Part shown: positions 1 to 34,317 of the stretch, piece by piece
Layout: each line of letters begins with the position of its first letter
Position numbering within the stretch: the stretch's first letter is position 1
Assembly (NCBI RefSeq): GCF_007991655.1
Contig: NZ_BJYT01000037.1
Span: forward strand, 1 to 34,317
Length of the DNA: 34,317 nt
Direction of reading: 5' to 3'
Origin: Segetibacter aerophilus
GTDB taxonomy: Bacteria > Bacteroidota > Bacteroidia > Chitinophagales > Chitinophagaceae
Notes under the pieces: generated by a model
Seen by the model: only the letters and a program-made list of their open reading frames with translations
The model's database searches: none
Told to the model about the DNA's origin: nothing
Program-made: the position numbers and the translations under genes

Positions 1-13
1 AGTCACGTTGCAA

Positions 14-36
14 GAACGAAGCCCCGCGGCTTGAGC
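14..36 (+). repeat. 23-nt intergenic repeat, copy 1 (hairpin AAGCC-N4-GGCTT)
   Basis: The segment reads GAACGAAGCCC, one variable base, then GCGGCTTGAGC. It matches 34262-34284 with a single mismatch, and the mismatch falls in the loop of a small hairpin (AAGCC pairing with GGCTT). It lies beyond the 3' end of mutS. Two copies at such different places, both just outside genes, suggest a dispersed intergenic element of this genome rather than a gene part. Confidence 0.6.
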
Positions 37-53
37 GTTAACAGAAGATTTAG

Positions 54-85
54 CTCTTTGAAGAGAAAAGAGTCTTCTCAAAGAG
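54..85 (-). terminator. Imperfect stem-loop downstream of mutS
   Basis: CTCTTTG and AAGA at 54-64 can pair with TCTTCTCAAAGAG at 73-85, leaving a 2-nt bulge and an 8-nt loop. It sits about 50 nt past the mutS stop codon, where a 3' end would be expected. There is no clear T-run after it on the minus strand, so it may be a processing or stabilising hairpin rather than an intrinsic terminator. Confidence 0.35.
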
Positions 86-136
86 TTTGTTTTGGAAAGC
101 ACTTAATAGCAAATGAACAAGTTTCGAAAGAAATTT

Positions 137-2758
137 CTATTTCACTTTTTGCTTTATCTCATTCAACTTCATCAAAGCTTCAACTGGAGTTAAGCGATTA
201 ATATCAATACTATCAAGCATTGTTCTTATTTCATCAAAGGTTTCAGAGTGGGCATCAAAAATGCTTAATTGAAGTTTCGGTACAGAAAGCTTTTTGATAT
301 TAGTGGAAAGGTCTTCCGTCTTGGGCGAAGAGGATTCTTCATCTACATGCTTGCTTTCAAGTTGCTGTAAAACTTCATTTGCCCGGTCTATTAATTTAGG
401 TGGCATTCCCGCCATTTTTGCTACGTGAATACCGAAACTATGGGTGCTTCCTCCTGGTGCAAGTTTTCGGAGAAAGATGATTTTGTTTCCAACTTCTTTG
501 TTGGTCACATGGTAGTTTTTTACACGCAGCAATTTATTCTCCAACTCGTTTAATTCATGATAGTGAGTGGCAAATAAAGTTTTAGGCGCGTGAGGAGAGG
601 AGTGAAGGTATTCCACAATGCTCCAGGCTATACTAATTCCATCATACGTGCTGGTACCGCGACCAATTTCATCCAGTAAAATCAAACTTCTTGGCGTCAA
701 ATTGTTGATGATGCTGGCAGTCTCATTCATCTCAACCATAAATGTACTTTCACCACCGCTCAGGTTGTCGCTGGCCCCAACACGGGTAAAAATTTTATCT
801 GTAATCGGAATGGTGGCAGCACTTGCCGGAACAAAACTTCCCATATGAGCCATCAGCGTAATTAGTGCGGTTTGCCTAAGTAAAGCACTTTTACCGCTCA
901 TATTTGGTCCTGTCAAAATAATCACCTGCTGCGCGGAAGGATCTAATGAAATGTCATTGGAAATATAATTTTCACCAACAGGAAGATTTCTTTCAATCAC
1001 CGGGTGGCGGCTGTCTTTTATTTCAAATTCGAGCCCCTGGTGGAGGATGGGCTTTTTGTAGTTGTAATGAAGGGCGTTTTGTGCAAAACAGGTTAGGCAG
1101 TCCAAGATCGCCAACACATTTCCGTTGATCTGCATCGGAGCGATGTAGTCCTGCAATTCAAGCAACAGTTTATCATACAATTCCTGCTCAATTGCAAGAA
1201 TTTTATCTTCAGCGCCGACGATTTTTTCTTCGTAAGTTTTTAGTTCCTGGGTGATGTAGCGTTCGCAGTTGGCAAGTGTTTGCTTTCGCATCCAGGTTTC
1301 GGGCACCTTGCTTTTGTGCATGTTGGTTACCTCGAGGTAATAGCCAAACACATTATTAAAACCAACCTTTAAAGATGAAATACCCGTTGCCTCACATTCC
1401 TTTTGTTGCATCTGAACCAGGTAGCTCTTACCCATGCTGGCAATGTTTCTTAATTCATCTAATTCAGCGTGCACACCTTCTTTAATTACGCTTCCCTTCG
1501 ATATAAGTACTGGTGGGTTTTCAACGATATCTTTTAGTATTTTTTCAAGTATATACAAACAAGGATTTAGGGCATCAGCGAGTCTTTTCAAATAATCGTT
1601 GGATGCATGCAGACATTCATTTCTAATTGCGTCTACATGCTGAAGCCCTCTCGCAATTTGTAATACTTCGCGCGGGTTAATTTTCCTTAAAGGAATTTTG
1701 CTGACGAGTCTTTCGATGTCGCCCGCTTGTTTTATGTGCTGTGTTAACCTAGTCCGGAGATCAACATCCTTAATTAGGAACTCTACTAAATCCAGTCGCT
1801 CGTTAATTTTTCCTAAGTCTTTATACGGCAAAACAATCCACCGCTTTAACAGTCTTGCACCCATTGGACTTACCGTACTATCCAACACCTTTAGCAAAGT
1901 ATGTCCATTTTCAACTCCACTTCCAAGCAGTTCAAGGTTACGTATTGTAAACCTGTCCATCCACAGATAATCTTCTCTTTCAAGACGCTGGATAGAAGTG
2001 ATATGTTGAAGGTTTGGATGCTCTGTATCTTTTAAATAATGAAAGATAGCGCCCGCGGCAATGATGGCTAGTGGCATCGCCTCAACTCCATACCCTTTTA
2101 AAGAATGTGTTTGAAAATGCTTTAAAAGGCTTTCGGTTGCATATGCTTCGTCAAAAATCCAGGAGTCGAGTGTGTAAGTATAAAACTTGCTTCCAAAAGT
2201 TTCTTTAAAATGCTTTTGATAATTGCGTTGAAAAATGACTTCCGCAGGTTTAAGGCTTTGGAGCAGTTTATCTATGTATTCGGCATTTCCTTCGCTTGCA
2301 AACAGTTCCCCTGTCGAGATGTCAAGTAAAGCAATACCAACTTTGTCATCGGCAAAATGTATGGCTGCGAGAAAATTATTGCTATTATGTTCAAGCAGTT
2401 TGTCGCTTGTAGCAACTCCCGGAGTTACCATTTCAGTAACTCCACGTTTTACAATTCCCTTTACTTGTTTGGGGTCTTCCAGCTGGTCACAAATTGCAAC
2501 GCGGTATCCAGCCTTAACTAATTTATGTAGGTAAGTATCAAGTGCGTGATGGGGGAAACCTGCAAGCTCACTACTAAAGGCTGCACCATTGTTTCTTTTT
2601 GTAAGGGTAATACCAAGCACTTTGCTGGTAATGATGGCATCTTCACCAAAAGTCTCGTAAAAATCTCCTACTCGAAACAACAATATGGCGTCCGGATATT
2701 TTTGTTTGATGGCCTTATGTTGCTGCATCAAAGGAGTCTCAGCACTGCTTTTACTCAT
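137..2758 (-). CDS. mutS: DNA mismatch repair ATPase MutS
   Basis: MutS recognises base mismatches and small insertion loops and recruits MutL to start repair. The 873-residue product has the usual MutS1 length. The N-terminal mismatch-binding domain carries the Phe-Tyr-Glu wedge at residues 33-35 (GDFYETFGED). The C-terminal ABC-type ATPase has the Walker A motif GPNMSGKS at 617-624, followed by the Walker B/signature stretch LLDEIGRGTST and the ATHYHEL switch motif. Core, lever and clamp regions lie between, with no interruption. It is followed on the same strand (upstream in transcription) by the aspartate kinase, 150 nt away, so the two may share transcripts, although a possible -7 box sits right before the mutS start. 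Identification is firm. Confidence 0.98.
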   Translation of the reverse strand: MSKSSAETPLMQQHKAIKQKYPDAILLFRVGDFYETFGEDAIITSKVLGITLTKRNNGAAFSSELAGFPHHALDTYLHKLVKAGYRVAICDQLEDPKQVKGIVKRGVTEMVTPGVATSDKLLEHNSNNFLAAIHFADDKVGIALLDISTGELFASEGNAEYIDKLLQSLKPAEVIFQRNYQKHFKETFGSKFYTYTLDSWIFDEAYATESLLKHFQTHSLKGYGVEAMPLAIIAAGAIFHYLKDTEHPNLQHITSIQRLEREDYLWMDRFTIRNLELLGSGVENGHTLLKVLDSTVSPMGARLLKRWIVLPYKDLGKINERLDLVEFLIKDVDLRTRLTQHIKQAGDIERLVSKIPLRKINPREVLQIARGLQHVDAIRNECLHASNDYLKRLADALNPCLYILEKILKDIVENPPVLISKGSVIKEGVHAELDELRNIASMGKSYLVQMQQKECEATGISSLKVGFNNVFGYYLEVTNMHKSKVPETWMRKQTLANCERYITQELKTYEEKIVGAEDKILAIEQELYDKLLLELQDYIAPMQINGNVLAILDCLTCFAQNALHYNYKKPILHQGLEFEIKDSRHPVIERNLPVGENYISNDISLDPSAQQVIILTGPNMSGKSALLRQTALITLMAHMGSFVPASAATIPITDKIFTRVGASDNLSGGESTFMVEMNETASIINNLTPRSLILLDEIGRGTSTYDGISIAWSIVEYLHSSPHAPKTLFATHYHELNELENKLLRVKNYHVTNKEVGNKIIFLRKLAPGGSTHSFGIHVAKMAGMPPKLIDRANEVLQQLESKHVDEESSSPKTEDLSTNIKKLSVPKLQLSIFDAHSETFDEIRTMLDSIDINRLTPVEALMKLNEIKQKVK

Positions 2759-2763
2759 TGCGA

Positions 2764-2771
2764 CAAAAATA
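2764..2771 (-). promoter_or_regulatory. Possible -7 box TATTTTTG before mutS
   Basis: On the minus strand TATTTTTG fits the Bacteroidota -7 consensus TANNTTTG and ends only 5 nt before the mutS ATG, so a transcript from here would be nearly leaderless. I see no convincing TTTG at the -33 position (only a T-rich run), so this is a weak call. Confidence 0.3.
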
Positions 2772-2908
2772 CTTGCTTTGATGGTAAAGAAAAACCGGCG
2801 AAAAACAATGTGAATAAGTGCAGGTTAAATGGATAAACTTTTTCTTAAAACTTACGCCCTAGAACTCATTGGTGTGTGGTATGCTGTCATAACAATAACT
2901 CCGGCATG

Positions 2909-4174
2909 CTATTTAGCTTCATGATAGAGTGCTTGTAGAGTTGTCTTAGTTTTTTGCGTTAATACAATTTGTTTTCCTTCCAGCAACTGCGTTGATGTAG
3001 AATCATCGTAATGGCGAATGGTTAGCAGCGTAAGATTTCTTTCTACCTGAACATCAAAAAATTCGCTAGCCTTTGCTGCCAGTTGCTGGATTTTTTCTTC
3101 CCGGTCATCAACGCAAAACTGCACGTTGATTGCAGCAGTTTGAATGAGATTAGGCTTAATATTTAATTCTGCAAATAAATGGTAGAGCTCACTAATCGGA
3201 CGTTCACCAATAAATGAAAAATCTATGGTTTGCAGCTGAATCAACACCTGCTTGTTTTTGAGCACAATAACCGGTGGAAGATTTTTGCTCGCTTTGTTAC
3301 TGATTGTGGTTCCTGGAAGGGTTGGGTCTAAAAAGCTCTTTACCTGCAGGGTGATCTTTTTGTTTTGTAGAGGTTTGATTGTTTTTGGATGGATTACTTG
3401 TGCACCGTAAAAAGCCATCTCAATAACTTCATTGAAGCTTAGTTCACTAATCAGGCAAGCGCCAGGGAAAATTTTTGGATCAGCGCTCATAACACCTTCC
3501 ACATCTTTCCAAATGGTCAGGTTTTCAGCTTCCAGTAAGTTTGCAAAAATGGCTGCTGTAAAGTCGCTGCCTTCGCGGCCTAGTGTTGTACTTTCGTTTT
3601 GATCGGTGGAGCCTATGAAACCTTGGGTAACATAAATAGTACTTTTGTTATCAATACCCGCCCGCTTAATATTTTGAATCGTCTCGTCCCAACAAATGTT
3701 TGCTTCCCTAAAGTTGTTATCCGTTCTTATAATATCCCTCACATCAATCCATTCATTCGTAATTCCTTTTTCATTTAAGTAAGCGCTGACAATACAACTG
3801 CTCAGCAATTCTCCCACACAAACTACCTGGTCGTAGTAATAGTCGAAAGACTGAACAGCCTTGTCGTGCAGTAGCCATTCAACCTCCGTAAAAAATGAGT
3901 TTAAACGATCAAAGGTTTTATTGTAAGTTGTAACCAGCAGGTATTTTGCTGTAGTAAGGTGATTTTGTTTTACAAGATTGAACAAATTAAGCGCATCTTC
4001 TTTGTTACCCGCATAAAACGCCTCTGCGACTTTTTCAAGGGCATTAGTCGTTTTTCCCATTGCTGACATTACCAGCATCAAAGGTTCGCCCGCATAAGTT
4101 GTAAGGATATTACCTACGTTTTGAATTCTTTCTACGCTGTTTAAACTTGCACCTCCAAACTTGAAAACCTTCAT
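2909..4174 (-). CDS. lysC: Aspartate kinase (monofunctional)
   Basis: Aspartate kinase phosphorylates L-aspartate to 4-phospho-aspartate, the first step toward lysine/diaminopimelate, threonine and methionine. The N-terminus has the KFGGAS nucleotide-binding signature (residues 5-10). The substrate loop TTLGREGSDFTAA is at 196-208, and WKDVEGVMSADPK at 222-234 is typical of the kinase fold. The last ~120 residues look like the ACT regulatory region, which normally mediates feedback inhibition by an end-product amino acid; which one cannot be told from sequence. At 421 residues it is on the short side for the family, and there is no fused homoserine dehydrogenase. The start is supported by a good promoter 18 nt upstream. 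The symbol is by role; other aspartokinase paralogue names could apply. Confidence 0.95.
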   Translation of the reverse strand: MKVFKFGGASLNSVERIQNVGNILTTYAGEPLMLVMSAMGKTTNALEKVAEAFYAGNKEDALNLFNLVKQNHLTTAKYLLVTTYNKTFDRLNSFFTEVEWLLHDKAVQSFDYYYDQVVCVGELLSSCIVSAYLNEKGITNEWIDVRDIIRTDNNFREANICWDETIQNIKRAGIDNKSTIYVTQGFIGSTDQNESTTLGREGSDFTAAIFANLLEAENLTIWKDVEGVMSADPKIFPGACLISELSFNEVIEMAFYGAQVIHPKTIKPLQNKKITLQVKSFLDPTLPGTTISNKASKNLPPVIVLKNKQVLIQLQTIDFSFIGERPISELYHLFAELNIKPNLIQTAAINVQFCVDDREEKIQQLAAKASEFFDVQVERNLTLLTIRHYDDSTSTQLLEGKQIVLTQKTKTTLQALYHEAK

Positions 4175-4192
4175 TAATTAATTTAAGGACGG

Positions 4193-4221
4193 CAAAGATA
4201 GGAGAAAGAGCAAAGGACAAA
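4193..4221 (-). promoter_or_regulatory. Promoter of the aspartate kinase gene
   Basis: Read on the minus strand it is TTTG, 17 nt, TATCTTTG, an exact match to both boxes of the Bacteroidota primary sigma consensus (TTTG at -33, TANNTTTG at -7). The -7 box ends 18 nt before the ATG at 4174, giving a short leader of roughly a dozen nucleotides. Confidence 0.65.
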
Positions 4222-4315
4222 TAATCAGCAGAGAATGATTGACCGGCCTAGCTTAGTCTGCACACTTAAAGTAGTCGCAACAAAAAAAAGTCCAATAAAG
4301 CTTTGTTGTAAAAGG

Positions 4316-4328
4316 GTGCGACGCAAGA
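4316..4328 (+). repeat. Intergenic element core GTGCGACGCAAGA, copy 1
   Basis: The 13-mer recurs exactly on the minus strand at 14685-14697 and in degenerate form at 24124-24136. All three copies lie between genes. The flanks are only loosely similar, so I mark just the core. Confidence 0.55.
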
Positions 4329-4402
4329 ACGCTTACCATAGTTCTGCAGCCAGAAACCAGAAAAAAATCTTGATTTGAAACCAAATTTTGGATGATAGAA
4401 AT

Positions 4403-4426
4403 ATGTAATAAAACATGTAATAAAAT
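4403..4426 (+). repeat. Tandem direct repeat ATGTAATAAAAC/T
   Basis: The 12-nt unit ATGTAATAAAAC is followed immediately by ATGTAATAAAAT, so 11 of 12 positions agree. It lies about 170 nt before the gyrA ATG. Two head-to-tail sites one helical turn apart could be an operator, but simple AT-rich drift is also possible. Confidence 0.45.
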
Positions 4427-4519
4427 CAGTGTTTTGATACAGTTTTGCTTACCCTTATTTCTGTGGATAAACCCTTTAAAAATCAATTGTTTTAACCCTT
4501 TTTTTTGCCTTAAAAAAGT

Positions 4520-4527
4520 TACATTTG
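4520..4527 (+). promoter_or_regulatory. Possible gyrA -7 box TACATTTG
   Basis: TACATTTG fits TANNTTTG and lies 66 nt before the gyrA start. The nearest TTTG (4504-4507) is only 12 nt upstream, closer than the usual 17-21 nt, so the -33 element is not convincing. Confidence 0.4.
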
Positions 4528-4593
4528 CGCACGCTTTATTTGAAGCTAAAAAAGCACCGAAAATTACTCCCTGAAAGGATTTTAAAAAGATAA

Positions 4594-7251
4594 ATGGAAG
4601 ACAATTTACAACCCCTAGAAACGAGCGATAATGATCGCGTAATACAGGTAAATATTGAAGAGCAAATGAAGACGGCCTACATTGATTATTCGATGTCGGT
4701 TATTGTTGGTCGCGCTTTGCCGGATGCTCGTGATGGATTTAAACCCGTTCACCGTCGCGTGCTATATGCAATGAACGAGTTGGCAAATTATAGCAACAGG
4801 CCCTATAAAAAATCCGCGCGTATAGTGGGAGAGGTGATGGGTAAGTACCACCCCCATGGTGATGCCTCTATCTATGATACTCTTGTACGGATGGCGCAGG
4901 ATTGGACGATGAGGTACATAATGGTTGACGGACAAGGTAATTTCGGAAACCAGGATGGAGACCCTCCTGCAGCGATGCGTTATACCGAAGTTCGTTTGCA
5001 ACGGATTGCCGAAAGCATGCTGGATGATATTGAAAAAGATACGGTGGATTTTCAATTCAACTTTGACGATAGTTTACAGGAGCCAACCGTCCTACCTACA
5101 AGAATCCCTCAACTGCTTGTTAACGGAAGTAGCGGAATAGCAGTGGGTATGGCTACAAATATGCTTCCTCACAATTTGAGCGAGGTGATCGACGGTTGTG
5201 TGGCTTATGTCGAAAACAGGGAAATTACGATAGAGGAATTGATGGTGCACGTAAAAGCCCCCGACTTTCCAACCGGTGGTATAATTTACGGAATGGAAGG
5301 AGTGAAGCAGGGTTTAATGACCGGGCGGGGAAGAGTTGTATTACGCGGAAGATGCCAGGTTGAAACGAAGCCAAGTGGCAGAGAGCAGATCATCATTACT
5401 GAAGTGCCTTACCAGGTGAACCGGGATATGTTGACCGATAAGATCGGTCAGCTTGTGAATGATAAGACGATTGAAGGAATTGCACATGTAAACAATGAAA
5501 GTAACAAAAGGGAAGGAACCAGGATTGTAATCGACCTGAAGAGAGATGGCGTGGCAAACGTGATCATTAACCAGTTATACAAGTTTACAGAACTACAGAC
5601 CAGTTATGGGATCAACAACGTAGCCTTAACAAAGGGACGCCCGAAGACAATGAACTTGAAAGAGTTGATAGTTGAGTTCATTGATTTTAGGATGCAGGTT
5701 GTTATTCGCCGGGCGCAATTTGAACTGAAGAAGGCGCAGGAAAGAGCGCATATTTTACAGGGATATTTAATTGCACTTGATCATCTTGATGAAGTAATCC
5801 GTTTGATAAGAAGTTCGTCAACTCCTGATATAGCTAAAGAAAACCTAATCTCTGCAGGATGGGGATTGGATGATATACAGGCAAAAGCAATTCTGGAATT
5901 AAGGCTTCAGCGGTTGACAGGGATGGAGCGCGAAAAAATTAAAGAAGAATTTGACAACTTAATGAGAATAATTTCTGGGTTGCAGGAATTATTGGCAAGT
6001 GAAGCATTAAGATATGACCTGATAAAAACGGAATTATTAGAGGTAAAAGAGAAATTTGGAGATGCAAGAAAGACCGAAATTTCTTACTTATCAAATGAGA
6101 TGAGAATTGAAGATCTTATTGAAGAAGAAGACGTTGTAATTACTATTTCACACTTTGGTTACATTAAAAGAACTTCTTCCGACGAGTATCGTCAGCAGAA
6201 GAGAGGCGGCCGGGGATCAATGGGAACAAAGACAAGGGACGAAGATTTTGTTGAGCACCTGTTCGTAGCTTCCACCCACCATACACTAATGTTCTTTACT
6301 GAAAAGGGAAGGTGCTACTGGCTTAAAGTATACGAGATTCCGGAAGGAGATAAAAATACTAAAGGTCGTGCAATACAAAACTTGATGCAGTTACCAAATG
6401 ATGATAAGGTAAGAGCGATCATTGATGTGAAAGACTTTACAGATAAAGAGTATCTCAGCAAACATTTCATCATTCTTTGTACTAAAAAAGGTATTATTAA
6501 GAAAACGGATTTAGAGGACTTTAGTCGTCCAAGGGCTAATGGGGTAAATGCAATCAACATCAATGATGGCGATCAGTTGTTAGAAGCGCGTTTGTGCGAC
6601 CAGGATTGCGAGATTATGCTGGCAGTTAAATCAGGCCGCGCCATTCGTTTTCCGCAAGACAAAGTAAGAGCTACAGGTCGCGGTGCAATCGGCGTTTTTG
6701 GTATCGATCTTGACGATGAAAAAGATGAAGTAATTGGTATGGTTTGTGTAAATAAAGACGACGTCAGCAGAAATATTTTAGTTGTAAGTGAAAAAGGGTT
6801 CGGAAAACGTACAAACATCGACGAGTATAGAATTACTAATCGCGGCGGAAAGGGAGTTAAAACGATCAACGTAACTGAGAAAACCGGTAATCTTGTAGGA
6901 ATACTGGATGTTAATGGGAAGGAAGATCTTGTTATAACATGTAAATCTGGTATAACAATACGCACCAGTACTGCAGATATAAGGGAAGCTGGTAGAGCAA
7001 CACAAGGAGTTAAGTTGATTAGAATTGACGAAGGAGATGAAATTGCAGCAATCTCTAAAATTCAGGAACAGGAAGAAGCTATTGTACTTGCGGAGGCTTC
7101 GTTAGAAGCAGAAGCGGAAGCAATTGAAAAGTTAGGTGATGAAGAAATTGAACCGGCTACTGGCGAAACGCTTCCTGATACAGATAAAGACACAAGCCAG
7201 GGATCTTCTGAGAGTGAAATTCCGGGAGATGCTCTAGATAATAACGACTAA
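4594..7251 (+). CDS. gyrA: DNA gyrase subunit A
   Basis: GyrA is the DNA breakage-reunion subunit of gyrase, which with GyrB introduces negative supercoils. The catalytic Tyr is residue 130 in AAMRYTEVRL. The quinolone-resistance region reads HPHGDASIYDT at 86-96, with Ala91, Ser92 and Asp95. The C-terminal wrapping domain contains the GyrA box (QKRGGRG, around residue 530), which distinguishes gyrase from topoisomerase IV ParC. Length is 885 residues, including an acidic Glu/Asp-rich tail of about 65 residues that is common in gyrases. The next gene starts 21 nt after the stop on the same strand and is probably co-transcribed. Assignment as GyrA rather than ParC rests mainly on the GyrA box and overall length. 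Confidence 0.97.
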   Translation: MEDNLQPLETSDNDRVIQVNIEEQMKTAYIDYSMSVIVGRALPDARDGFKPVHRRVLYAMNELANYSNRPYKKSARIVGEVMGKYHPHGDASIYDTLVRMAQDWTMRYIMVDGQGNFGNQDGDPPAAMRYTEVRLQRIAESMLDDIEKDTVDFQFNFDDSLQEPTVLPTRIPQLLVNGSSGIAVGMATNMLPHNLSEVIDGCVAYVENREITIEELMVHVKAPDFPTGGIIYGMEGVKQGLMTGRGRVVLRGRCQVETKPSGREQIIITEVPYQVNRDMLTDKIGQLVNDKTIEGIAHVNNESNKREGTRIVIDLKRDGVANVIINQLYKFTELQTSYGINNVALTKGRPKTMNLKELIVEFIDFRMQVVIRRAQFELKKAQERAHILQGYLIALDHLDEVIRLIRSSSTPDIAKENLISAGWGLDDIQAKAILELRLQRLTGMEREKIKEEFDNLMRIISGLQELLASEALRYDLIKTELLEVKEKFGDARKTEISYLSNEMRIEDLIEEEDVVITISHFGYIKRTSSDEYRQQKRGGRGSMGTKTRDEDFVEHLFVASTHHTLMFFTEKGRCYWLKVYEIPEGDKNTKGRAIQNLMQLPNDDKVRAIIDVKDFTDKEYLSKHFIILCTKKGIIKKTDLEDFSRPRANGVNAININDGDQLLEARLCDQDCEIMLAVKSGRAIRFPQDKVRATGRGAIGVFGIDLDDEKDEVIGMVCVNKDDVSRNILVVSEKGFGKRTNIDEYRITNRGGKGVKTINVTEKTGNLVGILDVNGKEDLVITCKSGITIRTSTADIREAGRATQGVKLIRIDEGDEIAAISKIQEQEEAIVLAEASLEAEAEAIEKLGDEEIEPATGETLPDTDKDTSQGSSESEIPGDALDNND

Positions 7252-7272
7252 ATAAATATTAAAACAAACAAC

Positions 7273-8586
7273 ATGAAAAGAATAACGATTGGTGCCCTGC
7301 TGCTAATTTTTATTGGAACTGCAGCAAATGCACAGGATTTTAAAAAAGTAAGAAACGCAATGCTTCTTGCCCAGGTTGGAGCGGGAGGGGACCAGAAACT
7401 TGAAGAGGCGAAAACTGAACTTGACAAAGCGCTTGCTGATCCTAAAGCTCAAAATAATCCTGAGGCTTACTTATTGAAAACCGAAGTGTACGGTACTATT
7501 GCAGGAAATAATAACCTCAAGGCTAAATATCCTAATGCTGATGTAGAAGGCTACCATGCTTTGAAAAAATATCTTGAGTTAGAGCCTGCTGAGACAAAAT
7601 TGAAAGAAGACAAATATGCAGGTGTTAATAGTATTTATAGCTCTCTTTTTTCTGCAGGTGTAAAAGATTACAACGCTAAAAATTGGGATTCTGCTTACTC
7701 CAAATTTAAGGTCGTAGCCGAGTTGGGAGATATGTTTACAACAAGAAAATGGTCTGCATCAGCCTTTGATACTACTTCGTACCTCTATGCTGGAGTTACT
7801 GCGCAAAACGCAAAAAAGAGTGATGAGGCGGCAAAGTATTATGGAAAAATAGCTGAAAGAAAAGTTGTAGGAGCTGATTATGAAGGCATTTACGACTTCC
7901 TGGTAAAATATTATTTAAATACAAACAACCAAGCCGAGTTTACTAAATACCTGGCCTTGGCTAAAGAGGCCTATCCAAAAAACACTCTTTGGAATGACCT
8001 TGCTTTCGCCAACACAACTGACAATTCCGCTGTAGAAGATGTGGTAAAGAAGTTTGAAACGGAGGACGCCGCAAAAAGTTTGTCGGCTACAAATTATCTT
8101 GACTACGGGGACTACTTTATAAACAATAAAAAGATTAAAGACTTAGAACCAGCTAAAAGATCTGAGTTTACCAACAAAGCATATTATTCTTTTGCTAAAG
8201 CTGCTGAACTAGACACTGCAAATGGGATCGCAAGTTACAATGCTGGTGTTGCTGCTTATACCATGTTTGAGGATGCAAGTGATGCAAGAGTAAAAATAAA
8301 AGGAACGACTCCAGATATTAAAGCGAAACAATCTGCCGCTGATAAAGTCGCTGATGCAGCAGCGGATAAGAGTATTCAAAGTTTAGAAAAATCTTTTGCT
8401 ACACTTTCTTCAAAAGCGACACGTTCTAATATTGAAAGAAACTGTTTGAGTAAATCAACCGATTTACTATACAACCTATACGAGTACAAGAAAAATAGAG
8501 CTCGTGGTACAAATCCTAAGGACTATGATAAGTACGACGCAAAGAGCAAGTACTATGATGGCCTTCATGGCAAGTTTGCGAAGTAA
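7273..8586 (+). CDS. Exported TPR-like repeat protein downstream of gyrA
   Basis: The 437-residue product begins with a signal peptide (MKRITIGALLLIFIGTAANA, cleavage near Ala-Gln-Asp), so it is probably periplasmic. The body is rich in Ala, Lys, Asp and Tyr and looks all-helical, with repeated segments of tetratricopeptide type such as KDYNAKNWDSAYSKFKVVAE and AGVTAQNAKKSDEAAKYYGK. No catalytic motif is visible. It starts 21 nt after gyrA and ends at a strong terminator, so the two form an apparent operon; whether they are linked in function is unclear. I would expect a scaffold or protein-binding role from the TPR-like fold, but no partner can be named. Confidence 0.85.
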   Translation: MKRITIGALLLIFIGTAANAQDFKKVRNAMLLAQVGAGGDQKLEEAKTELDKALADPKAQNNPEAYLLKTEVYGTIAGNNNLKAKYPNADVEGYHALKKYLELEPAETKLKEDKYAGVNSIYSSLFSAGVKDYNAKNWDSAYSKFKVVAELGDMFTTRKWSASAFDTTSYLYAGVTAQNAKKSDEAAKYYGKIAERKVVGADYEGIYDFLVKYYLNTNNQAEFTKYLALAKEAYPKNTLWNDLAFANTTDNSAVEDVVKKFETEDAAKSLSATNYLDYGDYFINNKKIKDLEPAKRSEFTNKAYYSFAKAAELDTANGIASYNAGVAAYTMFEDASDARVKIKGTTPDIKAKQSAADKVADAAADKSIQSLEKSFATLSSKATRSNIERNCLSKSTDLLYNLYEYKKNRARGTNPKDYDKYDAKSKYYDGLHGKFAK

Positions 8587-8606
8587 TTGTTTCAGATATT
8601 AATTAT

Positions 8607-8640
8607 AAAAAGAGCTACCTATTTTGGTAGCTCTTTTTTT
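8607..8640 (+). terminator. Intrinsic terminator of the gyrA-TPR operon
   Basis: A perfect stem AAAAAGAGCTACC / GGTAGCTCTTTTT with a 6-nt loop, ending in an uninterrupted T-run, 20 nt after the stop codon. The A-run on the other side means it could also work, more weakly, for minus-strand transcripts coming from ndh. Confidence 0.92.
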
Positions 8641-8762
8641 GCACTGGGAGAAGTGAAATGCACCAACACCAAATCTTCTTATAAGTTACTTAACATAATA
8701 TTAATTATAGGAAAGAAAGAATTTAAATTATAATCGGTAGTAGTTTAGTGAGTACGGCTAAT

Positions 8763-10064
8763 CTACGTCTTGATATACTGTATTTCCTTTTGCTGAGTTC
8801 TGGGGCGATAAAAAACTTTAAATATTAGACGCAAGCTTTGATCATGAGTGATATAGTTATAAATCCAGTTAATAAAGACCTGTAATTTATTTTTTACCCC
8901 TAAAATCAGAACGAGGTGTAAAAACATCCAAATTAGCCAGGCAAAGAAACCTCCGAAATGAAGGTTTGGTTTCGGTATATCTACGACCGCCAGGTTCCGT
9001 CCAACTGTTGCCATGCTTCCTTTATCATGGTATTCAAACTCTTCCAGCATATCTGCCTTAGACTTCATTTCAATTCTACGCAAATTGTTTGCAAGATTTT
9101 TTGCTTGGTTAATCGCCACATTTGCCACCTGCGGATGTCCCTTAGGATAATTTGGAGTCTCCATGTAAGCAACATCGCCAAGCGCGTAAATATTCTCCAT
9201 ACCTAAAATCTTATTATAGCGATCGACTTTTATGCGGTTTCCTCTAACGACTAATGATGGGTCAATTCCTTCAGGTACGTTTCCCTTAATTCCAGCTGCC
9301 CAAATTACAGTCGCGGTTTTAATCGTTTCACCGTTACTAAGAATTACCGTTTCTCCATCATAATCTTTTAAAACTGTATTTAGTATCACGTTAACCCCCA
9401 GCTTTTCAAGATACTTTTGAGATTGTTCCTGAGATTTTTTGCTCATTGGTCCAAGCGTAGCGCCCGTACCTTCCAACAAAAAGATTTTCATCTGTGAAAA
9501 ATCAATTTCCGGATAATCGCGCGGAAGTGTATACTTCTTCATTTCAGCAATAGCTCCACCCAGTTCTACACCTGTTGGTCCACCACCCACAATCACTACA
9601 GTCATCAATTTTTGTCTCTCTTCCTCACTATCTGACACCACCACGTTTTCAAAATTTTCTATCAATCGATGTCTTAGCTGTAACGCTTCAATGGTTGACT
9701 TCATTGGAAAGGCAAATTCAACCAGCTTTTCATTGCCAAAAAAGTTCGTATCAGCACCTGTGGCAATCACCAATTGGTCATATTCTATATCTCCTACTTC
9801 TGTAGTTATTTTATTTTCTGCCGGTACAACACCTGTGACTTTCGTTAATCGTATGCGTACATTCTTGCTCTTATGAAATGCTTTTCTGAGAGGAAACGAA
9901 ATATTACTTGCGTCAAGGCCTCCCGTTGCAACCTGGTAAAACAATGGCTGAAATTGATGGAAGTTAAATTTGTCAATCAGAAGAACGTCGAACCCTGCCT
10001 TATTATCCAGGCTTTGCGCTAGTTTAAGTCCTGCAAAACCAGCTCCTATAATAACTACTTTCAT
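8763..10064 (-). CDS. ndh: Type II NADH dehydrogenase (NAD(P)/FAD-dependent oxidoreductase)
   Basis: NDH-2 passes electrons from NADH to quinone without pumping protons. Two Rossmann dinucleotide motifs are present: VVIIGAGFAG at the very N-terminus for FAD and VVIVGGGPTGVELGG about 155 residues later for NADH. The stretch YALGDVAYM is the C-terminal FAD contact (the Gly-Asp motif). The C-terminal ~70 residues contain a hydrophobic segment (FFAWLIWMFLHLVLILG) that would anchor it to the inner membrane face. The frame is open to 10106, but I choose the Met at 10064 (433 residues). It places the FAD motif at the usual distance from the start, and a TACCTTTG promoter box at 10085-10092 lies inside the longer version. 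Assignment to the NDH-2 family is firm; the precise electron acceptor is not visible. Confidence 0.92.
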   Translation of the reverse strand: MKVVIIGAGFAGLKLAQSLDNKAGFDVLLIDKFNFHQFQPLFYQVATGGLDASNISFPLRKAFHKSKNVRIRLTKVTGVVPAENKITTEVGDIEYDQLVIATGADTNFFGNEKLVEFAFPMKSTIEALQLRHRLIENFENVVVSDSEEERQKLMTVVIVGGGPTGVELGGAIAEMKKYTLPRDYPEIDFSQMKIFLLEGTGATLGPMSKKSQEQSQKYLEKLGVNVILNTVLKDYDGETVILSNGETIKTATVIWAAGIKGNVPEGIDPSLVVRGNRIKVDRYNKILGMENIYALGDVAYMETPNYPKGHPQVANVAINQAKNLANNLRRIEMKSKADMLEEFEYHDKGSMATVGRNLAVVDIPKPNLHFGGFFAWLIWMFLHLVLILGVKNKLQVFINWIYNYITHDQSLRLIFKVFYRPRTQQKEIQYIKT

Positions 10065-10084
10065 GCTTTTAGATTTGTAAATAA

Positions 10085-10092
10085 CAAAGGTA
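10085..10092 (-). promoter_or_regulatory. -7 box TACCTTTG of ndh
   Basis: On the minus strand this is an exact TANNTTTG match ending 20 nt before the ATG at 10064. Its position inside the longest ndh frame is evidence for the shorter start. The -33 box is not a clear TTTG; that region is occupied by the inverted repeat at 10100-10119. Confidence 0.5.
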
Positions 10093-10099
10093 GACAAAG

Positions 10100-10119
10100 C
10101 TTTCAATTTTTATTGAAAG
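10100..10119. promoter_or_regulatory. Perfect inverted repeat over the ndh -33 region (candidate operator)
   Basis: CTTTCAAT and ATTGAAAG form 8-bp perfect arms around TTTT. The palindrome starts 8 nt upstream of the ndh -7 box, covering where sigma would contact -33. That position suits a dimeric regulator. A cruciform or simple AT-rich coincidence cannot be excluded. Confidence 0.45.
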
Positions 10120-10232
10120 TTGTAAAACTTCTCCTTCTCATATTATTTTCAATCTAGATACAAATGGCTTGCCACCGGTATTTCCTATTTTTAAGAATTA
10201 GGTAGAAAACATCTTAACCTTATCTCATGTAA

Positions 10233-10745
10233 ATGAATATTAGAGATGAACTATTAAAAGAGCATTCTTTAGCTAATACACGAAAGATTGTAAATTTTGC
10301 ATGTGCATCCGAAGAGAATTTTGAGCAGCTAATGCAGTGTTTTTTGTGCCAAGAATATCGAGTGGCGCAGCGGGCTTCTTGGGCTGTTAGTCACGTTGCC
10401 TCACGCCTCCCATCATTTATAAATCCTTATATAAAGGATTTGGTAGATCAATTATCCAAGAAAGAAGTGCACAATGCAGTCATCAGGAATTCAGTAAGAA
10501 TTTTACAACAGGTAGAAATTCCAGAGGAATGTCATGGTCAGGTTTTAAATGCCTGTTTCGCTTTTATAGAAAGCCATGATACTCCCATTGCCATTAAAGC
10601 TTTTTCACTTACCACACTCCATAACCTCAGCAAATTTTATCCTGAAATCAAAGGTGAATTGACATTAATTATTAAGGAAAGATGGGACTTAGAGACACCC
10701 GCATTTAAGTCACGGGCTAAGAAAATACTAGGGTTAAAAAATTGA
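10233..10745 (+). CDS. Small HEAT/ARM-like helical repeat protein
   Basis: A 170-residue soluble protein without signal peptide or membrane segment. The sequence is a series of amphipathic helices with a HEAT-like rhythm, for example QRASWAVSHVASRLPSFI, VIRNSVRILQQVEI and IAIKAFSLTTLHNLSKFYP, at spacings of about 35-45 residues. Such folds usually bind proteins or nucleic acids, and no enzymatic motif is seen. It is divergent from ndh and converges on the TonB receptor gene, with only 26 nt between the two stop codons, so it is probably a single-gene unit. I do not recognise a characterised family; conserved hypothetical is the safest label. Confidence 0.8.
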   Translation: MNIRDELLKEHSLANTRKIVNFACASEENFEQLMQCFLCQEYRVAQRASWAVSHVASRLPSFINPYIKDLVDQLSKKEVHNAVIRNSVRILQQVEIPEECHGQVLNACFAFIESHDTPIAIKAFSLTTLHNLSKFYPEIKGELTLIIKERWDLETPAFKSRAKKILGLKN

Positions 10746-10750
10746 TAGTT

Positions 10751-10775
10751 ATAAATCCCTGCTAGAAGGATTTAT
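10751..10775. terminator. Bidirectional hairpin between convergent genes
   Basis: ATAAATCC and GGATTTAT form a perfect 8-bp stem with a 9-nt loop, followed by TTTTAT on the plus strand. It fills the 26-nt gap between the HEAT-like gene and the TonB receptor gene, and the right arm includes the receptor's stop codon (10772-10774). Confidence 0.6.
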
Positions 10776-13057
10776 TTTATAGTCCATCGAACACCAATAA
10801 AGCCTTTTGCACGCTGGATTGGAGCGTAATTGTAGGATAGATCAAAAACATATGCATTAGGGTTGGTATCAGGGCGAGGATTTCCGTTGATGTCAAAATA
10901 CTTACCTCCCGCTTTATCAAATGGGTCATCGGAATGAATAAGGGGATTTTTAGGAAGGAAGTTCAATAAGTTTTTTACCCCACCATAAACTTCCCACCTG
11001 TTACTAAATGTCTTTGTAGCCTGCAGATTCATAATACAGTAGAAAGGTGAACGGTCGGGTCGAAAGTCCTTTGGCAAGACTGGTAAATACATTGGGCCGT
11101 TTACCCTCCCAGTCCAATCTATTGACAAACCGAACCGGGGAATTGAATAACTGACAGCATAAGTACCCGAAAAAGCAGGAGCAAAGAGCTGCGGAATTTT
11201 TATCGTACGACCTGTGCTGTCTTTATCCATTTCATACACGTCCATAAAAGTAACACCTGCATTAATCTTAAACCGATGGGCAAAGGAGAAGTCAGTATTC
11301 AAAGTGAGCCCCTTTGAAATGGCATATCCGCGAAGATTATCATAAATAATCTTATTGGGATCGGTGATGAAATCTCCTACAATTTTATTTGTGAAGTAGG
11401 TATAAAAAGCGCTTCCATCAAGGGTGATAGAAACGTTGTCACTAACCATTTGCCTTGTATAATTTAAGTTCACATTCCAACTCTGCTCAGGTTTCAATGC
11501 TTCAGCTATCACTACGTCCCTCGCCCCTGTTAACGCCGCATGATCCTCGGTAAATAAATTCACCACACGGTATCCATTACCTCCGCTTAGCCTTACAGTG
11601 TTGTTTGCATCAGGTGAAAATTTAAAGCTAAGCCTGGGTGTAAGAATGCTGCCGTGAATATTGTTATAGTCATACCGTAGCCCCAGTAGTGTGGTAAACT
11701 TGTCTGACACTTTGTATTCATCTTGTACAAATACTCCCGGCAGGATTATTTTGTCCGGGTGGTTAACACCGTCTTTTTCTGTAGCAGGAGAATTGTCATC
11801 ATAAGAGGTAAACCTAAAAGGCAATCCCGATAGTAACTCATGTTTACCAAATGAATTATTCCACCTTAATTGGCCAAAAGCTACGTGCTGGTTTGCGTAA
11901 TACTTTGTCGTACCATAATAGCTATCCTGTAAATGATAGTTGTACGACAGATCGGCGTATAAGTTTTTGCCTAGTTCATAGTTGCCGATCAGCTCAAAGC
12001 GATTGGTATAAATGCTTTCACCATAAATGCTGTCTGATCCACGGAATGTTTTATCCCACCGGAGATCGCCACCAAAACGGTTTTCATTTACATAACGCAG
12101 CGCCAGGGTTGCAGAGCGATTATTTTTCCTGGCAAAATTCCATTTGTTGAATATGGAAAAGCGTCGCTGTAAGGTGATATCCGTGAAAAAGTCGTTGTTG
12201 ATGTCGCGCTTATTCCAATAGTTGAAATAATTGATTCCTATGATAGAAGCTGTCTTTCCAACTTTAAATTTTGCTGTGATGTCTGAATTGTATTCACCAA
12301 CACTTGTAGCCGAAAAATCGATCTTTAATTTATCAGCAGTCAAGGGATCTTTAGTAATGATATTAATGAGTCCGCCAACAGCTTCACTTCCATACAAAGT
12401 GCTTGCAGGTCCTTTCACTATTTCAATCTGCTTTACCAAGCTATTGGGAATGCCAGCAAGACCGTACACGGTAGAAAGACTACTTACTATTGGCATTCCA
12501 TCTATTAAAATCATTGTGTAAGGTCCCTCCATTCCATTTATATGAATATCACCAGTATTACAAACATTACAATTCAGCTGAGGCTGAACCCCATTGACCA
12601 TCTGCAGGCTCTCAAAAATATTTGGAGTGGGATTTTTTTTAAAAAGAACCGGGGTATAAACTTCTACAGGGATTGGACTGGCCATTTTGCTAACGGCCCT
12701 CATCGTTCCACTTACAACTACATTATCAAGGGTGTTAGATGAAAGCGCTAATTCAACGTTCTCTAATACATTCTTTCCCTGGTGGATCTCAACTTCTTTA
12801 ATCAGGTGTTGGTAGCCCACTGCAGAAAAATGAAGTCTAATCTTTCCAGGGGTTACATTCATTATACTAAAAATACCGCGCTCGTCTGTTACTACTCCCC
12901 TCCTTTTTCCTTCAGGAATAACTGTTGCGTACGCTACAGGATTTCCGCCGTTTACTACTTGTCCTGTTAAAACGTTCGCGGCCGAACTATCCTGCCCATT
13001 AGCTTTGGTTATTCCCAAGGACAATGCGACAAGAATGGAAAGTAGGAGTAGTTTCAT
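10772..13057 (-). CDS. TonB-dependent outer membrane receptor with CxxC plug
   Basis: This 761-residue protein imports a substrate across the outer membrane using TonB energy. In order: a signal peptide (residues 1-21), a carboxypeptidase-regulatory-like beta-sandwich (about 30-105, with ATVIPEGKRRGVVTDERGIF), a plug domain (about 120-240, with HINGMEGPYTMILIDGMPIV and VEIVKGPASTLYGSEAVGG), then a beta-barrel ending in IGVRWTIK, an aromatic/charged end typical of barrels. The plug contains Cys163 and Cys166 (CNVC), a pair probably able to form a disulfide or bind metal. No SusD-like partner is adjacent, which points away from polysaccharide uptake and toward a metal, cofactor or peptide. The substrate is unknown. 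A consensus promoter lies 33 nt upstream. Confidence 0.93.
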   Translation of the reverse strand: MKLLLLSILVALSLGITKANGQDSSAANVLTGQVVNGGNPVAYATVIPEGKRRGVVTDERGIFSIMNVTPGKIRLHFSAVGYQHLIKEVEIHQGKNVLENVELALSSNTLDNVVVSGTMRAVSKMASPIPVEVYTPVLFKKNPTPNIFESLQMVNGVQPQLNCNVCNTGDIHINGMEGPYTMILIDGMPIVSSLSTVYGLAGIPNSLVKQIEIVKGPASTLYGSEAVGGLINIITKDPLTADKLKIDFSATSVGEYNSDITAKFKVGKTASIIGINYFNYWNKRDINNDFFTDITLQRRFSIFNKWNFARKNNRSATLALRYVNENRFGGDLRWDKTFRGSDSIYGESIYTNRFELIGNYELGKNLYADLSYNYHLQDSYYGTTKYYANQHVAFGQLRWNNSFGKHELLSGLPFRFTSYDDNSPATEKDGVNHPDKIILPGVFVQDEYKVSDKFTTLLGLRYDYNNIHGSILTPRLSFKFSPDANNTVRLSGGNGYRVVNLFTEDHAALTGARDVVIAEALKPEQSWNVNLNYTRQMVSDNVSITLDGSAFYTYFTNKIVGDFITDPNKIIYDNLRGYAISKGLTLNTDFSFAHRFKINAGVTFMDVYEMDKDSTGRTIKIPQLFAPAFSGTYAVSYSIPRFGLSIDWTGRVNGPMYLPVLPKDFRPDRSPFYCIMNLQATKTFSNRWEVYGGVKNLLNFLPKNPLIHSDDPFDKAGGKYFDINGNPRPDTNPNAYVFDLSYNYAPIQRAKGFIGVRWTIK

Positions 13058-13401
13058 TTTTTTTAGTCTTGTCTAAATTATTATTTCGAGCAAACTTAAT
13101 AAAAATAATAATTGTTTTAAAGTAAATTTTTGTGCTTAGGCTAAATTGTAAGCATCATCATAATCTATAAACTTGGAATTTTAAACAACTGAAGACATTT
13201 TGATGGCTGCTGGCAAACTTTACCTCGCTGCTGCTTTCCTATTTTCCGGCTTACTATAAATGTTTTTCAACCGTTTTTCTAATTCTGTCTAGGCTGGAGT
13301 ATCCGGTGTACACTGTACTGATCTCTTTAAAGCGGTGGTGTCATTGCACTTTTAAAAGGGATAGAAGTAGAGCAGATTGTTTTTAATGGAACTAGAAAGG
13401 A
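13058..13401. other. Intergenic region between TonB receptor and chromate transporter
   Basis: Most of this 344-nt gap shows no gene or repeat. It holds the TonB receptor promoter (13091-13121). An 18-codon hydrophobic frame at 13203-13259 is too short to support as a gene. The chrA 3' side has no clear terminator. Confidence 0.5.
13091..13121 (-). promoter_or_regulatory. Promoter of the TonB-dependent receptor gene
   Basis: On the minus strand: TTTA, 19 nt, TAAGTTTG. The -7 box is an exact TANNTTTG match, and the -33 box differs from TTTG at one base with ideal spacing. The -7 box ends 33 nt before the ATG at 13057. No metal-box or other operator is obvious around it. Confidence 0.6.
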
Positions 13402-14586
13402 TCAGGCGGCGAGTATCAACTTTAGTAAGAGGCCGGTTAATGCAGCTACTAAAATTATTTGAGGCTCTTTTACTTTCTTCATTTTTAAAAGAATAATAAC
13501 GGTAATCAATGCTATTAAAGCCGCTGGAAAATCTTTTATTGTTCGGATGGCAATTACAATTACTGAACCTCCAAGGGCACCAACAACTGCAGCGGTTATC
13601 CCGTCAACAAATGCTTTGATACTTGGGTGCTTTCCGTACTTCTTAAAGTATGGTGCGGGTAAGACTGTAAATAAATAGCAGGGTAAAAAAGTTGCTAGTG
13701 CAGCTACAGATGCTCCCGGAAAACCTGCTACCAAATAACCGATAAAACCTACCGTTATTACAACCGGGCCGGGCGTTATCATCGCCACTGCAACTGCATC
13801 AATAAACTCATGTTCATTTAACCAATGGTATTCTGTAACCACACCACCATGCAAGAAAGGAACAATTGCCAAACCACTTCCAAAAACAAAGGCACCAGCT
13901 TTTGTAAAAAACCAGGCAATCTTAGTGAGCGTACCAGCCTCATAATTCCAAAAGCCAATACCTAGTAGAAAACCAGAACTGCCTACAGAAGGAGCTTTAA
14001 AACTTTTCGGTGGTGCTTTTAAAAACATATATAATAAGCCTGCTGCGACAAATAATAACACTTGCTCCTGTTCTGTTTTGATAGTTATAATTGCGGCCAG
14101 CAAAAAGAAGATCCAAAGCATCCATTTTTCAGTGATTGCTTTTAAGTTGATTTTACTGATAGACTTTTCTGTAAGCTTATAACTACTAATGGCAATAATG
14201 CCAACAACCGCCGCCCCTACTCCATAAAAAATAGCCTGCATCCACGGTAGACCGCCAAACATTTTATAGGCAATTCCAATTACAACCACCATAAAAAATG
14301 ATGGAAGCACGAACGCCAGCCCACAAAGAGTAGCACCTAATACGCCGTAGTGTACATACCCTAAGTAAATACCCAGTTGTGCCGCCAAGGGACCTGGCGC
14401 AAGTTGTGCCAATGCGAGCCCGTCTTTGTATTCTTCACCTGATATCCAGCGGCGCTCTTCCACTAAGTCGCGGTGCATATAACCTACTAATGCTACTGGT
14501 CCTCCAAATCCTAAATAACCGAGTTTCCAGAAATATTGCACTAATTGCTTTAAAGTGTAAATAGGTCTTGAATTCTTTTCTTCCAT
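13402..14586 (-). CDS. chrA: Chromate transporter ChrA, two-domain form
   Basis: ChrA-family (CHR) proteins export chromate, giving chromate resistance; many family members have not been tested. The 394 residues contain the two homologous CHR halves fused in one chain. The first has GFGGP (26-30) and QLAPGPLAAQ (61-70); the second repeats the pattern with GSGLA (236-240) and TPGP (271-274). About ten hydrophobic segments are spread over the chain, consistent with an inner membrane carrier. The length matches the long-chain ChrA class. No chrB-like regulator or chromate reductase gene sits next to it, so its inducing signal is not visible here. The start at 14586 is the only good ATG before the first conserved block. 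Confidence 0.92.
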   Translation of the reverse strand: MEEKNSRPIYTLKQLVQYFWKLGYLGFGGPVALVGYMHRDLVEERRWISGEEYKDGLALAQLAPGPLAAQLGIYLGYVHYGVLGATLCGLAFVLPSFFMVVVIGIAYKMFGGLPWMQAIFYGVGAAVVGIIAISSYKLTEKSISKINLKAITEKWMLWIFFLLAAIITIKTEQEQVLLFVAAGLLYMFLKAPPKSFKAPSVGSSGFLLGIGFWNYEAGTLTKIAWFFTKAGAFVFGSGLAIVPFLHGGVVTEYHWLNEHEFIDAVAVAMITPGPVVITVGFIGYLVAGFPGASVAALATFLPCYLFTVLPAPYFKKYGKHPSIKAFVDGITAAVVGALGGSVIVIAIRTIKDFPAALIALITVIILLKMKKVKEPQIILVAALTGLLLKLILAA

Positions 14587-14931
14587 TCTATAAATTTAAT
14601 TTCCATAGAAGTTGATTCTGATGGGCAGTATTCTAAGTCGTTATAAATTCTTTGTAACGGGCCGTGGTAATATCCATCAGGCTCTCTTGCGTCGCACTCT
14701 TGTACTGAAGTGAAGGCATCAACAAAAAAAGCTCATTCTCATCATTTTAAAAAGTCATTCTCTCCAGGTACAAAAAGTATTACTGTACAGAGCGAATGCG
14801 AGTTGTTAAGTGGGTTTACAATCAAACTATGTTGTAGTCTCGTCACTCATAAAACTATAGAAAGCATCTCCTCCACAACTCATCTCAATTTGGTTAATTT
14901 GCCAGATATTTGGTTTACCTATAATTTAATT
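14587..14931. other. Divergent intergenic region between chrA and the S41 peptidase
   Basis: This 345-nt stretch is open in the peptidase frame back to a GTG at 14710, but I treat it as non-coding because a signal peptide begins at 14932. It contains the second copy of the intergenic element (14685-14705, minus). AT-rich sequence with TTTG-like motifs follows at 14888-14925 and may hold the peptidase promoter, although no clean box pair is seen. Confidence 0.5.
14685..14705 (-). repeat. Intergenic element, copy 2
   Basis: Read on the minus strand it is GTACAAGAGTGCGACGCAAGA. The last 13 nt equal the core at 4316-4328. Its first 19 nt agree with the third copy (24126-24144, minus) at 16 of 19 positions. 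Confidence 0.6.
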
Positions 14932-17900
14932 ATGAAAATAATTCGCCCAACTTTTACAAAACTTACTGCTGTTTTATTTTCGGTTGCATCTGCCTGCTTT
15001 TGTTCTGCTCAATCATCCGAGCGAACTACAGGTGTTTCTAATACCGGAACTCCCTACTTTTCAGATCCAGCCCTTTCACCCGATGCTTCAGAAATTGCAT
15101 TTGTATCCGGAGGAGATATTTGGACTGTACCTGCAAAAGGCGGTGAAGCACGCTTATTAATTTCGCATCCTGACTTCGAAACCCGCCCCGTTTATTCTCC
15201 TGATGGCCGTTATATTGCCTTCACTTCTACCCGTTCGGGCAATGGAGATATTTATGTTTTAAACTTTGCAAACGGGCAACTTACCCGGTTAACTTATGAT
15301 GATGGTGCAGACAACGTAAACTCCTGGTCACCCGATGGAAAATACATTTACTTCTCATCTTCAAGCCGTGAAATTTCCGGAATGCAAGATGTTTTTCGCG
15401 TAAGAGTTGATGGCGGTACGCCGATGCCTGTATCTCAAAACCGTTATCTCAGCGAGTTTTTTCCTATGCCTTCGCCTGATGGTAAAACACTTGCGATTAC
15501 GGCAAGAGGTGTTGCATCCGGACAATGGTGGCGCAAGGGTCACAGTCATTTGGACGAGTCCGAAATCTGGTTAATGCATGAGGGGAAAAACGGCACGTAC
15601 GAAAAGATAACAGAAGGTGGCGCAAAAGAGCTATGGCCGATGTGGAGCAAGGATAGTAAAACACTCTACTACATTTCTGACCGCACAGGTGCTGCTAACT
15701 TATATGCCCGCCCTGTAGGTGGTGCTGCAAAAATGCTCACGCAGTTTGCCAAAGGTTTGATCCTTTTTCCAACGATTTCTTATAATGGCCAAAGTATTGT
15801 TTTTGAAAAAGATTTTAAGGTTTGGAGATTTGATCTTGCCAGCGGCAAGGCTACACCCGTTGATATAACACGACGTGGTGTGCCTGCCGGGCCGGGAGTA
15901 GAACACGTGAGACTAACCAGCCAATTTCGTGGACTAGAGCTTTCGCCCGATGGAAAGAAGATAGCTTTTATAGCCCATGGAGATGTTTTCGTTGCCTCTG
16001 CAAAAGATGGTGGAGATGCAGTGCGTGTGACAACAACAGGTGCTAATGAAGGCCAGGTAACATGGGCTCCTAACAGCAACAGCATTGTCTATACATCCGA
16101 TCGCGATGGTGTCTCTCATCTGTATCAATATAATTTTATCACTTCGTCTGAAACTCGACTTACCAATGACAAGCTGGATGATGGAAGTGCTTTATTTTCT
16201 TATGATGGTAAGACCTTGGCTTTTGTACGAGACGGTAAAGAGTTGAGAGTGCTTGACATGAACTCAAAAAACCAAATCTCGCTGGCGAAAGGCTATTTTG
16301 ATCGCCCCCCGTTTTCCTCTTCCAGCTCTATCGCCTGGTCTCCCGATAATAGATATGTTGCTTATGCTGCCTACGGTTCCAAGTCGTTTCAGAACATCTA
16401 CGTTGTGCCTGTAACAGGCGGCGAAGCAAAACCTGTGACTTTTTTAGCCAATGGTAATAGTGGAAGTGTAAACTGGAGCCGCGATGGAAAATATCTACTG
16501 TTCAATACAAGTCAGCGTACAGAGAATGGTGCTGTAGCGCGTGTTGACCTGGTTCTTCAAAGGCCGCGTTTTAGGGAGGATCAATTTCAGCAGATGTTTA
16601 CCGAGCAAGTACAAACCACTCCTGCTCCTGGTAACCCGCCAACAACACCACGACCGAATCCTGAAAAAGCAAATCGCGCTGCAGATACTATGTTCAAATC
16701 GCCCGCAAAAACAGTAAAACCGGGAGAAACAACGAACATAGTCTTTGACGGAATCAGGCAGCGACTAAACCTGTTACCCCTGGGAGTTGACGTTAATGAT
16801 GAAACAATCAGCAAGGATGGAAATACTTTGTTGATCACTGCGTCTGTTGCAGGCCAGGTTCACCTTTTTACTTATTCTTTGGATGAGCTATCAAGGGAAC
16901 CTGCTGTTTTAAAGCAACTAACATCCACTCCAGGTTTTAAATCAGATGCGCAGTTTTCACCCGATGGGAAAGAAGTGTATTTTCTTGAACAAGGAAGAAT
17001 TCAGTCTATCACCGTTGATACGAGAGCGGTAAAGCCTGTTGCAGTGACAGCGGAATTAGACGTAGACTTTCATAAAGAAAAGGTCGAAGTTTTTAAACAA
17101 GCATGGGAAGTACAGAATAAAGGTTTCTACGACGAAACCTTTCATGGTGCGGACTGGAATGCTGTTAAGACAACTTACGAACCGCTGGCTGAAGGAGCCA
17201 ATACACCTGATGAATTAAGAAGAATACTTAGCCTTATGGTGGGTGAACTCAATGCCTCTCACTCTGGAGTCTCTGGTCCACCATCACCCTTTATAACCGG
17301 AAGACTGGGGTTAAGGTTTGAAGCAAATGAATATGAAAATAGCGCGAAGCTAAAAATCATTGAGGTAATAACATTAGGCCCCGCTGCTGTTACAGGCGAC
17401 ATTCATGTGGGTGACTATTTGGTCTCTGTTGATGGCGTTCCAATATCAGCTAACGTTAATATTGATCAGTTACTCGAGAATAAAATCAACAAGCGGGTTG
17501 TTGTAGGAATATCGTCCGCAGGTTCTGCAAAAGACACAAAAAAAGTAACTGTAAGACCAGTAAATCAAACAACAGAAAAAGGACTTCTTTACCGCCAGTG
17601 GGTACAACAACAACGGGATTATGTAGCTAAAGTTAGTGGCGGAAGACTAGGTTATGTGCACATGTACGACATGTCTGCTCAATCCCTAAACCAACTGTAT
17701 TTAGATATAGACGCAGAAAACCATTCACGTGAAGGCGTAGTAGTAGATGTAAGAAACAACAATGGAGGTTTTGTGAACGCTTACGCTTTAGACGTACTGA
17801 GCCGCAAAGGGTATATGACTATGACCGTTCGCGGTTTACCCTCTGCTCCTGCCCGTACTCAACTCGGGCAACGAGCTCTTGACGCTCCAACTATCCTTGT

Positions 17901-18216
17901 GACTAATCAGCATTCCTTATCTGATGCTGAGGATTTTGCCGAAGGCTATCGTACCCTTAACCTTGGCAAAGTAGTTGGCGAACCAACAGGTGGATGGATT
18001 ATTTACACATCAGCAGCAACTCTAATCGATGGTACTACCATTCGCCTGCCTTTTATTAAAGTAACCGATCACGAAGGCAAGGATATGGAACTGCACCCAC
18101 GCCCTGTTGATATATTGGTGTCGAAGCCTTTAGGGGAGTATAATAAAGACTCGCAATTGGATGTAGCAGTGAAAGTATTATTGCAGCAGCTCGATTCGAA
18201 GCTTTCCAAAAAGTAA
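14932..18216 (+). CDS. Secreted Tricorn-like S41 family peptidase
   Basis: A 1094-residue protein resembling Tricorn protease, a serine peptidase that degrades peptides. The N-terminus has a signal peptide (residues 1-26, ending CFCSAQ). Then come many PD40/TolB-type beta-propeller blades (about 35-555 and 620-700, e.g. SPDGRYIAFTSTRSG, SPDGKYIYFSSSS), split by a Pro/Thr-rich linker around 565-580. The Tricorn C1 region (about 718-780) holds the probable catalytic His777 in ELNASHSG, a PDZ domain spans about 786-850, and the S41 core (about 900-1066) has the likely nucleophile Ser997 in HSLSDAED. I chose the ATG at 14932 over the upstream GTG at 14710, because the extra 74 residues are low quality and would bury the signal peptide. 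The next gene begins 37 nt downstream. Confidence 0.9.
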   Translation: MKIIRPTFTKLTAVLFSVASACFCSAQSSERTTGVSNTGTPYFSDPALSPDASEIAFVSGGDIWTVPAKGGEARLLISHPDFETRPVYSPDGRYIAFTSTRSGNGDIYVLNFANGQLTRLTYDDGADNVNSWSPDGKYIYFSSSSREISGMQDVFRVRVDGGTPMPVSQNRYLSEFFPMPSPDGKTLAITARGVASGQWWRKGHSHLDESEIWLMHEGKNGTYEKITEGGAKELWPMWSKDSKTLYYISDRTGAANLYARPVGGAAKMLTQFAKGLILFPTISYNGQSIVFEKDFKVWRFDLASGKATPVDITRRGVPAGPGVEHVRLTSQFRGLELSPDGKKIAFIAHGDVFVASAKDGGDAVRVTTTGANEGQVTWAPNSNSIVYTSDRDGVSHLYQYNFITSSETRLTNDKLDDGSALFSYDGKTLAFVRDGKELRVLDMNSKNQISLAKGYFDRPPFSSSSSIAWSPDNRYVAYAAYGSKSFQNIYVVPVTGGEAKPVTFLANGNSGSVNWSRDGKYLLFNTSQRTENGAVARVDLVLQRPRFREDQFQQMFTEQVQTTPAPGNPPTTPRPNPEKANRAADTMFKSPAKTVKPGETTNIVFDGIRQRLNLLPLGVDVNDETISKDGNTLLITASVAGQVHLFTYSLDELSREPAVLKQLTSTPGFKSDAQFSPDGKEVYFLEQGRIQSITVDTRAVKPVAVTAELDVDFHKEKVEVFKQAWEVQNKGFYDETFHGADWNAVKTTYEPLAEGANTPDELRRILSLMVGELNASHSGVSGPPSPFITGRLGLRFEANEYENSAKLKIIEVITLGPAAVTGDIHVGDYLVSVDGVPISANVNIDQLLENKINKRVVVGISSAGSAKDTKKVTVRPVNQTTEKGLLYRQWVQQQRDYVAKVSGGRLGYVHMYDMSAQSLNQLYLDIDAENHSREGVVVDVRNNNGGFVNAYALDVLSRKGYMTMTVRGLPSAPARTQLGQRALDAPTILVTNQHSLSDAEDFAEGYRTLNLGKVVGEPTGGWIIYTSAATLIDGTTIRLPFIKVTDHEGKDMELHPRPVDILVSKPLGEYNKDSQLDVAVKVLLQQLDSKLSKK

Positions 18217-18253
18217 TTGATTAACTTCAATAGTATCAAAACTAATTGTCTGA

Positions 18254-19210
18254 ATGGATTCTGAATATCATATCGTAAGTGAGTTAGAGCAAAGTTTGAC
18301 TTTTAGTAGAAGAGATGTGCCTAAAAGCTTATTAGTAAAGCCCGATGTAGATCATCTTCTTAAGAATGCTTTCACTGATTGGGCAGCAATAGCAGTCTTA
18401 TGGGTACTGGCATTTTACCTTCCAACCTGGATGTACCCTATGATTGCAATACTGATTGCGTCACGCTATCATTCCTTTGGAGTCATACTACACGACCTTA
18501 CACATATGCCCTTAAGAAGCAAATCCATTAAGTGCAGGATATTAGAAATATTGACCGGCTATCCTATTGGGTCAACTATCAACGCGATGCGATACCATCA
18601 CCTAAGGCATCATAAAGACAGCGGGATGGAAACTGATCCATATTTTAAAAGTGGGATTGAAAAAAGTAAATGGATCAAGTATTTATTTATTCTAAGAGGT
18701 ATCATCCTCGTTCCTTTTTGGACGTTTCGTGGAATTTACGGAACACTTGCTTTTTATATTATCGCGATGCGAAACAGCTATGCTAAAGTATTCTTACAAG
18801 ATCGATCAGGTAAAGACTTTTCGCAAAGCAAGGAGGTAATACAGTGTGCTGCGGAAGACAGGTGGCAACTATTATTTCATATTGTTCTCTACAGCTCTTT
18901 ATTATGGGCACCGAAGTTTTTTATTTACGGCTACCTGGTGCCAATATTAATATCAGGAGTATTTGCTGGTTACAGGTTATTGAATGAGCACAAATATGTA
19001 GAGACATCTGATCGCACCTTTGAAACTATTTTGGCGACAACAAGAGACAATCATTTATCAGGCATTCTCAAATTTTTTCTTGCTCCAAAAAATATTGGCT
19101 ACCACATTGTTCATCATCTTCACCCGCAGGTGGCCTGGTATAAGTTGCCACAATTAAGAAAGTGGTATGTAGACAACTATGGTGAAATGTATACCAACAA
19201 AGAAAGTTGA
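18254..19210 (+). CDS. Membrane fatty acid desaturase/hydroxylase family protein (first copy)
   Basis: Integral-membrane di-iron enzymes of this family introduce double bonds or hydroxyls into lipid chains. The 318 residues show the histidine boxes HDLTH (80-84), HHLRHH (115-120), NEHKY (244-248) and HIVHHLH (284-290), separated by hydrophobic segments at about 44-70, 142-170 and 205-240. The box pattern differs from the second desaturase at 25275-26207, so the two are not recent duplicates. It lies 37 nt after the peptidase and 30 nt before the PAP2 gene, so it is likely co-transcribed with the latter. The substrate could be a fatty acyl chain, a sphingoid base or a carotenoid; sequence alone does not decide. 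Confidence 0.85.
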   Translation: MDSEYHIVSELEQSLTFSRRDVPKSLLVKPDVDHLLKNAFTDWAAIAVLWVLAFYLPTWMYPMIAILIASRYHSFGVILHDLTHMPLRSKSIKCRILEILTGYPIGSTINAMRYHHLRHHKDSGMETDPYFKSGIEKSKWIKYLFILRGIILVPFWTFRGIYGTLAFYIIAMRNSYAKVFLQDRSGKDFSQSKEVIQCAAEDRWQLLFHIVLYSSLLWAPKFFIYGYLVPILISGVFAGYRLLNEHKYVETSDRTFETILATTRDNHLSGILKFFLAPKNIGYHIVHHLHPQVAWYKLPQLRKWYVDNYGEMYTNKES

Positions 19211-19240
19211 GAGAGCCGTAATTCAGCTTTATAGAGAGTA

Positions 19241-19876
19241 GTGAAAACCGAAGACAATATTCTAATTGCAAGAAAAAACTCCTTAAAAAACAGATGGCTG
19301 CTACCTTCTGCTGCAGTTATTATTTTTCTGATACCTTATACGGTTGTCAATAATTTAACGCTGCAACGAAATACTATTTCATTCATTCCGGGAGAACAAT
19401 CGATACCTTTTTTGCCATGGACGTTCATCATCTATCTTTCAGCATTCCTGCAATCACTGTTTGTGATGTACCATTTGCCTCGGCCCCTGTTATATAAAAC
19501 GCTATTGTCGCTCTCGATTGCAGTAATGATTGGGTTTATTTTATTCCTTATCATTCCACTGCAATATCCTCGTGAGCTGTATGTAAATAATAATCCCCTG
19601 GTTATACTTTTCCGAAAAATAGACAGGTCTGGCAACTGCTTTCCATCGCTTCATATTGTTATAACTACGGTCTTCTCCTATACATATTGCAACTACGAAA
19701 AATCTAAGCTCAAAGGTTTTTTAATGTGGCTATGGTGTGCCATGATTATTGTTTCTGTATTAACAACTAAGCAGCATTATTTGATAGACGTTTTAGGCGG
19801 GATCGCGCTCGCAATTCCAACCCTGCTACATATAAGAAAACAAAATTTCTTGTCAGTCGTAACGGAGAACAGCTAG
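19241..19876 (+). CDS. PAP2 superfamily membrane protein, Aur1-like
   Basis: The 211-residue protein has about six hydrophobic segments and the two PAP2 signature blocks: GNCFPSLH (131-138) and TTKQHYLIDVLGG (175-187). His138, His179 and Asp183 are the expected catalytic triad. The FPSLH...TKQHYLID form is that of the Aur1/inositol-phosphoceramide-synthase-like branch rather than classic PSGH phosphatases. Such enzymes transfer a phospho-head group or remove phosphate from lipids at the membrane. The start is a GTG; there is no in-frame ATG before residue 75. It follows the first desaturase by 30 nt and converges on the START gene with a 24-nt gap. A head-group transferase role is an inference from motif type and context. 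Confidence 0.8.
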   Translation: MKTEDNILIARKNSLKNRWLLPSAAVIIFLIPYTVVNNLTLQRNTISFIPGEQSIPFLPWTFIIYLSAFLQSLFVMYHLPRPLLYKTLLSLSIAVMIGFILFLIIPLQYPRELYVNNNPLVILFRKIDRSGNCFPSLHIVITTVFSYTYCNYEKSKLKGFLMWLWCAMIIVSVLTTKQHYLIDVLGGIALAIPTLLHIRKQNFLSVVTENS

Positions 19877-19900
19877 AATAAACTTAATGATTGAAGAGCA

Positions 19901-20587
19901 TTAATTCTTGATGTAATCAATCTTAGCCTCCTGGTATTTCTTCTGTTTAATTAGCTCGTGTATTTTGACTTGTGTTTTATAAGGAGCTTCTGCAATAAAC
20001 ATATTTATCAACCATGTTGGCAACGTACCTCCCGGTTCACCATAGAAATAGTATTCCGCATCAACGCCACCGCTAACATTTGGTTTAATAATCCAACTGC
20101 ACTTCATCTTCGGAACCCTTATAAAATCCTTGGTTTTGGGTAGGTAATCACTCATCGCGTTGGACCGAATAGTCACAACCTTTGTAGCAGCGTTTTGTTC
20201 TATCACCTGGTGATAAATACCGTCCCGGTCAGAAAAAGGCCACGGTGCTTTAAGCTGCTGGTAGAATATCAATTCCTTTTCATTGATCTCTTTAAGAACT
20301 TTTGCAAGACTGCAATTATACATGTAAGAAGTTTGCGCAGGAACGTCCTGGATAAAAGCAACAAAGCCACTGAGACTCGATTGGAAAGTAGACACTACCT
20401 TCAGCTCTTTCAACGATGACCCTTCTACACTACGCTTGTAAATGTGGATGTCATCTTTAGTTTTAACCAATTCCCAGGTCTTTTGCGAAAATGTTATAAA
20501 GGGTACAGCGAGAAGAAACAGGGTTGTAAGTAAATGATATTTCCTTCCGGTCGTCATATTCATACTAATCTCTTCGGTGTGCTTCAT
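19901..20587 (-). CDS. Exported START-domain lipid-binding protein
   Basis: START domains form a hydrophobic tunnel that holds a lipid or other apolar ligand. The 228-residue product starts with a hydrophobic signal-like segment (LLTTLFLLAVPFITFSQ, about 19-35), so it is probably exported to the periplasm. A START-like domain follows, with LVKTKDDIHIYKRSVEGSSL near its beginning, the conserved WPFSDRDGIYHQ motif in the middle and a C-terminal amphipathic helix. Met9 or Met11 would give a more compact signal peptide and are plausible alternative starts. It is the last gene of the minus-strand set, 31 nt after the tandem-GNAT gene. In this setting it may carry the pathway's lipid product or intermediate; this is inferred. 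Confidence 0.82.
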   Translation of the reverse strand: MKHTEEISMNMTTGRKYHLLTTLFLLAVPFITFSQKTWELVKTKDDIHIYKRSVEGSSLKELKVVSTFQSSLSGFVAFIQDVPAQTSYMYNCSLAKVLKEINEKELIFYQQLKAPWPFSDRDGIYHQVIEQNAATKVVTIRSNAMSDYLPKTKDFIRVPKMKCSWIIKPNVSGGVDAEYYFYGEPGGTLPTWLINMFIAEAPYKTQVKIHELIKQKKYQEAKIDYIKN

Positions 20588-20618
20588 CAGGATGTGCGTT
20601 GTTCACTACCCATTTCAT

Positions 20619-21737
20619 TTAAATTCTTGCTGCCTCTAAATAGTACAATGAATGTTGCAGACTCTCTTCAATTTCGTCTTTATTAGCGACAATAAAATGT
20701 CTGCCCTTCACAATTTTCTTATTTGAAAACTTCCTCATCGAATCATTCAAACTATCCCTCTCATCTAGACCTACAAGGAAATAATCAAACGCTCCAGTTC
20801 TAAAATCGTTGTTTATTTTATTAAGAATGCTATCAAAGATTGCGCTTTCGTTATTCTTAATAATGATACTATGGATAGTCAAATAGCGCAGAACTGTTCC
20901 TTTAGAGGGCAGAATAAAACCATTGGTCAACCTGCCATAGATATTTAACGCCGGACGAAGCATTTTGTATGATGTAGAGTAATCGTAAATCCTTGTTTGC
21001 TTAATCGAATGTTGATCCCAAACGCCAGCCATGCCAACAAGTTCTTCTCCTTTGAAAGCAAGATAATAGTTGTCGAAGGCGAGGCCACGATAATAATCAT
21101 TACCCGAAAAGTTGAAATCGTAGTAAGGGAAGAACTCTTTTTTCGAACCCTCTGACAATACTAATGACTGCATTTGAGTGATGTCTTTTGTTCCGGCTTT
21201 TCTAACCATATAGTCACCTTCAGATTGTCTTCCTGAAGAAAACTTAACCATATAGGAAATATATTCCCCTGCTGGAAAGAATTTGAAAAGCGACATCCGC
21301 TTTTCAGGTTGTGCTAATTTATCAATCAACTTTAGCATCACTTCATTGTCTGCAAAAACAATTGTTTGTGCTACATCGTCTCCTAAGATACCGTGATCAA
21401 TTATGTATCTTCCTATCTGGTAAAGCAACCTTGAGCCACGTTCTTTAGGATCAATGCGCAGGTCAGAAAAGTAGCGCACGTTTTTTATCTCCTGTTGATA
21501 AAAAACCCGCCTCTTACCAACACTAAAAACCCCCACAATTTCCCCGCTGTTCTTTTTAACACATGTGTAGGTTTGCATGTTTTCAGATTGGATTTTTGAC
21601 CCCGTAAAAAAGTCGGGCGACCTCTCAAAAGTCAACATAATATTCCCCTTCATAGGAATTTTACAGAGTTTGCACAACCCTTCATTATCATCAGCCGTCG
21701 CTTTTTTAATGATGTAGCTGCTCACGATAAAAATCAA
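20619..21737 (-). CDS. Tandem GNAT-fold acyltransferase
   Basis: GNAT enzymes transfer acyl groups from CoA (or acyl carrier) donors to amines. The 372 residues look like two GNAT modules. The first (about 7-165) has a motif A-like stretch SDLRIDPKERGSRLLYQIGR (91-110) for pyrophosphate binding. The second (about 176-365) starts with YMVRKAGTKDITQMQ and contains YLAFKGEELVGMAGV and IHSIIIKNNESAIFD; its motif A is poor, so it may be a structural half. The gene overlaps the end of GH3 by 32 nt, strong evidence of coupled translation. A GTG four codons in (21725) is an alternative start. The substrate is unknown. Bacterial ceramide synthase is also a GNAT-fold protein, so lipid N-acylation is one option. 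Confidence 0.72.
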   Translation of the reverse strand: MIFIVSSYIIKKATADDNEGLCKLCKIPMKGNIMLTFERSPDFFTGSKIQSENMQTYTCVKKNSGEIVGVFSVGKRRVFYQQEIKNVRYFSDLRIDPKERGSRLLYQIGRYIIDHGILGDDVAQTIVFADNEVMLKLIDKLAQPEKRMSLFKFFPAGEYISYMVKFSSGRQSEGDYMVRKAGTKDITQMQSLVLSEGSKKEFFPYYDFNFSGNDYYRGLAFDNYYLAFKGEELVGMAGVWDQHSIKQTRIYDYSTSYKMLRPALNIYGRLTNGFILPSKGTVLRYLTIHSIIIKNNESAIFDSILNKINNDFRTGAFDYFLVGLDERDSLNDSMRKFSNKKIVKGRHFIVANKDEIEESLQHSLYYLEAARI

Positions 21738-23313
21738 TGTCTTTTAGTTCATGCTCAAGAAATAAAGCGGGCAGCTTAATATTGCCATCTTTGATTAATT
21801 TTTTCTCCCTGTAGTAAATGGCCAGGTTTTCCTTGAAACCTTTCGGGAGCATTTGGTATTGCATCGGTTTCAACTGCCCCGTATTTAATGCTTGTTGGTA
21901 ATATGGATTTTGACAAAGAATTTGTTCAAACTGCTTAACCATTTCTAAAAGCTCTTGCTGATTCTTTTGATCTGAAAGTTCTATATAAAGGGTGTACCTA
22001 CCAGACTGATTCAACTTTTCAGGTTTTAAAAAAATCATCGCCACCTGCATATTTCGACCTTTTAAAACTGCATCAATTATCTTGTTTACCTGAATCTCGC
22101 TAACCTTCTCCCCTACCAAATCTGATGTGCGACTATGCCTTCCTAGAAACTTCAATAACGGTATTTGTTGTTGGAAACCTGCGACTTGAACAACGTCTTT
22201 TGTTACATACCGATACAGCCCGCCCGCTGTTGTTACAATCACTTCATAGCATTCATCCTGTAAAAGCTGGTGGGCTAAATGAATAGTAGAATTATCTGTT
22301 TGTCTAAACTCAAAGAAATGTGATTGATAAGCCAGAGCCGGATAGGCAGCACCTTTAATTGGAATGCTAACGACAGCTTCTGTTGACAATAATCCCTTTG
22401 GCTGAACCCAAACTTCCCCCGCAATTCTTTCAACTTGTGAAAGCCATATCGAAGCCTGTGCATCAGTCCAGCAACTGATGCAGGCAAGGTTTGGCCAAAT
22501 GTCTTTCCATGTAAACACTTCTTGTGTTATTTCCTTTAATTGCCTATGTCGACGCCTGTCTACTTTACGGACTTCTTCCAATAAAAAAGTAAAGTTTGCT
22601 TTCATGAACTCATCCAGCTGAAGAAAAAATGTAGGGCTCCAGACAGAAATAAAAGACAAGTCCTCCTGCAGCAATAATTGCTTAAGTGTCGCAAAGTAGA
22701 AATCGTAAGGCTCTTTTATTTTGGCAGTGTTTGAATTAACCGCAATTATCCGGGAAAGAAAATATCGGAAGATGGGACTGAAATACGCCGCATCGTTTTC
22801 CAAGCCGACTCTTATGCCGCCTTCAGTAAACCTTGTTTCTTTTAGAGCCGGCGAAAGCGACCAATAAGATTTACCGCGAAAGGACTGGGGCAACTTGCCA
22901 TGCAGGTCGATCATCCAAACTTGCAAAGCCTTTTCAAACTCCTTTTTTAAACCCTTGTTGTACGGGATCAGTTTAGAAAAACCTGTACTGCCTGACGTCT
23001 CTTCAAATGCATCAACTGCTTCTGTACAAAGCACATTTTGCTCACCTTTTTCTATTCTCTTTATATACCTTTCAACCTGTTTCCAATCTTCTATTATTGG
23101 GACAGCTGTCGCGTAAGAAGCATAATCTTTTATTTTAGCAAACTCATGTTCCCGGCCGAAGAGAGTAGTACAATTGTTAGCGAGATAAGCGAATAGCTTT
23201 TGCTTTTGTACTACATCCACCTTGTGTTGGGAGGAATAATAGTTGTGATGTGACACTTTGCCAAACGACAGCATTAGCTTGTTCAGAAGATAAGTCTTAC
23301 TTACTTTCATCAA
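21706..23313 (-). CDS. GH3-family adenylate-forming acyl-amido synthetase
   Basis: GH3 enzymes activate a carboxylic acid with ATP and join it to an amine, usually of an amino acid; in plants they conjugate auxin and jasmonate. The 535 residues carry the three ATP-binding motifs. ETSGSTGFSK (105-114) is the phosphate loop, LLSTE (308-312) matches the Y-x-S-S/T-E motif, and GLYRYVTKDVVQVAGF (365-380) is the YRxxxxD motif. The segment FLGRHSRTSDLVGEKVSE (389-406) precedes the small C-terminal domain, whose LIKDGNIKLP carries a late Lys. It overlaps the 255-aa gene by 17 nt upstream and the tandem-GNAT gene by 32 nt downstream. Start could be either Met of the initial pair. Acid and amine partners are not known for bacterial GH3 proteins of this kind. 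Confidence 0.88.
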   Translation of the reverse strand: MMKVSKTYLLNKLMLSFGKVSHHNYYSSQHKVDVVQKQKLFAYLANNCTTLFGREHEFAKIKDYASYATAVPIIEDWKQVERYIKRIEKGEQNVLCTEAVDAFEETSGSTGFSKLIPYNKGLKKEFEKALQVWMIDLHGKLPQSFRGKSYWSLSPALKETRFTEGGIRVGLENDAAYFSPIFRYFLSRIIAVNSNTAKIKEPYDFYFATLKQLLLQEDLSFISVWSPTFFLQLDEFMKANFTFLLEEVRKVDRRRHRQLKEITQEVFTWKDIWPNLACISCWTDAQASIWLSQVERIAGEVWVQPKGLLSTEAVVSIPIKGAAYPALAYQSHFFEFRQTDNSTIHLAHQLLQDECYEVIVTTAGGLYRYVTKDVVQVAGFQQQIPLLKFLGRHSRTSDLVGEKVSEIQVNKIIDAVLKGRNMQVAMIFLKPEKLNQSGRYTLYIELSDQKNQQELLEMVKQFEQILCQNPYYQQALNTGQLKPMQYQMLPKGFKENLAIYYREKKLIKDGNIKLPALFLEHELKDIDFYREQLHH

Positions 23314-24064
23314 CGTTGAAAGTTTGTTCCATCCCCTCTAAAATATACTTCTTGCCGTAACCCCGTATGTTGTCCGGACGAAGATCAGCAAGGCAAACTA
23401 ACTCGTCGCCCTTATAAAAACCAGGGTTTTTGTGTAGAAAAAACCGAACGTGTGGCTTGTTTTGTTTCTCGAAAGTCGACTGAGCCAAAGAAGGTTTCAG
23501 TTCTCCCATTTTGTCTTTGAAAACAATAACTGTTTCATCAGGCCGATAATACTGCCCGTACAATTTAGAGGCAGTTTCATCGATAATGCTTTTTAGCAGA
23601 GGGTTTTCCGGCTGGTACAAACTAGGATAATATTCATGGAAGAATAGCGGCAGGTACATATACGTTCGGTGCCCCTTTGATAGCAGAAACCAGTACCATG
23701 TTTTAGTAGTATCGGTTGACATTATTTTTCCAACGGAAGTTGCCCAACCCCGCATCATTTCCTGCGTACCCCAATGAAGTGGTGAAATAACTGTATCACC
23801 TGAGAAAATAATTGAGTAGCCTGCACGGCCCGTTCCTTTAGGGTTTATTCCAAATGTTGTAAATCCTTGTATCGTCCTGAAATTATCAAATAGCAATCCC
23901 ACATAATTCTTATTACCCAGGTCATGTAAGAACGTCTCATAATTCACATAATCATAACTCTGCTCCATCAGCTCAAACATTCTACGGATGTTACTTTCCG
24001 ATAACTCGTCGCGTTCCAATAGAACAAAGTCTAACAGCTTACTTTGTATGGTTTGATTTTCCAT
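23297..24064 (-). CDS. Conserved-looking protein of unknown function in the GH3 operon
   Basis: I do not recognise this 255-residue protein. It has no signal peptide or membrane span. Its middle (FRTIQGFTTFGIN ... AGYSIIFSGDTVISPLHWGTQEMMRGWATSVGKIM, residues about 62-115) resembles the central beta strands and helix of a GNAT-type acyltransferase, but the pyrophosphate-binding motif is absent. The block WYWFLLSKGHRTYMYLPLFFHEYYPSLY is rich in aromatic residues and would suit a lipid or aromatic ligand. It ends 17 nt inside the GH3 gene, so translation is coupled, while 146 nt with an intergenic element separate it from the Rieske gene. An acyltransferase-like role is only a guess. Confidence 0.6.
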   Translation of the reverse strand: MENQTIQSKLLDFVLLERDELSESNIRRMFELMEQSYDYVNYETFLHDLGNKNYVGLLFDNFRTIQGFTTFGINPKGTGRAGYSIIFSGDTVISPLHWGTQEMMRGWATSVGKIMSTDTTKTWYWFLLSKGHRTYMYLPLFFHEYYPSLYQPENPLLKSIIDETASKLYGQYYRPDETVIVFKDKMGELKPSLAQSTFEKQNKPHVRFFLHKNPGFYKGDELVCLADLRPDNIRGYGKKYILEGMEQTFNVDESK

Positions 24065-24123
24065 TTATCTCAAACTTTATCTAGTTTTTTTTTTAACAAA
24101 CCTCTGTTGACTAATGTAGCTTC

Positions 24124-24144
24124 CGTTGTGTCACACCCTTGTAC
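24124..24144 (-). repeat. Intergenic element, copy 3 (degenerate)
   Basis: On the minus strand it reads GTACAAGGGTGTGACACAACG. It agrees with copy 2 at 16 of the first 19 positions. It sits in the 146-nt gap between the Rieske oxygenase gene and the 255-aa gene, that is, inside the presumed transcript, and could divide it into two units. Confidence 0.5.
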
Positions 24145-24210
24145 CGTATCTTTTCATAGCTGCTTTTATCAACTTGTGTTTCCTGCCAGAAGTTACGATT
24201 AAGCATCCTT

Positions 24211-25278
24211 TTATATCCAAAATTCAATTTGTTTTTTTATCGGCTGAGGTGTTGGTTGTTCATCTGGTGTTTCCGCAGCTCGCCTTAAAGATTCAATGTA
24301 GACATGCATGAAGTCTACTTGTGTAGACTTGTAGTCAGGGGTCTTAAAGGTTTGCATGTTTTTACCATGAATTTTCATAATCCACACATCCTGGTCGATA
24401 ACCTTCTTAGTATACCAGGGCAAAAAAAAGGTAGCAAGTGCGTTGAACCAACCGAGTTTGTAAGTGATTAACGTATACACTTTAGTTTCAAAGGCCTTAA
24501 CCGGCGTGCAGGTACTGGTGATTATAAAAGCTTTTTCCTGGTTGCCATAAACGTAATCAACCCTTGTAACATTCGGCATGTAGAAATTATCAGTATGCTT
24601 TAGAGGTAGCCGCTTGGGATTAATCATCCAGTCAAAAAAACCAATAGAGTCATTGGGTTGATCGTAACTCACTAGCACACTGTTGGGCGTTCTTTCAACT
24701 TCAGCTTTGATACAAATCTGCTTCTTATCGCGAAACCAACCTTTATGGACATATACTGTATGGGGAACGTCCATGAAGTTTTCGACAAGGTCTGTAACTG
24801 CATTATCAAAGGGCGTTACCATGTAGTAGTTCTTCCACCCTTCTCCACTATAATAAGGCATTTCAAAAGGCTCCTTGTCTGGCAAAACCTCTCGCCCCAT
24901 CCAAACCCACACCAGCCCGTATCGTTCTATCACCGGAAATAACTCAACTTTTTTGTTAGGTATACGATCGGTGTTAGGCCCTTCTGAGGGAATGTTAACA
25001 CACTGTCCCTTCTCGTTATACACCCAGCCATGGTAAGGGCAAACAATACAATCATTCTCAATTTTCCCTTCGCTTAAAGGAGCATTGCGATGATTACACC
25101 TATCAATCATTGCTGCTATGTCTCCCTTAGAATTTCTCCACAAAACGATGGGCAACTCCATTATGACTGCCTTAACTGGTTTACCTTTTTTCAGATCAGT
25201 GGATCGGGCTGCTGCATACCAGTAATTTTTAATCAAGCCACTACTTTCAATCATCAGTTTTTCGCTTAATGATTTCAT
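24211..25278 (-). CDS. Rieske-type mononuclear iron oxygenase
   Basis: Rieske oxygenases use O2 and electrons to hydroxylate, demethylate or desaturate an organic substrate. The 355-residue protein has the [2Fe-2S] Rieske motif Cys61-x-His63 ... Cys80-x2-His83 (CNHRNAPL and CPYHGW). The catalytic iron site is ENFMDVPHTVYVH (166-178): Asp170 as the bridging residue, His173 and His178 as ligands, with Asp297 (QDVW) as the probable third ligand. It resembles the alpha subunits of the PaO/vanillate-demethylase type, and no ferredoxin or reductase gene lies nearby, so electrons must come from elsewhere. It starts inside the end of the second desaturase gene (ATGA overlap), which makes joint action likely. 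The natural substrate is unknown. Confidence 0.88.
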   Translation of the reverse strand: MKSLSEKLMIESSGLIKNYWYAAARSTDLKKGKPVKAVIMELPIVLWRNSKGDIAAMIDRCNHRNAPLSEGKIENDCIVCPYHGWVYNEKGQCVNIPSEGPNTDRIPNKKVELFPVIERYGLVWVWMGREVLPDKEPFEMPYYSGEGWKNYYMVTPFDNAVTDLVENFMDVPHTVYVHKGWFRDKKQICIKAEVERTPNSVLVSYDQPNDSIGFFDWMINPKRLPLKHTDNFYMPNVTRVDYVYGNQEKAFIITSTCTPVKAFETKVYTLITYKLGWFNALATFFLPWYTKKVIDQDVWIMKIHGKNMQTFKTPDYKSTQVDFMHVYIESLRRAAETPDEQPTPQPIKKQIEFWI

Positions 25279-26207
25279 AGGCTGATCCCTGTTTCTTTTA
25301 CTGATTTAAAAATCAAAATGTGGGCAGGTACCTGCTTGGCAATCTTTAACCACTTCAGCCAGTAAATGGTATTCTCTTCGGGCGGTTTCAATTCACTCAA
25401 CCGATAAAAAGGAATTCCAGGAAATTGGTGATGAAGTCCGTGCTTGTCAAAATGATAAAGAATATATTTTGAGATCCATGTGGGATAAATAACAGACCGG
25501 GTATAGGCAGGTTGTAAACGATATTTAACTGGTCTCACATGTTGGCCTTCCGACTCAGGTTGATCTAAATGTGTATGTTGACTCAGCAGTAAAGGATCAG
25601 TCACGAAAAGGTATAAAACAAATGCAGGCAACCAACAAGTCAGCATGAAATCACTAAAGAAAAACACCAGCAACAAATACACGAGAACAATAAAGAAAAC
25701 ACTGAAACTATGCTGTAGAACTTTCTTCTTCTGAGGATACATCTTCATCAAGCGCGGGAGATTCCAAAAGGTCGAAGTAGAAAATGACAAAGCGAAAATG
25801 GGTATCCATCGTCTCCAACAAAAGTTGATAAAGCCGATGAGCATCGAAGAAAGTTCGGTGAGTTTTTTCTGCGGCTGCGTAGGGTCAAGATCCTTCCAGC
25901 CAGTCCAGACATGATGTGCGTGGTGCACATTCTTCCAGGGATAAAATGGAAGAAGACTAAACAAAGAGGCAACGTGTCCGAAGACGACATTTACAGAGTT
26001 GCTTTTGAAAAAGGCGCTATGGCCAAGGTCATGCTCCAGGATAAACCATTGTAGAATGCAAATCGCAAGTAATAATTCGCCCGGAACTTTAATGAAAAGA
26101 TTTTGAGATAATGTTAGGGCCATTGCAACGGCAGTTAAGGAGAGCTGCCAGGCAATTATCAGCCAGGCAAAGGTTGAAGACTTTCGTAAGTAACTGGTGT
26201 CCTTCAT
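25275..26207 (-). CDS. Membrane fatty acid desaturase (second copy)
   Basis: A 310-residue integral-membrane di-iron enzyme. The three histidine boxes are clear: HDLGH (59-63), HHAHH (95-99) and HGLHH (256-260), with an additional QHTHLD (210-215). Hydrophobic spans at about 15-57, 73-89, 133-147 and 168-203 fit the four-helix desaturase topology. It is the first gene of the minus-strand set and is joined to the Rieske oxygenase gene by a 4-nt ATGA overlap. The upstream 259-nt gap has no consensus promoter that I could identify. The HGLHH-QFPGIPFY ending resembles enzymes that act on lipid acyl chains, but carotenoid or alkane substrates remain possible. Confidence 0.86.
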   Translation of the reverse strand: MKDTSYLRKSSTFAWLIIAWQLSLTAVAMALTLSQNLFIKVPGELLLAICILQWFILEHDLGHSAFFKSNSVNVVFGHVASLFSLLPFYPWKNVHHAHHVWTGWKDLDPTQPQKKLTELSSMLIGFINFCWRRWIPIFALSFSTSTFWNLPRLMKMYPQKKKVLQHSFSVFFIVLVYLLLVFFFSDFMLTCWLPAFVLYLFVTDPLLLSQHTHLDQPESEGQHVRPVKYRLQPAYTRSVIYPTWISKYILYHFDKHGLHHQFPGIPFYRLSELKPPEENTIYWLKWLKIAKQVPAHILIFKSVKETGISL

Positions 26208-26410
26208 TTATTGTGTATTACGCTCCATTTAGAACAGAAGAAAGTTTGCCGCAAAAAAGCTTCAAACCTGCTTACTCCCCTAGCTAAGATAATATTTAAA
26301 GCCAAGTTTTGAGGTAATATTAAACAGGATATAAAAGTAACAGGATCACTCCTACTCTGTCCCAAGAACTAAAAAAGGTGCCTCGACTTTAACCAGTTTT
26401 ATAGTACGTA

Positions 26411-26463
26411 AAAAAAAATTTTGCTGTCACCCCTCTTTGAAAGCGGCAACAGCAAAAAAAATT
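26411..26463 (-). terminator. Terminator of the aldehyde dehydrogenase gene
   Basis: On the minus strand GCTGTTGCC, then a purine/pyrimidine loop, then GGGTGACAGC form a stem (five perfect GCTGT/ACAGC pairs with weaker inner pairing), flanked by AAAA on one side and a long T-run (nine T) on the other. It begins right after the stop codon at 26467. Confidence 0.75.
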
Positions 26464-26466
26464 TAC

Positions 26467-28092
26467 TTAGAAAATAAACCTAGTACTTAAGAAGTTTGAA
26501 TCTTCACCAGAGACGATCTCGTTCAACAGGTGCTTGTTGTTATCATTTAGTTTAGTTGCAACAAGGGAGCGGATAGAAAAAGACCGCAACGCATCAACGA
26601 CTGATAAGGTTCCCTCGGCACTATCTTTACGACCAGTAAAAGGGAATGCGTCAGGGCCGCGTTGACATTGGGCATTGATATTAACACGACTAACCTGGTT
26701 TACAAGAATGTCGATAGACGAAGCAACTTCATGACTATCGTTACTAAAAATACTTACTTGTTGCCCATGGGTTGACTCTATCAGGTACTCTATTGGCTCT
26801 TCCATGCTTTCGTAGGGAATAACGGGTATGATTGGGCCAAACTGCTCTTCGCGATACAGTTTCATTTTGTTATTTACGGGATATACGATGGCGGGATAGA
26901 AAAAGGACTCTACGGTAGCTCCACCATTTTCGTTTACTACTGAGGCGCCATTTTGTATGGCATCTTCAATGCATTCTTTTAAATAAGCCGGCTTGTTTGG
27001 CTCGGGCAAGGGGGTTAGTGATACGCCCTTTTCCCATGGCATTCCAAATTTTAGTTTTGATACCTCTTCTTTTAGTTGGCTTAAAAATTCTTCTGCGATT
27101 GTTTTATGAACAAAGATGATTTTTAAAGCAGTACAACGTTGGCCGTTAAAAGACAGCGAGCCAAGTACAGTTTCCTGCACGGCCAATTTAATATCAGCAT
27201 GGCTGGTAATGATGGCTGCGTTCTTAGCATCAAGGCCAAGAATTGCCCGCAACCTGTTTATTTTAGGGTGCAGTTTTTTTAATTCGTTAGCCACTTTGCT
27301 TGAACCAATTAGAGTAAGCACGTTAATCTTTCCCGACTTCATGAGGTCAGGAATAATCGCATTACCACGGCCATAAATAGTATTTACCACGCCTTTTGGA
27401 AAACAGCTTCGAAAAGCTTCTAACAAAGGATAATGCAATAAGGTGCCGTGTTTTGGAGGTTTAAACAAAAGGGTGTTCCCCATGATAATTGCAGGAATAA
27501 GCGTGGTAAATGTTTCGTTCAAAGGATAGTTGAACGGCCCCATACAAAGTACAACCCCAAGCGGTGAACGTCGTACTTGCGCAATAATCCCCTGTTGCAT
27601 TTCAAACCTGGAAGAATCCCTGTCAATATCTTTAAGAGCGTCAATAGTTGCGTAGATGTATTCAACAGTACGATCAAACTCTTTTATAGAATCTGCATAA
27701 GACTTACCGATCTCCCACATGATGAGCTTTACTACAAGGTCTTTTTGCTCTATCATTTTTCTTGTAAAATTCTCAACACAAGCTATCCTGTCTGAAACAG
27801 CCATTGTTGGCCACTCACCGCGCCCGTTATTATAGGCAACAACCGCTGCATCCAATGCATCCATTGCCTCTTTCGGAGTGCATACAGGGTAAGTGCCAAT
27901 TAATTTTCTTTTCAATCCTTCCGGCGTGCGTACACACACAGGCGAGTACACTTCATGCACATCCCCATTCCATTGCAACATTTCTCCGTTAGACAAATAA
28001 GTTTTTTGATGTACTTGCACAGGAAGAGCAAATTCTTTTGGAATCTCGTCCTCTGCTACAAAGATTTTTTCAAGTTGTTCTGTGAAAGTCAT
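26467..28092 (-). CDS. Aldehyde dehydrogenase, GapN-like (NADP-dependent glyceraldehyde-3-phosphate dehydrogenase type)
   Basis: ALDH-fold enzymes oxidise aldehydes to acids with NAD(P). The 541 residues include Asn188 in MGPFNYP, the cofactor lysine Lys211 (FKPPKHG), the nucleophile Cys320 in NGQRCTALK and Glu416 in EEQFGP. The normal ELGGK motif is replaced by GLDAK (286-290), so the usual general-base Glu is a Gly. The sequence and length (50-60 residues longer than typical ALDHs) recall non-phosphorylating GAPDH (GapN) proteins, so I favour that function: direct oxidation of glyceraldehyde 3-phosphate to 3-phosphoglycerate with NADPH formation. Function remains unproven because of the motif change. 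It has its own terminator, and no close same-strand neighbour precedes it. Confidence 0.75.
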   Translation of the reverse strand: MTFTEQLEKIFVAEDEIPKEFALPVQVHQKTYLSNGEMLQWNGDVHEVYSPVCVRTPEGLKRKLIGTYPVCTPKEAMDALDAAVVAYNNGRGEWPTMAVSDRIACVENFTRKMIEQKDLVVKLIMWEIGKSYADSIKEFDRTVEYIYATIDALKDIDRDSSRFEMQQGIIAQVRRSPLGVVLCMGPFNYPLNETFTTLIPAIIMGNTLLFKPPKHGTLLHYPLLEAFRSCFPKGVVNTIYGRGNAIIPDLMKSGKINVLTLIGSSKVANELKKLHPKINRLRAILGLDAKNAAIITSHADIKLAVQETVLGSLSFNGQRCTALKIIFVHKTIAEEFLSQLKEEVSKLKFGMPWEKGVSLTPLPEPNKPAYLKECIEDAIQNGASVVNENGGATVESFFYPAIVYPVNNKMKLYREEQFGPIIPVIPYESMEEPIEYLIESTHGQQVSIFSNDSHEVASSIDILVNQVSRVNINAQCQRGPDAFPFTGRKDSAEGTLSVVDALRSFSIRSLVATKLNDNNKHLLNEIVSGEDSNFLSTRFIF

Positions 28093-28240
28093 TAGCAGTT
28101 TGAAATTTAAAAATGAGAAAATTGAGCCCAGGTAAACAGGCTTTTGAAAAGCGGCGTGAAGATAAGTTTAAAAAGTTTTTGTTAGTTTCTGTTAGAAGAG
28201 TTGTGTTGGACAAGATTACGCAGTAATACCATAAATACAA

Positions 28241-28268
28241 ATCCCCGTCATAGTTGTATGACGGGGAT
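28241..28268. terminator. Perfect hairpin downstream of the DUF2723 gene
   Basis: ATCCCCGTCAT and ATGACGGGGAT form an 11-bp perfect stem with a 6-nt loop, 21 nt after the DUF2723 stop. On the minus strand it is followed by TTTGTATTT, a modest T-rich tail, so it should terminate DUF2723 transcription before the aldehyde dehydrogenase gene. Confidence 0.85.
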
Positions 28269-28289
28269 AAGTTATTAATCAAAAATATT

Positions 28290-31200
28290 CTATTGCGCCA
28301 TCTTCTTTGCAGCGTTAGTGTCAGTACTTGTAGCGTCAGCCCTTGCACCGGGAGCAACAGGATTTACAATGTTGCCACTTCCCTCACCAAGTGCACCTTT
28401 GTTTCCAAACATCTGTTCCAGGCTTCCTAAAGCTTGCAAATAGTCTTCCGCGGTTTTCCTGTCATAAGCCATCCATTCAGCTTTAGTCTCGCTCAGAGAA
28501 TTATAAAACTTCACTTGTTGTTGCAAGTCTTTTCTTACAGAGTTCAGCACCTTGGTTGCTAAAGACTTATCATCAGAACGATAACATGCTTCAAGGAAAG
28601 CGATGCTGTTTCTGTTGTGCATATTTCCTCGACTAATCATTCCATAGGGGAAGTTTTCCTGGAGCATCATTTTATCTGCTTTTTGCAGCACCTTACGAGC
28701 TTCTTCTTTTCTGCCTTTTGATGATAAATCAAAAGCAAGCTCTGCATATGCAGTACGAATAGTGTTTAGGTGGCGACGATTTTCTTCGTCAAAATAAACA
28801 CCGGGAATATTAGCATTGCCATAAGCAAACTTGTTCATCAATTTATCCGTCATCCAATCGGTATTGACTTGCTGGTTCATTACCGGCACAAGACGATAGC
28901 TCAGGCCATCTTTTCGCAGGTAAGGACCAAAACCAAGCTCGTCAAAAGCAGAGGTGAAGTATATAGGCCGCTGCCACTTGTTCGCCGCGATGATGTTCAA
29001 TACGGCAAGATCATTTTTCATTAGTGTTGTCTTCGGTATCTCAAACCTTACTTCACCCACAATACTGTCTGTAATGCCTACCGTACCGTTTTGTCTAACT
29101 GTATTTACATCGACAGGAACAGAAACTTTTCTAACCGGGAAAGTGTTAATCATATCATTTCCACCAGCAGAAGCCATCTTACTAGGATCGTCGCTACCAA
29201 CATAATTCTTCATTAAATCGTACAAATCGAAATATTGGTTTGCGGGCAAACCTGACTTTTCATTGTACCTGATGTAGTCCCTCTTACGGCCCTGAATTTG
29301 GTCCGCAGTCCAAATCACATCGATTGGATTACTTTGGTTTACGCGGTAACGAAGTTGATTGATATACCAGTCGATACCCAATAAACTATAGTTGATCACG
29401 CGAATGTCGGGGCGGATGCCTTCGACTTCCTGCGCATACCACAAAGGATAGGTATCGTTGTCACCGAACGAAAATAAAACAGCGTTAGGTGCGCAGCTCT
29501 CGAGGTAATCTTTAGCAAGATCCCTTGCCAGCACTTTCTTACTGCGATCGTGGTCATCCCACTCTTGCGCCGCCATTAGGATAGGAACAGCAAGCAGGCA
29601 AATAACGGTAGCAAGATTGGTGGCAATGCTTCTGCTTAAAGACTTAGACAACCACTCTCTCACTTGCAGTACGCCAAGACCAATCCAGATGGCAAAAGCA
29701 TAGAAAGAACCAACGTAAGCATAGTCCCGTTCACGTGGCTGGTTGCCAGCCTGGTTTAAGTAAAGCACAATCGCCATTCCTGTAAAGAAGAATAATAGGA
29801 ACACAATAAACGTATCACGCTTATCGGTTCTGTTCTGGTATATAATACCTAGAATTCCAAGAATGAAAGGAAGCAAAAACAGCTTGTTATGCGCCTTGTT
29901 CTCTTTACTACTATCCGGCATCAGGCTCTGATCGCCGTATAAAATATTGTCGATAAAAGAAATGCCGGTTATCCAGTTACCATCTCTCAGGTTACCGTTC
30001 CAAACTCCCTGCACGTCATTTTGTTTACCGGAGAAATTCCACATAAAATAGCGGAAGTACATCCAGTAAGTTTGGTAGGAAACGAAGAACTTGATATTAT
30101 CTCCAAAGTTTGGATCTCTTTCATAAGTTCCATCTTGTTGTTTTCCTATTCCTAGAAATTGTGCGTAATAATCTCCGTGGCCCTGGTCGTTGCTTGCATC
30201 CCAAACTCTTGGAAACAGCATCATCTTATCGGGCTCGTAAACATAATGGCCATCTTTTCCATTTTCAATATAATGGCCATTTGCCTTGATATATTTTGTA
30301 GAAGTCTCTTTGTAATCTATTGGCTGCGCAGTAAACTTCTGACCATACAACAAAGGAAAATCTCCGTATTGCTCGCGGCCCAAGTAGCCCACAAGACTCA
30401 TTGGATTATCAACGTTATACATATCTACTGCAGGATCAGCATTACTACGAATCATCGTGGTGATATATGTGCTATAGCCAATCAGCATGAAAGCAATCGA
30501 CCAAAGACCAAGGCGTAAAAAGCCCCAGTTATTTCTCCTGGCTACCTTCAATCCATACCAGATGGCCACTCCAAGTAGTAAAAAGAAAATAATAAAGCCG
30601 CTGAATAATGGGAGACCAATACTATTCACCATGAAGATGTCAAAGTAACCAGCACCATCAATGGTGTATTGAATAACTGCTTTTTGCACAAACCCGGTGA
30701 TTAAGCAACCGATCAAAAATGCCCATAAAACACCTTTAGTAGTAGTCTTATAACGCTTGTAATAATACACGATAACGATGGCAGGTATTGTAAGTAGGTT
30801 CAATAAGTGGACACCAATGGAAAGGCCCATCAGAAAGAATATGAAAATAATCCACCGGTCTGCATTGATACCCGTGTGAGCTTCATGATCGACCGCATTC
30901 TCCCACTTTAATATTGCCCAGAAAACAATGGCTGTAAAAAAAGAACTCAGGGCATATACTTCACCTTCCACTGCGGAGTACCAAAATGAGTCGCTATATG
31001 TATAAGCAAGAGCACCTACTGCTCCGGCGCCCATTATTGCAAAAATTTCGTTGTTGGTTAATGCCTCACCAGCTTTTTGAACCGCTTTTCTTGCAAAGTG
31101 AGTAATGGTCCAGAAGAGGAATAAAATGGTGAAACCACTGGCAAGAGCACTCATCACATTCACAGCTTTTGCTGCAGTCATCGGGTTATCGCCAAACAGA

Positions 31201-31394
31201 ATGATAAAAAAACGACCGATTAAAACAAATAAAGGAGCTCCGGGAGGATGGGGAATTTGTAACTTAAAAGCACTGCTGACAAACTCGCCACAATCCCACA
31301 AACTACCACCCGCCTCGGCGGTAAGAATATAAGTGGTACAAGCAATAACGCAAACAACCCATCCAACAATGTTGTTGATCCTGTTGAAATTCAT
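28290..31394 (-). CDS. DUF2723 family membrane protein (GT117-type, PMT-like)
   Basis: DUF2723 proteins are large membrane proteins common in Bacteroidota, grouped with the GT-C glycosyltransferases (GT117). They are suspected to move sugars from a lipid carrier to protein or lipid on the outer side of the inner membrane. The 1034 residues show the typical N-terminus: AEAGGSLWDCGEF (26-38) just after the first membrane span, with an acidic Asp34/Glu37 pair, and HPPGAPLFVLIGR (49-61). About a dozen hydrophobic segments fill residues 1-620; a soluble periplasmic domain follows, with TPR-like helices near the end (about 880-1000). The start codon is preceded by a 10-bp inverted repeat at 31423-31462. 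The gene is closed by a perfect hairpin. No partner enzyme is adjacent. Confidence 0.87.
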   Translation of the reverse strand: MNFNRINNIVGWVVCVIACTTYILTAEAGGSLWDCGEFVSSAFKLQIPHPPGAPLFVLIGRFFIILFGDNPMTAAKAVNVMSALASGFTILFLFWTITHFARKAVQKAGEALTNNEIFAIMGAGAVGALAYTYSDSFWYSAVEGEVYALSSFFTAIVFWAILKWENAVDHEAHTGINADRWIIFIFFLMGLSIGVHLLNLLTIPAIVIVYYYKRYKTTTKGVLWAFLIGCLITGFVQKAVIQYTIDGAGYFDIFMVNSIGLPLFSGFIIFFLLLGVAIWYGLKVARRNNWGFLRLGLWSIAFMLIGYSTYITTMIRSNADPAVDMYNVDNPMSLVGYLGREQYGDFPLLYGQKFTAQPIDYKETSTKYIKANGHYIENGKDGHYVYEPDKMMLFPRVWDASNDQGHGDYYAQFLGIGKQQDGTYERDPNFGDNIKFFVSYQTYWMYFRYFMWNFSGKQNDVQGVWNGNLRDGNWITGISFIDNILYGDQSLMPDSSKENKAHNKLFLLPFILGILGIIYQNRTDKRDTFIVFLLFFFTGMAIVLYLNQAGNQPRERDYAYVGSFYAFAIWIGLGVLQVREWLSKSLSRSIATNLATVICLLAVPILMAAQEWDDHDRSKKVLARDLAKDYLESCAPNAVLFSFGDNDTYPLWYAQEVEGIRPDIRVINYSLLGIDWYINQLRYRVNQSNPIDVIWTADQIQGRKRDYIRYNEKSGLPANQYFDLYDLMKNYVGSDDPSKMASAGGNDMINTFPVRKVSVPVDVNTVRQNGTVGITDSIVGEVRFEIPKTTLMKNDLAVLNIIAANKWQRPIYFTSAFDELGFGPYLRKDGLSYRLVPVMNQQVNTDWMTDKLMNKFAYGNANIPGVYFDEENRRHLNTIRTAYAELAFDLSSKGRKEEARKVLQKADKMMLQENFPYGMISRGNMHNRNSIAFLEACYRSDDKSLATKVLNSVRKDLQQQVKFYNSLSETKAEWMAYDRKTAEDYLQALGSLEQMFGNKGALGEGSGNIVNPVAPGARADATSTDTNAAKKMAQ

Positions 31395-31748
31395 TAGTTT
31401 TTTTAATTTTTAAATAAAGATTTGAATAACAGTTTTACGCTTTTAAAGTGCACTGTTATTCACCTGTGTTTTGGTTTTTAAAAAAGACTGGCAAACCTAC
31501 CGTAAAAAGGGGAAAACCGAAAATGGAAAGTTTAGGGCAAGTATTTTTAACCGGTTTTTGGGAATTGTAAGCAGAAGGCCCTCATCTTATTGGCAACTTT
31601 CAGAATACTTCTTATAATTATTCAAACCTTAAGTGAAGTTATTGAGCGAGATTTCGATCAACTCTTAAGTATGAAGCGAAGCGCCAATTGTCAGGTATTT
31701 TTATCCCGCATGCCTTATCTTGAGCCCGTTTTTAATCAGCCCGGAATA
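31395..31748. other. Divergent intergenic region between DUF2723 and the TonB receptor
   Basis: The 354-nt region has the inverted repeat at 31423-31462 near the DUF2723 start. The receptor frame is open back to 31590, but a signal peptide starts at 31749, so the earlier part is treated as leader. No clean promoter box pair was found for either gene. Confidence 0.5.
31423..31462. promoter_or_regulatory. 10-bp inverted repeat upstream of the DUF2723 gene
   Basis: TGAATAACAG and CTGTTATTCA are perfect inverted copies separated by 20 nt (arm centres 30 bp, about three helical turns, apart). The nearer arm begins 29 nt before the DUF2723 ATG. This could be a pair of half-sites for a regulator or a leader hairpin in the transcript. 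Confidence 0.45.
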
Positions 31749-34226
31749 ATGAAATTCATACACCTGCTAATTCTTTCTATTCTATCCACCTTTTCAGCTC
31801 TTGGTCAAACTAAAAAAGCCACTATTTCCGGAAAGGTGGTTGATGAAAATGACAAGCCTCTCTTTCACGTTAACATCAGTATTTTAGGTAAGGAGAAAGG
31901 GACAACAACGAATGACTCAGGAAGTTTTTTAATAACTGTTACTCCGGGAAGACCAGTTGCACTTGTTTTTTCATTTACGGGTTACAAGAACGTGCAGCGA
32001 AATTTCAATCTATTAGATGGTGAAAACGAAGTCGTGACCGTGCAAATGCAATCTCAGCAGAACGTGTTGGAGGGCGTGACCGTGAAAGACAACCGGGCCA
32101 GAACTGAAGCGGGACGAATAAATATCGATCCCAGTGTCGCCATCCTAAACCCTTCGCCTTTAGGAAATATTGAAAGTCTCATAAAAATTTTTACTGGCAG
32201 TAATAATGAATTAACGAGCCAGTATAATGTGCGCGGCGGAAGTTACGATGAGAACATTATTTATGTAAATGACTTCGAAGTCTTCCGCCCCTACCTGGTT
32301 CGTAGCGGCCAGCAGGAAGGTTTGAGCTTTATTAACCCTGAAATGACGGAAAACGTAAAGTTTTACAACGGCGGATTCCAGGCTAAGTACGGCGATAAAA
32401 TGAGCAGTGTGCTTGACATCACTTACAAGCGGCCGAGAAAATTTGCTGGCTCCGCTTATATCGGTTTGCTCGAGCAAGGTTTACACCTGGAAGGAACGGG
32501 AAACAACGACAAACTCACATACCTCGTCGGATTTCGCAACCGCAGTAACAGGAATTTAGTGAGCAGCCAGGACACCAAAGGAAATTATATTCCATCCTCT
32601 TCAGACGTCCAAGGTTTGATAACTTATCAACCAAACAGTAAATGGCTATTTGAAGTTTTGGCGAATATCTCTAAGAGTAAATTCAACCTGTTTCCTGAAG
32701 AAAGCAAATTGTCGTCTGCTGTCTTCTCGCCTTTATTTACTCAAAATATTGCTGTCGATATCGCTTTCCAGGGACAGGAGAAGGATGCTTACCAAACTAA
32801 TATGGTTGGACTCTCTACAACCTGGCAACCGCGAAAGAATTTCAGGTTAAAAGGTATGCTTAGTCGTTTTGAAAACGATGAGGCAGAAAACATTGATATA
32901 ACTGGCGCTTATCTTTTTGGTGAACGAAACTTTGATAAAAGCCAGGCAACTTTTGGTTTAATAGTAAATCCTCTTGGTGCAGGCGTGTATCAGAATTTTA
33001 GCAGAAATCAATTAAACATACAGGTGTACAATGCCTCATTAAAAGGAAGCATTGACAAAGAGAAACATTTTATACAATTTGGCAGCAGTGTTGAAAGGCA
33101 AATTGTAACGGACAAACTAAATGAATGGGAGTACAACGATTCAGCCGGTTATTCACTCCCCTACTCTCCTAACATGCTTCGACTAAATAAGGTATTGAAA
33201 AACAAAGCCGATTTAACGATAGATCGTTTTAGTGGCTTTGTTCAGGATAACATACAGTTTCGCGACTCTGCTGCAGTCACTTTACAAATTGGTTTGCGAT
33301 ACAACTACAATACTTTAAATAATGAGTTCCTGTTATCACCGCGGGCAGGCTTTTCTTTTAAACCAGGAAATTGGCAAAAAGATATTGTTTTTCGCGGCTC
33401 TGCCGGCGCGTATAACCAGCCGCCTTTCTATCGCGAACTAAGGCGATACGATGGTACTGTTAATACACAATTAAAAGCTCAAAAAAGTTGGCAAGTGAGT
33501 GCAGGGTTTGACTACAATATAAAATTGTTGCAGAGACCGGGAAGAATTACAACCGAGCTGTATTATAAAGGAATGACAGACGTTGTTCCCTACGACATCG
33601 ATAATGTTAGGTTACGTTACTTCGGCGAGAACATGGCAAAAGCATACGCAGCAGGTGCTGAAGTCAGGTTGTTTGGAGAATTGGTGAAAGATGCAGAAAG
33701 CTGGATTAGCCTGGGTTTCATGCGGACAAGAGAAAACATCAGCAACGATCACTATTACAATTATAAACTTAATGATCAAAACAAACCCATCGACAGCACG
33801 CTCGTAAACGTCGGCAGCCTCCGTCGCCCCACTGATCGGATGATCACTTTCGGCATGTTCTTCCAGGATTATTTAAGCACTAATAAAAACTTTAAAGTTT
33901 ATCTCAACACACTGTACGGAAGCAGTCTGCCCTACAACATTCCCGGAAGTGTCAAATACAGGAATGCGCTTGTAATAGATCCTTACATCCGCGCTGACCT
34001 TGGCTTTAGCGCTCTTTTGCTTGACACCGATAAGTCAAATCGTCGCAGTCATAGTCCGTTCAAAGGTTTTGACAATATTTGGGCGAGTCTTGAAATTTTC
34101 AATATTATCGACCGACCTAATACCATCAGTTATCTTTTAATTAAAGACTTTGCAAACAATGTCTTTACGCTTCCTAATCGGCTAACGCCACGATTGCTGA
34201 ATTTGAAGTTGATAGCGAAGTGGTAA
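31749..34226 (+). CDS. TonB-dependent receptor with carboxypeptidase-like N-domain
   Basis: An outer membrane transporter of 825 residues from the chosen ATG. Order: signal peptide (1-20, ending FSALGQ), carboxypeptidase-regulatory-like domain (about 24-110, KATISGKVVDENDKPLFHVN, TTTNDSGSFLITV), plug (about 130-250, with IKIFTGSNNELTSQYNVRGG and MTENVKFYNGGFQAKYGDK), then a beta-barrel ending in RLLNLKLIAKW, whose terminal aromatic residue fits an outer-membrane barrel end. The frame is open from 31590, but the 53 extra residues would precede the signal peptide, so ATG 31749 is preferred. Neither a SusD homologue nor a lipoprotein lies in the 91 nt left in the window, so its substrate cannot be judged. 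It is not closely similar to the receptor at 10772-13057. Confidence 0.92.
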   Translation: MKFIHLLILSILSTFSALGQTKKATISGKVVDENDKPLFHVNISILGKEKGTTTNDSGSFLITVTPGRPVALVFSFTGYKNVQRNFNLLDGENEVVTVQMQSQQNVLEGVTVKDNRARTEAGRINIDPSVAILNPSPLGNIESLIKIFTGSNNELTSQYNVRGGSYDENIIYVNDFEVFRPYLVRSGQQEGLSFINPEMTENVKFYNGGFQAKYGDKMSSVLDITYKRPRKFAGSAYIGLLEQGLHLEGTGNNDKLTYLVGFRNRSNRNLVSSQDTKGNYIPSSSDVQGLITYQPNSKWLFEVLANISKSKFNLFPEESKLSSAVFSPLFTQNIAVDIAFQGQEKDAYQTNMVGLSTTWQPRKNFRLKGMLSRFENDEAENIDITGAYLFGERNFDKSQATFGLIVNPLGAGVYQNFSRNQLNIQVYNASLKGSIDKEKHFIQFGSSVERQIVTDKLNEWEYNDSAGYSLPYSPNMLRLNKVLKNKADLTIDRFSGFVQDNIQFRDSAAVTLQIGLRYNYNTLNNEFLLSPRAGFSFKPGNWQKDIVFRGSAGAYNQPPFYRELRRYDGTVNTQLKAQKSWQVSAGFDYNIKLLQRPGRITTELYYKGMTDVVPYDIDNVRLRYFGENMAKAYAAGAEVRLFGELVKDAESWISLGFMRTRENISNDHYYNYKLNDQNKPIDSTLVNVGSLRRPTDRMITFGMFFQDYLSTNKNFKVYLNTLYGSSLPYNIPGSVKYRNALVIDPYIRADLGFSALLLDTDKSNRRSHSPFKGFDNIWASLEIFNIIDRPNTISYLLIKDFANNVFTLPNRLTPRLLNLKLIAKW

Positions 34227-34261
34227 AAATGTCCTCAAAATATTTACTAATTTTTTCCTTT

Positions 34262-34284
34262 GAACGAAGCCCAGCGGCTTGAGC
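34262..34284 (+). repeat. 23-nt intergenic repeat, copy 2 (hairpin AAGCC-N4-GGCTT)
   Basis: Matches 14-36 in 22 of 23 positions and in the same orientation; the only difference is in the 4-nt loop (CAGC versus CCGC). It lies 36 nt after the stop codon of the second TonB receptor, in a position comparable to copy 1, which lies downstream of mutS. Confidence 0.6.
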
Positions 34285-34317
34285 AATAATCTAAGAAGTA
34301 AGTTCTTTATGCTTTTT

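Follow-up and report, generated by a model that had tools for sequence, protein, structure and literature searches.

The window, a 34,317-nucleotide stretch of Segetibacter aerophilus (contig NZ_BJYT01000037.1), carries eight adjacent genes, A–H. All eight open reading frames described in the initial annotation were found, and together they constitute one accessory island of real genes:

18254..19210, + strand: A (des1), membrane desaturase/hydroxylase, 318 aa, Pfam FA_desaturase
19241..19876, + strand: B, PAP2 membrane protein with an Aur1-like profile, 211 aa, PAP2_3, PAP2 and PAP2_C
19901..20587, − strand: C, START-domain protein, Pfam START
20619..21737, − strand: D, tandem GNAT with an N-myristoyltransferase-like fold, 372 aa, by predicted structure
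21706..23313, − strand: E, putative GH3 amide ligase, with GH3 N, M and C domains
23297..24064, − strand: F, single-domain GNAT-fold protein, 255 aa, by predicted structure
24211..25278, − strand: G, Rieske non-haem iron oxygenase, 355 aa, Rieske and VanA_C
25275..26207, − strand: H (des2), second membrane desaturase, 310 aa, FA_desaturase
26467..28092, − strand: aldehyde dehydrogenase (ALDH), a flanking gene outside the island, found in siblings without F

Genes A and B are separated by 30 nt, the converging genes B and C by 24 nt, C and D by 31 nt, and F and G by 146 nt. Four genes had been described as tied by overlaps; there are instead three overlaps, D/E (32 nt), E/F (17 nt) and G/H (4 nt), which tie five genes as D-E-F and G-H. 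The 17-nt and 32-nt overlaps depend on TTG starts, and E has an ATG one codon downstream. A further gene (14710–18216) precedes A on the same strand, with a gap of 37 nt. Promoter-like and terminator-like sites in the window show no excess over shuffles, and base composition does not set the island apart, the GC fraction being 0.38–0.42 for genes inside it and 0.37–0.44 for genes outside.

The site is variable, with sibling genomes carrying other content or none, and in one sibling the outer flanking genes are joined and the island is missing. The ALDH gene is 84–94% identical in six of nine siblings, all six lacking F, and was therefore rejected as a member of the island. When the six siblings with the ALDH region were examined, the flanks of the window were found in two only, with other neighbours in four, so the evidence for an empty site rests on two siblings. 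The island was probably acquired horizontally. Conservation of gene order, proposed earlier as a check, does not extend to the siblings (F is absent from 9/9), but the core formed by F, the GH3 gene and D, along with most partners, recurs in distant bacteria in varying order.

We compared 24 other loci bearing F, the gene by which they were selected (hence F in 24/24). They comprise 13 of the 14 loci of a first set (L025 was excluded as a near copy of L021), three of 12 plasmid records, L031, L032, and six of seven later loci (L062 was excluded as the L020 contig). GH3 is present in 24/24, and D in 20/24, namely all 20 loci in which the stretch extends past GH3. Beside the core, profiles detect Rieske proteins in 17 loci, membrane desaturases in 12, B12 radical-SAM proteins in eight and PAP2 in seven; among the loci of at least 12 kb, 17 of 18 have an oxidising enzyme (Rieske, desaturase or radical SAM). 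By BLAST, D is found in 19/24 and PAP2 in 4/24, the profiles that give 20 and 7 having been built partly from the same loci. Furthermore, L020, L022 and L026 are mutually close and not independent, and L016 is a 6.6-kb contig of a metagenome bin that may be misbinned. The recurring set is found at none of the control loci (0/3 for GH3 paralogues, 0/4 for F paralogues).

An eight-protein set is common to a spirochaete, a second genome from the same order and Burkholderia arboris (L024 and L057, with L027 the Burkholderia locus): des1, F, GH3, Rieske, D, a PAP2-desaturase fusion, a further desaturase and a hydrolase-like protein. The pairwise distances of D, E and F correlate (r 0.84–0.94; 0/2000 permutations; L025 still included). 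The distribution is patchy, spanning records assigned to Bacteroidota, Spirochaetota, Verrucomicrobiota and Pseudomonadota. Nothing in the E. coli collection closely matches the Citrobacter cluster. Across phyla, the F-E-D core keeps recurring and its members diversify together, accompanied by desaturases, Rieske and PAP2 proteins and, elsewhere, B12 radical-SAM proteins. In Acinetobacter L029 the core occurs without oxidising enzymes and with HlyD, MFS and OEP exporter genes, so the product there may be something other than a membrane lipid. The grouping exceeds chance, since the combination recurs across phyla, is absent around the three GH3 paralogues of the same genome, and includes a gene, F, missing from 9/9 siblings.

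The predicted structure of D (AlphaFold2, pLDDT 90.2) agrees with the earlier tandem-GNAT call and refines it to a tandem GNAT resembling N-myristoyltransferase, the best Foldseek match being 1iyl_A (E 5.6e-13, TM 0.60). N-myristoyltransferase, in which the C-terminal carboxylate serves as the catalytic base, has a conserved free C-terminus. The free C-terminus of D is also conserved, as [ED]xxx[ILV] in 20/20 complete copies, the window copy included. In contrast to that likeness of fold, identity to N-myristoyltransferase is about 12%, the Pfam NMT family is not among the matches of 13 D-family members (which give weak Acetyltransf_1 matches in four and Acetyltransf_9 matches in two), and the setting is not that known for protein N-myristoylation. 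D itself has no Pfam match at 0.01 and no match that counts among PDB sequences.

F had been listed as an unknown protein and is now, by predicted fold, a third GNAT-fold protein and a member of the core. It matches neither Pfam nor NCBIfam at 0.01, nor any PDB sequence. Its predicted structure (pLDDT 88.6) returns GNATs as weak Foldseek matches (best E 1.3e-5, TM about 0.4), which together with the predicted topology point to a GNAT fold that sequence profiles do not pick up. F contains a conserved SKGHRTYMYLPLFF stretch, and its P-loop appears atypical by eye.

E matches the Pfam GH3, GH3_M and GH3_C models at 127.1, 58.2 and 35.7 bits (each against a cut-off of 23.6), placing it in the GH3 family. 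Of the nucleotide motifs, I (TSGST) and III (GLYRYVTKD) are seen, and II only as LSTE; motif expressions run over the 24 loci find I in 20 and III in 14, missing several loci, with four of the 24 being incomplete. In family and in these motifs (I and III recognisable, II in part), E resembles plant GH3 acyl-amide synthetases such as JAR1/AtGH3.11, as presented in the available part of PMC12493201, whereas E is bacterial and lies within a lipid-type operon. Against the NCBIfam equivalog model for OlsH, E scores 41.6 bits (cut-off 620); three GH3 paralogues of the genome score 286–408 bits, likewise below the cut-off, and two further cluster GH3s have no match to the model at 1e-5. By sequence, E falls in a clade apart from these three OlsH-like paralogues (split support 100/100). 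We use only this split from the tree, because 10 of its 23 internal branches are open, long branches come together and the composition of several rows differs. On a Streptomyces plasmid, a GH3 gene adjoins polyketide synthases, and the annotation shows no gene like F or D beside it.

Genes A and H both match the membrane desaturase family PF00487 (FA_desaturase, 102.2 and 92.3 bits; cut-off 29.7) and contain three His boxes, which in A are HDLTH, HHLRHH and HIVHH. BLAST homologues of A occur in 4/24 loci (L018, 55%; L024, 47%; L057, 47%; L027, 38%), and its best plasmid match outside the cluster is 28%. The best NCBIfam model for A, guanitoxin arginine hydroxylase GntB, was rejected as its identity at 62.4 bits against a cut-off of 380. 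H has a BLAST homologue in one of the 24 loci (L013, 43%) and recurs by family only. G scores 92.5 bits for Pfam Rieske, with VanA_C also above cut-off, and its CNH...CPYH and DVPHTVYVH motifs correspond to CxH-CxxH and DxxHxxxxH, which are kept in the window protein and in 17/17 BLAST homologues. The 4beta-methylsterol monooxygenase SdmA, its best NCBIfam model, was rejected at 113.5 bits against a cut-off of 600. B carries PAP2_3 (52.2 bits) and PSLH and QHYLID (QHxxxD) motifs, in line with an Aur1-like profile. C matches Pfam START at 28.6 bits (cut-off 22), is found in 0/24 loci by BLAST, and has only 22–27% paralogues in siblings. With the START family frequent in the order (119/248), C was rejected as a core member; included earlier in the pathway, it lies inside the island and outside the recurring set.

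The single undescribed lipid or acyl-amide pathway proposed earlier is partly supported, as one pathway of that type, and needs revision as to START, the unknown protein, the likeness of D and the core synthase. The statement that the window lacks a core synthase is probably wrong, since F-E-D looks like the core. Full-text searches naming GH3 returned no description of such a cluster, and a query on a bacterial ceramide synthase as a GNAT returned nothing usable. We infer an acylated amide as the product of the core; together with oxidising partners of similar kinds, its three enzymes probably make one oily amide compound. We see an even chance that A–H are, as a whole, an accessory and probably horizontally acquired biosynthetic island in which the core builds such an amide and the other enzymes oxidise or modify it. 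Specifically, D would take an acyl chain from acyl-CoA or acyl-ACP and place it on an amino group, potentially with the carboxylate of its own C-terminus acting as base, E would use ATP to activate a free carboxylic acid that is then joined to an amine, and F would attach another acyl group to a substrate of amino-acid type. Desaturation or hydroxylation of the chain would fall to A, H and G, B would remove or exchange a phospho head group to give a lipid-like product, and C, which related clusters do without, may bind the product.

Alternatively, the product could be a small secreted amide (a signal, a siderophore-like compound or an antibiotic), with desaturases and Rieske enzyme tailoring a small amino-acid-derived scaffold. 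The patchy distribution, the exporter genes of Acinetobacter L029 and the GntB match of A (62 bits) fit this reading, but PAP2 (7/24 loci) and the several membrane desaturases point to a substrate bound in the membrane, D looks like an acyltransferase for long chains and no exporter was identified in the window island; we regard it as rather unlikely. Acylation of a peptide or protein by D, E and F, as in RiPP-like biosynthesis or protein lipidation, is improbable. D matches N-myristoyltransferases, and NpuN, a bacterial tandem GNAT like D, acylates a peptide lysine of nostolysamides according to the available part of PMC13060382, where its substrate is a lanthipeptide and no GH3 is described beside it. 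B12 radical-SAM proteins, in 8/24 loci, also fit this reading. However, no precursor peptide is seen among open reading frames of at least 80 aa in the loci, and we know of no GH3 that serves as a peptide ligase.

OlsH, a characterised bacterial GH3, forms N-acyl ornithine from a fatty acid, ornithine and ATP, and the island resembles the OlsH/OlsI pathway of Singulisphaera acidiphila in pairing a bacterial GH3 with a lipid-type operon, which by analogy makes ATP-driven amide formation the obvious role for E (PMC12493201, available part). An alpha/beta hydrolase-like protein in L018, L024, L027 and L057 (GHSRG-type motif by eye) is reminiscent of OlsI. Nevertheless, where that pathway has OlsG and OlsI, E is accompanied by F, D, Rieske, desaturases and PAP2, a search of the genome that contains the window finds no such hydrolase at E 0.001, and the OlsH-model scores are low; an ornithine-lipid pathway of this type has a slight chance and was set aside on the latter two grounds. 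Terpenoid or sterol modification, with G as a sterol demethylase, B as a prenyl phosphatase and C as a sterol carrier, draws on the SdmA match of G, but that match is far below cut-off, START does not recur and the F-E-D core is left unexplained, making this reading very unlikely. We give hardly any credence to unrelated neighbours gathered at a variable site: the variability, the non-recurring START gene and the single close homologue of H would suit such an origin, but the same combination in distant phyla and the correlated D/E/F distances contradict it for A, B, D, E, F and G, not for C and partly not for H.

The acyl-amide reading finds a further likeness in the N-acyl dehydrotyrosine (stieleriacine) clusters, which yield acyl-amino acids with oxidative tailoring. 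In the available main text of PMC12479983, these contain NasY, ThiF and a nitroreductase and no GH3, desaturase, Rieske, GNAT or PAP2, and identity with them was set aside on that account. More broadly, we suggest, tentatively and at somewhat less than even confidence, that bacteria make undescribed acyl-amide lipids or metabolites through a transferable GNAT/GH3/NMT-like core with C-terminal-carboxylate catalysis, tailored across phyla by O2-dependent (Rieske, diiron) and possibly O2-independent (B12 radical-SAM) enzymes. If true, this would be a new pathway in Bacteroidota, Spirochaetota, Verrucomicrobiota and Pseudomonadota records, and it would define a GNAT family, that of F, for which Pfam and NCBIfam have no model. 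The available part of PMC12493201 leaves open what most bacterial GH3 proteins do; the cluster makes one bacterial GH3 clade, outside the OlsH family, testable through three genes and would give it a role.

The eight open reading frames that the initial annotation placed at 18254-26207 are found at those positions, and six of them have Pfam matches above cut-off, while the tandem-GNAT gene D and the GNAT-fold gene F have none at 0.01. Genes A and B and genes C to H form converging units, in which three overlaps (-32, -17 and -4 nt) join five genes as D-E-F and G-H, with a spacing of 146 nt between F and G. The membrane desaturases A (des1) and H (des2) contain His boxes, B contains PAP2 motifs, and G contains Rieske and iron motifs.

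Loci came from a scan of named genomes with F (14 loci), tblastn of plasmid records (12 loci, including 8 distant Azospirillum copies) and searches of genomes, which added more. Among 24 loci picked for holding F, with partners counted by profiles at E 1e-5, GH3 (gene E) is present in all and D in 20, the latter missing solely from stretches that stop at GH3 (L017, L023, L031 and L061). The same profiles detect Rieske in 17/24, a desaturase in 12/24, a 5-TM protein in 10/24, radical SAM in 8/24, PAP2 and an RnfD/FG-GAP protein in 7/24 each, and an alpha/beta hydrolase-like protein in 4/24. Rieske, desaturase or radical SAM occurs in 17 of the 18 loci of at least 12 kb, the exception being Acinetobacter locus L029. 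No partners were detected by these profiles at control loci, namely those around the window genome's three GH3 paralogues and around four distant F paralogues.

The spirochaete locus L024, L057 from a genome of its order, and Burkholderia locus L027 have in common des1, F, GH3, Rieske and D, as well as a PAP2-desaturase fusion, a further desaturase and the hydrolase-like protein. Seven of the eight window genes have counterparts there, H solely by family; START (gene C) has none in these three loci. On a Citrobacter portucalensis IncF plasmid, typed mobilizable, the core F-E-D is accompanied by five radical-SAM genes, one desaturase gene and PAP2 (L028 11950-24054). In an Acinetobacter baumannii record (L029 9141-17918), F, GH3 and D lie with HlyD, MFS, OEP and SurE genes, and oxidising enzymes were not found in this interval. 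A large protein that combines an RnfD/NqrB-like membrane part with FG-GAP repeats and an ASPIC domain recurs next to the core, together with the 5-TM protein:

L013 (Saprospiraceae) 683-3460, large RnfD/NqrB-like protein; also in L014, L015, L017, L019 and L058

This protein, possibly an electron supply, is present in 5 of 13 genomes searched, the window's genome being without it.

Pairwise distances are correlated within the core (D-E 0.94, E-F 0.91, D-F 0.84; 17-20 loci) and between D, E or F and Rieske (0.59-0.66; 12-15 loci), and each of the six values exceeded all 2000 permutations, although common descent of the genomes would also raise such correlations. F occurs in 1 of 395 genomes of the phylum sample, the window itself, in 6/247 of the order sample (three of the six weak and in another context), in 6/30 of the order of L024 and in 3/177 of the order of L026. 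This patchy presence makes horizontal transfer of the core likely, short of proof.

As contig 37, the window belongs to a 5.9-Mb genome; the sample of its order shares genomes with that of Saprospiraceae locus L013, which points to Bacteroidota. F was not found in the nine other genomes examined from the genus, of which two are <90% complete. The next gene, an aldehyde dehydrogenase (ALDH) gene, is 84-94% identical in six of the nine, from which the ALDH region was taken for comparison. Sibling G253 carries NADH dehydrogenase, ALDH and DUF2723 in succession, without A-H and without window genes 10233-18216 (170-aa, TonB-type, ChrA-like and 1168-aa), and thus the variable site extends beyond the island. 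What precedes ALDH and DUF2723 in sibling G252 is limited to fragments matching the 14710-18216 gene and two other ORFs; a 3359-aa ORF occupies the island's position (L084 3199-13278). The remaining four have different ALDH neighbours. Taken together, the sibling comparison identifies A-H as accessory DNA at a variable site. The island does not stand out from its surroundings in base composition.

F is predicted to adopt a GNAT fold with an additional C-terminal part. Two of its distant paralogues, at L035 (8380-10393) and L036 (9892-11833), adjoin enolase-superfamily (MR_MLE) genes, an arrangement that may resemble N-acylamino acid racemase neighbourhoods. The predicted structure of D is a tandem GNAT nearest to N-myristoyltransferases, enzymes that employ their own C-terminal carboxylate; the C-terminus of D is [ED]xxx[ILV] in 20/20 complete copies. 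E separates from the genome's three OlsH-like paralogues at 100/100 in a tree with weakly resolved inner branching, and scores 41.6 bits against the OlsH model, versus 286-408 for those paralogues. The three (L105, L106 and L107, on contigs 12, 4 and 13) match this model well, below cut-off.

The component families are already known. Full-text searches on GH3, covering few subscription journals, yielded no description of F, GH3 and D with these partners, and the combination, the GH3 clade and the F family appear undescribed. For OlsH, a bacterial GH3, synthesis of an N-acyl amino acid from ornithine, a fatty acid and ATP has been shown (PMC12493201). By analogy, we infer that E would form an amide, and its position next to two proteins with acyltransferase folds suggests that the partner would be an acylated amine or amino acid; the membrane desaturases, Rieske and PAP2 would fit oxidation of the chain and a change of head group. 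Because the Acinetobacter core lies beside HlyD, MFS and OEP genes, the core alone may be enough for a product, perhaps an exported one.
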